NCBI GenBank assembly: GCA_029245865.1
Contig: JAQWOM010000048.1
Span: 1-64,000 of the forward strand
Direction: 5' to 3'
DNA length: 64,000 bases
DNA from: Planctomycetota bacterium
Lineage (GTDB): Bacteria > Planctomycetota > B15-G4
Shown: positions 1 through 64,000 of the stretch, one piece after another
Numbering within the stretch: the first letter of the stretch is position 1
Layout: each line of letters starts with the position of its first letter
Translations under genes and position numbers: made by a program
The notes under the pieces: model-generated
Databases searched by the model: none
The model's input: only the letters and a program-made list of their open reading frames with translations
What the model was told of the DNA's origin: nothing

Positions 1-1256
1 GATGCCAGGCGTTGCGATCGCCAGAGTGAGAGCGCACCGAGGGCGAACAGCACGATGAGCGAGACGAGTCCGAGGCGCACATTGCCTGTGGCACGCGTCG
101 TTACGCCCACCAGCAGCGGCCCTATGAGGGACGCGTATTGCCCCAGCATGTTGTAGAAGCCGAAGTAAGACGCGGACCGCTCCGAGGGAATGAGGCTGGC
201 AAAGTGGGATCTGCTGAGCGATTGGATGCCGCCCTGGCCGACACCGACCAGAGCCCCGAGCAGAAGCAGTGGATTGAGTGTCATCCCTGCGACCGTGAAG
301 GCGTGGGTAGGCATGAGAGCGCCATAGGTCACGATGCAGATGTAGAGACCAATCCCTGCGAAGAGGAAGGGGCGTGGCCCGAAGCGTTGTCCCAGCCAGG
401 CGATGAGCAAGGTGGCAGGGACACCGACGAGTTGGGCCACCACCAGCGTTTCGAGAACCGTGCTGGTTTCGAAGCCCAGGGTCTTGGCGTAGTTGCTGGC
501 CATGGAGATGACCGTGTTCACTCCGTCCTGATAGAAGAGATAAGCGATCAGGAACCAGAGCAGTTGGGGCTGGGTGCGAATCGCGGTGAGCGTGCTCCAG
601 ATGCTGCTGAGAATCTTGGGTTGTGCCCCGGCGGGGGGCGTCTGTTGCGGAACTCTTCGCAGAAGCGGAATGGTGAAGATGGCCCACCAGATGGCTGCCA
701 CCACGAACACAATGTGGGTGGCTGTCATCGACTCGCCGATTCCAAAGCGTTCGTGATCTTGAACGAACAAGATCGATGCGACAAAAAGCAGAACGCCCCC
801 GAGATATCCGGCGGCAAAGCCAATTCCAGAAACAAGATGACTGCTGTCTTTGTCGCTGACCTCTGGAAGCAGCGAGTTGTAGCAGATCGATGCGCCGTAG
901 TAGCCGACGGTCCCGACGACAAAGGTCAGGCCGGCAATAACCCAATGTCCGCGCGCAACCAAAGTGAGTCCGAGGATCCCGACGATGCCGACGAGTGCAA
1001 AGATGCCAAGCCATCGTTTGCGACTGCCGCCGCGATCGGCCAGCGACCCAAGGATGGGTGCGATGAGTGCACCGATCAGGCTCGCGCCAGAAACGAAGAT
1101 CCCGTACCAGAAAGTTTCACGCGCTGGATCGAGATCTGCGGCCCAGTAGGTCTCGAAGGCAATCGGAAAGAAGGCGGCCAGGATGCACAGCGCATACGCG
1201 CTGGCCGCCCAGTCGTAGAGAGCCCAGGCGATGGCGCCTCGCGGCAGGCGTTTCAC
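1..1256 (-). CDS. UMF1-family MFS transporter (3' end outside window)
   Basis: Reverse-strand reading from a GTG at 1256 gives about 418 residues with no stop before the window edge, so the C-terminus is missing. The N-terminus (MKRLPRGAIAWALYDWAAS) carries the WALYDWA signature of the UMF1/YxiO branch of the major facilitator superfamily. About twelve hydrophobic segments follow, with a loop near residue 85 (GSLADRGGSRKRW) matching the conserved MFS loop 2-3. Known members are inner-membrane transporters whose substrate is mostly undefined, so I assign none. The upstream neighbour on the same strand ends at 1308, 51 bases away, so co-transcription is possible. Confidence 0.8.
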   Translation of the reverse strand, partial: MKRLPRGAIAWALYDWAASAYALCILAAFFPIAFETYWAADLDPARETFWYGIFVSGASLIGALIAPILGSLADRGGSRKRWLGIFALVGIVGILGLTLVARGHWVIAGLTFVVGTVGYYGASICYNSLLPEVSDKDSSHLVSGIGFAAGYLGGVLLFVASILFVQDHERFGIGESMTATHIVFVVAAIWWAIFTIPLLRRVPQQTPPAGAQPKILSSIWSTLTAIRTQPQLLWFLIAYLFYQDGVNTVISMASNYAKTLGFETSTVLETLVVAQLVGVPATLLIAWLGQRFGPRPFLFAGIGLYICIVTYGALMPTHAFTVAGMTLNPLLLLGALVGVGQGGIQSLSRSHFASLIPSERSASYFGFYNMLGQYASLIGPLLVGVTTRATGNVRLGLVSLIVLFALGALSLWRSQRLA

Positions 1257-1307
1257 GTCTCAACTTTCAAGAGAGCAGCCGCCAACTCTGTGGGGCTTTC
1301 ACCTGCT

Positions 1308-2006
1308 TCAGTTCCGGCTCCCCAGGAAGATCCGGAGGACATACCAGAACATGAGGGCTACCGAGGCGAACAACTGCAGGGCTGCTCCCACGTAGCGGTC
1401 TTCGGGGTAGCGACGCATCACATTGGACGTGTCGTAGAGGATCGCACCGCCTGCGAACGCGACCATGCCAACACTGAACCATGTCCCCATGTTCCAGCCG
1501 AACAGCACGCTGCTCACAATTAGCCCCAGTGCGGCAAAACCTGCCCACCGCAAGATCGATCCCATGAAAGAGAAGTCCTTGCGGCTCCAGAAGGCGATGG
1601 CTGTGAGTCCCGTGAAGCCTGCGAGCGTGACGCCGGCCGCGCTCTGAATGGCGCCCGGTGCATAGAGGAACGCCGTCCAAAGCAGTGGGATAAAGATCAA
1701 TGCCTCGGCCAGGATGAAGGCACCCAGGGCGAGATATTGAGCTGGCAAGGAGCGTGACGTCATGGCGCTTCGTGTGGCGAGCCAGGACACGAGCATGAAG
1801 CCGCCAAGCACCAGAAGCCAACTGGTGCCGAGCATGGTTTCTGCGATTTTTTGAGCTGCACCAGATTGAAAGAGGGCAACTTCGATAAGAGTGAAGACAA
1901 CGATGGCCCCGAACAGGTGCATATAAGTGCGCGCGATGAAGGCGCCTCGCGCGGTTACATCAAGGCTGCCGACAGGTCGGATGGTGGCGGCGTCGTGTTG
2001 ACTCAT
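1308..2006 (-). CDS. Bax inhibitor-1/YccA family membrane protein
   Basis: A 232-residue protein starting at MSQHDAATIR (ATG at 2006, with a purine-rich AAGAGA stretch just upstream). The open frame runs further upstream to 2168, but that extension is low-complexity and overlaps the divergent gene. About seven hydrophobic helices are evident. The C-terminal stretch with ILYDTSNVMRRYPED followed by a final helix is the typical Bax inhibitor-1 ending, including the paired acidic residues thought to form the pH-sensing pair in BsYetJ. Family members are inner-membrane proteins, some acting as calcium leak channels. The role here is inferred from family only. Confidence 0.85.
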   Translation of the reverse strand: MSQHDAATIRPVGSLDVTARGAFIARTYMHLFGAIVVFTLIEVALFQSGAAQKIAETMLGTSWLLVLGGFMLVSWLATRSAMTSRSLPAQYLALGAFILAEALIFIPLLWTAFLYAPGAIQSAAGVTLAGFTGLTAIAFWSRKDFSFMGSILRWAGFAALGLIVSSVLFGWNMGTWFSVGMVAFAGGAILYDTSNVMRRYPEDRYVGAALQLFASVALMFWYVLRIFLGSRN

Positions 2007-2146
2007 GAGAATTCTCTTTCGATCTCGTGGCCGGGGCTGCGAATGAACGGCTTCTGAGTCTACTCTTTGGGATTCAACGCCAAGCCTCTTCTTCGCGGGA
2101 AGCGTAGTTCTTGGCCCAGCAGACGACTTGACCACCCGGACGACCG

Positions 2147-3223
2147 ATGATCGCGACTCTGCACCCATTCAGACGACAGGCCCTGTCCGGGGCCACGGTT
2201 CGATCTGCGGCCAGCTTGTTGCTGGGCTTGAGTGTGCTGTCGGCTTCTGGTTGCAGCCTTCTTCCCGAGCGCCTTGAAGAAGATCCACGACCCATCGTGC
2301 GGGGGCCGGAGCCCACTCGCCTTCAGCGTCCGTTGGCACTCAACTTTCTGGCGTTCCGACCGCGTCGAGCGAACACCCAACCGAAGGGAACCACAAACCT
2401 CAGCTGGAACAGTATGTACAGCAGCCTTTACCTCGACGAGCACGATTCTGCAGGCAACAAGGCAAACCTCGATGGCGAGTTATGGACCAACACCTTGCTC
2501 GCGCGTCATGGAGTGGGGGATGACTCGGATATTGAAGTCGAGGTTGGCGTCTTGCGTGCGGGGAGCGGGTTTTTGGATCGCTACGTAAACGATTTTCACA
2601 GGATGTTTGGCTTTCCCGACGGTGGTCGCCCTGATGCAGATGATGATCACTACGCAATGGAGATCGAGTCCAAGGGCGACAACATTTACGAGTTGTCGAA
2701 CCACCGGTTCGGAGTGCTCGACACGTCGGTCGTGTGGACGCAGAAGCTTCAGGGTGAAGACGTGACACGACCCGCCATTGCGTTGCGCTTCGGTGTCGAG
2801 CTTCCCACCGGAGACGAAGATCGAGGGTTCTCCAACGGCAGTGTCGATTATGGAATGGGGCTGTTGGCCGAGCGCTCGGTGGGTCGCTGGACATGGACAG
2901 GTGCCACGGACTACGTCGTGACCGAACGTTCAGATGCGTTCCGTGATGCGGGCGTCGACATGGACAACTTGTGGGATGTCCAGGGTGGCGTGGAATACCG
3001 GTGGAACGATTCAGGTTCTTTGCTGGCTCAATTGATCTACACCACGGCGCTTGCGCGCGACATTCCACTCGACGCCCTGGACGAGCCCATCCTGGACCTG
3101 GGCGTTGGCATTGTCTGGGACCATTCCGATCGATCGCGCGTCATGCTCACCTTCCACGAGGATCTCATCGGGCGTGGTCCTGATTTCGGTTTCGCGATCA
3201 ACTGGGAGTGGCGCTTCGATTGA
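2147..3223 (+). CDS. DUF3187 family lipoprotein
   Basis: A 358-residue protein. A signal peptide ends in a lipobox (LSASGC, Cys near residue 36), so it should be a lipoprotein. The rest is rich in alternating hydrophobic strands and aromatic residues ending in NWEWRFD, as in an outer-membrane beta-barrel, and matches my recollection of the DUF3187 family, whose function is unknown. It is divergent from the Bax-inhibitor-like gene, with starts 140 bases apart, so the two probably share a promoter region. No Shine-Dalgarno is obvious before the ATG. Confidence 0.7.
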   Translation: MIATLHPFRRQALSGATVRSAASLLLGLSVLSASGCSLLPERLEEDPRPIVRGPEPTRLQRPLALNFLAFRPRRANTQPKGTTNLSWNSMYSSLYLDEHDSAGNKANLDGELWTNTLLARHGVGDDSDIEVEVGVLRAGSGFLDRYVNDFHRMFGFPDGGRPDADDDHYAMEIESKGDNIYELSNHRFGVLDTSVVWTQKLQGEDVTRPAIALRFGVELPTGDEDRGFSNGSVDYGMGLLAERSVGRWTWTGATDYVVTERSDAFRDAGVDMDNLWDVQGGVEYRWNDSGSLLAQLIYTTALARDIPLDALDEPILDLGVGIVWDHSDRSRVMLTFHEDLIGRGPDFGFAINWEWRFD

Positions 3224-3297
3224 GCGGAGTCGCTCCCAGGCTTCGCGCCTGGGCCTCACCGTTCTCATGAATCGGAAATTGGAGACTGGCAGATTTT

Positions 3298-4131
3298 TCA
3301 GCCAGGCCCGAACGTGAAGACGATCGCCAGGGCGATGGCAAAGATCACGACCGAGAAGACTCCCATGGCGAAGATCCGCCCGCGGTTCGGTTTGCCGCTG
3401 TCGTCGTGTTTCATGCCAGCCATTGCTTCGCCGCCCTCGCCAGATGCCGCCGGCATTTTCATCGCGCCCATGGAATGAGCGTTGGCCCGCACGGTCATCA
3501 TGCCGTGCTTGAGATGCCGTGTGACGAGCCACCAGTTCATCGGGTAGGCACAGAGGAAACCGACCATGAGAGAGAGCGACATGATGAACCAGAAGGCAGG
3601 GTTGAACGGACTGCTCGCTCCTGCAACGGAAGGTATCCAGAACTTGGAGACCAGGAGCATTCCCGCCATCAGGATGTTCATGGAATAGAACTCCGGGATG
3701 AAGGTCATCTTGAGCGACTTCCCGTAGTCGCCGCCCGCCATGTCGCGCATGGCGTATGCCTGGAAAAATGTCCAGCCGAACCCGAAGCCCAGAACGTATT
3801 CAAGAGCGATGTCGAGTGCCGGCTCGAGTTGCAAAAGACTTCCGATTGCAGCGCCGGCGATGATGCCCAGGCCGTCACCCGCAGCACAGTGCATGGTCGA
3901 GCCAAGCACCTGTCGCCAGGTTGCAGACACGTATTGCTCGTGCGTGCCCGGAAGCGGTTCCCTGCATCCCAGTACGTAGAAGAATGCACCGAAGGGACCG
4001 GTGAAGAGGGTCAGGATGACGAAGCCCCACTTCAGAACGACCGCTTCAGGTGTCGTGCGGATGTCAATGGCCACGAAAAGGACCGACATCCCGGTCAGGA
4101 TGAACCAGAGCAGCATCACGCCATCAAGCAT
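3298..4131 (-). CDS. DUF4396 domain multi-pass membrane protein
   Basis: A 277-residue inner-membrane protein with about seven to eight hydrophobic helices. Features typical of DUF4396 are a conserved STMHCAAGDGLG segment, a PMNWWLVTRHLKHGMM segment, and a His/Met-rich loop before the last helix (HSMGAMKMPAASGEG and MAGMKHDD). The Met/His enrichment suggests metal contact, perhaps copper, but this is inference. Function of the family is not established. It is convergent with the DUF3187 gene (74 bases apart) and divergent from the subtilase gene. Confidence 0.7.
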   Translation of the reverse strand: MLDGVMLLWFILTGMSVLFVAIDIRTTPEAVVLKWGFVILTLFTGPFGAFFYVLGCREPLPGTHEQYVSATWRQVLGSTMHCAAGDGLGIIAGAAIGSLLQLEPALDIALEYVLGFGFGWTFFQAYAMRDMAGGDYGKSLKMTFIPEFYSMNILMAGMLLVSKFWIPSVAGASSPFNPAFWFIMSLSLMVGFLCAYPMNWWLVTRHLKHGMMTVRANAHSMGAMKMPAASGEGGEAMAGMKHDDSGKPNRGRIFAMGVFSVVIFAIALAIVFTFGPG

Positions 4132-4428
4132 GGAGAACCTCCCGAACAGATCTTACCGGATTGGCCTCCGTGAGATCTCAGGCAGCGATTCGAGAATGTG
4201 GCGTGGGTCGCGGAGAAGACGTTGCTGGAAATGGGCCTGGTGCGAGATTCGAGTCAGGTCAAGACCGCATGTCACCCAGAAAGCGGCCGCCAAATCTTCG
4301 TGCATTGACGGTTTCAGCTCTTCGGTGGATTATGGAGGGCTGACTGACGAGTTGCGGGCGGCTTGTGTCGGTTGCCTGTGGGGGCGTCCACCGCTTGTAC
4401 CCAACTCCGTCACACCTGGAGATCCATC

Positions 4429-6795
4429 ATGCTTTCGTCTCTCCTGGCGCTCGGGCTGTTGATGTCTGTTCCGCTTCAAGTGGCTCCCGACAAGCTTGTG
4501 CCCGAGTTGCGCGCCGCTTTTCTCGCCAGCGATGAAGCGCGTGTTTACCGGGTTTATGCCGTGCTCGAGGAACGACTTGCGGGTGTCGACTTTGAGGGCC
4601 AGGTGGAGGGTTTGGCGCGCGGAGAGCGTCAGGCCTTTGTGGCGCAACGACTGCGCTCTTTTGCGGAGCCACGGCAGGCGGGGTTGCTTGCCCAACTGGA
4701 GAGCTTGCGCGAAGCGGGCGCCGTCGAGCGCGTGCGCGCCCTGTGGATCAACAACACCGTGGTTTTTCATGGAACGGCTGCAGCTATTGAGGCTGTCGCA
4801 CAGCGACCCGAGGTGCGCTCCGTGGGCTGGGATCCCGTACGCCCGGCTTCCGAATATCAGGACGATCAGGGCACATCCGATGGCGGCGGATTCACAACCT
4901 ATTACACCCAGGATTTCGAGGGCGGCGTACTGCCTGTCCAGTGGCAGACGTCGGTGACCGGCTGTGGAGATGTTTCGGTCACGAACCTCTACGGCCCTCA
5001 AGAGGGCAGCTTTCACATCGTCATGGCGTCCACCACCGACAGTTGCACGGGGACGGCGACCTTGACCCTCAAGGTGAACCTGACTGCTGCCACGAGCGCG
5101 AGCGTGCGTTACGGCTTCAAGGACATGAACGACGAGTTCAATGCCGGCCTCGATATTCTCGAAGCATCAGACGATGGAGGTGCCACCTGGGCCAAGGTGG
5201 CAGATCTCACCGGGCAAGATGGTGGCTACCTGACCAAGACACACGATCTCGACTCGCTCGGGCTGACTTATGTGAGCGATTTCCTGATCCGGTGGAGCTG
5301 GTCCGACAACTTCACGCCCGAAACGGATGGCTTCGGGATCGATGACGTGGAGATCGCCAGCGGTTTTGAGCCTCCACCGCCACCTGGCCCGCAGCCGAAC
5401 CTCGTGAGCTTGCAGGCGCCGGATCTCTGGGACCTGGGGATTAAAGGGGGCGGGGTCAGGCTGCTGAACATCGACAGCGGTGCGGACTACAACCACCCAG
5501 ATCTCGTGAATCGCATCTGGAGCAATCCGAACGATGCGGCCGATGGCATCGACAACGATGGCAATGGTTTCATTGACGACACCTTGGGCTGGGACTTCGC
5601 TTCGGATGACAACGACCCCAACACCTCGGCAACGCACGGCACGAATACCGCCGGCATCATGGTTGGTGACGGGAGCGCAGGTTTGTTCCTGACAGGGATG
5701 GCCCCGGAGGCCAGCATGGCCGTTGCCTTGGTCAGTGGCGAGACGGATCACTGGGCGGCACAGCAGTGGGGCATCAGCGTGGGCATGGACTGCTCTTCGT
5801 CCAGCCACTCGTACAAGTGGTACTTCAGCCCGAAGCCGGATTACCACATGCACCGTGCCGTGGAAGAGATCGTGCTTGCGGCGGGTATCATTCACGCGAA
5901 CTCGATCGGGAACGACGGGGGGAGTTCGAGCGCGCCGGTTCCCTTCAACATCTCCGCTCCGGGCCTCACGCCTCCACCGTGGAAACATCCGGCCCAGACC
6001 CAGCCTTTGGCTCGGCGCTCCGGGGCCGTGATGGCTTGCGGAGGGATCTTGCTGGACGAGAGTCACTACAGCCCTTCGGGTTCAGGTCCTGTGCCCTGGG
6101 AGAATCTGTTGACCTATGATCCGGCCTATCCACACAGCCAGAACGCCGCGTATTTCGACTATCCCGTGGGTGGTTTTGGTGGGACGGGGCAAGGTCTGAT
6201 CAAGCCCGATGTCTGCACGGTCACCAATGTCGTCACGACGACCAATGGAGGTGGGTACAACAGCAGCTTCGGTGGTACGTCAGCTGCGACGCCGCACCTG
6301 GGTGGCGCTCTGGCACTGCTCTTGTCGGCTCAACCGAACGCCGCGCCGCGACATGTGGCGCAGGCGCTCCAGATCACGGCAAAAGACCTGGGTGTGCCCG
6401 GAAAAGACAACGTGTATGGAGCCGGAAAAGTTCAGGTGCGCGATGCTGCGTTGCGCTTGCTGGGGCTCGTGAAATCGAGCACGCTTGTGCCGTCGCTTGG
6501 CTCGCCTGTGACTTTCACAACCTACGGTCAGGCAGGTGAGTTCTTCGCGACCATGTGGTCATTGAGCTTGGGCTCGACGCCATTCGTCGGCGGTCAGCTT
6601 GATCTGGGGGCGCCGTTCTCTTTCCTTCAGACGGGTGTGCTGCTGGCCGGTGGAAACCCTGTCACGGTGACTGTTCCAATGAACCCCGCTCTTGTCGGTG
6701 TTTCGGTCCACTTTCAGACGGTCCAGGATGACACCGGTGGATTGACTGGTCAGATTCTGTTTTCGACGGTGGAAAGCGTCACCATTCGTAACTGA
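4429..6795 (+). CDS. Exported subtilisin-like serine protease (S8) with inserted beta-sandwich
   Basis: 788 residues from the ATG at 4429, which has TGGAG about eight bases upstream. A short signal peptide (MLSSLLALGLLMSVPLQV) is followed by an I9-like propeptide to about residue 138. A jelly-roll/MAM-like segment follows (about 158-312, with FEGGVLPVQWQTS and FGIDDVEIASGF), then a proline-rich linker. The S8 domain carries Asp349 (NIDSGADYNHPD), His403 (HGTNTAGIM) and Ser618 (GGTSAATPH). About 110 beta-rich residues end the protein. The complete triad predicts an active secreted protease. The beta-sandwich between propeptide and catalytic domain is unusual; accessory domains normally sit at the C-terminus. 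Confidence 0.9.
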   Translation: MLSSLLALGLLMSVPLQVAPDKLVPELRAAFLASDEARVYRVYAVLEERLAGVDFEGQVEGLARGERQAFVAQRLRSFAEPRQAGLLAQLESLREAGAVERVRALWINNTVVFHGTAAAIEAVAQRPEVRSVGWDPVRPASEYQDDQGTSDGGGFTTYYTQDFEGGVLPVQWQTSVTGCGDVSVTNLYGPQEGSFHIVMASTTDSCTGTATLTLKVNLTAATSASVRYGFKDMNDEFNAGLDILEASDDGGATWAKVADLTGQDGGYLTKTHDLDSLGLTYVSDFLIRWSWSDNFTPETDGFGIDDVEIASGFEPPPPPGPQPNLVSLQAPDLWDLGIKGGGVRLLNIDSGADYNHPDLVNRIWSNPNDAADGIDNDGNGFIDDTLGWDFASDDNDPNTSATHGTNTAGIMVGDGSAGLFLTGMAPEASMAVALVSGETDHWAAQQWGISVGMDCSSSSHSYKWYFSPKPDYHMHRAVEEIVLAAGIIHANSIGNDGGSSSAPVPFNISAPGLTPPPWKHPAQTQPLARRSGAVMACGGILLDESHYSPSGSGPVPWENLLTYDPAYPHSQNAAYFDYPVGGFGGTGQGLIKPDVCTVTNVVTTTNGGGYNSSFGGTSAATPHLGGALALLLSAQPNAAPRHVAQALQITAKDLGVPGKDNVYGAGKVQVRDAALRLLGLVKSSTLVPSLGSPVTFTTYGQAGEFFATMWSLSLGSTPFVGGQLDLGAPFSFLQTGVLLAGGNPVTVTVPMNPALVGVSVHFQTVQDDTGGLTGQILFSTVESVTIRN

Positions 6796-6855
6796 TCAGG
6801 CTTGCCATAGGGACCGGCGCGGGGGGAAGTCACTCTGGAGTACGACATCTGGAGC

Positions 6856-7608
6856 TTGGTGCTCGGCTTGGGCGCCGGGTTGGCGTGTGGCTTCCTCAAC
6901 ACGGCGGCAGGATCAGGTTCGGCAGTTTCGCTGCCCCTTCTGATGCTGCTTGGTGTTGACCCCCTTTCCGCCAACGCGACCAATCGCATTCCTGTGCTGA
7001 TCGGGAGCATCAGCGGCGTGCTGAGTTTTCATCGCAGGCGGTCGCTGCCGGTGGGCCTCGCGCTCAAAGTTTGCCTGCCGTCTGCTTTTGGCAGTGTTGT
7101 CGGTGCGTCTGTCGCTGAGCTTCTGCCCTCCAGGAAGCTCGGACTCGTCATCACGGGCGCAGTCTTGATCGTGCTTGCGCTGTTGTTCACGCGGATCAAG
7201 AAGGCACTCCAAGAGGCGGGCGCGGACGTTCAACAATACAGCTGGCGTGAGTCATTGGTCTTCTTTGCACTCGGGATCTGGTTGGGTTTTATCGTGATTG
7301 ATGGTGCGACCTACATTCTTTTCGCCTTGACGCTTGCCATGGGTGTCAACCTTGTTCATGCCAATGCCATCAAGAGCGCTGTTTTGATTCCGACGACGCT
7401 CATCGCGATGAGTGTCTTCGCTTACAACGGGAACATTAACTGGAAGCTTGGGGCTATCATGGGGGTGGGCAGCGCGATTGGTGGAGTCTTCGGTGCTCGA
7501 CTCACCATGTCAGCGAGAGCGCACCAGTACGTCGTTGGAATGCTCGTGCTTGTGATCTCCGGTGAGTTGATTCACCTTGTCGTGCACTATGTCTTTGAGA
7601 CCCACTGA
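6856..7608 (+). CDS. TauE/SafE (TSUP) family membrane permease
   Basis: About 250 residues with seven to eight helices in two related halves. The N-terminal signature GLACGFLNTAAGSGSAVSLP and the second-half GGVFGARL motif are typical of sulfite exporter TauE/SafE proteins, which export sulfite, sulfoacetate or other organosulfur anions. No substrate can be assigned here. The start is uncertain: TTG at 6856 is given, but the conserved reading continues upstream (EYDIWS) to a CTG at 6835 with a GGGGGAAG stretch before it, and a GTG lies at 6859. It follows the protease gene by about 60 bases. The same frame stays open past the TGA at 7608, which I regard as chance. Confidence 0.85.
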   Translation: MVLGLGAGLACGFLNTAAGSGSAVSLPLLMLLGVDPLSANATNRIPVLIGSISGVLSFHRRRSLPVGLALKVCLPSAFGSVVGASVAELLPSRKLGLVITGAVLIVLALLFTRIKKALQEAGADVQQYSWRESLVFFALGIWLGFIVIDGATYILFALTLAMGVNLVHANAIKSAVLIPTTLIAMSVFAYNGNINWKLGAIMGVGSAIGGVFGARLTMSARAHQYVVGMLVLVISGELIHLVVHYVFETH

Positions 7609-7851
7609 GCGTGGTTTTGCGTGAGTGAGGCTCGCAACGCAGAGTTTCAAAACCTGCCCACTTGGCTCTCATCTCATCCCCAAGCAGCCAATCAGGAACG
7701 ACTTGGGATGATCGAGGACGAACTCGCATACGCTAAACGTTTTAATTCGACGGTGACCCCGCGCTTTTTTTCGCCAGCGAGCGCCAACATTCCGTTTGAA
7801 GAGGTGTTCGCGCAGAGTGACTGTGAAATGTTGCCGGTTGCTTGCGGCGCT

Positions 7852-9456
7852 TCAGTTCGATGTTCCTGCGCGGCGCTTGATCACTGCCAGAAACTGTTCG
7901 GCCAGTGCTTCATAGATCGAAGTCGGGCAGACGCGCTGGGAACACTCGTAAGCAAGGATTGAAGTCGCCATCAAGGGCAGCGTGACAAAGCGAGCATCTG
8001 TCATTTCAAGCATGATCACGAAGACTGTGATGGGGCTTTGTACGACGCCAGCAAAGTAGGCCACCATGAAAAGCATCACGATGAGCTGCGCATCAAGGCC
8101 ATCGAACCACCGGCTGAACGTGTCGGCGAATGTGTTCCCCAAGCCCGCACCCACGGAAAGGCTGGGGTCAAAAAGACCGCCGGGAATGCCGCTGATGAGC
8201 GTGACGAATGAAGCGCCTGCCTTGGTGACTGGATACCACCACGAGTAGCCTTCTTGTTCGAGATGCCAGGTGTCGTAGAAGGCACGCTCGTTGGGATCGA
8301 TGAGGACTCGGTAAGCGGTTTCAATCTCCATCTGAGAGTCGTCGAGTTTTCCATGCAGACCGAGCAGTGGCTGTACGGTGGATTTTTGTTCATAGGCCTG
8401 GGTGATGGCTGAGTCAGGGGCATCACGTGAAACGCCAAGCTGTTGGTAGTAGTCGGTGCCGCGGTACATCAGGATGGCTTTTGCCTGGGGATAACCGCTG
8501 CCGTAAGACTGGCCTTGAGAGGCGTATCCCATGAGGGCGAGAAGGACACCAAGCAAAAGCCCTGTTCTCCAGGGTCGGCGCGCGCAGGCGCGAGTGATGC
8601 GTGGCGTTCCCCATATGACGCAGCGCGAAAAGAGTCCACCCAAGACGCCGCCGATCACGGCAATGACAGGCACTGCGCACCAGTGCATGAGTCCAAAGCC
8701 GTAGTGTTTGTTGATGCTCCCGTAAAAGAGGTAGTCCCAGCCGAGGAGTGAGATCACGACCAGCGAGGCCACGGTTACAGTGCGTACGATGGTTCCTGCA
8801 TTGTTCTTTTCGAAGGAACGACCGATTTCTTCGAAGGCGAACACCATGCCAGCAATCGGCGCGTTGAAGGCTGCCGCGATTCCAGCGCCGCCACCGCCCA
8901 GAATCAAACCGCGTTGCACAAGATGGTCGGGCAGCTTACGGACCTTGGACACCAAGTACATGGCGCAGGCGCCTACATGTACCGAGGGCCCTTCACGACC
9001 AATCGTTGGGCCGAAGAACAAGCCCATGGCCAGCAGCAGCGATTTGCCGACTGCAATGCGCATCGACAGCATGTTCTTGCGGATGGGGCCATCTTCAACA
9101 TGCAGCGCGGCTATGGCCTGGGGAATCCCCGTACCTTCAGTTCCGGGAAAAAACTTGTCGCGTAGCCGCATGATCAACGGCATGGCAAGTGCAACCGTGC
9201 CCATGGCGATGAAGATGCCGATGGCCGGGTCGACGCTCCATCCGTTGAACGTGTCCTCGCCTTGCAAGAAACGGAAGAACGCAAGGCCGGAGAAGTCGAG
9301 CCAACGAAACAGCCACGCGGCAAGGCCGGCGACCACGGCGGCGCCGATCAGCCATGCATAGTCCAGCCACGCCACCGGCGACCAAGCGCTTCGAGAGAAG
9401 CGCTCTGCCGTCGAGCATGACTCGGATTCGTTTTGTTCTGGATCGAGATCGGACAC
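7852..9456 (-). CDS. ClC-family chloride channel/antiporter with an inserted J-like domain
   Basis: 534 residues. ClC signatures are clear: GTGIPQA (108-114), GREGPSVHVG (153-162, with the gating glutamate at 155), GIAAAFNAPIAGMVFAFEE (192-210) and SGIPGGLFDPSLSVG (422-436). The retained gating Glu fits a Cl-/H+ exchanger rather than an open channel. Residues 335-397 (bases 8266-8454) read like a DnaJ domain: DYYQQLGVSRDAP, then ITQAYEQ, then ETAYRVLIDPNERAFYDTW. Most ClC proteins have only a short linker there. The HPD tripeptide that activates Hsp70 is absent (LHGKLDD stands in its place). The C-terminus has no CBS pair. Confidence 0.9.
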   Translation of the reverse strand: MSDLDPEQNESESCSTAERFSRSAWSPVAWLDYAWLIGAAVVAGLAAWLFRWLDFSGLAFFRFLQGEDTFNGWSVDPAIGIFIAMGTVALAMPLIMRLRDKFFPGTEGTGIPQAIAALHVEDGPIRKNMLSMRIAVGKSLLLAMGLFFGPTIGREGPSVHVGACAMYLVSKVRKLPDHLVQRGLILGGGGAGIAAAFNAPIAGMVFAFEEIGRSFEKNNAGTIVRTVTVASLVVISLLGWDYLFYGSINKHYGFGLMHWCAVPVIAVIGGVLGGLFSRCVIWGTPRITRACARRPWRTGLLLGVLLALMGYASQGQSYGSGYPQAKAILMYRGTDYYQQLGVSRDAPDSAITQAYEQKSTVQPLLGLHGKLDDSQMEIETAYRVLIDPNERAFYDTWHLEQEGYSWWYPVTKAGASFVTLISGIPGGLFDPSLSVGAGLGNTFADTFSRWFDGLDAQLIVMLFMVAYFAGVVQSPITVFVIMLEMTDARFVTLPLMATSILAYECSQRVCPTSIYEALAEQFLAVIKRRAGTSN

Positions 9457-9568
9457 GGTTGGTGCTCAGGGACCTTTGTACTTCTTCTGCGGCGTCATTT
9501 CTGTCGTGTGGTGTGAATCCTGCCGAGTGGGCCCTTTCTGGGCAACTTGCCCCATCACGGATGTCTGA

Positions 9569-10555
9569 CTACTGGTCAGCTGTCTGTTTGAGGAGATCTT
9601 GATCGAGTTGTTCGGCCATGTAATTGGCCACCAATAGATTTGACGCACGGTTGGGGTGTGGGTCGAAAATGTTGGTCCAGTAGTTGGAGAGGTCCTCTTC
9701 TGGGGGGTAAGCCTCGCGCAGGTTGATGGTCGGAATCTTGTGCGCTTTGCAGTAAGCCAGGACCCAGTTGTCGATCTCAGTGTAGGGGTTGGGTGTGGCG
9801 AGGAAAGGGTAGGTTGCGACGGCGAAGGGGATCTCGTGTTCAAGGCAAAGCTGTTTCATGGCGGAGAGAGCGAGGCTGACTCTCTGGCGCCCGCCTTCAT
9901 GAAAGCTGCGAGCCACTTTTGCAATGGATCCGCTTGTGCTCGCTGCCCCCATTTTTCGCAGGGTTTGTTTCACTCTGACTCCGGCCCATTGCAGAAGAGC
10001 TGAACCCAAGGGGAAATTGTGAAAGCTGTCGATCGTTGCATCTGCAGGTATGTCGGCAGGCAAGCGCGAAGGTTCGACGTCGTTGGACATGAAGACATAA
10101 ACGACAAAATCTGGCTTCAAGGGCAGGACGCGATGCTGCAAGAGTTGTTGCACGTTGGGTGCGTTGTAACCGGGAACTCCGCAGTTCAGCACCTGGACGT
10201 CCGCCACGTTTTTTCGCAAGCGACTCTCTAAAAGGGCAGGCAGTGTGGAGTCCGCTGAGATTCCATTGCCAAACGTAAAGGAGTCGCCCGTCAACGCCAG
10301 ACGGTAGCTGTCAGGATCCCATGAGTCGACGTCTGAGTCGCGAAACCCATAGCTGTTGGTCTCGACTTCGTGACCTTTGTACAGGGTCTTGAAGTTCGGG
10401 CGGAGTTCGTGAGCAACGCCGTTCATATCACTGCGTTCAAAGGGCGTGACACTGGAAATTCCCACTTGCGCGCGCAGCCACAACTCGCTGATCGCGGCAG
10501 CAACCAGGAGTGGTGCAAAGAAGAGAAGCAGTCGGCCGGCCCAAACTCTCTTCAA
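9569..10555 (-). CDS. SGNH/GDSL-type hydrolase-like membrane-anchored protein
   Basis: About 328 residues from a TTG at 10555, preceded by GAGAGGAAAGG. The open frame extends to an ATG at 10687 but would then overlap the kinase gene, so the internal start is preferred. One N-terminal helix (AGRLLLFFAPLLVAAAISELWLR) anchors the protein. The catalytic block GDSFTFGNG supplies the nucleophile Ser, NCGVPGYN and SNDVEP correspond to the blocks supplying the oxyanion-hole residues, and DPHPNRASN supplies the terminal Asp/His pair. SGNH enzymes of this layout hydrolyse or transfer acyl groups, often on polysaccharides. The substrate is unknown. Confidence 0.75.
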   Translation of the reverse strand: MKRVWAGRLLLFFAPLLVAAAISELWLRAQVGISSVTPFERSDMNGVAHELRPNFKTLYKGHEVETNSYGFRDSDVDSWDPDSYRLALTGDSFTFGNGISADSTLPALLESRLRKNVADVQVLNCGVPGYNAPNVQQLLQHRVLPLKPDFVVYVFMSNDVEPSRLPADIPADATIDSFHNFPLGSALLQWAGVRVKQTLRKMGAASTSGSIAKVARSFHEGGRQRVSLALSAMKQLCLEHEIPFAVATYPFLATPNPYTEIDNWVLAYCKAHKIPTINLREAYPPEEDLSNYWTNIFDPHPNRASNLLVANYMAEQLDQDLLKQTADQ

Positions 10556-10655
10556 AGAGTCACCCTTTCCTCTCTTCTCGTTTGTGTGCGCGCGTGGCCA
10601 TGGCCTGCAATCTCGCGGCAAGGTTTGAATGCCGGTGTTTTTTAATGACTCCCGC

Positions 10656-12971
10656 TTAGGGCAGCCAGCGCGCCAGTGCTTCAGCAAAGGTGGACGGCTT
10701 GACAGGCTTGGGGAGGTAGTCGTCCATTCCTGCGAGCAGGCATTTTTCGCGGTCGCCTTCCATGGTGTTTGCAGTCATGGCGATGATAGGCACGCGTGAG
10801 GCGTCGCCAGTGAGTTGTCGAATCGAAGCTGTGGCGAGATAGCCATCCATGACGGGCATCTGGCAGTCCATGAAGACCAGGTCATAGGTTTTGCCGGAGT
10901 GCGCGAGCATCTCGACTGCTTGTTGGCCATTTCGAGCGATGTCGACGTGGTGGCCGAACTCAGTCAAAAGAGCGTGTACCAGCCGTTGGTTCACGAGATT
11001 GTCTTCCACAAGCAGTAGTTGAGCTGCTTTTTGTTTGGGAGCGCTTGAGAGCGGGTGTGATCCATTCGAGGGCATACCCTCTTTCTGTTGTGTCGGATGC
11101 GCGCCGCCCCTCGATTTTTCAAGGAGTGCAAGATGCAACACCTCGCGCAGCCGCTCTCGTCGAAACGGTTTGCTGATGAAGCCCTCGATGCTCACGGGCG
11201 GATCGCTTGGCATCTGCTGGCCAATCTTCGTGACTGCAATGATCGCCAGATGGCCTGTTGGATCTGCTTGCCTGAGGTTGGCCAGAGCCTCCCATGAACC
11301 TTCTTTTTCAAGCTCGAGTTCTGTGAGCACAACCTCTATCTCATGGCCGTGATCTGCCATTTCGGAGAAGGTCGCGAGCATGTCTGCGTTGGATTTGACC
11401 GCGGTGACATCGAGGCCTAGTCGCTGGAGCATCTCGGTCGCCACGAGTCGCAAATGAGACGCCTGAATGTTGAGCAAAAGCCGTTTGCCTCGCGGCAATC
11501 CCTGTGGCGCGACTTGGCCATGGGCTTGGGGAGATTGTTCAAGCGGAACCGCGAACCTGAAGACACTTCCGACTCCGACCTGGCTTTCACATGTCAGTTC
11601 GCCATCCATCAGAGTGGCGAGTGACTTGCTGATGGCCAAGCCAAGTCCTGTGCCACCGTAGCGGCGAGTTGTCGATCCGTCTGCTTGACTAAATGCCGTG
11701 AACATTTCCGGGAGGCGTTTGGGGTCGATTCCGACTCCGGTGTCACTCACTTCGGTTTGCACAGTGATTCGATTGTCCGATTCATCTACCACTCGCGTTC
11801 GGATCGAGACTTCCCCGGTTTCCGTAAATTTCGCGGCATTGTCGACCAGGTTCATGATGACCTGTCGAATGCGAAGAGGGTCTCCCTGGAGTTGCTCGGG
11901 CACGTCGCTGCCGACATCCGTGATGATTTCCAGGCCTCTGTCTTGAGCTTCCCTGCCTACCAGTTGGGCGATTTCTTCGACAGTCGTTCTGAAGTTGAAG
12001 GTCTCGACATTCAGCGACAACTTCTCGGCCTCTACCTTTGAGAAGTCGAGGATGTCATTGACCAATGCGAGGAGCAGATCCGCCGACTTCTTGACCGTGA
12101 CGACCATCTCTGTTTGGCCGCGATCGAGCTGAGTACGCATGAGTAGATTGGAAAAACCAATGATGCCATTCATCGGCGTCCTGATTTCGTGGCTCATGGT
12201 GGCGAGAAATTCGCTTTTCAGTTTGTCGAGCTTTTTGAGGTCTACGTTCTGATTTTGAACCTCCTGATAAGACTCTCGGAGGTTTTGACGCATGGTGTCT
12301 ATCGTTTGGGCGAGGGCTCCAAACTCGTCGACCGCTTCAAGCTGAATCGGGGCCTGCAGGTCGCCTCGGCCACATCGCTCGACCTGTAGAGTGAGATTTT
12401 TGAGTCGCTTGCCAACCAATGCCCCAAAGATCCAGATGAGCACGAGGCCAAGGCTGACAAAAGTAGCTAGCCATTGAAGGAACAACCGATTCCGGCTGGC
12501 TTCAACCACTTCTTGTGCGTGGGCGGTCGAGAGTCCGATGACGACTGTTCCCAGAAAAGGCATTGAGTCGTCAGAGTTGCTCGCGAGACCTTCTTCAGGC
12601 GGCAAGGAAATCTGCGCCTGATAATCAACGACAAGCTGGTCGGAGCCGATGGTGTGCCCCGATTCAACGAGCAACTTTCCATCCGCGCGAAGTACACGTA
12701 CGTAGGTGACGTGTTCTTCGTCCTGGATTAACGCTTGTGCAAACGATTCTAGCTCTGGGTAATCCAGGCTGACCAAGGGCTCTGCGCAGTAGATGGCAGC
12801 TGCAGTGACGAGCATGCGTCCCTGCAGGTCAATTTCTTCGAGCAGCGCTTCCTTCTGAACTTCGATGCTGTAGCGCCCTGTCACCAGGCCTGCAATGAGC
12901 AAGACCAAGGCGGTCGCAACGACAACCTTGGCTGTGATAGACCTGCGAATCTTCAAGAGAAGTTTCGCCAT
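10656..12971 (-). CDS. Hybrid sensor histidine kinase with two receiver domains
   Basis: 771 residues. Two membrane helices (about 15-32 and 165-190) flank a periplasmic sensor region. A HAMP-like linker follows, then a HisKA domain (MSHEIRTPMNGIIGF with the phospho-His) and an HATPase (N box NLVDNAAKF, G1 DTGVGID, G2 GGTGLGLAIS). The first receiver-like domain lacks the phospho-acceptor Asp (VVLTELELE replaces the usual LLD motif), so it is a pseudo-receiver. The last is a canonical receiver (LVFMDCQMPVMDG). It resembles BarA-type hybrid kinases. Eleven bases separate it from the upstream PhnD-like binding-protein gene, which probably delivers the ligand signal. Output may pass to an unlinked HPt protein, since none is present. 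Confidence 0.9.
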   Translation of the reverse strand: MAKLLLKIRRSITAKVVVATALVLLIAGLVTGRYSIEVQKEALLEEIDLQGRMLVTAAAIYCAEPLVSLDYPELESFAQALIQDEEHVTYVRVLRADGKLLVESGHTIGSDQLVVDYQAQISLPPEEGLASNSDDSMPFLGTVVIGLSTAHAQEVVEASRNRLFLQWLATFVSLGLVLIWIFGALVGKRLKNLTLQVERCGRGDLQAPIQLEAVDEFGALAQTIDTMRQNLRESYQEVQNQNVDLKKLDKLKSEFLATMSHEIRTPMNGIIGFSNLLMRTQLDRGQTEMVVTVKKSADLLLALVNDILDFSKVEAEKLSLNVETFNFRTTVEEIAQLVGREAQDRGLEIITDVGSDVPEQLQGDPLRIRQVIMNLVDNAAKFTETGEVSIRTRVVDESDNRITVQTEVSDTGVGIDPKRLPEMFTAFSQADGSTTRRYGGTGLGLAISKSLATLMDGELTCESQVGVGSVFRFAVPLEQSPQAHGQVAPQGLPRGKRLLLNIQASHLRLVATEMLQRLGLDVTAVKSNADMLATFSEMADHGHEIEVVLTELELEKEGSWEALANLRQADPTGHLAIIAVTKIGQQMPSDPPVSIEGFISKPFRRERLREVLHLALLEKSRGGAHPTQQKEGMPSNGSHPLSSAPKQKAAQLLLVEDNLVNQRLVHALLTEFGHHVDIARNGQQAVEMLAHSGKTYDLVFMDCQMPVMDGYLATASIRQLTGDASRVPIIAMTANTMEGDREKCLLAGMDDYLPKPVKPSTFAEALARWLP

Positions 12972-12982
12972 GCTGAGTCCCG

Positions 12983-13966
12983 CTAGATTTTTGCGGGTTG
13001 CTTGTCCCGCGACGAATTGTCCCCCCCCGGGGGCGACTTTTGTGGTACGGGCGGGGTGGTTGGAATCGCATCAAAGTCTATCGCAGTGCGCATGCTTTCC
13101 CGCGTTGATTTGTAATGCTCATCCGACGCTTCATAGAAGCCGCTCACTTTGAGTGAGGTAAGACTCGCTTCATCCGTTATCGAAACCAGAGCCCCGGAAA
13201 GACTTTCTTGAAGTTCTTTTGGGAGACCAGCTCGGGCGACCCATGGCTTGGTGACATTCAAGAAGCTCGCTAGCACACGTAACTGCTCATTCTTGTTGAG
13301 TTTCTTGAACGTGTTGCTTTTGAGTGAGCCCGCATCAAAGTCACCCATCTCAACTGCCTTGAAGACTTTGTCATGTCTCCCCAGAAACGCATGGTGCGAC
13401 AAATCGGTTGCTGTGATCCCAGCGGACAGAAGCTGTTCTTGGGCCAGGTAGCGCCCGATGGTTGAATTCTTGTCCCCAAAGGCAAAGGACCTGCCTCGTA
13501 AGTCGGCGAGGGTCTTCGCAGGGCTTTCTGTGGGCACGACGATCATGCCTTTGAACTGCGTCTCGCCATCCTTGTGCTCCATGGCGAGTAGAGCCACGTC
13601 TGGATTTCGATCCTTGGCGAGGACATAGGATGCAGGGCCGAATCTCACGAAATCGATTTCGCCCTCCACGAGGGCATCCAGGGCTTCGTCGTAGGACTTG
13701 TAGATTCTCAGGACAATGTCGGTTCGTTGTTGCAGCCGGGCACTCAGGTCCTCCTGTAGGACCTCGAGGATTGGATAGAAGGTCCGGTACATTTCTGTTG
13801 CTCGGTCGGTCGTGTAGACCCCGAACTCCAGTTCAATGATCGATTCTTGTGCAGCACTTGGCCCTGCCAAGAGGCTGGCAGCAAGAATGCTGGCGATGCA
13901 ACTTGCACTCCACATACGCATTACGGAGGGGGCTCTTGGCGTTTTGCCTCTTTCGTCATAATTCAT
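12983..13966 (-). CDS. PhnD-like periplasmic substrate-binding protein, probable sensor partner
   Basis: 327 residues with a signal peptide (SCIASILAASLLAGPSAAQ, cleavage after AQ). The body matches phosphate/phosphite/phosphonate-type binding proteins: GVYTTDRATEMYRTFYPILEV, then EGEIDFVRFGPASYVLA, then DLRGRSFAFGDKNSTIGRYL. No ABC permease or ATPase gene is nearby. The gene lies immediately upstream of the hybrid histidine kinase, with an 11-base gap on the same strand. Stand-alone PhnD-like proteins next to kinases commonly act as ligand-binding sensor subunits, so I infer a two-protein sensor. The ligand (phosphonate, phosphite or another anion) cannot be told from sequence. The C-terminal tail is proline-rich. 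Confidence 0.85.
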   Translation of the reverse strand: MNYDERGKTPRAPSVMRMWSASCIASILAASLLAGPSAAQESIIELEFGVYTTDRATEMYRTFYPILEVLQEDLSARLQQRTDIVLRIYKSYDEALDALVEGEIDFVRFGPASYVLAKDRNPDVALLAMEHKDGETQFKGMIVVPTESPAKTLADLRGRSFAFGDKNSTIGRYLAQEQLLSAGITATDLSHHAFLGRHDKVFKAVEMGDFDAGSLKSNTFKKLNKNEQLRVLASFLNVTKPWVARAGLPKELQESLSGALVSITDEASLTSLKVSGFYEASDEHYKSTRESMRTAIDFDAIPTTPPVPQKSPPGGDNSSRDKQPAKI

Positions 13967-14152
13967 CGCCTGAGTATACAGTGCTTGTGTAGGTCAGTTT
14001 TTATGGAGCTGGGTATGTACGAATGGCCTTGATCCGTGGGCTAAGCACCCGTGGCCTGAGCAAAGGGCAGAGATCGCTTCTCCGCAGGGTGAAGACGATT
14101 GGCGGTTTTGATTCCAGTCCAGAGTTGCGAGCCATCTCGTCCCGGAGAGTTC

Positions 14153-15496
14153 ATGCACGCACTGCTTGACGATGCGGAAAACCGTGCGTGGCTGCATGGG
14201 CTTTTCTTTTGCATGGCGATTTGTCTCTTGGCGGCTTGCTCAGATGCAGAGGGGGACAAGAGACCTCGTCGGGTTGTCGTCGTTGTGCTCGATTCAACGC
14301 ACGCGGCACATCTCGGGTGTTACGGCGGGGTCGACGGTTTGACGCCTGCTCTCGATGCACTGGCAGAGAACTCCCGATTGTTTTCCCAGGCGGTCTCCAA
14401 CACCACCTGGACGCTGCCGTCCACTGTGTCGCTCATGACGGGCCAACTGCAGGAAACTCATGGCATTGTGACGAATCAACACGCCCTTGATGAGGGGGCC
14501 GTGTTGCTCGCAGAGCAATTTCGCGAGGCGGGATTTCTTACAGCAGCTTTTGTGCAGATGGTTTATGCGTCGGAAATTTACGGCCTTGATCAAGGTTTCG
14601 ACGAATGGAACCGCTACCAACTCACGGTTGGAATTCGGCCCGAGGGGATGGCACAGGCTGTTGCGGATTGGATGGATGAGCATGCGGATGATGAGTACTT
14701 CCTCTACGTCCATATGCGTCGGCCGCATTCACCGTATGACCCCAATCCCTTGTTCAAGATGCATCTTGAAGAGGGGTGTCCACTGGCAGACGGGCATCTC
14801 GATGAGACGCTGGCGCATGCTGACAGCCGCGTCAAAGGCTCGCTCAGTGAAGTCGAGAGGAGTCACGTCGAGCATCTTTACCGAGCGAACCTAGCCACTG
14901 TAGATAACCGTATTCGCGATATCCTTCGGAGAGCTCAGCAAGACGACGAGGCCTTGCTTGTGGTGACCGCAGATCACGGTGAAGCCTTGGGGGAGCACGG
15001 GCATTATGGCCATGGTTACTCACTCGATGCGGAGTGCATTGACATCCCACTGCTTGTGGCGGGAGTTGGGGTGGTGCCCGGGATTGATGATGAACCCGCT
15101 TCGACTGTGGACATTGCGCCCACACTGCACGAATTGTGCGGTCTCGGTCGGCCGGCGGACCTCGACGGCCGTTCGCTCGTATCACGACTGCAGGGGGAGG
15201 TGTCGCCTCGCCGCTCCGTGCTTCTCTCGACCCGCTACAACCGCTCTTCGATTCCGGAATACGGATTGATCAAGGATGGTTTCAAGGTTGTTCTCGATCG
15301 GGAAGACTCGCTCAAGGTGTTCGAGATGAGCTCAGGCGAAGATGTGACCGGCGTCCAGCAAGAGTTGGCAGGCCGCGTGGGCGAACTTCTGCGCACACGT
15401 AAGATTCGCGCGAGCACTCTTTCTGCGAGTGAAGGGCGAACTCCACTTGAAGCGTCAACTGAAGCAGAGCTTCGCGCATTGGGATACATCCGCTGA
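14153..15496 (+). CDS. Sulfatase-like lipoprotein (alkaline phosphatase superfamily)
   Basis: 447 residues from the ATG at 14153, preceded by GGAGAG; upstream in-frame starts lack an RBS. A lipobox (ICLLAAC, Cys29) predicts a lipoprotein. The alkaline-phosphatase fold metal sites are visible: VVVLDSTHAAHLGCYG with Asp47, and DHGEALGEHGHYGHG near the middle. The nucleophile segment reads TWTLPSTVSLMTG, so Thr87 occupies the place of the Cys/Ser that is converted to formylglycine, and the Arg of CxPSR is Thr. It is thus not a standard FGly sulfatase. A phospho- or transferase-type activity using Thr, as in LtaS-like enzymes, is possible. Confidence 0.8.
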   Translation: MHALLDDAENRAWLHGLFFCMAICLLAACSDAEGDKRPRRVVVVVLDSTHAAHLGCYGGVDGLTPALDALAENSRLFSQAVSNTTWTLPSTVSLMTGQLQETHGIVTNQHALDEGAVLLAEQFREAGFLTAAFVQMVYASEIYGLDQGFDEWNRYQLTVGIRPEGMAQAVADWMDEHADDEYFLYVHMRRPHSPYDPNPLFKMHLEEGCPLADGHLDETLAHADSRVKGSLSEVERSHVEHLYRANLATVDNRIRDILRRAQQDDEALLVVTADHGEALGEHGHYGHGYSLDAECIDIPLLVAGVGVVPGIDDEPASTVDIAPTLHELCGLGRPADLDGRSLVSRLQGEVSPRRSVLLSTRYNRSSIPEYGLIKDGFKVVLDREDSLKVFEMSSGEDVTGVQQELAGRVGELLRTRKIRASTLSASEGRTPLEASTEAELRALGYIR

Positions 15497-15513
15497 CGCG
15501 GCAGCGCATCGAA

Positions 15514-16590
15514 TCAGTGAGCAAGTCGCTTATGAGAGGCCGACTCGCTGACCTGCTTACGGTCTTCTGATTGGGTGAGCGCCCGTGTGTCGGCGGTTTT
15601 TGGAATGCCTCTGCGGTGCATCCAGTTCGTGAGAGCGTCGGCAGGAATCGGGCGGCTGACGTAGTAACCCTGTGCAATGTCGCACCCAACGGACTTCACC
15701 AGATCCCAGGCCTCGCGGTTCGAGACGCCTTCGGCGACCACTGTCATTCCGAGGCTGCGTCCCAGTTCGGCGATCGCTCGCACGATGAGCCGGCGTCGTG
15801 GATCATTCGGTGTGTCCATGACGAAGGACTTGTCGATTTTTAACTCAGTGAATGGAAGTGAATACAGGCGCCCCAGTGAACTGTAGCCCGTTCCAAAGTC
15901 ATCGATGGCCAGATTGACGCGTGCCAACCGCAGTTGATCCAGAGTCTCCAGCACATGAAGCTTCTCGGTGATGGCTTGTCCTTCGGTGATTTCGATCGTG
16001 AGGCACTCGGGCGGCACGCCCGATCTGTCGACGATCTTCGCCACCCTGTCCGCGAATCTCGGATCGATCAGCAGTTTGGGTGTCGCATTGACAGAGATCC
16101 GAAAATCCCAGCCCGCTTGCCTCCACTCGGCACAGTCTTTCAGGGCTGTAGTCATGACCCAGTCCGTGAGTGCTCCGATGAGACCGCTTCGATCTGCAAG
16201 GTCGACGACCATCTCAGGATTGAGGTTGCCGTATTCTGGGTGTTTCCAGCGCAGCAAGGCCTCGACGCTGCACACTTTGCCACTCTTCAGGTCCACGAGG
16301 GGTTGGTAGTGCACCCGCAACCAGTTGTTGGCCAAGGCTTGCCGTAGATCCGCCGCAGTCAAAGTCGGTTCGTGGGCGGGAGATGTTGCGGTTTCTGGTT
16401 CCCCCCCCGCTCTTTCCGGGCCATGCAGATCGAGCAACGCTGCCTCGGCGCTCATCCGGTTCCCTTCGATGTATTCCTTTGGTGAAGGAGCGCTTTCAGG
16501 GCAAGAGCAGTGAGTCGTGCAGGAGCAAGGCTCCGTTGCGAATCGAAGTTCGAGTGGGAAGAGTGAATCTTTTTCACATGAGACATTCAT
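15514..16590 (-). CDS. EAL-domain cyclic-di-GMP phosphodiesterase
   Basis: 358 residues from an ATG at 16590 that overlaps the upstream TGA by four bases (ATGA), which favours translational coupling. An ATG at 16455 with GAAGGGAA upstream would give a shorter 313-residue protein, and the extra N-terminus is odd and Cys-rich (PCSCTTHCSC). The EAL domain covers most of the rest and looks catalytically intact: EALLRW, then ISVNATPKLL, then EITEGQA, then DDFGTGYSSLG, then ELKIDKSF, then VVAEGV and QGYYVSRPI. It should hydrolyse c-di-GMP in the cytoplasm. No sensory or membrane domain is seen. Confidence 0.88.
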   Translation of the reverse strand: MNVSCEKDSLFPLELRFATEPCSCTTHCSCPESAPSPKEYIEGNRMSAEAALLDLHGPERAGGEPETATSPAHEPTLTAADLRQALANNWLRVHYQPLVDLKSGKVCSVEALLRWKHPEYGNLNPEMVVDLADRSGLIGALTDWVMTTALKDCAEWRQAGWDFRISVNATPKLLIDPRFADRVAKIVDRSGVPPECLTIEITEGQAITEKLHVLETLDQLRLARVNLAIDDFGTGYSSLGRLYSLPFTELKIDKSFVMDTPNDPRRRLIVRAIAELGRSLGMTVVAEGVSNREAWDLVKSVGCDIAQGYYVSRPIPADALTNWMHRRGIPKTADTRALTQSEDRKQVSESASHKRLAH

Positions 16591-17060
16591 GGGTCAATCG
16601 GCTTTTGGTAGTTGGCTGCTGTGTCATGCACGATTCGGCGCATGAGTTGTTGAATCTGATCTCTCAGGATCGCGGCGAATTCGTAGTTCTCTTGCTCGAT
16701 GGACTCTTTCAGTTGCGTGCGAAGTCTTAGAGCTTTGCGTTGCGGGTCGGGCCTGGATTCTTTCTCGGTCGTGTTCGGATCACTCCTGTGTGGAGTGACG
16801 CCATGTATGCGTTCGAGAAAAGCCATGACATCCATACTGACGGCTCCGTAGTCACTGGCCAGATTCAGGCGATGGGCCGGGTCTGTCATGGCGGGTGAGC
16901 GGCTTGGATAGGAGCGCTCGAGTTCGCGTTGCCTGGCTTGCCACCATTGCTTGTCGTAGTCGTTCTGATCTTTGGCCTGGCTCCACAGGCAATGCAGGCC
17001 TGCGTCCATGGGGCCGCGGAGCATGGAAGCCTCGAGCATGAGTTCTTGAGTGCGACTCAT
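16587..17060 (-). CDS. UVR-motif protein of unknown function
   Basis: 157 residues. The C-terminal part (LRTQLKESIEQENYEFAAILRDQI) matches the UVR motif found in UvrB, UvrC and McsA, a two-helix protein-interaction module. The N-terminal 100 residues are hydrophilic and not recognised. Its stop overlaps the start of the EAL gene by four bases, so the two are co-translated and may interact physically. It is not a DNA-repair nuclease because no catalytic domain is present. The start is the ATG at 17060 (MSRTQELMLEAS). Confidence 0.6.
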   Translation of the reverse strand: MSRTQELMLEASMLRGPMDAGLHCLWSQAKDQNDYDKQWWQARQRELERSYPSRSPAMTDPAHRLNLASDYGAVSMDVMAFLERIHGVTPHRSDPNTTEKESRPDPQRKALRLRTQLKESIEQENYEFAAILRDQIQQLMRRIVHDTAANYQKPIDP

Positions 17061-17194
17061 AGCGCCCTCGCTTGCTCGAGCTTGTCACTCGAAGCGCGGA
17101 CTGAGTCATAGGGTGTGGTTGTCATCAGCTGCTCTCCTTAGTGCACTTGCCTCAGAGGCGCCGGGGTGGGTCAAAGTGACCGCCCGCCTCATAA

Positions 17195-17210
17195 CTAACA
17201 GACCTGTTAG
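17195..17210. promoter_or_regulatory. Palindromic operator candidate
   Basis: CTAACAG-AC-CTGTTAG is a perfect 7+7 inverted repeat with a two-base spacer. Short spaced palindromes of this form (CTAAC...GTTAG) are typical TetR-type repressor sites. A related repeat with the same CTAAC/GTTAG core lies 25 bases downstream. Possible targets are the MFS gene at 17481 or the divergent UVR/EAL pair. No regulator gene is nearby. Confidence 0.5.
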
Positions 17211-17235
17211 CCTTGCACTGGAGTAAAGGTAACAC

Positions 17236-17270
17236 TTCCGTTAGCTTTCTAAAGGAGAAAACTAACGGAA
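17236..17270. promoter_or_regulatory. Inverted repeat TTCCGTTAG...CTAACGGAA
   Basis: TTCCGTTAG (17236-17244) and CTAACGGAA (17262-17270) form a perfect 9-base inverted repeat with a 17-base spacer. The spacer contains AAAGGAG, a good ribosome-binding sequence. The arms share the GTTAG/CTAAC core with the palindrome at 17195-17210. The region may be a second operator copy, or a hairpin that hides the AAAGGAG sequence. Confidence 0.45.
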
Positions 17271-17437
17271 TGTATAGTTTTATTGAATCTGGCTCTGAGA
17301 GGCCGAATTCTGGCCTTGGTGGGTGGTCGGAGGAGAGAAGTCGACCCTCTTCTATTCAGATCTCTTCAGAAATCGATCTGCGAAAGCTCTTCGGGGCCAG
17401 CGAGTCCGGGCTGGATCCTTGGTCGGGGCGCCGTTAG
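17270..17437 (+). CDS. Possible small protein (55 residues), doubtful
   Basis: An ATG at 17270 follows an AAAGGAG located inside the inverted repeat, about 13 bases upstream, which is longer than ideal. The 55-residue product is polar and Ser/Glu-rich (MYSFIESGSERPNSGLGG at the start) with no recognised domain. It may be a leader peptide for the MFS gene beginning 44 bases after its stop, or mere chance. No homologue is recognised. Confidence 0.2.
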   Translation: MYSFIESGSERPNSGLGGWSEERSRPSSIQISSEIDLRKLFGASESGLDPWSGRR

Positions 17438-17480
17438 CGTCGGTTCGCTGCGCACGATCAAGTCCCATTGAGGAACTCGG

Positions 17481-18722
17481 ATGACATCAAGCGAATCGGG
17501 CTCTGTCCGCACCGGGCGATGGGTCGTCAGCCTCGCACTCATTCTGGGGCTGGTGAACTACCTCGACCGGGTTGTGATTTCGTACGCGATTGGCGGCATC
17601 CAGGCGGACTTTGGAGTCGACAATGCCAGCTTCGGATTGGCCATGAGCTTGTTTGCGGCGGGGACTCTGGCTGTCAATGGAGTGTCCGGGCTTCTTCTCG
17701 ACCGGTTTGGCGCTCGCGTGGTCTGGTCGGTCGGGCTGTTCATCTGGACCGTGGCCATGTTTCTGCTGGGCCTGGTTGAGTACTGGTGGTTGTTTCTCAT
17801 GTTCCGCGTGGTGTTGGGCGTCGGGGAAGGCGTCAACTTCCCCGCGATGAATCGAGTGATCGCAGATTGGATCCCGAGGCAGCAAGCCACTCGCGCCGCC
17901 GCATGGGCATTGATCGGAGTTCCCGGAGCGCTGTTACTCGGCGGCCCTGTTTTGAGCTCTCTGATTGAAAGTCTCGGTTGGCGAGACACCTTCAAAATTC
18001 TGGCCGCCGCCGGGGCCGTCATTCTCATTCTGTGGATGTGGGCTTACCGTGATGCACCGGCGGCTGAGAAGCGGAAGCCCGTGACGCGCCACGAGTACGG
18101 TCAGCTGTTACGAAACCGCACGCTGTTCGCGACGTCCTGGTCGTTCTTTGGCTTTGGTGCGATCCTGTTCTTCGGTGTGACCTGGATCCCGGGTTACTTC
18201 AAGAGCCAATTCCACGAGAACCTGACAACCATTGGATGGTTCACAACGATGCCCTGGGCGTTGTCGCTTGTCGGCATGCTTGCCGTGGGCTCGCTCTCTG
18301 ACCGGCTTTACAAAAACGGCGGAGATGTTCGTCGCGCGCGGATCCATTTGATCTGGATCCTCCAACTGCTTGCTGCACTGAGTTTTGTCCCACTGGCCTA
18401 TGTGACTTCGTCGGGCTGGGCCGTTTTCTGGTTGACGCTCGCCATCGGACTTTCGATGTCCGCCAATGGCCCTTACTACTCGATCTGCACGGACCTTTTC
18501 CAAGATTCTGCGGGTGCCGCGACGGGCATCATGGTCACCTTCTTCTCGGCTTCGGGAATCGCCATTCCCTTTCTTGTCGGCTGGTTGACCGATGTCACGG
18601 CGAGCTTCGATGCCGCTTTCATCATGCTGGCGGTGGTTGTGACCTCTGGCGCGCTCGGACTCCTGTTCTTTGCCCGGCCCGGTCCTCTGGCTCACTCGCG
18701 TCGTGAGGCCGAGGCGGCCTAG
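17481..18722 (+). CDS. MFS transporter, anion:cation symporter (ACS) type
   Basis: 413 residues with twelve predicted helices. The signatures NYLDRVVISYA in helix 1, LLLDRFGARVVW in the 2-3 loop and GEGVNFPAMNRVIADWIP in helix 4 are characteristic of the ACS family, whose members import hexuronates, galactonate, tartrate or similar organic acids with protons. The ATG at 17481 has GAGGAA eight bases upstream. No sugar-acid catabolic genes flank it, so the substrate cannot be narrowed. Palindromic candidate operators lie about 210-290 bases upstream. Confidence 0.88.
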   Translation: MTSSESGSVRTGRWVVSLALILGLVNYLDRVVISYAIGGIQADFGVDNASFGLAMSLFAAGTLAVNGVSGLLLDRFGARVVWSVGLFIWTVAMFLLGLVEYWWLFLMFRVVLGVGEGVNFPAMNRVIADWIPRQQATRAAAWALIGVPGALLLGGPVLSSLIESLGWRDTFKILAAAGAVILILWMWAYRDAPAAEKRKPVTRHEYGQLLRNRTLFATSWSFFGFGAILFFGVTWIPGYFKSQFHENLTTIGWFTTMPWALSLVGMLAVGSLSDRLYKNGGDVRRARIHLIWILQLLAALSFVPLAYVTSSGWAVFWLTLAIGLSMSANGPYYSICTDLFQDSAGAATGIMVTFFSASGIAIPFLVGWLTDVTASFDAAFIMLAVVVTSGALGLLFFARPGPLAHSRREAEAA

Positions 18723-18803
18723 TCCGCGCAGGCTGTCTGAAAACAGGTAGAATCGGCGCGCTTGCCTCTTCGGGCAATCATCTTTCCTCTCAGAGGTTTT
18801 TCC

Positions 18804-19859
18804 ATGAAGACGTTTCTTCTCGCCGGCCTGGCCGGTGTCCTCCTGATGGCCTCCGTTCAGGCCGCCGAAGAGCCCTCTCTGGGCGTCGGCGATCCTGCAC
18901 CTGCGCTCGATGTCGCAGAATGGGTCAAGGGTTCGCAGGTCTCCAACTTCGAAGCAGGCAACGTTTACCTCGTTGAGTTCTGGGCCACCTGGTGAGGCCC
19001 TTGTATTGCGAGCATGCCGCACCTCTCGCAGTTGCAGAGAGACTATAAGGACAAGCATGTAACGATCATCGGCCTGACGAGCGAAGATCGCAGGAATACG
19101 CTCGAAATGGTCAAGGAGATGGTCGAGGACAAGGGCGACGTGATGGACTTCACGGTTGCCTGGGACACCGAGCGCAAGACCAATGCGGCCTACATGGCAG
19201 CGTCGGGACAGCGTGGAATCCCTACCAGCTTTCTTGTCGATCAATCGGGCAACATCGCCTGGATCGGACATCCCATGAATGTCGATATCCCGTTGGCCAT
19301 GGTGGTCGCCGGGACATGGGATTACGAAGACGGCCCCGCGATGATGGAAGCGATTGATGAGAAGCGCACGGCCATCTACAGGGCGGCTTCGACCGACCCG
19401 GCCAAGGCTCTCGCGCTTCTCTCGGCATTCCGGGATGAGTACCCCGTGGCTTCGAAGGGTATGGAAGGTCTCGAGTTCTCGATTCTCTGCCAACTCCCGG
19501 ATCATGTGGCCGAGGCCAAGAAGGTCGGCCGAGTTCTCGTCAATGAGGCGATTGCTGAGAAGAACGCGAGTGCGCTCAATGCCTTTGCCTGGCCGCTCGT
19601 CGACCCGGAAGAGAAGCGGAAGGATCGTTTCCTCGAACTCGCCATGCTTGCTGCCAGCAAGGCGAATGAGTTCTCGGGGAACTCTGACCCGGCCATTCTG
19701 GACACCCTCGCCCGTGTGTACTTCTGGCAAGGAGATATGCAGGAAGCCCTGGAGATTCAGAGAAGGGCCGTGGAGGCTGCACCGGAAGAGATGAAGGCTT
19801 CCTTGCAGAAGGCTGCGGAAGAATACGAAGGATCTGTCGGAAATCAGCGGCGACGCTGA
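18804..19859 (+). CDS. Exported thioredoxin-like protein with in-frame TGA (putative selenocysteine) in the UGPC redox motif
   Basis: Read through a TGA at 18993-18995, this is one 351-residue protein. The ATG at 18804 has AGAGG upstream and begins a signal peptide (MKTFLLAGLAGVLLMASVQA). The TlpA/ResA/AhpC-like domain follows: VGDPAPALD near the N-terminus, then VEFWATW-TGA-GPCIASMPHL, then GIPTSFLVDQSGNIAWIGHP with the cis-Pro. The normal motif is WCGPC; TGA replaces exactly the first, nucleophilic Cys (codon 64), while the resolving Cys stays. Without readthrough the first product would be 63 residues. The C-terminal 130 residues are TPR-like helices. A paralogue at 57566 has the same TGA. 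Sec incorporation is inferred; no sel genes are in the window. Confidence 0.85.
18993..19030 (+). promoter_or_regulatory. Candidate bacterial SECIS element after the in-frame TGA
   Basis: Bacterial SECIS hairpins lie within the coding sequence just after the UGA, usually with a G near the start of the apical loop about 16-37 bases downstream. Two exclusive hairpins fit. TGCGAG (19007-19012) pairs perfectly with CTCGCA (19025-19030). Alternatively TGCG (19007-19010) pairs with CGCA (19018-19021), leaving a 7-base loop AGCATGC that starts 16 bases after the TGA with G second. The second fits the consensus better but is short. Found by eye; no energies were computed. Confidence 0.45.
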
Positions 19860-19877
19860 CTTTCTCTCAGCCACTGG

Positions 19878-19914
19878 GCCCTGCCTCTCTCCCCGTCTGT
19901 TGGAGGGGCAGGGC
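19878..19914 (+). terminator. Probable terminator after the first thioredoxin-like gene
   Basis: GCCCTGCC (19878-19885) and GGCAGGGC (19907-19914) form a perfect 8-base stem, with further CCTC/GAGG pairing possible inside the loop. It begins 18 bases after the stop codon. The downstream T-run is weak (TTAACTCT), so efficiency is uncertain. Confidence 0.55.
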
Positions 19915-19948
19915 TTAACTCTCCCACATCTCACCTCGGACCAAGCCT

Positions 19949-21244
19949 ATGGCGCGCGCGCACCTGGCCCTCTTTGTTCTGTCACTGAGTCTCGTCGCCC
20001 TTCCTGTCCAGGCTCAGCGAGCGCGATGTGGCAGCCCCGAGCGCGACCCGAGTTTGCTTTCCGGAAGTCGCGCCCCTTCCGATTGCGGTTACCTGACAAA
20101 CTCGCCGCAACCCGAGTACGAGCCGTCGTTCTTCTACGACATTCCTGTGGTCTTTCATGTGATCCAGGATTCGTCCGGAGAGGGCTTTCTCAGTGCCGCC
20201 ACGCTTCAAGATCAGATCGACATCCTGAATGAAGACTGGCAGGCGATTCCTGGTTCGCCGGGCGGGCCGGGCAACAACGCCATGATCCGCTTCCATCTGG
20301 CGACCGTTGATCCCGCGGGTAACCCCACAACCGGCATCACGTATTCCACCAACAACAGCTGGTTTCAGGACAGCGGTAGCTACTGGAACTCGCTCGCGTG
20401 GGATACCAATCGCTACTTGAACATCTACACCAACGCCGTTCCGTGTTGCTACGGCTATGTCAGTGGCTTCCCTGCGCAGGGCGGCTTTGTCGGTCAGGCC
20501 AACGACCGTGTTGTGCTCTGGTGGGAAGCCGTCGGCCGTGACCCCACTGTGGGCTGGCCTTTGAACATGGGGCGTACCGCAACTCACGAAGTGGGTCACT
20601 ACCTCGGCCTTTATCACACCTTCTGTGGCGGATGTGGTTCGGCTTCTGCTTGCGACACGACCGGTGACTTGATCTGCGACACGAATGGTGAGTCCACGGC
20701 GACACTCGGTTGTCCGGGTTCCAAGAGTTCATGCGGTAGTCCAGACCCCATTCACAACTACATGGATTACACAGACGATCCGTGTCTCTGGGAGTTCACG
20801 CCGGAGCAGATCAATCGCATGCGCTGCACCCTGGAGAACTGGAGGACGGATCTTTCGGTTCCACCTCAGGTCGGGACCTGGACTGACCTCGGTGGGGGAA
20901 GTCCCGGCGTGGCTGGTGTGCCCCAACTCGTCATGAGCGGTGATCAAACGGCGGGAAGTCTGGTCACCGCGAACCTGAGTCAGGCCGGCAACGGGTCGCT
21001 TCTCTTATTGTGGCTCGCCTTCGCAAGCACGCCGACGCCGATGGTCGGTGGCACCTTGCACAGCTTCCCTTTCGCCAACCAGATCCTGGTGGCGGCGGAT
21101 GGCGCCGGATCGTTCAGCGCTTCGGCACCTTGGTCCAGCGGGGTGCCTGCCGGTACCCAGGCCTGGTGGCAGTTCGTCTGCGAAGACACCAGCACGGTCT
21201 ATGGAGTGACGCTGAGCAACGGGGTTCGCAGCACCGCGCCCTGA
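19949..21244 (+). CDS. Secreted pappalysin-like (M43) metalloprotease with C-terminal W-DLGGG domain
   Basis: 431 residues. A signal peptide (MARAHLALFVLSLSLVALPVQAQ) is followed by IPVVFHVIQDSSGEGFLS, a common M43 opening. The metzincin zinc site HEVGHYLGLYH lies at 213-223 and the Met-turn NYMDYTDDPC at 270-279. Several Cys pairs suggest disulfides, fitting an exported protein. After about residue 310 comes a 120-residue beta-rich domain opening with TWTDLGGG and ending in TLSNGVRSTAP. That domain recurs in the next gene and in the endonuclease at 60621. An active secreted endopeptidase is predicted; the C-terminal domain probably serves surface attachment or sorting (inference). Confidence 0.9.
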   Translation: MARAHLALFVLSLSLVALPVQAQRARCGSPERDPSLLSGSRAPSDCGYLTNSPQPEYEPSFFYDIPVVFHVIQDSSGEGFLSAATLQDQIDILNEDWQAIPGSPGGPGNNAMIRFHLATVDPAGNPTTGITYSTNNSWFQDSGSYWNSLAWDTNRYLNIYTNAVPCCYGYVSGFPAQGGFVGQANDRVVLWWEAVGRDPTVGWPLNMGRTATHEVGHYLGLYHTFCGGCGSASACDTTGDLICDTNGESTATLGCPGSKSSCGSPDPIHNYMDYTDDPCLWEFTPEQINRMRCTLENWRTDLSVPPQVGTWTDLGGGSPGVAGVPQLVMSGDQTAGSLVTANLSQAGNGSLLLLWLAFASTPTPMVGGTLHSFPFANQILVAADGAGSFSASAPWSSGVPAGTQAWWQFVCEDTSTVYGVTLSNGVRSTAP

Positions 21245-21287
21245 AGCAAGTTCACCGCTGCTTCGTCGACGGCTTGGATTCCGGCTG

Positions 21288-22094
21288 TCAGGGAGTTGTG
21301 GCCTGCACTCCGTTCGACAGCGTGGCGCCTTCGACCAGGGTCAGGTCCTGAACCACGAACTGAAACCAGATGTCCGTGCCCGGGGGAATGCCAGGGGGCC
21401 AACTGGTCGCGCCACTGAAAGACCCGGTGAAGCTGGCCACGAAGAACAACTGGCTAGAAAAAGGGAAGGCGTGCACCGTTCCGTTGAGAGCGGAGAAGGG
21501 CGTGGGGGCAAAGGAAATCCACGCAACCATGGCGGCGCCTGGCGGAGCATTCGTGAGATGAATGCCGGCCGTGGTTCCGCTCTCGAGTGATCCGGTTCCT
21601 ACCAACGTCACGGGGCCATCTGAACCCACCGTGCCACCACCCAGATCAACCCATGGGTAAGCGCCGAAGCAGGGCCCGATGTCTGTGGGGATCGAGTTTG
21701 CCTGGATGTCAGCGAACACCGCATTGCTCAGACAGATCTGTGGTGTCTCGAGACAGTTGGAGCAGTCGAAGGTCACCACCGTGAGGACCTCGCTGCCCGG
21801 AGCAATTTCCGCCAAACTGAGTGAAAAGCCGAGCACCATGCTGTCGCTGTTGGAAAGGCTGAAGCCTGCTGCTTCCGCACTTCCGCCAGAGGTCGACACG
21901 ATGACGGGACCTGAGGGGCCGAAAGTCACCTCGAACTGAAAGCCGGCCACCGGCACGGTGTTGGTCATCACGATTTCAAAGGTCGACTGAACCGTGTCCA
22001 CAGCTCCGATTTCAAGCAGAACCGGTGCTTGCGCACGCACCACACCTGGCGCCCAAAACATAAGGAGTAGCGCAGAGACGATGAGATGCTTCAT
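21288..22094 (-). CDS. Secreted cohesin-like protein with C-terminal W-DLGGG domain
   Basis: 268 residues from the ATG at 22094, with AGAGGG seven bases upstream, giving a clean signal peptide (MKHLIVSALLLMFWAPGVVRAQ). An upstream in-frame start would add 54 residues without signal character. Residues about 25-140 (VLLEIGAVDTVQSTFEIVM, then GFQFEVTFGPSG, then SEVLTVVTFDC) have the look of a cohesin-type beta-sandwich; this is pattern recognition, not a search result. The last 123 residues are the same C-terminal domain as in the convergent M43 protease (VDLGGG near its start, TLSNGVQATTP at its end). It has no catalytic residues and is probably a surface-binding protein. Confidence 0.65.
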   Translation of the reverse strand: MKHLIVSALLLMFWAPGVVRAQAPVLLEIGAVDTVQSTFEIVMTNTVPVAGFQFEVTFGPSGPVIVSTSGGSAEAAGFSLSNSDSMVLGFSLSLAEIAPGSEVLTVVTFDCSNCLETPQICLSNAVFADIQANSIPTDIGPCFGAYPWVDLGGGTVGSDGPVTLVGTGSLESGTTAGIHLTNAPPGAAMVAWISFAPTPFSALNGTVHAFPFSSQLFFVASFTGSFSGATSWPPGIPPGTDIWFQFVVQDLTLVEGATLSNGVQATTP

Positions 22095-22233
22095 CGGAAC
22101 CCTCTTTTCGATCATTCCCCTGACCCGCTTCCGCTTAAAGTTAGCACAGACCAGACTTCGCGTGTTGGGGCAGGACTGTGTGATCCCAGGGGAATGCCCG
22201 ACGGGCACGCGCTGAACCGCCCGAAAACTCTCT

Positions 22234-22839
22234 ATGCAAACAACATCGAGTCCCACTGCCTGGCAGCGAGCCCTGCCCTGGTCACTGATCGGGCTGCGCT
22301 TTGTCTTGGCTCCGGTCGCTGTTGTCCTGGCGTGGGCAGGGGTTCCGGGATTCGTGTGGCTGATGCAGTTTGCCCTCGCCGCCTGGTCTGATGTTTACGA
22401 CGGGCGCTTTGCGCGTCGCTACGGCGTTGTGTCCGCCAAGTTGCGCCAAGCAGACAGCGTGGCCGACACGGTCTACTTTCTGGGTGTGTTCGGGAGCATG
22501 GCCTTCGCGCACCCGGCTCTCATGCGCGAGCATCTCTGGCCGATCCTGTTGGTCCTGGTCCTGGAAGCCGGGCGCTATCCACTCGATTGGTGGAAGTTCG
22601 GTCGAGGTGCGAGTTACCACGCGATCAGTGCCAAGGCCTTCGGTGTCATGTTGGTCATCGCCGTGGTGGCCATCATGGGGTTCGGGGCAGGTTCTCCCTG
22701 GTTGTGGATTGCGCTTGCTGTCGGAGTCATTTCTGAACTCGAAGGCATCGCGATCTCGTTGATCTTGCCTGTTTGGACCCACGATGTTCCGAGCGTGTTC
22801 GCGGCTCTTGCGATCCGGAGAGATGCTTCGGCTCGGTGA
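22234..22839 (+). CDS. CDP-alcohol phosphatidyltransferase family protein
   Basis: 201 residues with about six hydrophobic helices. The family motif D-x2-DG-x2-AR-x8-G-x3-D-x3-D is present as SDVYDGRFARRYGVVSAK followed by LRQADSVAD. The single Gly is Leu, but all four Asp are kept, so the enzyme is probably active. Members transfer a phosphoalcohol from CDP-alcohol or CDP-diacylglycerol in membrane lipid synthesis. Which lipid is not decidable. It is convergent with the kinase-aminotransferase gene, with stops 13 bases apart. Confidence 0.8.
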   Translation: MQTTSSPTAWQRALPWSLIGLRFVLAPVAVVLAWAGVPGFVWLMQFALAAWSDVYDGRFARRYGVVSAKLRQADSVADTVYFLGVFGSMAFAHPALMREHLWPILLVLVLEAGRYPLDWWKFGRGASYHAISAKAFGVMLVIAVVAIMGFGAGSPWLWIALAVGVISELEGIAISLILPVWTHDVPSVFAALAIRRDASAR

Positions 22840-22852
22840 GTCCGCGCCAGGA

Positions 22853-25192
22853 TTATCTGGATGCCGTTGGGGATGCCACGGTTTTTGCAATGCTCTCGTC
22901 GAGCAGGCGAACTGTCATGTCGATATCGCCTGCGTCGAGAACGAGTGGTGGCTTGATTTTGATCACGTTGTGAAGAGGCCCGTCGGTTGAGAGCAAGACT
23001 CCTCTCGCTCGCATGGCTTGCACGACGGCATCAGCGAGATCAGCGGCTGGCTCAAGCGTCTCGCGATCGCGAACGAATTCTATGCCAAGGAAGAGCCCGC
23101 GTCCGCGTACGTCGCCGACCACTTCGTGACGATCTTTCAAACCAAGGAGACCGTGGAAAAAGTGTCGGCCGAGAGTCAGTGCCCTGTTCTGCAACTGCTC
23201 GTCGTCAATGACATCGAGGACAGCCTTGCCGACTGCGCAGCTCACGGGGTTTCCTCCAAAAGTGGAGAAGAACTCCATGCCGTTTGCAAAAGATTCTGCA
23301 ATCGCGCGCGTGGTGCACACGGCTCCCATGGGGTGTCCGTTTCCGATGGGCTTGCCCATGACCACGATGTCCGGAATCGCTTCTTTTTCGCCATCCGCTT
23401 TGTCGAGTTCGAAGCCCCAAAAGGTGTCGCCCACACGGCCGAAGCCAACCTGGACCTCATCAGCGATGCAGAGACCTCCTGCATGTCGCACGTGCTCAAA
23501 GGCGGCCGAGAGGTAACCCCTCGGCAGCGGGACCTGACCTCCACACGAAAGGATGGGCTCTGCGAAGAATCCAGCGATTGATCGACCGCGCTTTTGAGCC
23601 TCGGAGAGGGTGGTCGCGAGTTTGTCGGCGTACGCAGTTCCAACGGCACGGCCTTCACCATGCACTTGCCCCCGGTAGTGGTCGGGGCTTGGTGCCACGT
23701 GCACCCAGTCCGGCTTGCCCGCACCACCAGGTCCATTGAACTTGTACGGACTCATGGCGACACAGCGGCCCGTATGTCCGTGGTAAGCCCCGTCGATCAC
23801 CAGCGCATCTGTTGCTCCCGTGGCAGCCTGCGCGATGCGAAGCGCCAACTCGTTGGCTTCAGATCCTGAAGTTACGAGAAACACGGTGTCGAGTGGCTCG
23901 GGAAGTCGCTTTGTGAGCATGGACGCGTATTCGACGAAACCCTCGTGCAGATAACGCGTGTTGGTGTTGAGCAATGCGGCTTGCCGAGACAAGGCCTCGA
24001 CCACTCTCGGATGGCAGTGGCCAACGTGGCAGACGTTGTTCACAAGATCTAGATAGGGCCGTCCGTCAGAGGCATAGAGGTAGCAGCCTCGGCCCTTCAC
24101 GATGTGAAGAGGTGAGTCGTAGCTAAGCGAGAGATTCGGACTCGCTGTGCGGCGTCGAGCTTCGTGGAGTGCAGGTACATCTGGAGCGGGGGGGCTCGCG
24201 ACATCAAGGTCGCAGCAGAGCGCACTCTCTCCCTCGCGTGGACTTTGTGTCGCAAGCTGTTCGAGAGTGCTCCAGGTGGTTTCCTCGTGGGAGAACCACG
24301 TGGCGTGTTGGCCCGTCTTTGCTCGTCGCCTGGCGCCGACCAGGGCACTGCTTGCAAGTCGAGAGCGCAGCAAGGGGAAGAGAAGGCCACGCTCGATGGC
24401 CGTGAGCGGCCGTTTTCGGTGATATCCCTCCACGATCGCAGCGGGAAGTGTCAGGCCTTGAGCCTCGGGGTGTTGTGCCGCGTAGGCGAGAGTGATTCCC
24501 AGATCTTGAACGAAGGCCCCGTGGAGTGCGTCGCCGAGATCGAGAACTCCGACGACAGCATCTTGTTCGACCAGAAGGTTCTCGTCATTTGCGTCGCCGT
24601 GAAGCATGCCCGAAGGGCATTGGGCGAGGCTGGGCTCGACAATCGCGGTTTGCTCGTGCAGGACTGACTCGAGGATCCGTCGGCGCTCCGGGCCTTCGAC
24701 GAAATGGATCGCGTCGCGATGTCGAGTGCAGGTGGCGATGTCCCAGCTATGAGTGCGTCGCCCGCCGGCTGGTTCGAAGTCGATGAGCGAGACATGAATG
24801 GCAGCCAGGGTTTCACCGATCGCGCGCCCGAGTGCTTTGGAGGCTGGAGCATCACGCCAGGCTTGGCCCGGTAAGAACCGATGTATGCGGATGCGCACCG
24901 GGCGTCCGTCCCAAAAAACCGAGCGGTCCGTGGCGCCGTCCCCGTCAGGAACAATGGTGGGAACAGGGATCCCTGCCGTGGCGAGCTTTTCCAGCATCGC
25001 GGTCTCGAGATCCACATCGACCTCGGGGTCGGTTGCCACGCGAAGCACCATGGACTCACCGCTGTTGGCGCGAACCAACAGGTTGAAATTCTCACCGGCG
25101 AGCCGCGCTACGGGTGTGAGTTCTCCCCAGCCCTTGGAAACCTCATCACTTATGGCGTCGTAGATCGCCATCGTTCCGGGGTCGATGTCCAT
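22853..25192 (-). CDS. Aminoglycoside-phosphotransferase-fold kinase fused to class III aminotransferase-fold lyase
   Basis: 779 residues in two halves. Residues about 1-330 are an APH-fold kinase with [10 protein letters not shown] and [10 protein letters not shown] catalytic/metal motifs. Residues about 350-779 are a PLP class III aminotransferase fold: [13 protein letters not shown], then GAYHGHTGR, then [13 protein letters not shown], then [14 protein letters not shown] with the PLP Lys, then [11 protein letters not shown]. The same pairing exists as separate enzymes in animals (hydroxylysine kinase with phospholyases AGXT2L1/AGXT2L2). I infer that it phosphorylates a hydroxy-amine (ethanolamine or hydroxylysine) and then eliminates phosphate. 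The start is the ATG at 25192. Confidence 0.85.
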
Positions 25193-25609
25193 GGTCGTTG
25201 CCCTTGACGGGTCACTCGCGAGGCCCGGCCGCGAGGGACGCCGGATCCCAGAGGGACCGAGCCAAGACCGGAAGCCATCTCAGGATACTTCCCTCTCACA
25301 GAGGGGTCGAGGTGTCCAGGCTTGTGAGCGTGGGGGAGTGAGCTTTTTCCGAGTTGTCGTCCTCGAGGCGGCTGGCTGCCCCTGAGACTCGCCCGCGAGG
25401 ATTCACGAGAAGTGTTGATCTGGAGTCCACTCGAACCGATTTAGAGCAGTCTTTGGCCTGCTTTGCTGGCGAAGGGGGGCGTGGTTGGTATGTGCAGAGT
25501 GGAAAGCTGGAACGATCTACTTAGGATGACGGACCGTTTCAACGGCCCGGCTTCGCCATGGGGGTGATCCCCTGGCATCACGCTGGTCACCGTCAGATGT
25601 TCCGGAGGC
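25193..25609. other. 417-base divergent intergenic region, no gene recognised
   Basis: It lies between the kinase-aminotransferase gene and the polysaccharide genes. A small perfect hairpin CCCTCT-CAC-AGAGGG sits at 25291-25305. A GGAGGC ribosome-binding site at its right end serves the gene at 25610. No convincing ORF, RNA gene or strong promoter consensus was seen. Confidence 0.5.
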
Positions 25610-26944
25610 ATGAACATGAGCACTGAAGTCGCCGCACAACTGAGCGCGCGGATCGACAGCGCGGAGGCGACCGTCGCGGTCATTGGGCTTGGTTACGTAG
25701 GACTGCCACTTGCGGGGGCTCTGCATTCCGCAGGCTTCAGGGTCATTGGCTACGACGTCGACCTGTCAAAGATCGAGTGTCTCGAAAAAGGTGAAAGCTA
25801 TCTGGAGCATTTAGGGGGAGAGCTCTTTCGCGATCTCGCAGACTCACCTCGATTCTCGGCGACACGAGAGAGCGCACCGCTCACCGAAGCAGATGTTGTG
25901 ATTCTGTGCGTTCCGACGCCGCTCGGGCACCACCGAGAGCCTGACTTGCAGTTTGTGACCAAGAGTGCCGAGATGGTGGCGAGCATCCTTCGGCCTGGCC
26001 AACTCGTTGTTCTGGAATCGACGACCTATCCGGGGACGACCCGAGAAGAGGTCTTGCCGATTCTCGCTTCGACAGGGCTGACGTGCGGAGTCGATTTCTT
26101 TCTGGCCTACAGTCCTGAACGGGAAGACCCCGGGCGCGCAGACACCAAGTACGCCGCGATCTCCAAGCTTGTCGGCGGCATCGATGAAATCAGTGGCTCG
26201 TTGGCATTCGCGCTCTACTCAAGGGTCGTCAAGAGCGTTCACCTGGTTGCGAATGCCGAAGTGGGTGAGGCGGCGAAGCTCTTGGAGAACATCTACCGCG
26301 CAGTCAATATCGCGCTGGTCAATGAGATGAAGGTCGTGTTGTCACACATGAACATCGACGTCTGGGATGTCATTGATGCGGCTGCGACAAAGCCGTTCGG
26401 CTTTCACTCGTTTTATCCCGGTCCGGGTCTCGGTGGGCATTGCATTCCGATCGACCCGTTTTATCTGACCTGGAAGGCCAAAGAGTTTGGCATGAGCACG
26501 AAGTTCGTTGAACTCGCGGGCGAGGTCAATGCCGAGATGCCGAGCTATGTCGTGTCCCGGGTGATGTCTGCTCTCAACGATCAACAGAAAGCAGTCAATG
26601 GAAGCCGGGTGCTGATTCTTGGCATTGCCTACAAGAAGAACATTGGCGATGTACGGGAAACACCAGCTGCCGAGATCATTGAACTCCTGCGTGACGGCGG
26701 AGCTGATGTCGTGTATCACGATCCGCATGTCGACATGATTCCATCCATGCGAAAGCATCAGCTGGCCATGTCTTCGGAGCCGCTTACCAAAGAGACGCTT
26801 GCTGCGACGGATTGTGTTGTCATTGTGACCGATCATGATGCTGTCGACTACGAACTCGTTGGCGCCTGCTCCTCGCTCGTTGTGGATACGCGCAATGCGA
26901 TGGCCGGTTTGACGGAAACAAACGCTCAAATCGTGAAGGCTTAA
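25610..26944 (+). CDS. Nucleotide-sugar 6-dehydrogenase, WbpA/UDP-GlcNAc dehydrogenase type
   Basis: 444 residues. The N-terminal Rossmann motif is VIGLGYVGLPLAGAL; CVPTPLG and VVLESTTYPGTT follow. The catalytic Cys lies in GPGLGGHCIPIDPFYLTWK, the version typical of WbpA-like UDP-N-acetylglucosamine dehydrogenases. A UDP-binding C-terminal domain (LILGIAYKKNIGDVRETPA) completes the fold. It oxidises C6 of a UDP-sugar to a uronic acid with NAD+. The GGAGGC ribosome-binding site is directly before the ATG at 25610; a second ATG lies two codons on. With WecB four bases downstream it forms a UDP-HexNAc uronic acid module for surface polysaccharide. Confidence 0.92.
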   Translation: MNMSTEVAAQLSARIDSAEATVAVIGLGYVGLPLAGALHSAGFRVIGYDVDLSKIECLEKGESYLEHLGGELFRDLADSPRFSATRESAPLTEADVVILCVPTPLGHHREPDLQFVTKSAEMVASILRPGQLVVLESTTYPGTTREEVLPILASTGLTCGVDFFLAYSPEREDPGRADTKYAAISKLVGGIDEISGSLAFALYSRVVKSVHLVANAEVGEAAKLLENIYRAVNIALVNEMKVVLSHMNIDVWDVIDAAATKPFGFHSFYPGPGLGGHCIPIDPFYLTWKAKEFGMSTKFVELAGEVNAEMPSYVVSRVMSALNDQQKAVNGSRVLILGIAYKKNIGDVRETPAAEIIELLRDGGADVVYHDPHVDMIPSMRKHQLAMSSEPLTKETLAATDCVVIVTDHDAVDYELVGACSSLVVDTRNAMAGLTETNAQIVKA

Positions 26945-26948
26945 AACA

Positions 26949-28121
26949 TTGAAGCCGCTCCGAGTCATGTCGGTTGTTGGGGCGCGTCCCAATTTCATGA
27001 AGATTGGTCCGTTCGCCAAGGCGATCGATCGGCATAACCAAAAGGTTGGGAGTGGGGCGGGAAGGCTGCTCGAACATTTTCTGGTGCACACGGGCCAGCA
27101 TTACGACGAGTCCATGTCGTCTTCGTTCTTCGATGTCCTGGGGATACCCGAGCCCAATGTGAATCTCGAGGTGGGCTCAGGTACTCATGCGGAGCAAGTC
27201 GGTCGCACGATGATTGCGTTTGAGCGCGTTGTGCGAGATTGGCGCCCCGATTGGGTTGTCGTCGTTGGCGATGTCAATGCGACGTGTGCGTGTTCGATCA
27301 CCGCCAAGAAAGAGAACCTCAAGCTCGCGCATATCGAATCCGGTTTGCGCTCGTTTGATTGGACGATGCCCGAAGAAATCAATCGCTTGGTGACGGACAG
27401 GCTGGCGGATTTGCATTTCACTCCCGACCGCTTCGCTGACGCCAATCTGACCAATGAAGGGGTCGCGTCAGACAAGATCCATTGCGTCGGCAACATCATG
27501 ATTGATTCGTTTGTTGAGCACACGGATCGAGCGAAACGCATTGACCTGAACGACCTCCTTCAGCGCAATCAACTTGAAGAGGCCCGCCGCACCACGAGTT
27601 TGTCCGACGGGGATTTTGCCGTCTTGACGATGCACCGGCCGTCCAATGTGGATGCCGCAGAAACCCTCGGGCCTCTCGTTGACTATCTCGTGACGAGCTT
27701 TTCGAAAGAGACTCCGCTCGTGTGGGCACTTCACCCGCGGACCCTTGGTCGTTTACGAGAGTTTGGGCTCTGGGAACAGGTGAAAGAGGCTCCGGGCATT
27801 CACTTGATCAACCCGGTGGGCTACCTGGACATGCTTCGCTTGAATCTTGGAGCAAAGCTGGTGTTGACCGACAGCGGTGGGATCCAAGAAGAATGTTGTG
27901 TGACCGGGACGCCGTGCATCACGTTGCGTGAAAACACAGAGCGGCCCATCACCTTGGCTGAGAATGGCGGTGTTTCCTATCTCGCTGGTAATGACGTCGG
28001 TGTGATCAGGCGGCTTTGCGATGAGTTGCTCGATGCACCAAGATTGCCTTTGCAGTTGCCGCTTTGGGACGGATGTACGGCGGACCGAATCGTCACAGTG
28101 CTCGGATCGCTGACGGACTGA
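26949..28121 (+). CDS. wecB: UDP-N-acetylglucosamine 2-epimerase (non-hydrolysing)
   Basis: 390 residues. Signature segments are VVGARPNFMKIGPF at the N-terminus, HTGQHYDESMS, VVVGDVNATCACS, HIESGLRSFDWTMPEEINR and LTDSGGIQEECCVTGTPC near the C-terminus. These are diagnostic of WecB/MnaA enzymes that interconvert UDP-GlcNAc and UDP-ManNAc. The start is a TTG at 26949, four bases after the dehydrogenase stop; an ATG at 26967 is an alternative that would cut into the first strand. Tight spacing indicates one operon with the dehydrogenase. It is cytoplasmic. Confidence 0.95.
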   Translation: MKPLRVMSVVGARPNFMKIGPFAKAIDRHNQKVGSGAGRLLEHFLVHTGQHYDESMSSSFFDVLGIPEPNVNLEVGSGTHAEQVGRTMIAFERVVRDWRPDWVVVVGDVNATCACSITAKKENLKLAHIESGLRSFDWTMPEEINRLVTDRLADLHFTPDRFADANLTNEGVASDKIHCVGNIMIDSFVEHTDRAKRIDLNDLLQRNQLEEARRTTSLSDGDFAVLTMHRPSNVDAAETLGPLVDYLVTSFSKETPLVWALHPRTLGRLREFGLWEQVKEAPGIHLINPVGYLDMLRLNLGAKLVLTDSGGIQEECCVTGTPCITLRENTERPITLAENGGVSYLAGNDVGVIRRLCDELLDAPRLPLQLPLWDGCTADRIVTVLGSLTD

Positions 28122-28128
28122 CTGCGAT

Positions 28129-28143
28129 CCGACCGAGGGTCGG
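28129..28143. terminator. Small hairpin between convergent genes
   Basis: CCGACC (28129-28134) and GGTCGG (28138-28143) form a 6-base stem with a GAG loop. It lies eight bases after the wecB stop and before the flippase stop on the opposite strand. No T-run follows, so it may only be a weak or bidirectional terminator. Confidence 0.35.
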
Positions 28144-28156
28144 TCGTGCTGCGTGC

Positions 28157-29539
28157 CTAAGAGGTGGCAGGGCGTCGCGCGAGGCCGCGCAACTCCGAGA
28201 TCTCTGATCGGCAGATCACCCAGGCCGCTGCCGCATAGAGTACAACGCCGCTCGCAACGAGTGTTCCGAGGGCCATGGTTGGTTCCATCGACTCAGCCAG
28301 GGCATATTTCCTGATCAGAAAAAGCGATGCATACATGAAGCACGCTGGTGTTCCCATTTTGAAGATGATGGCGGTCACGCGTGACGCGCGCAGGCTTGTC
28401 ACCGCGCATGTGCGTCGTAGAACCACAGCGAACGTGAGCAGATAACCAATCGCCCATGCATAGGTGACGCCGCTGAGTCCCCAACGGGATCCGATGATGA
28501 GAGAGGCCACCAGCAGAACGAGCGAAATGCCCTTGTTAAAGAACGCTGTTTTGACCAGTCCTTGTGCGTAGAGATAGGGCGAGATCGCTGTCTCGGCTGC
28601 ACGGAGTGGCATCACAAAAGCAATGACTTGGAGGGGGACAATCGAAAGACTCCATTTTTCGCCGAGAAAGACGGGGACAAACAGAGTGGCAACCGCCGAG
28701 ATGCCAAGAAAAACCGGGAAAGAGAGCAGGCTGCTGATTCGCAAATACTTCAGCAAGTAATAGGTGGGGTTCTCCTTGTTGGCTTTGGCCATGCCATACG
28801 CGGGGAATGCCACGTTGTTGATTGTCCCTTGCAGCTTTGACAGCGGCAATGAAGAGATGTGCTTGGCGACAGAATAGAAGCCAAGTGTTTGTTTACCCAG
28901 CATGCGTCCAATCGTCAGCGCATCCAGTTGTGACCACAGCAGAAACAAAATGTTTGTGCCCGTCATCCAAGAGCCGAACGACATCACATCCTTGATGCCT
29001 TTCAAAGCAAAGCTGGGTTTTGGAAGAAAGCGGGAAACGCAGATCAAGCCTGATGTTTGCACGCTCACAACGACCAGGTAGCTCACAACAAGCGCCCAGA
29101 CTCCATGCCCGGAGAGCGCCACCAAGAGCGCGGACAGGCCGCCGGCGAGCGCTGCGGTCATGTCAACCATGGAGAGTCGCCGGAAATCCAATTCTCTCAT
29201 CATGAGAGCTCGCGGCAAGACTCCAAACGCCATGATCAGAAGGCCCGCACTTAATGCAGGCAGCATGCTGCTCAACTCGGGACTCTTGAAGATGTTTGCA
29301 ATCGTCGGCGCTGAGAGAGCGAGTGCAGCTGTTGTGAAGCAAGAGACGGTCAGAATGAAACCGAAGGTCTTTCGCAGAATGGTTTCATCGATGTGTTTGC
29401 GCTGAACAATGGCCGCGCCGAGTCCGAGTTCGCTGATTGGTAGCAGTACCGCAATGAAAGGCATCGCCATGGCCATCAGCCCGTAGTCCTCCGGAGTGAG
29501 AATCCGGATCACATACAATGTGATGCACCAGTTGATCAC
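28157..29539 (-). CDS. Polysaccharide flippase (Wzx/MATE-like)
   Basis: 460 residues from the first recognised start codon, a GTG at 29539, with about twelve to fourteen helices. Segments such as YVIRILTPEDYGLMAMAMPF, LGLGAAIVQRKHID and LGKQTLGFYSVAKHIS are typical of lipopolysaccharide-type MOP flippases that move lipid-linked repeat units across the inner membrane. Family-like sequence continues upstream in the same frame (LRSRVLSALGWAVGAKIAGQ) to about 29614. No ATG, GTG or TTG occurs between there and the upstream stop, so initiation may use ATA at 29614 or the gene may have lost its start. It is convergent with wecB. Confidence 0.85.
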   Translation of the reverse strand: MINWCITLYVIRILTPEDYGLMAMAMPFIAVLLPISELGLGAAIVQRKHIDETILRKTFGFILTVSCFTTAALALSAPTIANIFKSPELSSMLPALSAGLLIMAFGVLPRALMMRELDFRRLSMVDMTAALAGGLSALLVALSGHGVWALVVSYLVVVSVQTSGLICVSRFLPKPSFALKGIKDVMSFGSWMTGTNILFLLWSQLDALTIGRMLGKQTLGFYSVAKHISSLPLSKLQGTINNVAFPAYGMAKANKENPTYYLLKYLRISSLLSFPVFLGISAVATLFVPVFLGEKWSLSIVPLQVIAFVMPLRAAETAISPYLYAQGLVKTAFFNKGISLVLLVASLIIGSRWGLSGVTYAWAIGYLLTFAVVLRRTCAVTSLRASRVTAIIFKMGTPACFMYASLFLIRKYALAESMEPTMALGTLVASGVVLYAAAAWVICRSEISELRGLARRPATS

Positions 29540-29614
29540 CTGCCCCGCGATCTTTGCGCCTACTGCCCAGCCGAGGGCAGAAAGAACGCGAGAGCGAAGA
29601 TTTGAAGTACTTAT

Positions 29615-29997
29615 TGGACAATCTCAGGTGAAGGGGGCGAGTTGCTCGGCAGCTACTCGCGCGGGCTGAGATTCTTTCAAACCAACGGCATGGAATCCAT
29701 TTGGCAGCTTGGGATGTGGCTTCCTTGACCTGCCCGCTTTCCAGATATCGGCTTAACTTGTAGATTAGGCGCTGTGTGGTTGGGGGGCGAAGCCATGCCA
29801 TGATGTGTTGCAGCTTTGGCAGGTACTTCTGGCTTACTTGGTATCCCTCGATCGGAAATCGCGATGTTGAGGCAAGGAGCATGTGACTGAGTGAGCTTCT
29901 CCTCTGTGAAGCCGATTTCTGATCCTGGTGGGATCGACGGTGGCGTGATGAACAGCCATTCGCCTTGTTTGATGTGCTCTGGCAGCTAGAGCCCGTC
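29615..29997. other. 383-base divergent region, no gene recognised
   Basis: It lies between the flippase and the glycosyltransferase genes and is probably the promoter region for both. Overlapping frames here encode no recognisable protein and read as shadows. No hairpin, RNA gene or repeat stood out. Confidence 0.45.
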
Positions 29998-31278
29998 ATG
30001 CGAATCGCCATTGTCAGTTACTACGCGCCACCGGACCCAGCTGTTGCTTCGCACCGTGTCTTGCGCCTTTCGCGCACGCTTCTCAAAGCAGGGCATGAAG
30101 TCCACTGGGTGACACTCGATGAAACGCTTCTCTTGAAGCGTGATGAAACTCTTGCATCTTTAACCCCGCAGTCCATTGTGCGTCACGAACTGGGAGGGCC
30201 GACGCTGGCGGCGAGGCCGGCGGCCCGCAATCTTCCCGAGAAAGTTCTGCGAACTCTTGCCCATAAAGTCCCGGCCTGGCTCACAGTTCCTGACAAGCAT
30301 GTGGAGTGGGCCTTTCGACTTTGGAGGAACCTGCCCAAACTCGCGGTTCAGTGGGATTTTGATGCAGTGTTACTCACGTGCGGACCGCACGGGCAACTCT
30401 TGGCGATTCCTCGGCTACGAAGGATTTCGCCCGGCACGAAGATCTTCGTGGACTACCGAGACCTTCTGAGCGGGAATCCTTGGACAGAAAATGCTGACAC
30501 GCGAGTGCGCCGGCGGCTTCTGAAGCGTGAGCGCCGGTTATTGCAGTCAGCAGATGCTTTGTTTGTGAACTCAACGGAGGCGCTTGCCAGCTTCCGCTCT
30601 TCGGTCGGAGAGATGCCGTTCTCCGTGCAAGTGATGCGTAATGCGGCTGACTATGAACTCGCAGAAGAGATCGAGTTAGGTCGGGTCGAATTCGATGAGG
30701 GCAAATCAATCCGGATCGGTTTTTTCGGGACTATTTTCCCGCGTCGACGACTGATTCCAATTCTCAAGGCGCTCGGCAGTCTTCCGGAAGAGACTCTTCG
30801 CAACGTCACGGTCGATGTTTATTGCGACGCAGAGGGATCAAAAGATCTACTCGATGAAGACCTGGCAGCAGTCTCCCGCAGTGTCGCGGACCGAGTGCAT
30901 CGTCACGAGTACGTGCCGTATGCAGAAGCCCTGAGAAATATGCGGTCGATGAGCGCCTTGCTTCTCGTCAATGGTAACGAGCCGGAAGACAACGTTTTTG
31001 TTCCAGGCAAACTGTATGACTACGTGATGGCGCGGCGCCCCATCCTGTTCATTGGTAATGTCGGAGATGCGCAGCGTATTGTTGCGGAGACATCCGGTTC
31101 GTCATGTTGCTTTACACATGCGCAGACTGCTGAGATCGCACAGGCCATTGCGTCGCTCGCCGCAGAGGCTGAAGACCTGGATCCAGTTGCCAGCTACAAC
31201 TGCGAGCAGACCTTCGCGCCCTTGCTGTCTATGCTTGAGGTCGAACCGAAGGCCTGCGGTGACGCAGGTGTCATGTGA
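29998..31278 (+). CDS. GT4-type glycosyltransferase
   Basis: 426 residues from MRIAIVSYYAPPDPAVASHR, a standard GT4 (GT-B) N-terminus. The N-terminal half contains DYRDLLSGNPW and ADALFVNSTEA; the C-terminal half contains IRIGFFGTIFPRRRL and the EDNVFVPGKLYDYVMARRPIL segment with the nucleotide-sugar contact residues of the family. It should act at the cytoplasmic membrane face on a lipid carrier or polysaccharide. The ATG at 29998 has no clear ribosome-binding site. The gene ends 23 bases before the ketoreductase that opens the aryl-polyene-type genes, so it may be transcribed with them. Confidence 0.85.
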   Translation: MRIAIVSYYAPPDPAVASHRVLRLSRTLLKAGHEVHWVTLDETLLLKRDETLASLTPQSIVRHELGGPTLAARPAARNLPEKVLRTLAHKVPAWLTVPDKHVEWAFRLWRNLPKLAVQWDFDAVLLTCGPHGQLLAIPRLRRISPGTKIFVDYRDLLSGNPWTENADTRVRRRLLKRERRLLQSADALFVNSTEALASFRSSVGEMPFSVQVMRNAADYELAEEIELGRVEFDEGKSIRIGFFGTIFPRRRLIPILKALGSLPEETLRNVTVDVYCDAEGSKDLLDEDLAAVSRSVADRVHRHEYVPYAEALRNMRSMSALLLVNGNEPEDNVFVPGKLYDYVMARRPILFIGNVGDAQRIVAETSGSSCCFTHAQTAEIAQAIASLAAEAEDLDPVASYNCEQTFAPLLSMLEVEPKACGDAGVM

Positions 31279-31301
31279 ATCAGGAAGGCAGGTAAAGCGT
31301 C

Positions 31302-32030
31302 ATGCAACCATCCAGTGTCCGGGCCCTCGTGACGGGGTCTAGTCGCGGTATCGGAGCAGCTATCGCGCGCCGCCTTGCCTCCGCTGGGCATCCGGTGATT
31401 GTGAATTACCGCACTGGCGAACAGGCGGCCGCCGAGGTTGTTGCCTCGATCCAAGAACAGGGTGGTGAAGCCCAAAGCACTTGTTTCGATGTCGCCGACC
31501 GGGAGCAAACCACTGCCGCTCTCAATGATTTGCTCGAGGATTCACGTCCTATCGGGATTCTGGTCAACAACGCAGGCGTTGCTCGTGATGCCGCTTTTCC
31601 CGCCATGCAGGGTGAAGATTGGGATGCTGTGCAAGCCACGACACTCAATGGATTCTTCAACGTCACCCGGCCGCTCGTCATGCAGATGGTGACTCAACGC
31701 TGGGGACGTATCGTGAACCTCTCGTCGATTTCAGCGTTGCGGGGGAATCGCGGCCAGGTGAATTACGCAGCTGCCAAAGCTGGAATCCTTGGTGCAACAA
31801 GGGCTCTCTCAATGGAACTGGCCAAGCGAAAGATCACGGTCAATGCCGTAGCACCAGGGCTAATCGATACGGACATGATCACAGGAGTTCCAGATTTCGT
31901 GACAAATCAGATTCCCATGAAGCGTGTTGGGAGGCCGGATGAAGTTGCCGCGCTGGTGGGCTTTCTGGCTTCAGAGGATGCGAGCTACATCACTGGGCAA
32001 ACGATTGGAATCGATGGTGGCTTTGGATGA
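31302..32030 (+). CDS. 3-oxoacyl-ACP reductase (FabG/ApeQ-like)
   Basis: 242 residues of classical SDR: NADPH motif TGSSRGIGAAIARRL, NNAG (ILVNNAGVARD), catalytic Ser in NLSSISALRG, and Tyr/Lys in QVNYAAAKAGILG. The ending DDASYITGQTIGIDGG-like tail (here EDASYITGQTIGIDGGFG) is FabG-type. It reduces the keto group after each extension. The stop overlaps the next start by four bases (ATGA). Together with the ketosynthases and hotdog dehydratases downstream it fits the ApeQ role in aryl polyene assembly. Confidence 0.9.
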   Translation: MQPSSVRALVTGSSRGIGAAIARRLASAGHPVIVNYRTGEQAAAEVVASIQEQGGEAQSTCFDVADREQTTAALNDLLEDSRPIGILVNNAGVARDAAFPAMQGEDWDAVQATTLNGFFNVTRPLVMQMVTQRWGRIVNLSSISALRGNRGQVNYAAAKAGILGATRALSMELAKRKITVNAVAPGLIDTDMITGVPDFVTNQIPMKRVGRPDEVAALVGFLASEDASYITGQTIGIDGGFG

Positions 32031-33226
32031 CGGGCGTTGCTTCCTTTGATGTGATCGTGGCTGGAGCGGGGCCGGGCGGCAGCACGGCTGCAGCGTTGCT
32101 GGCTGAGAAGGGCCACCGTGTCTTGGTCCTGGAGAAGTCAGAGTTTCCACGGTTTCATATCGGGGAGTCACTGCTGCCAGGGTGTATGCCGATTCTCGAT
32201 CGATTGAATATCGAAATCACTCCAGATGTTTTCGTGCACAAGGCCGGCGCTGAATTCGTTTGTGAAGAAAGCGGCCGCACGCAATGTTTCGATTTCTCTG
32301 AGGCACTGCCAGGTTGCGCTGAATCTGCATGGCATGTCGATAGAGCTCTCTTTGATTTGACACTGCGCAATAAGGCTCGAAGTTCAGGAGCGGAAGTGCG
32401 TCATGGCGTGCGTGTTGCGGGTGTCGATTGGAAAGACGATCGGGTTGTCGTTGACAGTAGCGGCGGAGTTTTCACAGCACGATTTTTCATCGATGCAACG
32501 GGCCAAGACCGGCTGCTGGGCCGGCAGCAGGGATCCTGCGAGCCATGCCCAGACTTTGGTCATGTGGCGATTTTTACCCATTTCGAAGGGCTGGGCGAGG
32601 AGGCCCTGCGGGAGATCGGAGACGAAGGGCGGATCCGAATCATGCTGCGTGACGAGGGTTGGGGGTGGTTGATCCCGTTGCCTGGAAGGCGCCTTAGCGT
32701 CGGTCTCGTTTGCCGAGGCAAGGTGCAACCCGAAACACTTGACGAAGGTTTGCTCTCCGGCCCCCTTTGTCGCAGGTGGACGAAAGGTGCGACTCGCCTG
32801 GGAACCCACGTGGCCCGGAACTTCAGCTATCAGAACAACGCGCCTCATGGTCCGAGGTACGCGGCGATCGGGGATGCCGCGGGCTTTCTCGACCCTGTTT
32901 TTTCGTCGGGAGTGACGTTGGCGATGCGTGGCGCCGAACAACTGGCCGACGCTTTAGGTCCGGCTTTGGATGCTGGCCTCGAAGCCCGTTTGAGCTTGCA
33001 CGCCGAATATCGTCCGCCGATGGACAGGGCGTTGCGGAGCTTCTCTGCTCTACTCGACCGTTTCTATCACACACGTTTTGCCGATACGGTGTTGCTGGGG
33101 CCTTCCACCGACAACACAATGCGTCACGGAGTTATGAGCGTGTTGGCCGGAGATGTTTGGCGTGATGACAATCCTTTCCAGGAGCTCCTCCTGAAGGCTC
33201 GGCCGAGGGCCAGCCGACACCGCTAG
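32027..33226 (+). CDS. FAD-dependent halogenase-like oxidoreductase (first of two)
   Basis: 399 residues. The FAD-binding motif is VAGAGPGGSTAA (11-22), followed by FHIGESLLPG (43-52), a segment seen in flavin-dependent halogenases. The halogenase signature WxWxIP occurs as WGWLIP (212-217), and FIDATGQ precedes it. These features place it in the tryptophan-halogenase-like flavoprotein group, which also contains non-halogenating oxidases, so chlorination or bromination is possible but unproven. It overlaps the ketoreductase by four bases and is followed by a ketosynthase after 8 bases, so it belongs to the pigment operon. Confidence 0.8.
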   Translation: MTGVASFDVIVAGAGPGGSTAAALLAEKGHRVLVLEKSEFPRFHIGESLLPGCMPILDRLNIEITPDVFVHKAGAEFVCEESGRTQCFDFSEALPGCAESAWHVDRALFDLTLRNKARSSGAEVRHGVRVAGVDWKDDRVVVDSSGGVFTARFFIDATGQDRLLGRQQGSCEPCPDFGHVAIFTHFEGLGEEALREIGDEGRIRIMLRDEGWGWLIPLPGRRLSVGLVCRGKVQPETLDEGLLSGPLCRRWTKGATRLGTHVARNFSYQNNAPHGPRYAAIGDAAGFLDPVFSSGVTLAMRGAEQLADALGPALDAGLEARLSLHAEYRPPMDRALRSFSALLDRFYHTRFADTVLLGPSTDNTMRHGVMSVLAGDVWRDDNPFQELLLKARPRASRHR

Positions 33227-33234
33227 GATCTATC

Positions 33235-34413
33235 ATGCCTGCTCCGCGAGTTCGTCCGCTATGCGTCACTGATTACGCCAACCTGAATGCCTTGGGCGGT
33301 TCGCGGTCTGAAATCCTAGCCGCGCTGGCCGCTGGTCGAAGTGGATTGGGTTCTCCCACGGAATCATTTGGCTTCACGACGGCGGTCGGTGAAGTGCGTA
33401 CGGAACTCCCCGATTTGGAGGGAGAGTTGAGTGCCTGGTCGACGCGCATTGCCAGGATGGCTGGAGTGCTTGTCGCTGAGCTTGAAGAGCCCTTGCGGCG
33501 GGCTCGCAAGCGCTGGCGTCCCGAGCGCATCGCCGTGCTGATGGGCTCGAGTACAGGAGGCGCATCGGCCACTGAAGTCGCTTATCGTCACTATGTCGAG
33601 CAGGGTGCGTTGCCAGCCGACTACAGTTTCCAAAGGCACCACACTTTTAACGCTCTCTTGAATGTCGTGGGCGAGTTGTCCGGCGCCAAAGGTCCCGCGT
33701 GGATGATTTCGACGGCGTGTACATCGAGCGCGAAACCTCTTGCTACAGCACAGCGGTTGATGGCAGCCGACATCATTGATGCGGCTATCGTGGGCGGTGT
33801 GGACACGTTGTGCGCTTTGACATTACTGGGCTTTCAGTCATTGCAAGCGCTTGACCGTCAGCCTTGCCGGCCCTTTAGTTCTGAGCGAAGCGGCATAAGT
33901 ATTGGAGAGGGCGGGGCATTGGCTCTGGTTGAACGGTCAGGTGAGCCGCGCGTGCTTGTCGAAGGTGTTGGTGAAACGTCTGACGCGTATCACATCAGTG
34001 CGCCCCATCCAGAGGGGCGGGGTGCGTTGGGTGCAATGCAGGTAGCCATGAGCCAGGCTGGTTGCAGCAGCAAGGACATCGACCACATCAATGCTCACGG
34101 AACGGGTACCCATCTCAATGATGCGACTGAGGGCATCGCCATCGCAAAATTGTTTGCTGATCAGGTGCCAGTTGTTTCGACGAAGGGGTACACCGGCCAC
34201 ACGCTGGGGGCAGCGGGCGCAATTGAGTTCGCTTTTGCTAGCTACGCCATTGAAGAAGGTTGGATCCCGCCTTCGTTGAATTGCGAGCCGCTTGACGAGA
34301 GCGCTGGGATCTTTATTTCGAAGACCCTTCTGAAGGGTGACTTCAAGCGAGTGCTCAGCAATTCATTCGCATTCGGTGGCAACAACGTGAGCGTGTTGGT
34401 GAGAGCCCCATGA
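33235..34413 (+). CDS. Beta-ketoacyl-ACP synthase (ApeO-like)
   Basis: 392 residues with the complete KAS Cys-His-His triad: Cys162 in MISTACTSSAK, His288 in NAHGTGTH and His322 in GYTGHTLGAAG. GISIGEGGA and FAFGGNN complete the thiolase fold. In aryl polyene systems one active KS pairs with a KS-like chain-length partner. The next gene, overlapping by four bases, is that kind of partner. I therefore assign it as the elongating synthase of an ApeO/ApeC-like pair. Confidence 0.9.
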   Translation: MPAPRVRPLCVTDYANLNALGGSRSEILAALAAGRSGLGSPTESFGFTTAVGEVRTELPDLEGELSAWSTRIARMAGVLVAELEEPLRRARKRWRPERIAVLMGSSTGGASATEVAYRHYVEQGALPADYSFQRHHTFNALLNVVGELSGAKGPAWMISTACTSSAKPLATAQRLMAADIIDAAIVGGVDTLCALTLLGFQSLQALDRQPCRPFSSERSGISIGEGGALALVERSGEPRVLVEGVGETSDAYHISAPHPEGRGALGAMQVAMSQAGCSSKDIDHINAHGTGTHLNDATEGIAIAKLFADQVPVVSTKGYTGHTLGAAGAIEFAFASYAIEEGWIPPSLNCEPLDESAGIFISKTLLKGDFKRVLSNSFAFGGNNVSVLVRAP

Positions 34414-35195
34414 CGGGATTCGAAGTGGGGATCGGAGGTGTGGGGCTCTGGATGCCCGGATATTCGGGCGTGGAGAGTTGGTTAGCGGGTGTCCCCGACC
34501 CTGAACACGCACAGCCGAGTGGAAGGGCGTTCGACCGGATGAATCGTCGCCGGGCGAGTCAACTCGGGCGCGCGCTTTCAGACGCTCTTGCTGAGAGCGG
34601 AGTGCAGGCAGGTGTGGATGCTTCGACAACGCCCACTGTGGTCGGGTCTGCGATTGGCGAGGGCTGCACCATGGTGGGTTTGTTAGAGCAGATCTTTAGT
34701 GCGGAGGATCCTGTTTCGCCGGCGGCTTTCTCGGTCAGCGTTCACAACGCCGCTGCGGGCCTCATTTCCATTTCGAATAAAAACGAGGGGTTTGCCTCAG
34801 CGCTATCAGCAGATAGCGACACGCCTGCTGCCTCGCTGATTGAAGGAATCGGGTTGGTCGCCACGACAGGCGCGCCTGTAGGCGTGGTGTGTGGTGACGA
34901 GCCGGTTCCGATTCACTTGCTTTCGGAAGGCCAGCGTTGGTCCTTACAGGCTGCTGCCGTCACCTTGGTGCCTCTCGAATCCAACACGAAGTGTTTGGCC
35001 CGATTGCGCGTGGTGTTAGATGGAGCACCGGATCTCGTACCAGCCGAACTCGATCTGCCCGGCTCTCGTAATCCTCAGGCCGGAATGGTCGATCTGGTCG
35101 CGGCTGTGGCTCGCGGACAGACGGGATGTGTGCGTTTGGATCGTGGGACTGGCAGAGGGTACTGCGCGGTGGTCACGTCGGCGCCCATTTCATGA
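34410..35195 (+). CDS. Ketosynthase N-terminal-domain-like protein (ApeC-like chain-length partner)
   Basis: 261 residues, about two thirds of a normal KS. It matches the short ketoacyl-synt_2 type: it opens with VGIGGVGLWMPGYSG, carries a SVSVHNAAAGLISI segment and lacks the active-site Cys and both His. Such proteins pair with an active KS as a chain-length factor. It overlaps the KS gene by four bases and the dehydratase gene by four bases, fitting obligate co-expression. It is short by family design, not truncated. Confidence 0.75.
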   Translation: MTGFEVGIGGVGLWMPGYSGVESWLAGVPDPEHAQPSGRAFDRMNRRRASQLGRALSDALAESGVQAGVDASTTPTVVGSAIGEGCTMVGLLEQIFSAEDPVSPAAFSVSVHNAAAGLISISNKNEGFASALSADSDTPAASLIEGIGLVATTGAPVGVVCGDEPVPIHLLSEGQRWSLQAAAVTLVPLESNTKCLARLRVVLDGAPDLVPAELDLPGSRNPQAGMVDLVAAVARGQTGCVRLDRGTGRGYCAVVTSAPIS

Positions 35196-35632
35196 GCACT
35201 TACCCTGCTGTTGCCGATTTAGTGCCCCATGAACCGCCAATGTTGGCTCTTGAAGAGGTGGTTTTTGCTGAGCGAGGTCGAGCGACGTCGCGTGTGGTTC
35301 TGCGCGAGGGGATGCAGTTTGTTGTTGATGGCCATCTCGAGACTGTCGTGACACTTGAGTACATGGCGCAGACAGTTGCAGCCTGCTTACGGCTTGAAGC
35401 GCTCAGCCTTCGCGACGAATCGCCGGTGCGGATGGGGATGATCGTGGCTTGCCGCTCTATGGCGATTCACCGGCCCGAGTTGCAGGTCGGAGAAGTCTTG
35501 AGTTGTGAGGTCAAGCGAGTCAGTGGTACAGATGACGCCAGCTTTTTTGAGGGATGGACTCGTGATGCGAGCAACGCAGTTGTGTCTGAAGTGTCCATGA
35601 CACTTGTGCACGCTGCGATCTCACGAGACTGA
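35192..35632 (+). CDS. Hotdog-fold dehydratase (ApeP-like)
   Basis: 146 residues from MSTYPAVADLVPHEPPMLALEEVV; the ATG at 35192 overlaps the preceding TGA. The PHEPPMLALEEV segment is typical of ApeP/FabZ-like 3-hydroxyacyl-ACP dehydratases. TLEYMAQTVAACLRLEAL follows, with a conserved E-x2-AQ pattern. It should dehydrate the 3-hydroxyacyl-ACP intermediate to introduce each conjugated double bond, working with the second dehydratase at 40229. A possible longer start at 35126 overlaps the upstream gene and lacks support. Confidence 0.8.
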   Translation: MSTYPAVADLVPHEPPMLALEEVVFAERGRATSRVVLREGMQFVVDGHLETVVTLEYMAQTVAACLRLEALSLRDESPVRMGMIVACRSMAIHRPELQVGEVLSCEVKRVSGTDDASFFEGWTRDASNAVVSEVSMTLVHAAISRD

Positions 35633-35636
35633 CTCG

Positions 35637-36665
35637 TTAGTCTGGTGTTTCGCTTTTTGGGCGGCCAACCAGAAGCCAGCTAGATTGAGTCACTGCGAGC
35701 GTGCGTTCGAGCTTGAGGCCGGCTCGGTTGAATAGCTGTCGCATGGCGCGCTTGCTTCGTTCTCGCCCGCCCGTGATCACCATCATCTCGATGTCGAAAT
35801 GGCGTCCGTTGTGGGAGAGGTGCCCGGGCAAGAGAAGATTCTCGAGCACGAACACATAGCCATTCGAGACCGCGGCCTGGGCACAGCGTGTCAGTAGCTC
35901 AGTTGCGTGTTGATCGTCCCAGTTGTGAAGCACGTGAGACAGCAGGTAGGCATCTGCGCCCTGGGGAATCGACTTGTGGAAGTCGCCGGCGATGAGATCC
36001 ATTCGGTCGGCGATTTCGTCCGGGATTTGCTTGGCGGTGCGAGCCAGAACTTCAGGGAGGTCGACCAGGATTCCGCTCAGCGCCTGCCACCGCTTGAGCA
36101 GAGCGCTCAGGATGGTGCCGCGGCCTCCCCCCAGATCGACGAGCCGACTCACTCCAGAAAGATCGAGGGTCTCGGTGAGAGCTGCGGCCTGATGGCGTGT
36201 GAAGGATTCGATCGCGTTGTCGAATCGGATGGCGGCGGGAGCATTTTCTGACAGATAGGAATACAGATCGCGACCATGCGTCTCGCTGAAGGCGTCTTTG
36301 GCGCCGAGGCGCAGGCTGTCGGCCAGGCGGGCCCAGGGATCCCATTGCTCAGGAGATCCGAGATAACTGGCAAGTGGGCCGAGTGCCTCAGAAGAAAGCT
36401 TCTGCCCGAGGCGGGTCACGTTGAAGGTGTCAGTGATCTCGTCACGAGTGCAAATGTCCAAACTCACCAGGTAGAGCAACAGCCTCTCAAGGCGATCGGC
36501 ATCGCAGTTCAGTTGATCTGCAAGTTCGGCACAAGAAAGAGGGCCAGCGGCAAGAGCGTCGGCAACTCCGAGTTGTGCTGCGGCGGACACGGCCTGAGTC
36601 CGGCATCGCCCGGTCAAGATCTCGTAAAGACGGGCGACATCATCGTCTGGAACTTGCTCGTTCAC
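35637..36665 (-). CDS. SAM-dependent O-methyltransferase (acetylserotonin-OMT-like)
   Basis: 342 residues. The N-terminal 100 residues form the winged-helix dimerisation domain typical of this family (QLGVADALAAGPLSCAELAD). The SAM motif is LVDLGGGRGTIL (175-186), and the catalytic base motif HVLHNWDD is at 244-251 with His247. The C-terminal MRQLFNRAGLKLERTL is also typical. It probably methylates a phenolic hydroxyl of the aryl head group. It is on the opposite strand to the cluster core and overlaps the second halogenase-like gene by four bases, so those two form a divergent operon. Confidence 0.88.
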   Translation of the reverse strand: MNEQVPDDDVARLYEILTGRCRTQAVSAAAQLGVADALAAGPLSCAELADQLNCDADRLERLLLYLVSLDICTRDEITDTFNVTRLGQKLSSEALGPLASYLGSPEQWDPWARLADSLRLGAKDAFSETHGRDLYSYLSENAPAAIRFDNAIESFTRHQAAALTETLDLSGVSRLVDLGGGRGTILSALLKRWQALSGILVDLPEVLARTAKQIPDEIADRMDLIAGDFHKSIPQGADAYLLSHVLHNWDDQHATELLTRCAQAAVSNGYVFVLENLLLPGHLSHNGRHFDIEMMVITGGRERSKRAMRQLFNRAGLKLERTLAVTQSSWLLVGRPKSETPD

Positions 36666-38410
36666 GCAACTGTGCCCTGGGAGAGCAACTCACGGCAGTG
36701 GGCGGCCTCGGAATGCCGTCGTTGTCGGCCGAGGTTGCGTTCAATGTCTTTTGCGATAGGTGAAAGATGGCGGCGTCGCGTCAAGCTGTCCATGCTTTCG
36801 AGTTCGAGCCTCTCGGGCGGAATCTCGAGCCCGGAGTTCTTGAACTTGGATTGCTCTAGAATTTTTTGAGCCGTCTCGTAGCTGACGGATTGAACGATCC
36901 GCACGACAAGCTCGACGGCTATTTCACGGCCTTGTTCAGCTCTCTTTTGAATGTAGGCAACAGTTTCGCCGGGCTCCATCTTCTGTCCTGTGGCGATGTG
37001 GGCCTCGATGAGCACGGACGGAAAGTTTGGAAGTCCAACCATGACCGGGTGTGAAACAGACGGCTCTAGATCTGCCCAGGACCTGAAGAGTTCTTGCATG
37101 GCACGGGAGCATTCGCCAAAGAGTCGTGCCGCTTCGTCGATCTGGTCGCGGTCCTGTTCCTCCATTTGCCAGATGTTTTGCTTCAGGTACTGACACGTAT
37201 ACGACCAGTACACGAAGTTGTCCCAGTAGATCTTGGCCGACATGGCCTGGACGTGTCCGTAGACCGGCGACGCCATGCGAAAAATGTCAGTTGTCGAGGA
37301 CACGAGGATGCGGTACTGAGCATTGAGCCTCTGTGCAAGTGCTCCGCAGTCACCGCCATTTTGCTCCACGCGAATCATCTCAGTGGCAAAGCAGTTTGCA
37401 AAACCGATGAAATCAGTTCCGGGGCTGTAAAGCGGGTCAACGAAGGCTCCGGCCTCACCAACGATCGCCCATCGATTCTCGGAGAAGGAGCGCGTGATTC
37501 CATTGTTGTACTTTCGCAAGCAAAGGAAGTCTTCGGCTGGATGAGCCTCAAGGGCCTTCGCCAAGTGCGGCTCGTGCTCGGCAAGGAAGTCTCTGACGTT
37601 GTCCAGCGAGCGGACATTCTCGAAATCGTGTTCATCTTCGTGAATGACGAGCCCGATGCTGGTGTGTCCGGTTGAGAGAGGGATGACCCACGCCCAATAG
37701 CCCCTGCCCATGAAGTGGTTTGTAGAACGCCAGCGCTCTTTGGCGCAGGGCCGGTTATGCCAGCCCTCTTCGCTTTGCGGCACCATGCTGTTGATGTCGA
37801 AACGGCCGGCGATTCGAAACCAGCCTGCGCTGGCTGGATGACGCGTTCCGCGCTTTAGCTTGAGGTCGCTCCGTATCAAGCCGGCTCGACCACTGGCATC
37901 AACGACCCAGTGCGTTGCGATGTTCTTTGTCTCTCCATCCTGTTCATAGGAGATGACGTGGTCCGCATCATCGCTGCTGAGTTGAATGTCATGCACGCGA
38001 GCGCCTTCGATGAGTGTCGTGCCGTCTTCTTCGACGAAACCGCGCAGATCGTTTTCGAAACGGCCACGGTCGATCTGATAGCTGCGCACGATAGGCTCGC
38101 CACTCGGGCCAATCTCGGTTCGTTTATGCAGCGGGAGTTCGCCATGGCCAGGAAAGAAACGGAGCCCCAGCTTCTGTAGATGCTGGTCGAGCAGGTAATC
38201 CTTCAGACCGAGCATCTCCAGGTACTGGCTGCCTGCCTCAACGCTGGACTCGCCCACTTTGTGACAAGCCTCGGGAAGTGGGCGGGTCGATTTTTCTAGA
38301 ACAGCGACAGACAGTTGGGGGAGTTCTAGATGCAATTGGCGAGCGAGGAGGAGGCCGGCCAGCCCCCCGCCGCAAATGACAACATCCCAGGAGTCAGTGA
38401 GTTGTCTCAT
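36662..38410 (-). CDS. FAD-dependent halogenase-like protein (second of two)
   Basis: 582 residues from MRQLTDSWDVVICGGG; the frame extends to 38446, but that would abut the divergent gene. Features are the FAD motif VVICGGGLAGLLLARQL (10-26), KVGESSVEAG (51-60) and the halogenase WxWxIP signature as WAWVIP (239-244). GEAGAFVDPLYSPGTDFI in the middle is typical of tryptophan-halogenase-like proteins. About 130 extra C-terminal residues are unassigned. Flavin halogenases chlorinate or brominate aromatic rings, as in the brominated xanthomonadins. With the O-methyltransferase it could tailor the aryl end. Activity is inferred. Confidence 0.8.
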   Translation of the reverse strand: MRQLTDSWDVVICGGGLAGLLLARQLHLELPQLSVAVLEKSTRPLPEACHKVGESSVEAGSQYLEMLGLKDYLLDQHLQKLGLRFFPGHGELPLHKRTEIGPSGEPIVRSYQIDRGRFENDLRGFVEEDGTTLIEGARVHDIQLSSDDADHVISYEQDGETKNIATHWVVDASGRAGLIRSDLKLKRGTRHPASAGWFRIAGRFDINSMVPQSEEGWHNRPCAKERWRSTNHFMGRGYWAWVIPLSTGHTSIGLVIHEDEHDFENVRSLDNVRDFLAEHEPHLAKALEAHPAEDFLCLRKYNNGITRSFSENRWAIVGEAGAFVDPLYSPGTDFIGFANCFATEMIRVEQNGGDCGALAQRLNAQYRILVSSTTDIFRMASPVYGHVQAMSAKIYWDNFVYWSYTCQYLKQNIWQMEEQDRDQIDEAARLFGECSRAMQELFRSWADLEPSVSHPVMVGLPNFPSVLIEAHIATGQKMEPGETVAYIQKRAEQGREIAVELVVRIVQSVSYETAQKILEQSKFKNSGLEIPPERLELESMDSLTRRRHLSPIAKDIERNLGRQRRHSEAAHCRELLSQGTVA

Positions 38411-38502
38411 CTTTCGGGTGGCTCTCGTGATTGCGCGTTTGCTCAAAGTTGGCTGGAAGTTCGGCTAAGGCAAGCCAACTGCTGGATGCGTATCATGTGC
38501 GA

Positions 38503-39333
38503 GTGAGCACAGCAACCCACCGCGCCAATGACGATATCCTACGTCTTGTTCGCAAGGGGTGTGTCGTCTTCACGGTCGGGGTCTACATCCTGCTGGTGCC
38601 GTTTAGCTGCTTGATCTTTGCTGCGCTCTATCTGATCTGGCGTCCAACCCCCTTGGCCCGCCTCAGGCGCACTCAGGCGCTGGTGTCTTTGGGCTACAGG
38701 ACGATGCACCGTTGGCTGAATCTGGTTCGGCTCACCCGTTGGGATATGTCTCGCCCTCTGGAGAAGGTGCCGGAGGGCGCTTTCGTTGTGATTGCAAACC
38801 ATCCCACTTTGATGGATGTGACCGCGATCATGGGCCTCCTGGGGGGGGCTTGCACTGTTTCCAAGCCGGGCCTCCACAAGCGTTTTGTTCTGCGCCCGAT
38901 TTTGCGCGGATCGGGGGTCATTGCAGGGGCGGGAGGTGACCCCTCTGCAGCGGCGCGTGTCCTTGATGAGGCTGTCGCACTCATCGAGCAGGGATTCCCG
39001 ATGCTTATTTTCCCTGAAGGCACCCGGTCGCCCAGGGGCGAGCTTTTGCCCTTTGGGCGCGCAGCCTTTGAAATGGCATGCCGAGCGCGGGTGCCCGTGT
39101 TGTCGCTGGCGATCACATGCGAGCCAGCCTGGCTTTCCAAAGAGCAACCGCTTTTCGACCCTCCTCATCAGACGCCCCACCTACAGCTTGTGACGCTCGC
39201 AATCGACGATCCTGCACGAGTAGACTACGACAGTCGGCAATTGTGCCGGCTCATTGAAGGTCGATATCAACAATGGTTTCGCGGACTGCAACCCGAAATT
39301 TCTGCAGTTGAGCCGGAGATGCACAACAGATGA
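38503..39333 (+). CDS. 1-acyl-glycerol-3-phosphate-type acyltransferase (PlsC-like)
   Basis: About 276 residues from a GTG at 38503; GTG 38497 and an upstream start at 38431 are alternatives, the last overlapping the divergent gene. Two N-terminal helices (GCVVFTVGVYILLVPFSCLIFAALYLI region) anchor it. The acyltransferase blocks are NHPTLMDVTAI (motif NHx4D) and FPEGTRSPRGE (motif EGTR). Aryl polyene clusters usually include such an acyltransferase for lipid attachment of the chain. It overlaps the ACP gene by four bases. Confidence 0.85.
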   Translation: MSTATHRANDDILRLVRKGCVVFTVGVYILLVPFSCLIFAALYLIWRPTPLARLRRTQALVSLGYRTMHRWLNLVRLTRWDMSRPLEKVPEGAFVVIANHPTLMDVTAIMGLLGGACTVSKPGLHKRFVLRPILRGSGVIAGAGGDPSAAARVLDEAVALIEQGFPMLIFPEGTRSPRGELLPFGRAAFEMACRARVPVLSLAITCEPAWLSKEQPLFDPPHQTPHLQLVTLAIDDPARVDYDSRQLCRLIEGRYQQWFRGLQPEISAVEPEMHNR

Positions 39334-39611
39334 CGGACACCCTGGAAGACGATTTGAAGGTCATGATCGTCGAGACCCTCGCCTTGGAAGACGTTGATCC
39401 CAAGAGTATTGAAACCGATGCGCCGCTGTTCGGCGAAGGTCTCGGGCTCGACTCGATCGACGCGCTCGAACTCGCGCTTGCCATTCACAGCAAGTTTGGT
39501 GTGCGAACCAAGGAGAACGACGAACGGAATCGTGAGTACTACCATTCAGTCAAGTCACTGGCGGCCTTTATCCGCGAGGAGCAAGCGAAGGCGCCAGCGT
39601 CTGGAGCGTGA
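39330..39611 (+). CDS. Acyl carrier protein
   Basis: 93 residues. The phosphopantetheine attachment site is Ser42 in GLGLDSIDALELAL. The acidic helix and small size match ACPs used in aryl polyene assembly. It carries the growing chain between the ketosynthase, ketoreductase and dehydratases. Only one ACP gene is seen, whereas characterised clusters often have two. The start overlaps the acyltransferase stop. Confidence 0.9.
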   Translation: MTDTLEDDLKVMIVETLALEDVDPKSIETDAPLFGEGLGLDSIDALELALAIHSKFGVRTKENDERNREYYHSVKSLAAFIREEQAKAPASGA

Positions 39612-39614
39612 CCT

Positions 39615-40232
39615 TTGGTGATCACCACGCGGCGCATGTGGATTCGGGCGCTGGCGGGGATGGTGTTCGTCGCCTACCCAGCTCTCGTGTGGTTTGGTCT
39701 GTCGCGCTGGAGTCCCCGACTCCTCGCGCTGGCTATGCTTGCAGTTTTCGTGCCGATGGCGCTCTACCGGCTGCGTGGCGTACCCCGTGAACAGCTAAGA
39801 AGCCTGGCACTCCTTCCACTCGTGACAGTGATTGCGTTGCTCTTGGCGGCGCTGCTCGATTCCGGCGGCTATGTGCTCCTGGTACCTGTGGTCGTGAATG
39901 TCGCCTTGTTGTTCGGTTTCGGAAGCACGTTGCGCCGAGGTTCGATACCCATGATCGAACGTTTCGCCCGACTCCAGTCAGCAGAGCTTGGAACGAGCGA
40001 AAAAGACTGGTGCCGACTGTGGACTCGGATCTGGTGCGCATTTTTTATCTTTAACGGTGGGACGACCCTTGTGCTCGCGCTGACGTCACCTGTCTCATGG
40101 TGGGCGTTGTACACGGGACTGCTGGCTTACGTTTTGATCGGTGCCTTGCTCGGTCTCGAGTGGCTCATGCGTCGGCGGCGCTTCGGTGTGACCTCGACCA
40201 AGGCTTCTGAGCCTTGCGAGGGCGAGCCGTGA
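39615..40232 (+). CDS. COG4648-type membrane protein of aryl polyene clusters
   Basis: 205 residues with about six hydrophobic helices. It contains CAFFIFNGGTTL and WALYTGLLAYVLIGALLGLEW, typical of the uncharacterised membrane protein usually found next to the ACP in aryl polyene clusters. Function is unknown; a role in lipid-linked transfer or export is only suggested by its place. The start is TTG 39615 or GTG 39618. The stop overlaps the next GTG start (GTGA). Confidence 0.75.
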   Translation: MVITTRRMWIRALAGMVFVAYPALVWFGLSRWSPRLLALAMLAVFVPMALYRLRGVPREQLRSLALLPLVTVIALLLAALLDSGGYVLLVPVVVNVALLFGFGSTLRRGSIPMIERFARLQSAELGTSEKDWCRLWTRIWCAFFIFNGGTTLVLALTSPVSWWALYTGLLAYVLIGALLGLEWLMRRRRFGVTSTKASEPCEGEP

Positions 40233-40627
40233 CTGATTTGTCGTCAGGCGGAAAGAGCGCGGATCTTGAATGGGTTGATGACGAACCGTCCAGTCAGAGT
40301 CAGCAGACTCAATGTATGTGCCGGACGACGATCCCCGTTGACTACATGTATTTTGACGGTCACTTTCGAGGCTATCCAGTCCTCGCTGGCGTTGTTCAAC
40401 TACACGAACTCGTTTTGCCGTGCGTGCGTCGTTTGCGACCCGACTTGCCCTCGCTGTCAAAACTTTCAGGCCTCAAGTTCCGTTCTCGAATATTGCCTGG
40501 CGATGCTGTGGATATTCTGTTGCGTTGGAATGAACTCGGACCAGTTGTTCAATTCGAGATCTTCTCCAATGGTCAACCGTGCACGCAGGGAAGGCTTCAG
40601 TTTGATGCCGCTCAGGTGGGATTATGA
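40229..40627 (+). CDS. Hotdog-fold dehydratase (ApeI/FabA-like)
   Basis: 132 residues starting at a GTG (40229) that overlaps the preceding TGA. The catalytic stretch FDGHFRGYPVLAGVVQLHE holds the FabA/FabZ-type His and the GYPVLAG motif. It is the second hotdog dehydratase of the cluster, and the two may act on different chain lengths or as a pair. It overlaps the GT2 gene by four bases. Confidence 0.85.
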   Translation: MTDLSSGGKSADLEWVDDEPSSQSQQTQCMCRTTIPVDYMYFDGHFRGYPVLAGVVQLHELVLPCVRRLRPDLPSLSKLSGLKFRSRILPGDAVDILLRWNELGPVVQFEIFSNGQPCTQGRLQFDAAQVGL

Positions 40628-41382
40628 GGAGTGAGAAGGCGGGGCTTTATAGGGCCTGCGGATTGCTTCCGACGTACAACAACCCTCTCACGATTCGAAG
40701 AATGGTCGAAGAGGTGCGTCAGCACTTACCCGACATCATTCTTGTGGATGACGGCAGTAGCAATCCGGCGCAAGAGCTGTGCGCCGCATTGGCTTCCGAA
40801 GGACTTGTGACGCTGGTCAGGCTTGAGCGCAACCAAGGGAAGGGGGCGGCGGTTGTGGCCGGCTTGGCCCAGGCGCAGGCGCTGGGCTTCACGCACGCAT
40901 TTCAGATCGATGCCGACGGTCAGCATGATGTGACGGCCATGAGCGAGTTTCTCAAGGCGAGTCGGCAAAATCCTGATTGGCTTGTCCTGGGGCATCCGCT
41001 TTACCGGGGCGCACAGCCTCGATCGCGTCGGTGGGCCCGCCGATTGACCGGTTTTTGGGTCGGGGTTGAGCTGGGTGATCGTTCGCTTGTCACGGACGCG
41101 ATGATTGGTTTCAGGGTTTACCCCATTGTCTCGACACTCGCGGCTCGCCCGAAGAGCCGTCGCATGGACTTCGACATTGAGATCATTGTGCGCATGGTGC
41201 GCGCCGGCATCACTGTCGTGAATCTTCCTGTCGGAGTGACTTACCCCGACAAAGAGTCAGGGGGAATCAGTCACTTCAGGCCGGTGATGGACAATCTGAG
41301 TTTCTGCGGGATGCACACCCGGCTCTGTATGTCCGGAATCTTCGGTTGGGTGCAGCGATGTCTGACTGGGCGAGCAGCGTGA
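40624..41382 (+). CDS. Family 2 glycosyltransferase
   Basis: 252 residues. GT-A fold motifs are LLPTYNNPLTI, LVDDGSSNPA, ERNQGKGAAVVAG and the metal-binding DADGQHD. In enterobacterial aryl polyene clusters a GT2 and an acyltransferase are fused in one protein; here the acyltransferase is the next, separate gene, overlapping by 25 bases. It probably adds a sugar or sugar-phosphate to the polyene lipid. The ATG at 40624 overlaps the dehydratase stop. Confidence 0.85.
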   Translation: MRSEKAGLYRACGLLPTYNNPLTIRRMVEEVRQHLPDIILVDDGSSNPAQELCAALASEGLVTLVRLERNQGKGAAVVAGLAQAQALGFTHAFQIDADGQHDVTAMSEFLKASRQNPDWLVLGHPLYRGAQPRSRRWARRLTGFWVGVELGDRSLVTDAMIGFRVYPIVSTLAARPKSRRMDFDIEIIVRMVRAGITVVNLPVGVTYPDKESGGISHFRPVMDNLSFCGMHTRLCMSGIFGWVQRCLTGRAA

Positions 41383-42305
41383 GTCGATCGCCTGAAGCTG
41401 ACAACGGATCCGAGTCAGACTGGTTGAATCAGTCAGAGCGCGGGCAGTTGTGGTTGATTAAAATTTCTTTCCGGATGGCAGTTCTTGTTGGGCGGCGTTG
41501 TATGTCGCCACTCGTGTCACTCGTCGCACTTTGGTATCGCGTTGTAGATCGTTCTGCGGTGGCCAGTTCGCGGGATTGGCTCACGCGAATCCACGGTCGC
41601 CCCCCTGGCTTCTGGGAGATCTACCGGCACCTACGCACTTTTTCCCAGGCCACGCTCGACAAGGTCTTCTTCCTCACGGGGCGTACAGAGCAACTGGTTG
41701 TGACGAACTGCGGAGGTCACTTGCTAGAGGCTCAGATTGCGACTGGCCAGGGTGCGTTGCTGCTCGGTTCACACCTTGGCAGTTACGACGCGATGCGCAG
41801 TGTAGGAATGGAAATGGGTTTGCCGGTGCAGGTTGCCGGTTACTTCGAGAATGCCTCGATGATCAACTCTCTACTGAAGCAACTGAATCCGGGTCTGGCT
41901 GAGCAGGTGATTCATCTGGGGAATGATCCAGTGGGTGTCATGGCGCGCCTTCAAGGACACCTTCAAAAAGGAGGTCTTGTGGCCGTGGCCGGAGACAGGA
42001 TCGGTCTCAATGAGCGGGTGGTCATGGCCAATTTCATGGGAGAGTCCGCGCCGTTTGCGGGTGGACCTTTCCTTCTCGCTTCAATCATGCGTTGTCCTGT
42101 CTTTCTGGTGTGCGGCATCTACACAGGACCCAATCGCTATGATCTGATTTGCGAGCGTTTCGCCGATCGCATCGAGCTTCCCCGGCCGGATCGAGAGCGA
42201 GCCCTTGCAGTGTTTGTTCAGGCTTATGCGGATCGACTCGAAAGTCTGGCCCGCAAGGCGCCGAATAACTGGTTCAATTTTTTCGATTTCTGGAGTCGGC
42301 CTTGA
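41358..42305 (+). CDS. LpxL/HtrB-like lysophospholipid acyltransferase
   Basis: About 315 residues from MSDWASSVSRSPEAD (ATG 41358); a TTG at 41346 is in frame. GALLLGSHLGSYDAMRS carries the HxxxxD-type catalytic motif (HLGSYD), and VAVAGDRIG and GGPFLLASIMRCPVFLV follow as in LpxL. It is a probable membrane-associated acyltransferase attaching the polyene chain to a glycolipid. It reads as the separated C-terminal half of the usual GT2-acyltransferase fusion. The stop overlaps the LolA-like start (TTGA). Confidence 0.85.
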   Translation: MSDWASSVSRSPEADNGSESDWLNQSERGQLWLIKISFRMAVLVGRRCMSPLVSLVALWYRVVDRSAVASSRDWLTRIHGRPPGFWEIYRHLRTFSQATLDKVFFLTGRTEQLVVTNCGGHLLEAQIATGQGALLLGSHLGSYDAMRSVGMEMGLPVQVAGYFENASMINSLLKQLNPGLAEQVIHLGNDPVGVMARLQGHLQKGGLVAVAGDRIGLNERVVMANFMGESAPFAGGPFLLASIMRCPVFLVCGIYTGPNRYDLICERFADRIELPRPDRERALAVFVQAYADRLESLARKAPNNWFNFFDFWSRP

Positions 42306-43024
42306 GCCTGGAAAAATTGGTCGCTGCAAGGCATCCGGCGCGTTACGCATTCGCTTTGCTTTCCGCCGCGATTTTTTCTCTAGTCGCTATGCCCGTGAGC
42401 GCTCTGCAAGTTACTGAAGCAGGTTCGGACACAGCGCTGATTCCCGCTGATGCACCAACGCTTGACGCCCATGCACTGCTGGAAGCGTTCGCTGAAGTTC
42501 AAGGGTTGCAGGCCAACTTCGAAGAGACCAAGTTCCTGACTTTGCTCTCGGTGCCGCTGAAGAGCTCGGGGAAATTTTACTTCTTCGCGCCCGGCATTTT
42601 GTTGAGGCAGGTCGAAAAGCCAGAGTCTTCTGCGTTGTTAATCCAACCAGGAGAGCTTCGTATGAGTCACGCGGGTGGCACTGAAACGATCGACCTTCGT
42701 CAGTCTGATGCGCTCCGACTTTTCGTGACTTCCTTGTTGCAGGTGTTCGCGGGTGACGAAAAACACCTGGCGGACAACTACAAGATAGATTTCCAGGTCG
42801 CAGCGGATAGCGCGACCTGGACGCTCACTTTGACACCGAAGGCAGAGCCACTGACCGCCATGATCCGACAGCTGATGCTGTCTGGCGAAGAATTCACGGT
42901 TGAGACCATCGAGGTGTGGGAGCCCAACGGCGATCGTTCGGTGACTCGGCTGACAGATGTTGACGCCCAGAGAGTTTTTACTGCTGAAGAGCAACTTGAA
43001 CTGTTTGGCATCCGGTCGGATTGA
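42302..43024 (+). CDS. LolA-like outer-membrane lipoprotein carrier
   Basis: 240 residues with an N-terminal hydrophobic signal (ALLSAAIFSLVAMPVSA). The LolA-type half-barrel is recognisable from LQANFEETKFLTLLSVPLKSSGKFYF and GILLRQVEKPES. LolA-like proteins accompany MMPL exporters in aryl polyene clusters and are thought to ferry the product across the periplasm. The start is TTG 42302, overlapping the acyltransferase TGA. The stop overlaps the MMPL start by one base. Confidence 0.85.
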   Translation: MSLEKLVAARHPARYAFALLSAAIFSLVAMPVSALQVTEAGSDTALIPADAPTLDAHALLEAFAEVQGLQANFEETKFLTLLSVPLKSSGKFYFFAPGILLRQVEKPESSALLIQPGELRMSHAGGTETIDLRQSDALRLFVTSLLQVFAGDEKHLADNYKIDFQVAADSATWTLTLTPKAEPLTAMIRQLMLSGEEFTVETIEVWEPNGDRSVTRLTDVDAQRVFTAEEQLELFGIRSD

Positions 43025-45396
43025 TGAAGAGCGAGAGACGTCGCCTGATTCTGGGTGCGCTGGTCATGGCAGTCCTTGGCGCCTTTGTTGCTTGGCAAGG
43101 TGCGGTGACGAGCGACATCGCTCATTTTTTGCCGGATGGTGAGTCAAGCTCCGATGTGTCATTAGCTCGCGAGCTTGCAGAGAGCGGGATTTCGAGAACA
43201 CTCGTTGTTCTCGTCACAGCGCCAGAAGGCATTTCCGCCGAGGGCGTTGCTGCATTGTCGGTGAGCATGGATGCGGCGTTGCGGAGTGAGCCCGGTGTTG
43301 CCGCAGAGTTGTCCTTTTTGGATGGAGGGCCACCCGAGAGTTTTGAAGAGACTCTCTGGGATCTCTACCAACCGCGGCGCTTCGGGTTTCTAGGAGGTTC
43401 GCCAGAAGAGGTGAGCGAACTTCTCTCCTCGGAGGGGTTGCATGCCGCCGCGCAACGACTCAAGCAGCAACTGGCTTCTCCGATGTCGAGTTTGACGAGT
43501 CGGGTGGCAGCGCAGGATCCCTTGTTGATCATGCCTGACTTGTTCCACCGGCTGCAGTCGTCGTCTGGTGAGAGCTTGCTCGTCGTGGACGGGCGATTCA
43601 TCACAGAAGATGAACTTTCAGCGGTTTTGTTCCTGGGTACGCAGTCGGCCTCGTTTGATTCGAATGCCATGAGGCCGCTACTGGCAGGCGTGACGACAGC
43701 CTTTGATCGTGTGAACAGAACGAGCGGCGGTGATCTGCAACTTCAATTGTCGGGGGCCGCACGCTTTGCCGTGCGAGCCGAAGAAGCCATCCGGGGAGAT
43801 ATACGCAGGGTCGCAGTGGGTTCATGCGTGGGGTTGATCTTGTTGCTCTTGCTCCTCTTTCGGTCAATACGCCTCGTGTTATTGACCTTGCCCGTTTTGG
43901 CTACAGGATTTCTCGCGGGGTTGAGCGCTTGTCTCCTGGTGTTCGGGCAGGTGCATGGCTTGACACTTGCCTTCGGCGCATCGCTGATCGGTGTGAGTCT
44001 CGACTACACGGTGCATTTTCACTGCCACCAGATCTTGGCGCCCGACCCTTCTGGGCCTCGCGGCACACTCACTCGTCTCTGGACAGGACTTAGTTTGGGC
44101 GCAGCGACGACAGTTGTGGGTTTTGTTGCTCTCTTGATCGCGACTTTTCCCGGATTGCGCGAGTTGGCGCTGTTTGCAGCCACTGGAATTTCTGTAGCTT
44201 TGATGGCGACGGCTCTTTTCTTGCCTGGCTTGGCCGGAAGTGGCGCGGCGGTTTCGCCAGTGACCATGCAGATCGTTGGCAGGCTTGACGCACTCTTGGC
44301 CTGGTTAGCCAACCACCGCTGGTTTCTGCGGATTCCGGTTGCCGCTGCTGTTGGAGTTTGCCTCGTCGGTTTGCCGCGATTGGCATGGAACGACAACATC
44401 GCGGACCTCAACCGACTTGACCCTGGGTTGTTGGCGGAAGATGCGGCGGTCCGGCAGAAGGTCCTGTCTTACGAACAGCGTCGCCTCGTGGTTGCCTTGG
44501 GACCCAACGATCAGGCTGCGTTAGAGGTCAACGATCAGATCGCCAAGGCACTCGAAGAGGCTCAAGTCGCTGGCGAGATCGCGGGTTTTCGAAGCCTTTC
44601 AGAGATCTTGCCCAGTGCATCTCGGCAGAGAGAGGCTGACAGCTTCCTGCGAAACGAGCCGGGGCTTTCGTCGCGATTCGAGGCGGCGCTCGGTGAGGAG
44701 GGTTTCAACGTCGAGGCCTTTGAACCGTTTCGTGCAGCACTCGACGGACCAGCAGTTGCTCCTTTGTTACGTGACGATTTGCTGGGGAGCCCTCTCGAAT
44801 CTCTGGTGCGGCCATTCTGGGTCAGCCTGAAGGGAGGACCCGGAGTGCTCAGTTTCGTACACGGCATGTCGGATGCTGATCGCGTTGCGAACCGATTGCA
44901 GGCTATCGATGGCGCGCACATGGTGGACATCACCGGCGTCTTGAGCGATGCATACCGAGCCTATCGAGAGCGCATGGCCAGCTTACTGTTGCTGGGTCTA
45001 GGGGCCGTGTTGGTGCTCGTTTGGTTGCGGCATCGTCGTTGGGCCCCGACGTGGGTCGCCTTCTTGCCAGCGGTGCTGGCTGCTGCCACCACTGCCTCGA
45101 TTCTTGCCTTGTGTGGCGTTGAGCTGAACATGCTGTCGCTCGTCGCTTTGTTGATGGTTGTCAGCATGGGAGTTGATTACGGCGTGTTTCTTGCCGAAGC
45201 GGGTGATGATGATTGCGCGCTGCGTGCAACTCACTTGGCCATCGTTGTCGCTTCTCTGTCGACGATCCTGGGTTTTGGTCTGTTGGCGCTTTCTGATTAC
45301 CCGGCGCTGCTCAGCATCGGCGTGCCTTCCGGCTTAGGTGTGTTGCTCTGCTTGATCTTGGCACCTACCGTGAGGCTGCTCATACACCGTCGCTAG
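43024..45396 (+). CDS. MMPL/RND-type exporter
   Basis: About 790 residues with two repeats of an N-terminal helix, a large periplasmic loop and a bundle of helices. Segments include GLTLAFGASLIGVSLDYTVH in the first half and NMLSLVALLMVVSMGVDYGVF in the second, each with the family's charged residue in a membrane helix. It should export the polyene lipid across the inner membrane using the proton gradient. The ATG at 43024 follows a TTG at 43021. It is followed by the DUF3261 lipoprotein after 12 bases. Confidence 0.9.
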   Translation: MKSERRRLILGALVMAVLGAFVAWQGAVTSDIAHFLPDGESSSDVSLARELAESGISRTLVVLVTAPEGISAEGVAALSVSMDAALRSEPGVAAELSFLDGGPPESFEETLWDLYQPRRFGFLGGSPEEVSELLSSEGLHAAAQRLKQQLASPMSSLTSRVAAQDPLLIMPDLFHRLQSSSGESLLVVDGRFITEDELSAVLFLGTQSASFDSNAMRPLLAGVTTAFDRVNRTSGGDLQLQLSGAARFAVRAEEAIRGDIRRVAVGSCVGLILLLLLLFRSIRLVLLTLPVLATGFLAGLSACLLVFGQVHGLTLAFGASLIGVSLDYTVHFHCHQILAPDPSGPRGTLTRLWTGLSLGAATTVVGFVALLIATFPGLRELALFAATGISVALMATALFLPGLAGSGAAVSPVTMQIVGRLDALLAWLANHRWFLRIPVAAAVGVCLVGLPRLAWNDNIADLNRLDPGLLAEDAAVRQKVLSYEQRRLVVALGPNDQAALEVNDQIAKALEEAQVAGEIAGFRSLSEILPSASRQREADSFLRNEPGLSSRFEAALGEEGFNVEAFEPFRAALDGPAVAPLLRDDLLGSPLESLVRPFWVSLKGGPGVLSFVHGMSDADRVANRLQAIDGAHMVDITGVLSDAYRAYRERMASLLLLGLGAVLVLVWLRHRRWAPTWVAFLPAVLAAATTASILALCGVELNMLSLVALLMVVSMGVDYGVFLAEAGDDDCALRATHLAIVVASLSTILGFGLLALSDYPALLSIGVPSGLGVLLCLILAPTVRLLIHRR

Positions 45397-45408
45397 GACT
45401 TCTGGATC

Positions 45409-46158
45409 ATGAGGGACGCAGCGGACAATCCGGTCAAGGCTCGCTTCGTGGGGTGTCTCGCGATCCCTTGTTGGAGCAGACTCGGTATCCAGGGTTCCTG
45501 GTCTGGCTTGAGGGCACTGCTGATGCTGACCGCATCACTGCTCTCGGTTGCTTGCGCTGCAACTCCTGAACCGTCATCGCGGCTTGAGGGTGATTATCCC
45601 GGCTTGTTGCGTTCGCCTGAAATTTTCGCTCATGAATTCCTCTGGCGACAGCGCGTGACAGCGAATTGGATCGATACGCAGGGCGATTCGGGCAGTCGGA
45701 GCTTTCAGGCGGTGTGTGAGAAGCAGGGCCCTTTGCTGACCTTGATCGGACTTTCACCGTTTGGATCGGTTGGTTTCGTGATCTCGCAAGAAGGAGACCG
45801 TGTTGAGGTGCGAAACGAGACGGGGCAGCCGCTGCCCTTCCCACCAAGATTTGTGCTGCTCGATTTTCAAAGAGCGTTTTTTCCCTGGGTGTCTGAGGGA
45901 GCCCAGGTTTTGCCGGATGGCGAACACTCGGCGCAGTTGGGTGGCGAAGAAGTGATTGAGACTTGGTCGAATGGTCGTTTGATGACGCGACGTTTCGTGC
46001 GGTTGAATGGCGAGCCAACTGGCGAATTGGTCGTGCACTACACGTGGGGTGAAAACGCCTGGAATGTGCCGACTCACGTGTTGCTGGACAACAGTTGGTT
46101 TGGCTACCAGCTCAGTATTGAGACCTCGCAGGAAATGCAATTGGAGAGCAGCGAGTGA
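45409..46158 (+). CDS. DUF3261 lipoprotein
   Basis: 249 residues with a lipobox (ASLLSVAC), so probably anchored to a membrane. The body (LTLIGLSPFGSVGFVISQEG, then FVLLDFQRAFFPW) matches the DUF3261 family that is usually found between the MMPL exporter and a ketosynthase in aryl polyene clusters. Function is unknown; it may receive the product at the outer membrane. The start may lie further in, since the first 35 residues look unlike a signal peptide n-region. It overlaps the next KS by four bases. Confidence 0.75.
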   Translation: MRDAADNPVKARFVGCLAIPCWSRLGIQGSWSGLRALLMLTASLLSVACAATPEPSSRLEGDYPGLLRSPEIFAHEFLWRQRVTANWIDTQGDSGSRSFQAVCEKQGPLLTLIGLSPFGSVGFVISQEGDRVEVRNETGQPLPFPPRFVLLDFQRAFFPWVSEGAQVLPDGEHSAQLGGEEVIETWSNGRLMTRRFVRLNGEPTGELVVHYTWGENAWNVPTHVLLDNSWFGYQLSIETSQEMQLESSE

Positions 46159-47279
46159 GTCGCGTCGGTGGCCAGGTTTATGCTGCAGGGCGCGGTGTTG
46201 TCTGTGGCCTGGGCGCGAATCGACACGAGTTTGCCGAGAGAATTTTCGCTGGTGAGTGCGGTGTCGAACCCCGAGTTCGAACGGCATCCTGGAATGTTCC
46301 TACAAATGTTGCATGCGAACTGCCTATTGATTCTTGGTCCCCTGGGCAACGTTCTGGTGACCCATTGCCTGTTGCTTTGAGTGCCGCGCGCCAAGCGCTG
46401 ACTGAAGCGGGAGATCCGGATCCGTCGGGAGTGGCTCTGGTGCTGGCTTCGACAAAGGCTGATCTGGGCGGGGTGGCAGGCGAGGGTGATGGGTTCGGAC
46501 AGCCTGCACGTCTTGCGAGACGATTGGCAGATAGCCTAGGCCTTGGCGAAGTCTTGGCTTGCGTCTCGACGGCCTGCGCTTCAGGACTCATGGGTTTGTC
46601 GCTGGCAGCACGGCGGTTGGCGCGGGGAGAGCAGGAGCGAGTGCTGGTCGTCGGCGTAGACTTGTTGACCGAATTCGTCATGGCCGGGTTCGGTTGCTTG
46701 CATGCGCTAGACCGTGACCCTTGCCGTCCCTTTGATGTGAAACGACGCGGCGTTAGCTTGGGTGAAGGGGCCGGCGCTCTCTTGCTCAGCGTGCATCGAA
46801 AAGACTCGATGGGCGTGAGGGTGGCCGGTTACGGAGCGTCCAACGACGCTTGTCACGCCTTGCGCCCGGCAGAAGATGGAAGCGGCCTGCTCTTGGCTGC
46901 CAGCCGCGCCCTTCGGCATGCGGGAGTCACGGCGCATGACATCGACGTGGTTCACGTGCACGGCACGGGGACCTACGCCAACGATCTCTCAGAGGCTCGG
47001 GGGCTCGGAGATCTTTACGGAGGGCTTACACCTCCTGCCTTTGGCAGCAAAGCGCAGATCGGCCATACCTTGGGGGCGGCCGGCGTGATCGAGACTCTTG
47101 TGGCCATCGAGAGCCTCCAGAGAGGCTGGGTTCCCGAAAATGTGGGACTGAATGAACCGGGTGTCGATCTTCGCCTCGACCTTGTGCGCACGTCACGGCG
47201 GTTGCAGGTGGCCCGAAGGGCACTGAAGGTCGGGGGTGGTTTCGGTGGTGTGCAAGCTGCCCTGGTCCTGGAGGCGTGA
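46155..47279 (+). CDS. Beta-ketoacyl-ACP synthase (second)
   Basis: 374 residues, full-length KAS with Cys141 in VSTACASGLMG, His269 in HVHGTGTY and His304 in QIGHTLGAAG. It is a second active ketosynthase, so this cluster has two complete KS enzymes and two KS-like partners. It may start chains or use a different chain length. It overlaps DUF3261 upstream and the KS-like gene downstream by four bases each. Confidence 0.9.
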   Translation: MSRVGGQVYAAGRGVVCGLGANRHEFAERIFAGECGVEPRVRTASWNVPTNVACELPIDSWSPGQRSGDPLPVALSAARQALTEAGDPDPSGVALVLASTKADLGGVAGEGDGFGQPARLARRLADSLGLGEVLACVSTACASGLMGLSLAARRLARGEQERVLVVGVDLLTEFVMAGFGCLHALDRDPCRPFDVKRRGVSLGEGAGALLLSVHRKDSMGVRVAGYGASNDACHALRPAEDGSGLLLAASRALRHAGVTAHDIDVVHVHGTGTYANDLSEARGLGDLYGGLTPPAFGSKAQIGHTLGAAGVIETLVAIESLQRGWVPENVGLNEPGVDLRLDLVRTSRRLQVARRALKVGGGFGGVQAALVLEA

Positions 47280-47974
47280 AAGTGCAGCCAGAGATTCTTG
47301 GCGTAGGGCGAGCGGATTCTGTCGGTCTGGTGGGCAGTGCCGGTCCCGCTGTTTCCTGGAATGACTTGGGAACACAACCAGGAGGTACGGCGAAAACGTT
47401 TCAAGCGCTGTTTGGCAAGGAGCACAAGAACTTTCGGCGTCTGGATCGAGCTGCACGTTTGCTGAGCATGGCGTGCGAGGCCACGGGCGTGTCTTCGCTC
47501 ATCTCGGATTCCGAGCGGCAGGAGACGGCACTTGTCATCGAGACCGAACGGGGCTGCATGCAGACTGACCAGGTTTTCGCCGCCAGCCTGAATGCCGGAG
47601 TTGCTGACAGCAACGCCTTCCCGTACACGCTGTCCAATACGTGCCTCGGAGAGCTGGCCATCCAATACGGTCTGAGAGGGCCAAGCCTGTGCCTTTCTGT
47701 GGAGCCTCAACAAGATGGTGTGGCTTTCACCGAGGCGGTGCACTTGCTCGAGATGGGCGATGCTCGGAACGTCGTGGTGGGCCGTCTTGAATGTCTCGAT
47801 GTCGCTGTGGCCGGATGGCAGCCGCAACTGCTTGCTCTTGTGGCCGTGCTGACCGTTGGATCCGGTGACAAAGCTTTGTTGCTGCCATCTAGCTCAAAAG
47901 TCTTGTGGCCTGAGTCCGGTAGGGCCTCTTTCTCCTGGCTCGACGAACAGGTCACTCGTGTGTGCCCGCAGTAA
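47276..47974 (+). CDS. Ketosynthase-like partner protein lacking active-site residues
   Basis: 232 residues. The thiolase-fold N-terminal part is recognisable from NTCLGELAIQYGLRGPSLCLSV and from TEAVHLLEMGDARNVVVGRLE. The NTCLGE segment keeps a Cys where the active-site Cys usually lies, but no HGTGT or GHT motif exists. It is short, like the 34410 protein, and probably a chain-length or dimer partner for the preceding KS. It is the last gene of the cluster: the next gene starts 69 bases on and belongs to a different class. Confidence 0.65.
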   Translation: MKVQPEILGVGRADSVGLVGSAGPAVSWNDLGTQPGGTAKTFQALFGKEHKNFRRLDRAARLLSMACEATGVSSLISDSERQETALVIETERGCMQTDQVFAASLNAGVADSNAFPYTLSNTCLGELAIQYGLRGPSLCLSVEPQQDGVAFTEAVHLLEMGDARNVVVGRLECLDVAVAGWQPQLLALVAVLTVGSGDKALLLPSSSKVLWPESGRASFSWLDEQVTRVCPQ

Positions 47975-48043
47975 GCATTCCGCTTGCTTCCAAGAAAGAT
48001 CGGCAAGGGCTAGACTCAAGGAACCGGTTTCTTGAGGACCCCG

Positions 48044-50602
48044 ATGTCGCGCGCCGTGTCGCACGCTTTTCTTCTGAGTGCTCTCCTCCTCCTCCTGACG
48101 AACTGTCGAGGTGAAGAGGATTCGCAGCCAGCGGTCTTTCCGATCAAACTGCTGCCTTCGGCAACACCGGTCGACTATGAGTTGTTTATCGAACCGGATT
48201 TCGGAGCCCCGGATGCTCTCGATCCATGGTTTGTGCTTGAGATGAGCGAGTCCGGCGAGCCCACCACGACTACGCCGGCCGCTGACCACCCGTGCGTCTC
48301 CGTCGACCAGGGCGCTCTCGTCTTGCAGCCCGGCCGAGGCGTTTTGTTCCGCTATGTCGAAGTGCCCTCCGAATCGACGGTGGTTGTGAGGGCTCGATTG
48401 CCATCGATTTCCGGTCCAGACGAAAGCATCTGTCCTCTTTTACGTGCGCCGCTTATGGCCGAATTCGATGGGGACTTTGTGGCCTACTCTCTCCCGGAAC
48501 TTGAAGCAGCCATTCAGGATCACAAAGCACGCGAACTGTACTTCCGGTTCGCTCGGAGAATCCTGAAATTCAGCACGGGGCCCACCGGGTTCTGGTGGGG
48601 TGATGATGTTGCAGACGGTGAAATGCGTGTTGCAGAGGCACGATTCAAGACGCGGAATCACTCGGAGTTACGTGCATTGTGCGTGCGCCTTCCTGATGAG
48701 CCGACACGCATCGAGTCCATATGGTTTGGAGAGGCGCCGGTTCTCGGAAGTGATGACAAGAATGCGTACGACTCCGTGTCGCCCAGTAATGAAGAAGATT
48801 TGCGTCCGACCGTGGCCTCGTTCGCAGGAGAATTGCGGCCAGCAATTCGCGTTGATGCCGGGACGCATGTGGTGTTGGCGCGTGACCTTTCACCGGATGC
48901 CACGAAACTGTCTTTTGGAGTTGTGACGCCCCCTCAAGAGGCAGGGAGCCCGGAAGAAGCTCACTGGGTCATGGAACTGGTCAGGACACGGGCTACCGAC
49001 GGTACGGAAGGCGTGGGGGCGCGCTCAAATGCGACACCGTCGAGCGCAGATGTTCTGCAACTTGGTGAGGGCACTCTCAGCAGCGGTAAACTCCCGGTGC
49101 GTTGGCGTGACGTGGTGCTGTCCTGGCCCGGAGAAGATGTGTTCCCGGACGCCCAGTTGCACTTCCGTGTGAAGAGTGGTGCCCCCGTGTTGCTGAGCCA
49201 ACCAATCGTGCACGGTCCAAATGCCGGGGATCGTCCGAATCTTTTACTGATTTCCATCGACACGCTGCGCCCCGACCATGTGGGGTGGCATGGGTACGAG
49301 CGCCCGACGACACCTGTCCTGGATGAGTTGGCTTCTGGGGCCACTGTCTTTGAGCAGTGCGCAAGCGTCGGGCCGTACACGCTTCCTTCGCACGCGACGA
49401 TGCTTTCTGGACTGTTTCCTGCGCGTCATGGGGCGCGCGAAACCACAGACCGACTCGGTGAAGATGTGCCCACCTTGGCAACGTTGCTGTCTTCACGTGG
49501 TTGGGCGACCGCGGCTTTCACCGGGGGAGGCTTTCTCTCGCCCGACTTTGGCTTCTCGAATGGCTTTGACCGCTACCAAAGCGTCGACCCTGTTCACGAT
49601 TCCAGGGAGCGATCTTCTCGTGGTCGCTATTCAGGCTCGAATCGGATGTTTCAAGATCAGCTCGATGAACTGCATTCGTTGAATGCGGTGGAGGGCTGGA
49701 TCAAATCTCACGCTGACGGACCCTGGTTTGCCTTCGTACATACTTATGTCGCGCATGAGTACCGTCCCCCGACGCAAGACTTTGCTCTCTTTGACACGAA
49801 GCCCGGAAGTGACTGGGGCGCGGATGTTCAGGAGCGCCTTGTGCCTCGAGCCTGGATAGAGAGCGCTCCCGAAGTTGCTGACCTTGAGCACCTCACCAAT
49901 CTCTACGACGCTTCGATTCACTTTGTTGATCGTGAAATCGGAGGATTGATCGATCGGCTAGATAAAGCCGGTCAGTTGGAAAATACGGTTGTCGTGCTGA
50001 CTTCAGATCACGGCGAAGAGTTTCTTGAGCATGGGCACTTGCGCCATAGCCAGAGTTTGTACGAGGAGATGCTGCACGTCCCTTTGGTGATTCGAATGCC
50101 AGGCCAAGATGTGGGTCATCGTGTCTCTGTCCCTGTGCATCTGGCTGATCTCACGCCCACCGTACTCGAGGCCATGCAACTCCCGGCGATTCCTGGCCTG
50201 GACGGTGCGTCTCTCAGGGGGCTGCTGTGGGAGGGGGGGGAAGGCCCCGAATCCTCGGGGCGAAGGGACGATTCCAGGACCGAGATGTACGCCACAGTTG
50301 AAACCAACTGGTCGCGCCGGGCGTCTCTACGAGTGGGCGATATTAAACTCATTCGAGGTGATACGGACGAAGCGCTCACCTACCCCTCAAGTGCGCCCTG
50401 GGAGCTGTTTGATCTGGCCAGCGACCCTGGAGAAACCAACAACCTGTTTGAACAGCGCGCGCATGCCGCCGGTCTTTTGCAGCAGCGCTTGCTGGACCTG
50501 GAAAAGACCCAGGCAGCGAGCGCGGCCCCCTCCTCGCGGGCTGAAGTGCGTGAGGAATTGAAGGAGCAACTGAAGGCCCTCGGTTACGTCGATGGAGGGT
50601 GA
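48044..50602 (+). CDS. Sulfatase-like lipoprotein with large N-terminal domain
   Basis: 852 residues from the ATG at 48044, with GAGGA upstream. A lipobox (LLLLLTNC, Cys21) predicts a lipoprotein. The first 395 residues are unassigned beta-rich sequence. The alkaline-phosphatase-fold domain starts at PNLLLISIDTLRPDHVGWHG, with SDHGEEFLEHGHLRHSQSLYEEMLHVPL later. The nucleophile segment reads GPYTLPSHATMLSG, so Thr replaces the FGly Cys/Ser and His replaces the Arg of CxPSR. It is therefore not a canonical sulfatase. The first 24 bases of this reading are shared with no other gene. Confidence 0.8.
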   Translation: MSRAVSHAFLLSALLLLLTNCRGEEDSQPAVFPIKLLPSATPVDYELFIEPDFGAPDALDPWFVLEMSESGEPTTTTPAADHPCVSVDQGALVLQPGRGVLFRYVEVPSESTVVVRARLPSISGPDESICPLLRAPLMAEFDGDFVAYSLPELEAAIQDHKARELYFRFARRILKFSTGPTGFWWGDDVADGEMRVAEARFKTRNHSELRALCVRLPDEPTRIESIWFGEAPVLGSDDKNAYDSVSPSNEEDLRPTVASFAGELRPAIRVDAGTHVVLARDLSPDATKLSFGVVTPPQEAGSPEEAHWVMELVRTRATDGTEGVGARSNATPSSADVLQLGEGTLSSGKLPVRWRDVVLSWPGEDVFPDAQLHFRVKSGAPVLLSQPIVHGPNAGDRPNLLLISIDTLRPDHVGWHGYERPTTPVLDELASGATVFEQCASVGPYTLPSHATMLSGLFPARHGARETTDRLGEDVPTLATLLSSRGWATAAFTGGGFLSPDFGFSNGFDRYQSVDPVHDSRERSSRGRYSGSNRMFQDQLDELHSLNAVEGWIKSHADGPWFAFVHTYVAHEYRPPTQDFALFDTKPGSDWGADVQERLVPRAWIESAPEVADLEHLTNLYDASIHFVDREIGGLIDRLDKAGQLENTVVVLTSDHGEEFLEHGHLRHSQSLYEEMLHVPLVIRMPGQDVGHRVSVPVHLADLTPTVLEAMQLPAIPGLDGASLRGLLWEGGEGPESSGRRDDSRTEMYATVETNWSRRASLRVGDIKLIRGDTDEALTYPSSAPWELFDLASDPGETNNLFEQRAHAAGLLQQRLLDLEKTQAASAAPSSRAEVREELKEQLKALGYVDGG

Positions 50603-50881
50603 GGTTCCTCGGGGCCGGCAGCTTGTAGTGCGATTTTGCCGCGGTGCTGCCAGGTGCCGAAGGCCGGGCTACAAGGGACCGTCGCTCATCGCGAAAGCCT
50701 TTGAAATAGGGGCAGCTCATCAGAAACGGGCAGCTTGAGATATATGCCCTATTCTCACACACCGGTCTGCTTTGGGGGTATCCTTGATGAGTCATTGGAC
50801 CCTGCTCCGAGATGTTTTGACGGAAAACCCGATTTCCAGTCTCTGGGTAGGCTTCTCCCTCTCTGAGTGTTTGGAGTTCTC

Positions 50882-52465
50882 GTGATACGCCCTCTCATTA
50901 TTGCCGCGTGCTTGGCTATTCAACTGGCACCAGCGCTCGCTGCTGATGACCTGAAGCCTGGAAAGCGCGTCGGTCGGCTCCCAGCGATTAGCTTTGAGGT
51001 CGCTGAACTGTCCGCAACAGAGCGACCAGGTGCGACGCACGTCAAAGTCAAGCTTTCAAAGCCGGCCAAGCGCGATCTTCGCGTCCCTTTCACGGTCGGT
51101 GGCACGGCAACCCGCGATGAGGATTACACCCTCTCTCAAGATTCCATTCTCATTCCGAAGGGGCGGTCGTCAGTCACTATTCTGGTCGACATCATTGAAG
51201 ATGATGACTCAGGTGACGACAGGGAGTTCATCGAACTCACTCTCAACCCGCCACCAGGGCTTGCCATCACGGGGAGTTTCGGCAGGGTTCGCATCAAGGT
51301 TCTGAATCCAAAGCTGGGTGACCCTATTAATGGATTGACGCCGGCGCAGTTCGCTTCATTCAAGCGCGGCGAAAAAGTGTTCAACAAGCGCTTCTCACCT
51401 GAGGAAGGGCTTGGTCCTTTCTATAACGCGACGTCCTGCGCGTCGTGCCACAGCACTCCTGTGCCGGGTGGGGGGTCGGGCCTTTACCGCAACTTCTACC
51501 TGGCTGTCTACCAGTTCGGTCCCACACCGGCGAGCCAGAGCTCAAGCATTCCTCCTTTCTTGAGTCAGGTCGTGCCGGCTTACGGATCGGGTCCGGAACA
51601 TGCGACCACCACCGATTTCACGCTTGAAGGCGGCCGGCCGCTTCTTCCTGCGACCGTGTTCGGTTCTTTCCCTGTGCTGTCTGCGCAGCGAAATTCCATC
51701 CCTGTGTTTGGCGTGGGGTTGTTTGAAAACATCAGTGACTCGACGATCCTGTCGAATGCTGACCCTAGTGACACGAATGGTGATGGAATCAGTGGCGTAG
51801 CAAACACCAGCCTGACGGGCACGGCTATCGGGCGGCTTGGACTGAAGGCACAGGCCAACAACATCGAGTTGTTCACTCGTGGCCCGCTCCAGAATCAGAT
51901 GGGTGTGACGACTGACCCGTTCGAGGGCTTGAGCGGAATCGCCAGTATGGCGCGTTCGCCGTTGTTGCAGGTCGCAGCCGACCCGAACGATCCAACAACT
52001 GATGCCGACTCGGTCCCGGACCCTGAGATGAACAGTCAGGACCTGGGCGATCTGATCGCCTTCGGTAAGTTCTTGGCTCCGCCACCACCACCTAAGTTCG
52101 ACCAAAACGGGTTGGCCGGCAGAGCTCTGTTCCGGCAAGCGCGCTGCAACGATTGCCACATCCCTTCGCTGCCGTCCTCAAGAGGGCCGGTGAATGCCTA
52201 CACGGATTTGCTGTTGCACGACATGGGGCCGGAGCTGGCCGACAACATTCAGTTAGGCGAAGTCCCCGAATCCATTACGGAGTTCCGCACGCAACCTCTC
52301 TGGGGGATCAGCAACTTCGGGCCTTACTTGCACGACGGTCGGGCTGCGACGCTTGAAAGTGCCATCTTGCTGCACGGAGGCGAGGCGGAAACGAGCCGCG
52401 ATCTGTATATCGCACTTTCGCCATCCGACCAGAGCGACCTTCTCGCATTCTTGGAGCAACTCTAA
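50882..52465 (+). CDS. Exported Calx-beta plus DUF1111 (di-heme oxidoreductase) protein
   Basis: 527 residues from a GTG at 50882 with GGAG upstream. A signal peptide (IIAACLAIQLAPALA) is followed by a Calx-beta-type repeat (about 36-142, with GGTATRDEDYTL and DDREFIELTLN). The DUF1111/COG3488 body carries two c-type heme motifs: CASCH (186-190) and CNDCH (422-426). NGDGISG and a Pro-rich hinge lie between. It is a probable periplasmic electron-transfer or peroxidase-like enzyme. It overlaps the second DUF1111 gene by one base. Confidence 0.88.
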   Translation: MIRPLIIAACLAIQLAPALAADDLKPGKRVGRLPAISFEVAELSATERPGATHVKVKLSKPAKRDLRVPFTVGGTATRDEDYTLSQDSILIPKGRSSVTILVDIIEDDDSGDDREFIELTLNPPPGLAITGSFGRVRIKVLNPKLGDPINGLTPAQFASFKRGEKVFNKRFSPEEGLGPFYNATSCASCHSTPVPGGGSGLYRNFYLAVYQFGPTPASQSSSIPPFLSQVVPAYGSGPEHATTTDFTLEGGRPLLPATVFGSFPVLSAQRNSIPVFGVGLFENISDSTILSNADPSDTNGDGISGVANTSLTGTAIGRLGLKAQANNIELFTRGPLQNQMGVTTDPFEGLSGIASMARSPLLQVAADPNDPTTDADSVPDPEMNSQDLGDLIAFGKFLAPPPPPKFDQNGLAGRALFRQARCNDCHIPSLPSSRGPVNAYTDLLLHDMGPELADNIQLGEVPESITEFRTQPLWGISNFGPYLHDGRAATLESAILLHGGEAETSRDLYIALSPSDQSDLLAFLEQL

Positions 52466-53619
52466 TGAGCATCCGCATCTTGAGATCTTTCGCGGTCTTG
52501 CTCGGATCCGCCGGGATTTGTGTCGCCGCAACCGTGGGCGGTGGCGGTACTGAAGCCCCTGCTCCCGGTGAACTGGGTGGTCCGACGACAGGCTTGAGTC
52601 CCACAGAGATGGGGACATGGCTTGCAGGTGAGGCTCAGTTCGATCGCGCCTTTCACATCGCAGACGGTGTTGGCACTCCGGAATTCAATGCCGAAAGTTG
52701 TCGTGCTTGTCACCGAGACCCGGTCCTCGGCGGTGCCGGTGGACTTGAGCTGAACGTGTCTCGATTCGGATTCGATAATGGCGGACTTGGTCCCTTCCAG
52801 GATCTGCCCGGAGGGCAAGGCCTTAGCAAGCTGAGGCCGCCGATGATCAACGATCGGGAAAACTACCCGGTCCAGGCTGATGTCTTCGAACAGCGTCAAA
52901 CTCCATCGCTCTTTGGCTTGGGTTTGCTCGAGAGCATTCCCGAGGCAAACATCCTGGCGAATGAAGACCCCGGAGATAGCAACGGGGACGGAATCTTCGG
53001 TGTGGCGCGAGTGTTGATGATCGACGGCCTGCCAGAGGTCGGTCGGTTTGGCTGGAAGAGCCAGGTGCCCACGCTGGAGGACTTTGTTCGCGATGCCATG
53101 GCTGGTGAGGCCGGCATCACCACTCCGTCTGTTGGGCGGGGCTTTGCACTCAGTGCTGATGCCGATTCGGTGGCCGATCCAGAGTTTTCTGAAGCCGAAG
53201 TCGATGAGATGGCGTTCTATCTCGAGAACCTCGGCCCGCCCTTGCGAGTGGGCTCCGTGGCGCCAGAAGTGGTGCAGGGTGAAATCCTGTTCACGGCTCT
53301 GTTGTGCAGTACCTGCCATATCCCCAACATCAATGGGGCCGTCGATCCGGTTTTCGCTTACACCGACCTTCTGTTGCATGACGTCATGCCAACCGATTAT
53401 CGCGGGATGGAAGAACCTGGCGCGGGCAATGGCATGTTCCGAACACCTCCGCTCTGGGGTATCCGGCACTCCGCGCCCTACATGCACGATGGTCGAGCAC
53501 GTGGTTTGCGCGAAGCCATTCTGGCTCACGAAAGCGAAGGCCAGGCTTCGTCCGATGCCTTCGTGCTTCTGAGTGAGTCGGAACAGAGCGCCCTGATCGC
53601 CTTCCTGAGAGACCTCTAG
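52465..53619 (+). CDS. DUF1111 di-heme oxidoreductase-like protein
   Basis: 384 residues with a signal-like N-terminus (ILRSFAVLLGSAGICVAA). It carries two CxxCH motifs, CRACH (79-83) and CSTCH (281-285), with DSNGDGIFGVARV and LWGIRHSAPYMHDGRA as in its upstream neighbour, so the pair are tandem paralogues. The ATG at 52465 overlaps the upstream TAA by one base, indicating coupled translation and perhaps a heteromeric complex. Substrate is not known. Apart from the heme and DUF1111 features I recognise no further domain. Confidence 0.88.
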   Translation: MSIRILRSFAVLLGSAGICVAATVGGGGTEAPAPGELGGPTTGLSPTEMGTWLAGEAQFDRAFHIADGVGTPEFNAESCRACHRDPVLGGAGGLELNVSRFGFDNGGLGPFQDLPGGQGLSKLRPPMINDRENYPVQADVFEQRQTPSLFGLGLLESIPEANILANEDPGDSNGDGIFGVARVLMIDGLPEVGRFGWKSQVPTLEDFVRDAMAGEAGITTPSVGRGFALSADADSVADPEFSEAEVDEMAFYLENLGPPLRVGSVAPEVVQGEILFTALLCSTCHIPNINGAVDPVFAYTDLLLHDVMPTDYRGMEEPGAGNGMFRTPPLWGIRHSAPYMHDGRARGLREAILAHESEGQASSDAFVLLSESEQSALIAFLRDL

Positions 53620-53699
53620 ACTCACGGAGTCTGAAACTGTTCGCCGAGCAGGGTTTCGTTTGGCATGGAGTACGTGCCATCTGGCCGAGGTGGCTTGTC

Positions 53700-54830
53700 T
53701 TGGTCAGGATCTCCTTTGCCTGCGGCTTGATGGCTGCTTGCGCGCAACAGCATGTCGGTGTTTCAACTGACGTGACAGCAAGGGCGGAACCGGAAGCCCC
53801 CATGGGGCGCTTCACCGTACGAGGGCGCTGGGAAAACCCGCGTGAGCTGACCTGGCAGGTCGTGCCCCAAGATGGGCCGATTGCACCCGAGATTCTTGAC
53901 CGCTTTGTGGCAGAGGCTCTGGACGTTTGGGAGCGAACAGGCGTGGTGGCCTTTCGCCGGGTTGCTGAGGGCCAGCAGCCAACGTTCACGATCTCCTGGC
54001 ACGGAGCCGACGGATCTAGTGCTTCCTGCAGGCCCTTCGGGCGCGACAACAGCGTTGCGCACTCGGGGCCGCTTTCCGACGGAACATTCATTCACCTTGA
54101 CGAGTCATGTGACTGGAGCCTTGGGGAGGGTTCCGGTGAGTCTCTCTCGCGCACCTTGCAACACGAGGTCGGTCATATTCTCGGGCTCGATCATTGTGCG
54201 GATGAGTCGGCCTTGATGGCCCCGCTCACGACCGCCAGTGGGCCCACTGAATCGGATCTTGCCGGTTTGCATTCTCTGTATGGCGGATTGCACGGCGGAC
54301 CAGGTGACCTACTCCCTGTTGCTGTTCAGCAGACAGGCACAGAAGGTCCTCTTCCCTTTCCGCTGCGCCGAGTTGCGCCGCCAGGTCTCACAGAGTGGGC
54401 ACTCTTCGACACCGATGGGGATGGATCTCATGAAGTGCTGGTGTGGCGTACGGATGCAAAGAGCCTGGGCGCCCTGATGATTTACCATTTCAACGAAGAG
54501 GCGCAGTTGGAGCGGACGGTTGGCCCCTTGCTGAATGTTGTGCCGCCGGAGGCAGACACGACCTTCATGCTAGGTGTTCATGGCGACCGATGGATCGTGA
54601 CCGAGTTTGCCGATGGGTTGCTGCGACTCCGTTCTTTCGATGAGAGGGGCTGGCCCCAGCGGCCGACGCCCCAGCAACACCTCGGTTTCGAAAAAGAGCG
54701 CGCGCAGGCCATCGCCGCGCCTAGTTCAGGATCTCGAGGACCGGTCGCTGGTGAAGGCGACTCGCTGAGGGGCGATCTCGATGGAGATGGTTCGGAAGAA
54801 TTCCTGATGCGCTTTGAAGAGGGTTCTTGA
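53700..54830 (+). CDS. Matrixin-like (metzincin) exported protease with repeat-like tail
   Basis: 376 residues from a TTG at 53700. A short lipobox-like N-terminus (ISFACGLMAAC) suggests a lipoprotein. The zinc site HEVGHILGLDH is at 155-165, with a Met-turn at SALMAPLTT (Met173). The layout is that of M10/matrixin-type metzincins. After about residue 220 come FG-GAP/VCBS-like segments (ALFDTDGDGSHEVLVW and LRGDLDGDGSEEFLM). An active surface protease is predicted. The start is uncertain because upstream frames have no good signal. Confidence 0.78.
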   Translation: MVRISFACGLMAACAQQHVGVSTDVTARAEPEAPMGRFTVRGRWENPRELTWQVVPQDGPIAPEILDRFVAEALDVWERTGVVAFRRVAEGQQPTFTISWHGADGSSASCRPFGRDNSVAHSGPLSDGTFIHLDESCDWSLGEGSGESLSRTLQHEVGHILGLDHCADESALMAPLTTASGPTESDLAGLHSLYGGLHGGPGDLLPVAVQQTGTEGPLPFPLRRVAPPGLTEWALFDTDGDGSHEVLVWRTDAKSLGALMIYHFNEEAQLERTVGPLLNVVPPEADTTFMLGVHGDRWIVTEFADGLLRLRSFDERGWPQRPTPQQHLGFEKERAQAIAAPSSGSRGPVAGEGDSLRGDLDGDGSEEFLMRFEEGS

Positions 54831-54912
54831 ACGACGCGAACTGTTAGCACGACTGACACCAGAGCGGTGTGCATACCGGGTCGGCCGTAGAGGTCCTTCG
54901 GCGGTGGTTTTG

Positions 54913-56271
54913 TTACCGACCGTCTCGAGTGGGCGCCTTTTTTTGCGCCGGGCGCCTTTTGGTCTGCGGCCGTCGTCGCACCGGATTTGGTGGCGTCGAA
55001 ACCTCTCCCGGAGTCAACTCCCCGAGGTTCTCGCCCAGGGACTCTGAGAGGTGCATCCAGCGTGAGCGTGCGAGTTCATTCTTCCAGAGGGCCATGAGCC
55101 TGGGATTGCGATGAATGCGTGAATCGCCCCATTCGGCCCAGGCGGATGTCTTGCGCCAGTCAACCGGCAGCATCGTGACGGCTTTGATCTCTGGGTGCAT
55201 GTCGAGAAATGCGAGGAATGGAAGAAACCACTGCTTCCAGATCGTCTCGGCCATGGCACCCCGCGGATCTTCTCGCATCGAAGGGATGTTCATGTATTGC
55301 GGTGTTGTCTCGCCAATGATTACGGGTTTGCCAACCCGCCGAGCGTGTTCAAGCAATTGATTGGCGACGTTGTAATACCGGTCGAAACCTGTTCGCCCCC
55401 GACCGACCTGAGGAGAGAAATGCATCCTGTGGAAGACGTCCAGGCCATACCAGTCAACGAAGTCTTCTCCGGGGAACCACTTTCTCTTGCCATTCTTGTC
55501 GCGTGCGAAGATGTCTGGATCGCCATGAGGGACGATGCACCACACGAAAGCAACGTTGTCGACGTCCCTCGCACGGAAACGATTGACGATCTTTCGATAC
55601 GCCTTCGGAAATGTGTACGGGTGGTGCCCTTTCCATTCTCCATTGATTTCGACACCGATGCGCAACAGCACGCGCACTCCAGAAACCCGAAGAAGATCAG
55701 CGATCTCGTCGATGCGCTCGTCAAACTGCGTCGTGTTGGCGACGGCGTCGTCCCTGGCTTCGCCGAAGTTGTTCGTGCCGACGCCGAGACTGAGCCCGAG
55801 GTTCAAGAGACCGCCCGTGCGCTGCACCTCGGCAACTGCCGTGGCGAGCTTGTTGACGTCGACTCTCCAGCCTCGAGTTCCCTGAAGTGTGATCCATGCC
55901 GCAAACCCTGCAGGCTGCATGTCGACACCGAGAGCTTCGGCATAGTCGATCAGTTCGTTCTCCTGTTGGCTCATCGTGCCGGAGAGATGAAGAATGCGTG
56001 GGCCCTTTGGCTCGTAGGGGGCCCAGAGTTCACTCCTGGGCTGCAGCGCTTCTGGAAAGAGGTCGTCTTCTTCCGGAGGAGCCTTTGTGTCTTGAGGCTC
56101 AGATGTGATTGAAGTCGATTGCGACGAGGGGGGAGTGTCCTTGTGGGGCTGGGCTATGCGCACCTGTCTTGCCGCCGACGGCGGCTCTTGGCCAGCGGCA
56201 CATGACATGGCGAATGCCATGCACAGGATGAATGGCACGACTTTGAATGCGGTCAAGAGTTTGAAGTGCAT
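54913..56271 (-). CDS. GH26-like glycoside hydrolase lipoprotein
   Basis: 452 residues from the ATG at 56271, nine bases inside a longer TTG frame. A lipobox (FAMSC, Cys24) and a long Pro/Ser-rich linker (to about residue 85) precede the TIM-barrel-like domain. GH26 features are RIGVEINGEW with the acid/base Glu208, FVWCIVP, VDWYGLDVF and the nucleophile-type VIIGETTP with Glu321. GH26 enzymes mostly cleave beta-mannans; substrate here is unproven. The C-terminus is basic (RRRPQTKRRPAQKK). Confidence 0.75.
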   Translation of the reverse strand: MHFKLLTAFKVVPFILCMAFAMSCAAGQEPPSAARQVRIAQPHKDTPPSSQSTSITSEPQDTKAPPEEDDLFPEALQPRSELWAPYEPKGPRILHLSGTMSQQENELIDYAEALGVDMQPAGFAAWITLQGTRGWRVDVNKLATAVAEVQRTGGLLNLGLSLGVGTNNFGEARDDAVANTTQFDERIDEIADLLRVSGVRVLLRIGVEINGEWKGHHPYTFPKAYRKIVNRFRARDVDNVAFVWCIVPHGDPDIFARDKNGKRKWFPGEDFVDWYGLDVFHRMHFSPQVGRGRTGFDRYYNVANQLLEHARRVGKPVIIGETTPQYMNIPSMREDPRGAMAETIWKQWFLPFLAFLDMHPEIKAVTMLPVDWRKTSAWAEWGDSRIHRNPRLMALWKNELARSRWMHLSESLGENLGELTPGEVSTPPNPVRRRPQTKRRPAQKKAPTRDGR

Positions 56272-56307
56272 AGGGGCCAAGCGCGCGTCCGTTTCGGTGC
56301 GCGCCAG

Positions 56308-56559
56308 TTAGGCTTTCTTGAGAGTGTGCACGACAATCAGAAGCAGGACGGCTCCAACTGTCGAGACGAGGATGCTTCCGATCACGTTGTTTTCGGAGAG
56401 CCCAAGCAATCCAAAGACAAGGCTGCCGATGAAAGAACCCAGGACGCCAACGATGATATTGCCGATCAGCCCGAAGCCAGATCCTTTGGTGAGCAGTCCC
56501 GAGAGCCAGCCTGCGATGGCGCCAATGATGAGAAAGAGAATGAGATCGCCGAGCTCCAT
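56308..56559 (-). CDS. GlsB/YeaQ/YmgE family membrane protein
   Basis: 83 residues from MELGDLILFLIIGAIAGW (ATG 56559) with AAAGGA upstream. Three short hydrophobic helices and the glycine-rich pattern GSGFGLIGNIIVGVLGSFIG are typical of GlsB-type stress-associated membrane proteins (transglycosylase-associated family). The cellular role is not well defined. It is followed on the same strand by the GH26-like gene after 36 bases. Confidence 0.85.
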   Translation of the reverse strand: MELGDLILFLIIGAIAGWLSGLLTKGSGFGLIGNIIVGVLGSFIGSLVFGLLGLSENNVIGSILVSTVGAVLLLIVVHTLKKA

Positions 56560-56740
56560 ATTGATAGGTCCTTTGTCGTTTGAAGGAATCGATGTGCGGA
56601 AGGCCTTGCTGGAGGGCCTCAAGTTTGTCTTCGGTTGTCCTGGCGATAAAGGCTTTTCCAGAACGATGAGAAGAGGGAGCCTTGCAGGCAGGTTCAGTCT
56701 ATGGTGGTCAGTATAAGGCCCTGTTTGGAGTGGTCATCTC

Positions 56741-57385
56741 GTGAACGAAGTCCTTTTCACGTACATCGCGTTCATCATGTCTGTTTTCGCGATGATGAAC
56801 CCGCTTGCGGCGGTTCCGATCTTTTTGAGCATCTCCAAAGATATTCCGGAGGCTGAGCGCAAGAAGATCCCGTTCAAGACAGCGACTGCAGCATTCCTGA
56901 TCATGCTGACCGCCTTCGTGATCGGGCAAGCCATCCTGGATCTCTTTTCGGTGGGGATCCCCGCGCTTCGCCTTGCAGGGGGCATGGTGTTGATGGCTAT
57001 GGGTTGGACCATGCTCAACGTGCAGACAAGTCGGACAAAGCAAACAACTGAAGAAGCTGAAGAGGCTGTTGAAAAAGATTCAATCGCCATCATTCCTCTG
57101 GCCATTCCCATTTCCGCAGGACCGGGCGCCATTAGCTTGATGATTATCGCAGCGTCCTACCCCAACGAGATCGAAGGTCGAGTTGCCATCATGTTTGCAG
57201 TGTTCTTGGTTTGCGTGCTGCTCTGGCTTTTCTTGCGAATGGCCGACCGGATCGGAAACTTTCTCGGTTCTACGGGACTCAACATCATCACGCGGCTCAT
57301 GGGATTGCTCATGCTCGGGGTGTCTATCGAGTTCATCACGACAGGCCTCATAGAGAAATTCCCGATTCTCGGGCAGGCTGGGTGA
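56741..57385 (+). CDS. marC: MarC family integral membrane protein
   Basis: 214 residues with six helices. It opens with a GTG at 56741 (VNEVLFTYIAFIMSVFAMMNPLAAVPIFLS). NPLAAVPIFL near the N-terminus and PLAIPISAGPGAISLMI mid-protein are the characteristic MarC NPxG/NP-type repeats, followed by GLLMLGVSIEFITTG. The function of MarC remains unclear; it was once proposed to affect antibiotic resistance. It is divergent from the GlsB-like gene. Confidence 0.9.
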   Translation: MNEVLFTYIAFIMSVFAMMNPLAAVPIFLSISKDIPEAERKKIPFKTATAAFLIMLTAFVIGQAILDLFSVGIPALRLAGGMVLMAMGWTMLNVQTSRTKQTTEEAEEAVEKDSIAIIPLAIPISAGPGAISLMIIAASYPNEIEGRVAIMFAVFLVCVLLWLFLRMADRIGNFLGSTGLNIITRLMGLLMLGVSIEFITTGLIEKFPILGQAG

Positions 57386-57565
57386 CGCCTGAGATGGCTG
57401 CGGCAAGAGCGGCCGAGAGGCAGGAAGGCGCGGATGGCCTGCGAAAGGACTCTTCGCCGCCATTTTTTCCGCGAGGCTCCCCCTCAGTCAGACTCCGGCT
57501 AAACTGAGGCGCTTCCAGAACAGTCGTTCTGTTGCGGATCTCTCTCAACGATGGAGGAGGCGTAC

Positions 57566-58534
57566 ATGTTGTCCATGGTTCTTGCCGGAGGGCTTGCTCT
57601 CGCGGCCGTACTCCCCGGAGACAAGGTGGTCCCTCAGGTGGGAGACCCGGCCCCCTCGTTCGAGGGCAAATGGATGTCCTACGAGGACTCGTCCCTCGCC
57701 GAACTCGAGGGCAAGCTGGTTTTCATCGAGTTCTGGCGAACCTGGTGAGGCCCCTGCAAGTCGCAGGTTCCTCACCTGAATAAGCTCTGGAAAGAGCATC
57801 GGGATGAGGGACTTGTGGTCGTTGGCGTGACCAACGAATCGAAAGGTTTGGTCGAGAGAACAGTTGAGAAGAACCGGATGGAGTTTCCGGTTGCCATGGT
57901 CAAGACGCCCGAAGAAGCGAACTTCGGGATTCGAGGGTTTCCCAGTTCTTACCTGCTGGATGTCGACGGAACGATTCTCTGGAAAGGTCACCCGGCGAGC
58001 TTTGAAAAAGAATATCCGTCCTCGCGCTTGGCCAATGACCTGAAGCGAACATCGACCTTTCCGCCGGTTCCGGAAAAGAGCAAATCTCTGCTCAGTAAAT
58101 ATGCTGATTCCGGAAATTTCTCTGGAGCGTACGTCGCGGCAACTCGAGAGCTAAAGAGGCGCCCTGAAAACGAACCGCTTCAGGAGTTTGCGAATTCGAT
58201 TGAAGAGATGCTCAAGTCACGGCTCGAACTCGCACAGGCCGCAAGAGATCGCGGTGACTACGGGCAATCGATGGAGATGTACTCTTCTCTCGCGAAGAAG
58301 TTTGCGGGTGTTCCAGGCGCAAAAGATGCAGACACCGCTGCAGGAGAGATTAGTAAAGATAAAGAAGCAAAGGATGACCTTGCGGCAGCCAAGAAGTGGC
58401 GGACTGCCATGGTGAGTTGGCGCAAGGGCGATTTCGACAAGGCGCTCAAGAGCGTTAAGTCGATTGCAAAAAAGTATGGAGACACGGCAACTGGCCAGCG
58501 GGCTGAAGAGATGCTGTCGCGTCATGCCGACTGA
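57566..58534 (+). CDS. Exported thioredoxin-like protein with in-frame TGA (putative selenocysteine), paralogue of 18804
   Basis: Read through the TGA at 57746-57748 this gives 322 residues. The ATG at 57566 has GGAGGAGG five bases upstream and a short signal-like N-terminus (MLSMVLAGGLALAAVL). The thioredoxin-fold motif reads FIEFWRTW-TGA-GPCKSQVPHL, with TGA at codon 61 where the first Cys of WCGPC belongs; GFPSSYLLDVDGTILWKGHP carries the cis-Pro. Readthrough is the only way to make a full domain: the frame after the TGA stays open to 58534. The remainder is helical, TPR-like and Lys/Glu-rich. It shares domain order with the 18804 protein, so the pair are paralogues. Confidence 0.85.
57744..57776 (+). 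promoter_or_regulatory. Candidate bacterial SECIS hairpin spanning the in-frame TGA
   Basis: GGTGAGG (57744-57750, containing the TGA) pairs perfectly with CCTCACC (57770-57776). Inside, CCTGC (57753-57757) pairs with GCAGG (57763-57767), leaving loop AAGTC with a G. This nested 7+5-base hairpin is strong, but its apical loop begins only 10 bases after the TGA, nearer than the usual 16-37. A competing stem CAGGT (57764-57768) with ACCTG (57774-57778) has a loop without G. The fit to known SECIS spacing is therefore imperfect. Confidence 0.45.
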
Positions 58535-58706
58535 AAAGATGCGCGGTGGATGCGCAGATCGTTGAAAAAATGGAGTTTCGAGTGAGCCGGCGGCTGCGGT
58601 TGTTGCGCATGTCGATAATGAGAGTGACTCCGTGAAGCCAGCCGCTCTTCGAATTTTGCTGTCAATCTGAGCTGAGTCGGCTGATCTCACCTTTCTCTCA
58701 TCTTGT

Positions 58707-58723
58707 TAGAGGTATCACCTCTA
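58707..58723. promoter_or_regulatory. Palindrome TAGAGGT-ATC-ACCTCTA
   Basis: A perfect 7-base inverted repeat with a three-base ATC centre lies about 170 bases after the second thioredoxin-like gene and 98 bases before the MauG gene. It may be an operator or part of a terminator. No T-run follows. Confidence 0.4.
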
Positions 58724-58737
58724 GCGACCTCGTGGCT

Positions 58738-58767
58738 CCATTCAGGTCCCGATTCACGCCTGAATGG
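58738..58767. promoter_or_regulatory. Inverted repeat CCATTCAGG...CCTGAATGG
   Basis: A perfect 9-base inverted repeat with a 12-base spacer (58747-58758) ends 53 bases before the MauG start. It is long enough to be a regulator site or an untranslated-region hairpin. It differs in sequence from the palindrome 14 bases upstream. Confidence 0.45.
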
Positions 58768-58820
58768 CGATCGACACCTCACGATGGCCGTTTATCTCCC
58801 ACGCCAATGGAGTGCAAAGA

Positions 58821-60554
58821 ATGACTCTTCCAGATCGAGTCCGAGCACGCTTCCGCGTCTTCTTGTCCCTGGCCGTTCTCTCTATGGCCACGCAGGGTGC
58901 TTTCGCATTTCAGGGGCCACCTCCGCCTCCCCCTATTCCTCCGGCACCTCCTTTGCCTCCCGTGCTCGCCCCGATCGGAAACCCGATCACAGAGCCCAAA
59001 CGAGTTCTGGGAAAAATCCTTTTCTGGGAGGAGCAGCTTTCGAGCGACAACACCGTGTCTTGCGGAACCTGCCATCTTCCGGAAGTTGCAGGTGCTGATC
59101 CCCGTCTCGGGAACCATCCGGGTTTTGATGGAATCTTCGGCACCGCCGACGATGTGATCGGATCTCCAGGGGTTATCCGTTCCGATGTGTCGAACGCATT
59201 TCTTCCCGATGCGACCTTCGGTCTTGAGCCGCAGGTCACGGGGCGTGCGGCTCCTACATACTTCAGCATGACTCAGTATTCCCCGGAGATGTTCTGGGAT
59301 GGTCGAGGCTCAGGCACTTTTCTCGATCCTCAGACGGGTGCAGTCGTGCTTGCCGCTGGTGGATCTTTGGAGAGTCAAGCTGTCGGACCCATCTTGAATG
59401 CGACTGAGATGGGCCATGACGGGCGAACCTGGGCTGAGGTGATTGCAAAGCTGCAGGATGTGACTCCGCTTCGCCTCGCGACAAATATTCCTCCAGACAT
59501 GCTCGGTGCCCTGAGCGTCTCGCCGACCTACCCGGACTTGTTCCTGAGTGCTTTCGGAACGTCTGCCATCACTGCCGAAAGAATTGGTCGAGCGATTGCG
59601 ACATACGAACGAACTCTCGTGCCGAATCAGTCTCCGTACGACCTTCTGGCTGCCGGGGTTCCGGGATCATTGACACCTGGGCAGTTGGCGGGGTTCAACT
59701 CGCTGGTTGGCTCTCTTTGTGCCGTTTGCCATACGCCTCCTTTCTTCACGGACTTCCGATTTCACAACCTGGGCCTGAGACCTGGGCCCGAAGACATCGG
59801 GCGTCAATTTGTCACCGGAGACCTGGCCGACCTGGGGCGCTTCAGGACGCCCAGCTTGCGCAACGCGGGTCAGAAAACTGCGCTGATGCACGTGGGCTGG
59901 GTGACGGATGTCCGCGATGCGATCGACTTCTATAATGCGCCCGCGTTTCCGGCGACCGCAGCCGGTCACACGCAGTTCACAGCAGACCAGAGCCTCATTC
60001 CGGCTCCGGGTGGACCGGTACCGATTCAGAGCATTTCAGTTCCCGCGGGAGCGATTCCGGGGTTGGTCGATTTCATTTCAAATGCTCTGACCGATCCACG
60101 GACCGTGTCCGGGACTTTCCCATTCGACCGGCCGACGCTGCACTCGGAGTCCGTCGTTCCAAATCCGGAGATCTTTGGAGCCTCGAGTGGTGGGTCATCT
60201 GGCCCGATGATGCTTGCCAACACACCTCTCGCTCGAGCGAACCCTGACTTCAAGATCGGTATCGGAAAGGCTACGGCAGGTGCCACAGCTTGGCTTTTCA
60301 CAACGCTCTCTCCCGCGCCCTCCGGAAGCATGGTGGCCGGCGTGCCGCTTCACCTTGACCTCGGAACGATGATTCTCGTGCGCGGTGTGGTTCTCGGTGG
60401 GACGGGGTCGGATGGGCATGCAACACTCCTCGTTGGCATACCAGACGATCCGGCCTACACAGGCCTTGAGTTTTACGGGCAGTGGTTCGTGCAAGATCCG
60501 GGGGCGCCGTTCGGACTCAGGTCGACCGAAGGAGCTCGCTGGCTCGGCCTCTGA
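58821..60554 (+). CDS. MauG/cytochrome c peroxidase-type diheme protein
   Basis: 577 residues from the ATG at 58821 with GGAG upstream. A signal peptide (LSLAVLSMATQGAFAF) is followed by a polyproline run (PPPPPPIPPAPPLPP region) and the diheme peroxidase domain. Heme motifs are CGTCH (81-85) and CAVCH (300-304), with AAPTYFSMTQ and FWDGRGSGTFLDPQ as in CcpA/MauG enzymes. It should be periplasmic and reduce peroxide or act on a partner. The last 100 residues (GSDGHATLLVGIPDD, then FYGQWFVQDPGAPFG) form a beta-rich exported-protein tail, different from the W-DLGGG type. Confidence 0.88.
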   Translation: MTLPDRVRARFRVFLSLAVLSMATQGAFAFQGPPPPPPIPPAPPLPPVLAPIGNPITEPKRVLGKILFWEEQLSSDNTVSCGTCHLPEVAGADPRLGNHPGFDGIFGTADDVIGSPGVIRSDVSNAFLPDATFGLEPQVTGRAAPTYFSMTQYSPEMFWDGRGSGTFLDPQTGAVVLAAGGSLESQAVGPILNATEMGHDGRTWAEVIAKLQDVTPLRLATNIPPDMLGALSVSPTYPDLFLSAFGTSAITAERIGRAIATYERTLVPNQSPYDLLAAGVPGSLTPGQLAGFNSLVGSLCAVCHTPPFFTDFRFHNLGLRPGPEDIGRQFVTGDLADLGRFRTPSLRNAGQKTALMHVGWVTDVRDAIDFYNAPAFPATAAGHTQFTADQSLIPAPGGPVPIQSISVPAGAIPGLVDFISNALTDPRTVSGTFPFDRPTLHSESVVPNPEIFGASSGGSSGPMMLANTPLARANPDFKIGIGKATAGATAWLFTTLSPAPSGSMVAGVPLHLDLGTMILVRGVVLGGTGSDGHATLLVGIPDDPAYTGLEFYGQWFVQDPGAPFGLRSTEGARWLGL

Positions 60555-60573
60555 TTTTAGATGCTTTATGAAC

Positions 60574-60607
60574 GCGCCCTCGCTCCGAGCTTCTCGGCCG
60601 AGGGCGC
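60574..60607. terminator. Strong bidirectional hairpin between convergent genes
   Basis: GCGCCCTCG (60574-60582) pairs with CGAGGGCGC (60599-60607) as a perfect 9-base stem. An inner stem CCGAG (60585-60589) with CTCGG (60593-60597) gives a compact extended hairpin. It lies between the stops at 60554 (plus strand) and 60621 (minus strand), where it would serve both genes. No strong T-run, so it is intrinsic-like rather than classic. Confidence 0.7.
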
Positions 60608-60620
60608 TATCGTTTGAGTC

Positions 60621-62720
60621 TCAGTGCGCCGTGACCAGAAGCCCGTTGCTGAGTGTGATTGAGTAGACGACGCTCAAATCTTCGACGAGAAACTGGAACC
60701 AGATCGGAGTGCCTGCCGGGATGCCGGAAGGCCAACTGGTGGTGAGAGTCAACTCGCCAGAAGCATTTGTCATGAAAAGAAGCTGACTTGCGAACGGCGT
60801 GGCGTGCACTGTTCCGCCCAGCGCAGAAAAGGGCAGTGACTCAAAGGCCACCCAGGCCAGGCTGAGCGCACCCACTGGTGTGTGGGTCAGTTCAAGGGTT
60901 GTCGGAGATCCAGCGCTCAGCGCGCCGGTGCCGGTCAAAGTCACAGGTCCACCCGCGCCGGATGTTCCGCCGCCAAGGTCTGTCCATCCACCGGGGTCGC
61001 ATCCGTCGAATGTCTGGTTTGAGTTGGCTTCGCCGGGCGTTGACGCCTGCGAGTTTTGCCAGGTGAAGTGTCCTGGCACAGCGCCAGACCCTCCCCGTTG
61101 CAATGAAAACCCAACTGGAGTCGAGCCACTTTCAGTGACGTTGATGTCCGTCGAGGTCAATCCATCCGCAGCACCACCTATGGCAACAAAACTTCCTTCG
61201 TAGCTGAGAAACTCGACGACGCTGTTTGTTGGAGAGACGAGTGCGATGCCGTCGGGGCTTCCATTCTGAATTTGACCGAACGGGATCAGCACTGTGCCGA
61301 GGCAGCCCGGTTGGTATGGCATGAAGCCAGAGAGTGCTGCGCTGTCATACAGTGAACCGTTGTTGCCGTTGTAGAGCAGAAGTTGCCAGCCCGAGAGATT
61401 TGCTCCAGAGGGCCCTGCGATTTCGACAAATTCGTCTTCATCTGTTCCTGAGTTGTCGTAGTGAAACTCGTTGATCCAGAGGAGATCTCCTCTGAACTGG
61501 GAGACAGTTGCAGCAACTTCGTTGCTTGCGGCCGAGTCATTCAGCACGAAATCCGTTGCGACAACGACGTAGTACCAGGTCTCTCCCGCGAGGACTGCGG
61601 TGTCGGTGTATTCGGAAGTGGCGAGTGGGGAGCTCGTGATTGGTACGTAGAGCCCCGCCGGGCTCGATGCGCGCAGGACGTCATAACCCAGAAGGTCTGG
61701 CTCTCCATTGTCGTTCCAATCAAGATCCACGCGGCCTTGTCCGCCGACTGCCGTCAGGCCGGTTGGCGCTGCTGGAGGTGTCATATCTCCGCCGCTGCAC
61801 TGGCCAGCAAAGAGGCAAGCGACCCATTCGGGATGGTCGATGAAGGGGTTCCGGTTTCCTTGGAAGTCAGCGACCATGTCGTTGCGCTGCAACTCCCACG
61901 CGTCGACCGGGTCGTCGAGGTGCCATTGGAGCAACACGGACAGCATGCCCATGTAGGCGACCTGTTCGTTTTGCTGGGAAAGAGATGCCGTGATCAGAGC
62001 TTGGTCGTTCGTGAGTAGAAGATCCGGTTCTGCAATGCCAAGCACGCTGTGAATGCCGCCTTCGTAACGAACCTCGGCGTAGAAGAGAGACCGGGCGACA
62101 TCTCCACGGCGCCCATGCCAGGTTTCCCAGCTTCCAGTTGAACTGTTCCCCTCGGTCCAGTTGCTGTCGGCTGGATAAGAGCCGGTTGCCCCGCCTTGCC
62201 CCTCATTGAGCTCGGTCGTCCATTCGTTGCATGCCGAGGAGCAATCTCGGAATGGCTTGTTGCTTCGTGCAAGGTTGTAGCTGCTGTCCGAGAGCCAAAG
62301 CATGTGGCAGTCGTTGTGAACAATGTTTCCGATGCCTTCATCTGGAAAGCCATACGACTTGGGCCACACATGCTCTCGGTTGTAGAAGCTGTTTCCGCCG
62401 CCCTGCTTGGCGTAGCTCGCGTTTTTGTAGATGTCGAGAATGCGCCCGCTATCGGTTGGGTCTTCCATGGCCAGTTCCAACACGTCCCAGGTGTCTGTGC
62501 TGCTCGACGTGTAGGGCAAGAAAGAATGATCATCGATGATCTCGTGCAGGGACGCGCGTAGCGTTCCAGGGCTTGTGGTGTCTACGGACGAGTAGTAGCC
62601 CGCTGGAATTTGTGCTGCGAGATTCGGTACCAGAATCGCAAGCAGAAGGGCCTTGCTGAGGTTGTGAGCGATTCGCGACATCGGCATCTGTGCAGCTTTC
62701 GAAGGGAGTGTTAAGTTCAT
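60621..62720 (-). CDS. Secreted endonuclease I with FN3, lamin-tail-like and W-DLGGG domains
   Basis: 699 residues from the ATG at 62720; starts at 62687 or 62681 (MSRIAHNLSKALLLAILVPNLAAQ) give a better signal peptide. Residues about 110-250 are endonuclease I (EndA/NucM type), with the active-site REH in FYNREHVWPKSYG and GDVARSLFYAEVRY. An FN3-like domain follows (PAAPTGLTAVGGQGRVDLDW), then a lamin-tail-like domain (LWINEFHYDNSGTDEDEFVEI). The last 122 residues are the shared C-terminal domain (WTDLGGG near the start, TLSNGLLVTAH at the end). A secreted, non-specific nuclease is predicted. Confidence 0.9.
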   Translation of the reverse strand: MNLTLPSKAAQMPMSRIAHNLSKALLLAILVPNLAAQIPAGYYSSVDTTSPGTLRASLHEIIDDHSFLPYTSSSTDTWDVLELAMEDPTDSGRILDIYKNASYAKQGGGNSFYNREHVWPKSYGFPDEGIGNIVHNDCHMLWLSDSSYNLARSNKPFRDCSSACNEWTTELNEGQGGATGSYPADSNWTEGNSSTGSWETWHGRRGDVARSLFYAEVRYEGGIHSVLGIAEPDLLLTNDQALITASLSQQNEQVAYMGMLSVLLQWHLDDPVDAWELQRNDMVADFQGNRNPFIDHPEWVACLFAGQCSGGDMTPPAAPTGLTAVGGQGRVDLDWNDNGEPDLLGYDVLRASSPAGLYVPITSSPLATSEYTDTAVLAGETWYYVVVATDFVLNDSAASNEVAATVSQFRGDLLWINEFHYDNSGTDEDEFVEIAGPSGANLSGWQLLLYNGNNGSLYDSAALSGFMPYQPGCLGTVLIPFGQIQNGSPDGIALVSPTNSVVEFLSYEGSFVAIGGAADGLTSTDINVTESGSTPVGFSLQRGGSGAVPGHFTWQNSQASTPGEANSNQTFDGCDPGGWTDLGGGTSGAGGPVTLTGTGALSAGSPTTLELTHTPVGALSLAWVAFESLPFSALGGTVHATPFASQLLFMTNASGELTLTTSWPSGIPAGTPIWFQFLVEDLSVVYSITLSNGLLVTAH

Positions 62721-62797
62721 GAGATCTTGGGGCGCCCGGGCCTTGAAGCAATGGAGTGGGCATGCACCGCTCTTTCGCCAATTAGAAAGTTCAACTT

Positions 62798-64000
62798 ATG
62801 AAGAGTCCTCAATTCGGGAAAAGCGCAAGTCGCAGAGTTGTCTTGATGGCGGCCGCTGTTTTGTTCGTGAGTTCGGTGTCTCTGCGTGCTCAATCCTTGC
62901 CCGATAACATCGATATCTCTGGGTCGCCGAACGGCATCGTGACCCTGCCCGGAACGGTCAGTTCTGTCTTCACAAACGTGTTTGACCGGTACACAAAGAT
63001 CACCGCGCCCAATGGGCGGTCGATCCATTTTCTGCTTCAAAGCAACGTGACGGATGAAATGGCAGTGCGCGCCCGAGAGGTCATGCGCTTTTATCTGACC
63101 GATGCGCCTGGAACTCAGTACGGATCGAATAAGACAGCCATCGCAAATCGCATGGCAAATGTTGATGCCACACTTGTGTATTTCAACACCGAACAGGCCG
63201 CTCAGCAAGCGATTAACGGTCCCCTCGGGAACACCAATCTTTTTTTTCAAGATCTCTACGCGACCGAATCGATCGTCGAGGGCTCCTCAAGCTACATCAG
63301 CAACAACAACCGTGACGCGACGCTCGAAGAGGTTTTTCACCTTGTTCATGGCGCGGGTATCAGGAACGGATTGCCGGCCTATCATTCAGAAATGACGGCT
63401 GCGAAAAATGCAGCAAAGACCGCGGGGATGTACACGCCGCCTTTTGGTTTGCCCGTTCAAGATGAAGTGTTCGAGTACATCATCAGCGTCATCGACGTCT
63501 ACTATGGGTTCTGGGGCCATGATCCCGATGGAGATGGCACGTCATTCGGCGGTGAGTACATCTTTCATACGCAGGCTGACGTGATTGCCGGTGACCCTGC
63601 AGGTGTTACGGCGATGCTCAAGTTTTTACCCACTGTCTTCTCGTTTGATTGCACTGTTGCGTCTCAGTTCAACGGGACATTCTCACTCATTTTTAATGGC
63701 GGCGTTGAGTACACGCACAAGTCTCAGTATCTCACCGAGGTGACTCTCAGCGGAAACAATGCAAGTGGCCTGAGAGGCAATGCGCTGGACAATGTGCTGG
63801 CTGGAAATGCAAACAACAACGTGATCGACGGGAGAGGTGGTGTCGATGCGGCTGTCTTTCAGGGAGTGTTCAGCGAATACACGGTTCAGTGCAATTCGGC
63901 GAGCATCACGGTTGTTGACAGCGTGCCAGCGCGCGATGGGACGGATACGCTGATCTCTATCGAAGAGCTCCGCTTTGCCGACCAGTTCGTTGATTGCACC
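62798..64000 (+). CDS. Exported protein with RTX-like calcium repeats (3' end outside window)
   Basis: An ATG at 62798 opens 401 codons without a stop before the window edge, so the protein is partial. A signal peptide (VLMAAAVLFVSSVSLRAQ) is followed by about 250 unassigned residues containing DATLEEVFHLVHGAGI, which resembles a metal-dependent hydrolase segment but lacks a full zinc motif. Residues about 325-365 are RTX-type glycine/Asn repeats (LRGNALDNVLAGNANNN followed by VIDGRGGVDAAVF). Such proteins leave the cell through type I secretion and bind calcium. Function is not recognised. Confidence 0.6.
   Translation, partial: MKSPQFGKSASRRVVLMAAAVLFVSSVSLRAQSLPDNIDISGSPNGIVTLPGTVSSVFTNVFDRYTKITAPNGRSIHFLLQSNVTDEMAVRAREVMRFYLTDAPGTQYGSNKTAIANRMANVDATLVYFNTEQAAQQAINGPLGNTNLFFQDLYATESIVEGSSSYISNNNRDATLEEVFHLVHGAGIRNGLPAYHSEMTAAKNAAKTAGMYTPPFGLPVQDEVFEYIISVIDVYYGFWGHDPDGDGTSFGGEYIFHTQADVIAGDPAGVTAMLKFLPTVFSFDCTVASQFNGTFSLIFNGGVEYTHKSQYLTEVTLSGNNASGLRGNALDNVLAGNANNNVIDGRGGVDAAVFQGVFSEYTVQCNSASITVVDSVPARDGTDTLISIEELRFADQFVDCT

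Follow-up and report, generated by a model that had tools for sequence, protein, structure and literature searches.

A predicted J-type domain lacking the HPD motif within the L-M loop of ClC-type Cl-/H+ antiporters from planctomycetes

The solved bacterial ClC transporters are, to our knowledge, minimal proteins without a folded domain on their outer face. In enteric bacteria, ClC antiporters act as an electrical shunt for acid resistance (PMC10394335). Extracytoplasmic parts acting on ClC exchangers have been described as separate proteins: TMEM9 is a beta-subunit of ClC-3, ClC-4 and ClC-5 whose extracytoplasmic part acts on the exchanger (PMC11962092), and Ostm1 is described as a separate beta-subunit of ClC-7 with an extracytoplasmic part (PMC8833911). 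Both offer an analogy only, as the domain reported here is in-line with the transporter. The loop between helices L and M is extracellular or luminal in ClC-5, where a 163-residue insert leaves a working protein (PMC11962092).

The window analyzed here, a 64,000-nucleotide stretch of contig JAQWOM010000048.1 from a Planctomycetota bacterium whose genome holds three ClC genes, encodes a protein (Table 1) that matched the Pfam family Voltage_CLC over residues 99-506 (E 5.4e-74), with the ClC signatures GTGIP and GREGP before and GIPGGLFDP after a J-like insert. A template-free AlphaFold2 model built from an alignment of 22 proteins adopted a ClC fold (pLDDT 79, pTM 0.84), and its comparison with solved structures returned ClC exchangers at Z 42-43.5, led by the cyanobacterial 3nd0 (Z 43.5) and including E. 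coli ClcA/CLC-ec1 (Z about 42). The window protein shares with these two the fold, the gating glutamate, the proton glutamate and the pore tyrosine, the last three being invariant in 22/22 aligned ClC sequences (17 J carriers and 5 J-less), and its predicted fold and three key residues are those of a ClC Cl-/H+ antiporter. In comparison to ClcA/CLC-ec1-type antiporters it showed 22% identity and, unlike them, has a J-like domain in the L-M loop. Two positions were also seen to differ from ClcA in all 22 relatives, namely residue 109 (about 9130-9132), which is Thr where ClcA has S107, and residue 430 (about 8167-8169), an Asp within GGLFDPSL that corresponds to Ala in the GGIFAP of ClcA; the selectivity of this group may differ from that of ClcA. 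The reading of the J-carrying form (ClC-J) that we consider somewhat likelier to be right than wrong is that an antiporter serving in acid or envelope stress co-opted a J fold once, as a lid on its periplasmic side with a regulatory or docking role.

Table 1. Positions in the window of the ClC-J gene, its insert and its key residues
Feature	Position	Strand	Basis
Gene for the ClC-type Cl-/H+ antiporter, including its J-like insert	7852..9456	-	534-aa ORF
J-like domain, aa 335-395	8272..8454	-	Pfam DnaJ above cut-off; four predicted helices
Full insert as judged against the J-less relatives, roughly aa 336-403 with approximate ends	8248..8451	-	Alignment with L018, L021-L024
QPL instead of HPD, aa 362-364 (Q362-P363-L364)	8365..8373	-	Pairwise alignment with solved J domains
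E155, equivalent of ClcA gating glutamate E148 (GREGP)	8992..8994	-	Aligned to ClcA
E210, equivalent of ClcA proton glutamate E203	8827..8829	-	Aligned to ClcA
Y515, equivalent of ClcA Y445	7912..7914	-	Aligned to ClcA

The original prediction, a J-domain outline set inside a ClC transporter, proved real: residues 335-395 matched the full Pfam DnaJ model (positions 1-63) with E 5.5e-7 and a score of 30.0 bits, above the curated cut-off of 27.8, the strings cited in that prediction (DYYQQLGVSRDAP, ITQAYEQ and ETAYRVLIDPNERAFYDTW) were found at 8272-8454, inside the predicted interval of 8266-8454, and ClC signatures stood on both flanks. The 77-residue segment searched alone scored 36.7 bits against DnaJ (E 4.7e-9), the same Pfam family was matched by 17/17 family members, and a profile built from the 17 segments retrieved solved J domains at E 3.6e-15. 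Searches of NCBIfam and PDB sequences returned DnaJ-type proteins with the exception of one acyl-CoA dehydrogenase at E 0.22. Chance or artefact was ruled out by the profile scores and by 16 further genomes with the same insert, and a frameshift or fused neighbor gene by a frame that is open in every member and by J-less forms that align on both sides. The J core (D-Y/F-Y, A-Y, A..L, ER.FYD.W) is kept across the family. Identity to planctomycete DnaJ and CbpA-type J domains was 28-42%, with best matches that alternate between these two types and point to no single donor.

Within the full-length model, helices were placed in the insert at residues 336-340, 348-361, 373-386 and 388-399. The J segment modelled alone (pLDDT 76) gave a list of solved structures with J domains throughout its top (best Z 11.1), and the best 50 Foldseek rows were all J-domain proteins or complexes with one at probability 1.00, with E-values that are weak for so short a model (2.6e-3 at best). 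A four-helix J fold was thus obtained, and the contrary outcome, a structure prediction with no J fold, did not appear. Two single-residue bridge positions occurred in both models at the former HPD loop, where a small hairpin is possible. Profile matches and models together indicate that residues 335-395 are a true J-type domain whose fold has been kept.

Scanning of GTDB representative genomes yielded 21 relatives, and the anticipated search for other ClC proteins with this insertion found 16 homologues carrying it at the same point (17 carriers with the window protein). By their titles these 16 are MAGs of Phycisphaerales, Phycisphaerae or Planctomycetota, and the names of several point to ocean sampling. 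In the five J-less homologues (L018, L021-L024; 53-58% identity to the window protein), helix L runs straight on to a WHY motif before helix M. The view that this arrangement is no standard ClC form also held, as it did not turn out to be a known ClC loop, and no report of a ClC with a J domain was found in the literature searched. When the insert was cut out and a tree built from the remaining ClC sequence, the 17 carriers formed one clade (support 100/99), which, on sequence evidence, places a single gain of the J insertion in the ancestor of a Phycisphaerales-type planctomycete group. Among 392 genomes of the phylum searched, no J carriers were found besides the window's own; independent J-ClC fusions may exist elsewhere, because the genome scan picks up close relatives only.

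The nearest copy of the window ClC-J (L004, 73% identity) comes from a distant genome, with just 58% rpoB identity to the window genome, while five genomes from the same family as the window genome (rpoB 85-88% identical) had no close copy. This distribution suggests that the window copy was probably acquired horizontally as a single gene. Misbinning of the contig is also possible, since the affinities of its genes are mixed: those for a kinase and TauE agree with the family or order of the window genome, and a DUF4396 gene agrees with Phycisphaerales. The DUF4396 membrane protein (3298-4131) has homologues of about 40% identity in two Phycisphaerales genomes (G098 and G100) and in 0/5 own-family genomes, and its gene may have arrived together with the ClC gene. 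Elsewhere in the window, the region 31302-47974 resembles a biosynthetic cluster of the aryl-polyene type, as it encodes several ketoacyl synthases together with an MMPL protein, an ApeI/FabA-like dehydratase and an FAD halogenase-like protein, and a hybrid histidine kinase adjoining a phosphonate-type periplasmic binding protein (10656-13966) is a possible sensor pair. An Rfam search of the window gave zero matches.

Mean identity across carriers was 46% for the J part versus 74% for the ClC core, and pairwise dN/dS for the 14 closest pairs was 0.09-0.55 in the J part and 0.03-0.09 in the core. The direction of this difference is clear and the values are rough, with dS mostly saturated and the only unsaturated pair (L013/L014) giving a dN/dS of 0.37 from ten changes. 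With a conserved J core and dN/dS values under 1, the aligned sequences indicate a domain under purifying selection and not a decaying remnant, although the constraint may be on the fold only, since substitutions accumulate more quickly in the J part than in the core. The main rival to a lid or docking module is a passive insertion in which the tolerant L-M loop received a J domain and selection only keeps the fold harmless; the sequences are compatible with both. Passive insertion would fit both a J part far less conserved than the ClC core and a ClC-5 that stays functional with 163 residues inserted in the same loop (PMC11962092). It fits less well with a diverse clade whose 17 members have all retained the domain, with no loss seen, and overall we hold it to be rather unlikely. 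Also against it, 17/77 columns of the J-segment alignment are invariant, including R1, L33 and W66, which lie outside the usual J pattern.

In most carriers ClC-J adjoins genes of stress types, namely a stress sigma factor, small heat-shock proteins (Hsp20) and an HdeD-like gene of the acid-resistance type. A sigma-70 factor was found after the ClC-J gene on the same strand at 15/15 J loci with a readable flank, and is termed RpoS-like here on a best NCBIfam match to RpoS that falls below that model's cut-off. Two to four Hsp20 genes lay within about 3 kb at 14 of these 15 loci and an HdeD/DUF308-type gene nearby at 13. In one subclade (L007, L008, L010, L015, L019 and L020) the Hsp20 and HdeD-like genes, where present, precede ClC-J and share its strand, in the remaining carriers they are downstream on the opposite strand, and a lipA neighbor flips between subclades while the ClC-J-sigma pair is constant. 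Across L004-L020 the RpoS-like sigma, HdeD/DUF308-like and Hsp20 genes are thus rearranged yet together (for example L007:1-5651 and L005:2977-7371). None of the three neighbors was found at the 5 J-less loci, covering about 9 kb on each side in L018 and a few kb in the others, and the cluster is absent around the window copy. Based on these stress-gene neighbors and the acid-resistance role of enteric ClC antiporters, we infer, as a best guess, that ClC-J may serve in acid or envelope stress; the linkage is an association, and the J domain itself need not do stress work. A more specific proposal, which we advance only tentatively, is an in-line periplasmic sensor or lid that works without Hsp70 in a ClC that handles ion transport for a cluster dedicated to acid and heat stress, along with the RpoS-like sigma, the Hsp20s and the HdeD-like protein. 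The clustering with Hsp20 and HdeD-like genes and the acidic surface of the J segment (pI 4.1-4.9 in 16/17) could also suggest an extracytoplasmic ATP-independent holdase or assembly chaperone that aids ClC dimer folding or protects proteins of the periplasm from acid or heat, an improbable role given that a client-binding region beyond the J fold is absent and that isolated J domains are not generally known as holdases.

Mapped onto the ClC helices, as had been proposed, the insertion falls in the L-M loop, between a short helix L (322-331) and a helix M (408-422) that leads into GIPGGLFDP at helix N. Loop charges were +3.3 for J-K and +3.1 for F-G, both expected to be cytoplasmic by the general ClC topology from which we assigned the side of each loop, in comparison to slightly negative values for loops expected outside and -6.9 for the J domain. 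As the L-M loop is extracytoplasmic in ClC proteins and the charges agree, the J domain should be periplasmic and therefore out of reach of DnaK, which is cytoplasmic.

The absence of HPD noted in the original prediction was borne out by QPL in the window protein and by an intact HPD in 0/17 members, where the Asp position is Leu in 17/17, His is retained in 1/17 and Pro in 6/17. The basic Hsp70-docking face of helix II was looked for and was absent, with a net charge of 0 or below over this stretch in 15/17 members (-1 in the window protein). The label "degenerate" therefore stands for the Hsp70 motif only and not for the fold, which purifying selection has preserved in the 17 genomes. The ClC insert has the four-helix fold of DnaJ/CbpA-type J domains but differs from them in lacking HPD, in the Asp to Leu change of all members, in a helix II shorter by one residue, in its acidity and in its location in a membrane transporter, predicted to be outside the cytoplasm. 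HPD is intact in the other J-type proteins of the window genome, namely DnaJ and an HscB-like protein encoded next to an Hsp70-type gene. A J fold without a working HPD is also found in J-like proteins such as Pam16/Magmas, which is a separate protein pairing with a true J protein, whereas the ClC insert is part of a transporter loop. With HPD absent and, as a second reason, a domain expected in the periplasm, stimulation of Hsp70 is unlikely and DnaK an unlikely partner. A J domain still active, at least in part, in recruiting DnaK to the transporter, or one that binds Hsp20 or DnaK in the cytoplasm, would account for the J fold and the adjoining Hsp20 genes but is very improbable and was rejected as the main reading, as HPD is lost in 17/17, the basic helix II face is gone and the loop is extracytoplasmic while DnaK is not.

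The preferred reading, a periplasmic lid or docking module, would begin with a J domain inserted once between helices L and M of a ClC in a Phycisphaerales-type ancestor, with subsequent retention of the fold and loss of Hsp70 coupling. Two short linkers would hold the domain at the periplasmic face as a compact lid that may adjust the exchanger's activity in acid or envelope stress or recruit a periplasmic partner; both this regulation and the binding partner are what we infer for the domain. The original prediction had suggested a protein-interaction or gating domain, and either role may apply. The J-less homologues (53-58% identity) are ready natural controls. If the reading is true, ClC-J would represent a natural example of a ClC that contains its own extracytoplasmic regulatory domain, lineage-wide and acquired once, and a J fold that has left both Hsp70 and the cytoplasm.

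Follow-up and report, generated by a model that had tools for sequence, protein, structure and literature searches.

The gene at 18804-19859 on the forward strand of the window, the 64,000-nucleotide stretch analysed here (contig C48:1-64000 of a Planctomycetota genome of 3.33 Mb, 90.7% complete, in 57 contigs), in all likelihood encodes a selenoprotein. From its sequence and its relatives we infer that UGA 18993-18995 is decoded as selenocysteine (Sec) in the active site of a thioredoxin-fold protein. Positions 18984-19004 (+) read GCC ACC TGG TGA GGC CCT TGT, i.e. A T W (TGA) G P C. An earlier note had put this TGA exactly at the nucleophilic Cys of the motif and had described the frame as open beyond it to a full-length protein. 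Both statements hold: the translation runs VEFWATW-TGA-GPC, the codon is the sole stop ahead of the terminal TGA, and reading through it gives a single 351-residue protein from ATG 18804 to TGA 19857-19859.

A ribosome-binding-like AGAGG, read directly from the sequence, lies upstream of the gene. The preceding neighbor encodes an MFS transporter and the following one an M43 peptidase, and a substrate is not evident from either. The N-terminus of the protein, MKTFLLAGLAGVLLMASVQA, read by eye from the translation, resembles a signal peptide, which suggests export; residues 1-21 form a low-confidence segment in the structure model. A 608-aa open frame antisense to the gene and spanning it (18108-19934, - strand) is without a Pfam match, is likely spurious and was rejected as a gene. 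Coordinates of the features are collected in Table 1.

Table 1. Features of the predicted selenoprotein gene and of a second such gene in the window
Feature	Position	Strand	Remarks
Predicted selenoprotein gene, TlpA/ResA-type thioredoxin fold with helical TPR-like C-terminal part	18804..19859	+	351 aa, Sec at residue 64
Likely signal peptide MKTFLLAGLAGVLLMASVQAA	18804..18866	+	Read by eye from translation; export inferred
In-frame TGA at N-terminal redox Cys of WCGPC; predicted Sec codon	18993..18995	+	
Probable bacterial SECIS region	18996..19044	+	Synonymous conservation, folding
TGT codon, resolving Cys (residue 67)	19002..19004	+	
Second predicted selenoprotein, TlpA-like, FWRTW-TGA-GPC, weak TPR match	57542..58534	+	TGA 57746-57748

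Homologues were gathered by a protein search of the same genome and 57 related genomes, with loci read in all frames and TGA kept apart. Among the 55 that could be aligned, the active-site column holds TGA in 18, Cys (TGC/TGT) in 35, Ser in one and Asp in one. The TGA falls on the identical column in 18 of 18 TGA-type homologues, none of which has a second TGA within the aligned stretch; three Cys-type frames carry a distant downstream TGA (+128, +288 and +302 residues), near or past their ends. Within its own genome the search returned three TGA cases (18993, 57746 and one on contig C47) and two Cys cases (on C38 and C51), and the C38 paralogue, with WCGPC as its motif, is 40% identical along most of the length. 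The alignment thus confirms Cys at the TGA position in homologues, and the Sec/Cys exchange that had been proposed is borne out by the mixture of the two at one column, together with the full Sec machinery described below. In a tree of 42 homologues, made with the site masked, there are at least five Sec/Cys changes, at least four of them forced by well-supported branches. The window gene groups with two Sec-type homologues (L090 and L134) and one Cys-type homologue (L026); the counts give no direction of change. For bacterial selenoproteins, PMC1794560 describes both the origin of Sec from Cys and its loss.

The Sec machinery is encoded on other contigs. The tRNA-Sec gene (C23:73954-74046) scores 75.5 bits, over the Rfam cut-off, and is called by ARAGORN as tRNA-SeC with anticodon TCA; SelA (391 bits) and SelD (339 bits) are also on C23, all three within 6 kb, and SelB (350 bits with neighbors in the frame) is on C26. 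SelD has its own in-frame TGA, in the catalytic segment NCAG-U-AAKI, and Sec-bearing SelD is a known selenoprotein (PMC13188914). An Rfam scan of the 64-kb window returned nothing, as expected from the location of the machinery. The earlier note had held that absence of all sel genes would count against Sec; selA, selB, selD and tRNA-Sec are all in the genome. TGA is at the same time the commonest stop in the window, ending 33 of 50 long ORFs (a set picked greedily that includes a few spurious antisense frames). With the Sec machinery present, the codon therefore carries a double meaning in this genome, which Sec decoding presupposes.

The nearest orthologue (L090; Planctomycetota, isolate CPC51) shares 65% identity over 345 residues and a second (L134) 52% over 337 residues, each with the same TGA. 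When GTDB species genomes were scanned for F-W-A-T-W-TGA-G-P-C, 59 stretches came up, 47 labelled Planctomycetota in the record title and the others scattered, against a chance expectation, by our own estimate, of ~0.03 in random sequence; this excess, and the fixation of TGA on one column, are not due to chance. By score, approximately 10 of the 59 belong to the window protein's own subfamily. SelA was found in 13 of the 14 motif-bearing GTDB genomes searched for it, and tRNA-Sec over the cut-off in eight of nine. Chryseotalea sanaruensis (L131) has the motif with TGA, yet its genome lacks SelA and shows no tRNA-Sec over the cut-off. We take that TGA for a probable nonsense codon or error, and because of this exception the motif by itself is not proof of Sec. 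SelA passes the cut-off in 44 genomes of the set formed by this genome and its 57 relatives. TGA-type homologues occur in 14 of the relatives; 13 of these have SelA over the cut-off, and G033 (80% complete) has only a sub-cut-off fragment. Since SelA is so common among related genomes, this co-occurrence alone is weak evidence. Synteny with the L090 orthologue was sought, and a convincing match was seen at the gene itself only.

Two groups of motif-bearing loci from the GTDB scan are recorded here as well. In a Chitinivibrionales genome (L109), two TGA-type thioredoxin-like genes (3626-3652 and 5921-5947) lie ~2.3 kb apart, and there are two SelA genes and two tRNA-Sec genes over the cut-off. 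Two entries titled Cyanobacteria bacterium (L093 and L112), whose genomes have SelA and tRNA-Sec, carry FWATW-TGA-GPC in short proteins of thioredoxin-like type.

A decaying gene could acquire such a codon by nonsense mutation, as one base change suffices to turn TGC or TGT into TGA, and C. sanaruensis seems to provide an isolated case. There is only a slight chance that the gene at 18804 is a pseudogene of this kind, however, given that its frame is otherwise intact, that the orthologues at 65% and 52% identity keep the TGA, that in two further TlpA-type genes of the genome the TGA replaces the corresponding residue and that the sel machinery is complete. Compared with L090, moreover, dN/dS is ~0.25 before the TGA and ~0.22 after it (0.28/1.27 downstream), so the downstream part is under protein-level constraint. 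In another reading, translation stops at the TGA and the downstream part is made as a separate protein from ATG 19014 (281 aa). Such an ATG is present, but we rate this slightly lower again, since the division would cut the thioredoxin fold past its second strand with loss of the catalytic centre, and conservation is unbroken across the TGA site.

An error of sequencing or assembly at 18993 is a smaller worry still, fragmented though the assembly is (57 contigs): other assemblies show this TGA independently, paralogues at other loci of the genome have it too, and its presence in orthologues makes a sequencing error very unlikely. General recoding of TGA as Trp or Gly throughout the genome, with no Sec codon, had already been thought unlikely by the earlier note, and we give it practically no credence. 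We found no point in its support, the stop-codon counts of the window speak against it, the TGA aligns with Cys and not with Trp or Gly, and the genome has a tRNA-Sec.

Synonymous change is suppressed just past the TGA, which fits a bacterial SECIS element embedded in the coding sequence. Against L090, codons +1 to +18 show 3/16 synonymous changes compared with 45% elsewhere (p = 0.03 in a simple test), codons +5 to +16 show zero, and the 14-codon stretches with fewest changes in the whole gene (one change) are those starting at +5 and +6. In the Sec clade around L085 the suppression is stronger, with 1-3 changes in 13-18 codons versus 38-49%, and codons just ahead of the TGA are not spared; in the Sec clade of L046, L047 and L067, suppression after the TGA was looked for and none was seen.

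RNA folding of this one gene gave a weak signal (the fold after the 18993 TGA is unexceptional alone, with z -1.43 and 18 of 200 shuffles equally good), and so a group test was used. The hairpins scored were those whose apical loop has a G close to its start, as is seen in bacterial SECIS elements (PMC1088965). Hairpins after TGA are stronger than those at the same place after Cys, also when set against synonymous shuffles, with mean z of -1.01 versus -0.54 (p = 0.0065, such p-values being optimistic because the sequences are related). The Cys set itself deviates slightly as well. A fold at approximately +28 to +46 after the TGA, the hairpin CTCTCGC-AGTT-GC-A-GAGAG, is one candidate among competing foldings at this gene, and we do not claim it as the exact SECIS.

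The Pfam models Redoxin, AhpC-TSA and Thioredoxin cover residues 28-155, Redoxin being the best match (4.4e-17). The nearest NCBIfam models are ResA, TlpA, DsbE and StoA, every score being far below its curated cut-off (for ResA, NF002854, 65.5 vs 170 bits). The nucleophile of the thioredoxin fold sits just ahead of a helix, and in the structure model (mean pLDDT 87.6; input of nine window and relative sequences) residue 64 directly precedes helix 65-80, while residues 176-350 are all helical. A U-x-x-C at the start of helix 1 in a Redoxin/AhpC-TSA/thioredoxin domain agrees with the description of TlpA/ResA-like proteins (cd02966), as judged from Pfam, the structure model, and sequence and fold matches. 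Among solved structures of thioredoxin type, ResA and DsbE-like proteins match best in both sequence and fold. ResA 4nmu leads the fold matches and also ranks first among the thioredoxin-type sequence matches. Of the thioredoxin plus TPR-like build described earlier, the first part stands on these domain matches. The second falls short in that the TPR models stay below their Pfam gathering scores (22.2 vs 27.5 and 21.1 vs 30.1 bits, near residues 298-326), though the structure model is helical there.

In the mechanism that we propose, the genome's own SelA, SelB, SelD and tRNA-Sec would decode the UGA as Sec, aided by a SECIS hairpin that follows closely within the coding region. In the product, the first long helix of the thioredoxin fold would begin with a U-G-P-C active site. 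The U64 selenolate would attack a substrate disulfide, the resulting mixed selenenylsulfide would be resolved by Cys67, and a membrane electron carrier would re-reduce the protein outside the cytoplasm; one DsbD-type membrane protein (DsbD_TM) is encoded in the genome. The helical C-terminal part may bind a partner or a substrate. By analogy with ResA and TlpA, a reductase role toward disulfides of exported proteins, through U64 and C67, and such a partner seem reasonably likely.

In a scan of the window, many TGAs lay close to a Cys in an open frame but lacked a motif; a recognisable one was seen only at 18993 and 57746. The 57746 case, which was absent from the finding of the earlier note, is followed by a very stable fold (z -3.95). 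Three more came out of another family search: an AhpC-type peroxiredoxin (FTFV-U), a Bcp-type protein (TPG-U-T) and a further TlpA type (FYH-U-GAC). Of the 17 AhpC/TSA-type genes in this genome, six contain a single TGA, each at the redox residue. Predicted selenoproteins thus number at least seven including SelD, with at least six besides the gene at 18804, one of them within the window; coming from family searches, the count is a lower bound. Those on other contigs are the AhpC-type peroxiredoxin (L138, C28), the Bcp-type protein (L139, C51), two TlpA-type proteins (L147, C56; L025, C47) and SelD (L018, C23).

A ‘thiol-disulfide isomerase-like’ selenoprotein family with UXXC was reported from Sargasso Sea data in 2005 (PMC1088965), and a 2026 review places it under cd02966 (TlpA-like, UxxC), listing also a UxxC Redoxin family and a UGC-type TlpA family (PMC13188914). 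The window protein has in common with the 2005 family a thioredoxin-type domain, Sec for the first Cys of the motif and retention of the second; the likeness is by description, at the level of domain and motif. It shares with the Redoxin selenoprotein (PF08534, UxxC; PMC13188914), again by description, Redoxin as best Pfam match and the UxxC motif; that selenoprotein may be of the same family, differently named. From ResA, StoA, TlpA and DsbE (CcmG), with which it shares the fold, a presumed exported location and a WCxxC-type active site, it differs by Sec for the first Cys and by an approximately 180-residue helical TPR-like C-terminal part. Sec-containing thioredoxin (PF00085, UxxC), listed as experimentally verified (PMC13188914, reference 84), likewise has Sec at the nucleophile of a thioredoxin-fold motif, but it is a small protein from a different subfamily, distinct from the exported TlpA type with its helical tail. 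The string WUGPC was not found in the literature searched, which held few papers on Planctomycetota selenoproteins; full Sec gene sets plus selenoproteins have been described in Planctomycetes (PMC4807772).

Sec in UxxC TlpA-like proteins has thus been known since 2005, and selenoproteins are many in this genome and phylum. The general view of Sec in UxxC thioredoxin-fold proteins and of Planctomycetes selenoproteins (PMC4807772) is unchanged. A more speculative proposal, which we regard as doubtful, is that Sec is in wide use across the Planctomycetota in TlpA-type exported proteins carrying a TPR-like tail, with four or more switches between Sec and Cys at that residue, and that this tail is the sign of a phylum-specific envelope redox system, substrate-specific and as yet undescribed. 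For annotation, taking the TGA as a stop would begin the gene at 19014 or split it, losing the catalytic half, and the same mis-annotation would affect relatives in many Planctomycetota. Since its genome also encodes a Cys paralogue, and closely related proteins of both the Sec and the Cys type exist, this case would suit a direct comparison of Sec with Cys in a presumably exported oxidoreductase.

Follow-up and report, generated by a model that had tools for sequence, protein, structure and literature searches.

An in-frame TGA at the active site of a thioredoxin-fold gene, probably read as selenocysteine, in a large TlpA/ResA-like family with an additional C-terminal domain

The stretch of DNA analysed here (the window, 64,000 nucleotides) contains a gene, designated gene B, that is interrupted by a TGA codon in the motif IEFWRTW-TGA-GPCKSQVPHL, raising the question as to whether this codon is read as selenocysteine (Sec) or whether the interruption has some other origin. 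Direct reading of the sequence confirms both the coordinates and the reading frame assigned to gene B by an earlier sequence-only reading: past the TGA at codon 61 the frame remains open for 261 aa up to a terminal TGA, and the UGPC that would result is a UxxC motif at the active site. A second member of the same family, gene A, lies in the window with a TGA at the same motif position, 38.75 kb upstream of that of gene B; the features of both genes are collected in Table 1. The source genome (3.33 Mb, 90.7% complete) is a 57-contig assembly, and the TGA is read from this assembly rather than from sequencing reads. From the sequence comparisons set out below, the best reading is that gene B encodes a UxxC redoxin selenoprotein, TlpA/ResA-like, belonging to a large family that contains an additional domain.

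Table 1. Positions of genes A and B, their parts and their neighbours within the window.
Feature	Position	Strand	Basis and remarks
Gene B, coding sequence of a probable Sec-containing protein, thioredoxin-like, 322 aa when TGA61 is counted as Sec	57566..58534	+	Direct reading; family-profile match
Start codon of gene B	ATG 57566	+	Direct reading; alternative in-frame ATG 57551 possible
Shine-Dalgarno-like sequence GGAGGAGG	57553..57560	+	5 nt ahead of ATG 57566; direct reading
Hydrophobic N-terminus, probable export signal	57566..57619	+	By eye; atypical, no Lys/Arg before the hydrophobic stretch
Thioredoxin-fold domain, TlpA/ResA-like, residues 25-142	57638..57991	+	AhpC-TSA and Redoxin Pfam models
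In-frame TGA, probably read as Sec 61	57746..57748	+	Direct reading and family comparison
Cys64 codon, probable resolving cysteine of UGPC	57755..57757	+	Invariant in 50 aligned members
Pro126 codon, cis-proline position of the thioredoxin fold	57941..57943	+	Invariant in 50 aligned members
C-terminal domain, conserved, predicted all-helical, residues about 150-322, weak TPR resemblance	58013..58531	+	Alignment; model
Terminal TGA of gene B, read as stop	58532..58534	+	Best model hairpin beyond it only -1.8 kcal/mol
Hairpin CCTGC-AAGTC-GCAGG, possible atypical SECIS	57753..57767	+	9 nt from UGA to loop, too close for the model; -10.2 kcal/mol with flanks
Alternative hairpin CAGGT-TCCTC-ACCTG	57764..57778	+	20 nt from UGA to loop, no loop G, -6.3 kcal/mol; fails on loop and energy
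MarC gene, directly upstream of gene B	56741-57385		Neighbouring gene
Di-haem peroxidase-family genes (DHOR; CCP_MauG) near gene B	52465-53619; 58764-60554		Second directly downstream of gene B
Gene A, other family member with TGA at the same motif position	18804..19859	+	Direct reading; profile
TGA within the frame of gene A, at residue 64 in WATW-U-GPC	18993..18995	+	Direct reading

Gene B matches Pfam models PF00578 (67.2 bits, cut-off 26) and PF08534 (48.2 bits, cut-off 26.6), and scores 322.6 bits against the profile of its own family, of which it is one row, over positions 5-325 of 328. The best solved structures for its thioredoxin domain are ResA and DsbE, and an AlphaFold2 model built from a 10-row alignment (mean pLDDT 73, pTM 0.49) has an all-helical domain on the C-terminal side of a thioredoxin fold, with ten-residue means of 76-95 at residues 221-320 and 47-53 at residues 161-200. 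When 50 of the 67 listed full-length members are aligned, U/C61, C64 and P126 (gene B numbering) are invariant, the last of these at what we take to be the cis-proline position of thioredoxin folds, and the C-terminal region is conserved. The number of codons following the site is nearly constant in members with TGA (U members; quartiles 261-268), and TPR models give only weak matches, in few members. The 50 matches listed from a Foldseek comparison with viral proteins are thioredoxin-fold, uncharacterised or unnamed proteins.

Judged by eye, the N-termini of the homologues displayed mostly resemble canonical signal peptides. That of gene B is atypical and without the usual positive charge, so that for this protein we can only infer export; of the earlier proposal of a conserved extracytoplasmic selenoprotein family, the conserved family is supported, and the location of the gene B product itself is less firm. 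The neighbours of gene B offer no clue to mechanism, and the flanking ORFs of 29 relatives (69 of 74 scanned) reveal no partner common to the set, a GAPDH C-terminal domain occurring in five and DUF1573 in three.

A search with gene B over 148 genomes gave matches in 146, from which the best listed loci per genome were used, further matches being present. Of the 29 relatives ranked highest by the automatic search, each from a different genome, 25 have TGA at the aligned site, three have Cys and one has Lys (TGA in 26 of 30 with gene B counted); the occurrence of TGA at one and the same codon in genes A and B is therefore beyond chance, as had been argued from the window alone, and the UGPC or CGPC anticipated at the site in homologues was found. 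Over 103 distinct sites there are 83 with TGA, 18 with Cys, one with Lys and one with Ser, a chosen sample, since 55 of the 60 extra loci were picked because the search row showed TGA; of these 55 only one (L098, in genome G017) has Cys at the site. This count omits L001-L019, which lie outside the family, and L025, a copy of gene B, and follows the merging of two duplicate-DNA rows (106 to 104) and of a second alignment of L050 (to 103). Ninety-five of the sites are from the phylum and eight are from other phyla, all eight being Cys.

Searching contigs with gene B recovered nine distant relatives (L038-L046) and no near one. All nine have Cys at the site, in the motif WRTWCGAC; eight are recorded as Victivallales, Lentisphaerae, Kiritimatiellae or Verrucomicrobia and one as 'bacterium'. 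The eight that were aligned (L043 is absent from that alignment) are without the helical C-terminal domain.

TGA sites occur in 50 of the 148 genomes sampled, spread over 26 families. In 48 of them SelA scores above its cut-off, and in the remaining two, G033 and G092, SelB scores above its own; SelA is found in 58 of the remaining 98 genomes (Fisher p 6e-7 for the comparison, ignoring kinship). In five genomes only Cys sites were read, of which three (G001, G052, G086) have SelA and two (G017, G147) have none, with SelB over cut-off absent from G017 as well; because three of the five keep SelA, having the Cys form does not go hand in hand with having lost the machinery. UGA is also the terminal stop in 32 of the 83 U members, and in gene B, so that UGA is not globally recoded.

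Two relatives have neither Sec nor Cys at the active site, L050 (G004:C111) having Lys and L136 (G063:C9) Ser; they match gene B over residues 7-320 and 37-315 respectively, and the substitutions suggest that redox function may have been lost. Other genomes have several copies: G034 has at least five TGA sites (L084, L095, L122, L126, L130) and G127 four TGA UGPC paralogues (L061, L102, L112, L120), apparently a lineage-specific expansion within family f24.

Genes A and B both terminate in TGA and both read (R/A)TW-TGA-GPC, and the 14 bases around the TGA (ACCTGGTGAGGCCC) are identical between them. The 11-base core TGGTGAGGNCC, which was defined on this very finding, is present only twice in the window vs 0.09 times expected, and two occurrences were seen in one of 100 shuffles. 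The earlier reading had pointed to the shared TGA-GGC-CC context; the identity is real, the bases being largely imposed by the T-W-U-G-P codons.

The two genes had also been regarded as paralogues. They do belong to a common family, but a recent duplication giving rise to the pair is rejected by a quick-method tree of the 103 rows (SH-aLRT support only), which places them on separate branches, each with a Cys protein as its sister. The sister of gene A is a Cys paralogue within its own genome (SH-aLRT 99), and that of gene B is L048, from the same family (SH-aLRT 98; 41% identity), whose site codon is TGC, so that one base change separates gene B from a Cys protein. Cys homologues such as L048, a single 317-aa frame, run through the site, so that the refuting pattern named by the earlier reading, homologues beginning past the TGA, is not seen. 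The U/C label requires seven changes on the tree, at least five of them forced by the starred branches.

The genome that contains gene B encodes the Sec machinery. SelA scores 462 bits and SelB, on contig C26, 350.3 bits when its in-frame neighbour is included (cut-off 242); SelD scores 339 bits and itself has one in-frame TGA, in the motif NCAG-U-AAK; and a tRNA-Sec scores 75.5 bits with the anticodon TCA (UCA). Both selB and selC, on whose presence the sequence-only reading depended, are thus found together with selA and selD, and its proposal of Sec in gene B is supported by this machinery and by the alignment of TGA with Cys. Among the eight best-scoring loci of the tRNA-Sec model, a smaller set than a full tRNA survey would give, the only UCA anticodon is that of tRNA-Sec, the others being Ser, Leu, Tyr, Gly, Thr and Arg. 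A DsbD gene (618 aa) is also encoded. The partial 16S gene matches the planctomycete probe PLA46 exactly, EUB338 with one mismatch, and PLA886 and EUB338-II with two each, which supports, without proving, the planctomycete origin assumed in the earlier reading.

Do the sequences following the site contain the hairpin expected of a bacterial SECIS (bSECIS)? Using constraints taken from a figure legend of PMC13188914, we find that 56 of the 83 TGA members and two of the 18 Cys members pass the published model, whereas a synonymous-codon null gives 18.05 +/- 3.2 passes with a maximum of 25 in 60 runs; L050 and L136 enter none of the SECIS counts, and because the members are related the figures are not independent. 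The loop lies 16-21 nt past the UGA in 45 of the 83 U members, vs 76 of 414 in-frame controls and two of 18 Cys members, and the same spacing follows terminal stops in 9 of 37 (TGA), 7 of 28 (TAG) and 0 of 13 (TAA) cases. The broad model also passes after 46 of 78 ordinary stops (25 of 37 TGA, 18 of 28 TAG and 3 of 13 TAA), probably through terminators in non-coding DNA, and since it is unspecific in this setting we rely on controls that take the coding sequence into account and on a spacing of 16-21 nt. Plain folding energy over the 39 nt after the site was discarded as a measure, giving no separation (mean z -0.80 for U members, n=83, and -0.68 for Cys members, n=18; other windows of the U genes give -0.17 to -0.31); it is by loop position, not folding energy, that U and Cys members are told apart. 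No consensus structure emerged from RNAalifold on an ungapped alignment, and Rfam models found no SECIS in 57700-57850, the one match being to a microRNA model and well short of the gathering threshold. At the level of the family, the comparisons nonetheless support a SECIS signal.

Gene B itself has no hairpin that agrees with the published model. Gene A misses it slightly (-7.3 vs -7.5 kcal/mol), whereas L027 and L031, which are likewise TGA genes in this genome, pass. Of the two hairpins after the TGA of gene B (Table 1), the strong one is too close and the weak one has no loop G, and we therefore regard its SECIS as unproven and possibly atypical. At the fixed place of the weaker hairpin a perfect 5-bp stem is present in 13 of the 83 TGA members (two expectations obtained for this count are 4.4 and 0.8 +/- 0.8) and in 0 of 18 Cys members, formed by several different stem sequences. 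According to PMC13188914 a subset of bacterial selenoprotein genes fails the bSECIS model, and for this reason we have not treated the hairpin as defining.

Gene B could instead be a Cys-type gene in which the active-site Cys codon has become TGA, whether by an error in sequencing or by a nonsense mutation that arose recently, an origin that would fit the TGC of its nearest relative L048, the single base that separates TGC from TGA, and the lack of a canonical SECIS. Such an event would have had to strike precisely the codon at which 25 of the 29 top relatives from the automatic search have TGA, in a frame otherwise intact over its 322 codons and in a genome where gene A has the same feature and the Sec machinery is present, and we consider it unlikely. 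Still less probable is the production of two separate polypeptides, a secreted peptide of 60 aa and, initiated at GTG 57815, a protein of 239 aa: a mechanical ORF list does give 57815-58534, but this later frame would miss the whole active site, the Cys homologues cross the site in one frame, and the length following it in U members is close to constant.

tRNAs that read UGA, other than tRNA-Sec, are known, and the replacement of Cys by UGA, along with the missing canonical SECIS of gene B, might be accounted for if another tRNA inserted Cys or Trp. We give this scarcely any credence, since tRNA-Sec has the sole UCA anticodon among the eight loci noted above, UGA serves as the terminal stop in 32 of the 83 U members, and the U form accompanies SelA/SelB. 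We hold it very probable that the product of gene B is an exported oxidoreductase of the thioredoxin fold that attacks through Sec, and that this Sec enters at UGA 57746-57748 by means of the SelA, SelB, SelD and tRNA-Sec of the same genome, a reading supported by comparison through the exchange of TGA and Cys, the machinery, the fold and the family-level SECIS signal.

ResA, TlpA and CcmG (DsbE) are extracytoplasmic thiol-disulfide reductases. The solved structures and the NCBIfam models that best fit the thioredoxin domain of gene B belong to this group; gene B differs in having UGPC instead of CxxC and a further domain some 170 residues long, and it falls below the curated cut-offs for ResA (NF002854; 84.2 vs 170 bits), DsbE (37 vs 123) and TlpA (41 vs 230). 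The Sec-type ResA-like model NF041054 (WAxxUGC) aligns with gene B residues 37-193 at 45.1 bits, below its cut-off of 300 bits, and has UGC where gene B has UGPC. NF041382, a VPGUxxT thioredoxin-like (seleno)protein, type 1, has a different active-site motif, and gene B scores 16.7 bits vs a cut-off of 350, but towards its C-terminus the model is similar to the C-terminal domain of the present family: it matches 22 of 50 members (best E 6.6e-21), and in gene B, L064 and L058 only that C-terminal part aligns. Among the NCBIfam models listed for gene B, gene A and ten further members, none exceeds its cut-off.

The closest published kinds of protein are in Table 1 of the 2026 review PMC13188914, which includes a Prx-like thiol:disulfide oxidoreductase (PF00578, UxxC) and a Redoxin family selenoprotein (PF08534, UxxC). 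Gene B shares these Pfam domains, over cut-offs, and the UxxC motif; compared by table description, it differs in that these rows name no helical C-terminal domain. Within their available texts, PMC13188914 has no match for 'Planctomyc' and PMC12013277 none for 'thioredoxin' or 'Planctomyc', while the available portions of PMC1794560 and PMC4807772 describe, respectively, a survey with Prx-like thiol:disulfide oxidoreductase and thioredoxin selenoproteins, and planctomycete selenoproteins with Sec machinery. Among the titles and abstract openings listed by the literature searches, neither such a domain arrangement nor a planctomycete-wide UGPC family was seen, which is weak evidence of absence with most subscription papers lying outside this scope. 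The general kind of protein is known already, and the subfamily is large and apparently little described.

By analogy with TlpA/ResA-like thioredoxin proteins, we propose as the likely chemistry that the selenolate of Sec61 would attack a disulfide or an oxidised thiol of an extracytoplasmic partner and that Cys64 would then resolve the mixed bond. The resulting Se-S bond might then be reduced again with electrons from the membrane, in the simplest case from the membrane protein DsbD that this genome encodes, and the helical C-terminal domain probably binds or selects the partner.

AhpC-TSA domain matches number 17 in the genome, six of them with one in-frame TGA, including genes A and B. L022 (G000:C28:12261-12656) is an AhpC-type peroxiredoxin with its TGA in TFV-U-ATEF, which we take to be the peroxidatic position, followed by a strong hairpin (-17.7 kcal/mol). 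L027 (G000:C47:3482-3823) and L031 (G000:C56:111746-112108) are shorter thioredoxin-fold genes with in-frame TGAs in TST-U-RGC and FYH-U-GAC, and L023 (G000:C51:26405-26773) is an AhpC-TSA match with one in-frame TGA. Standard gene calling would truncate such genes at the TGA.

We also advance, as a tentative idea on which we would not yet insist, a wider view in which much of the phylum, planctomycete by 16S probe match, would use selenium in extracytoplasmic thiol redox. The proteins concerned would be secreted thioredoxins having UGPC and a helical domain devoted to partner binding, a single genome containing five TGA copies or more; many would have a SECIS at a fixed position and a minority, such as genes A and B, a second, non-canonical class of SECIS that SelB accepts. 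If the Sec reading is right, many genomes of the phylum (50 of the 148 sampled have at least one TGA site) carry probably secreted selenoenzymes that ordinary annotation is likely to miss. Genes A and B do not have the usual hairpin and would be a test of how large a part of a SECIS this SelB requires, and the repeated exchange of Sec and Cys between close relatives would constitute a natural test of what selenium adds to extracytoplasmic thiol chemistry.
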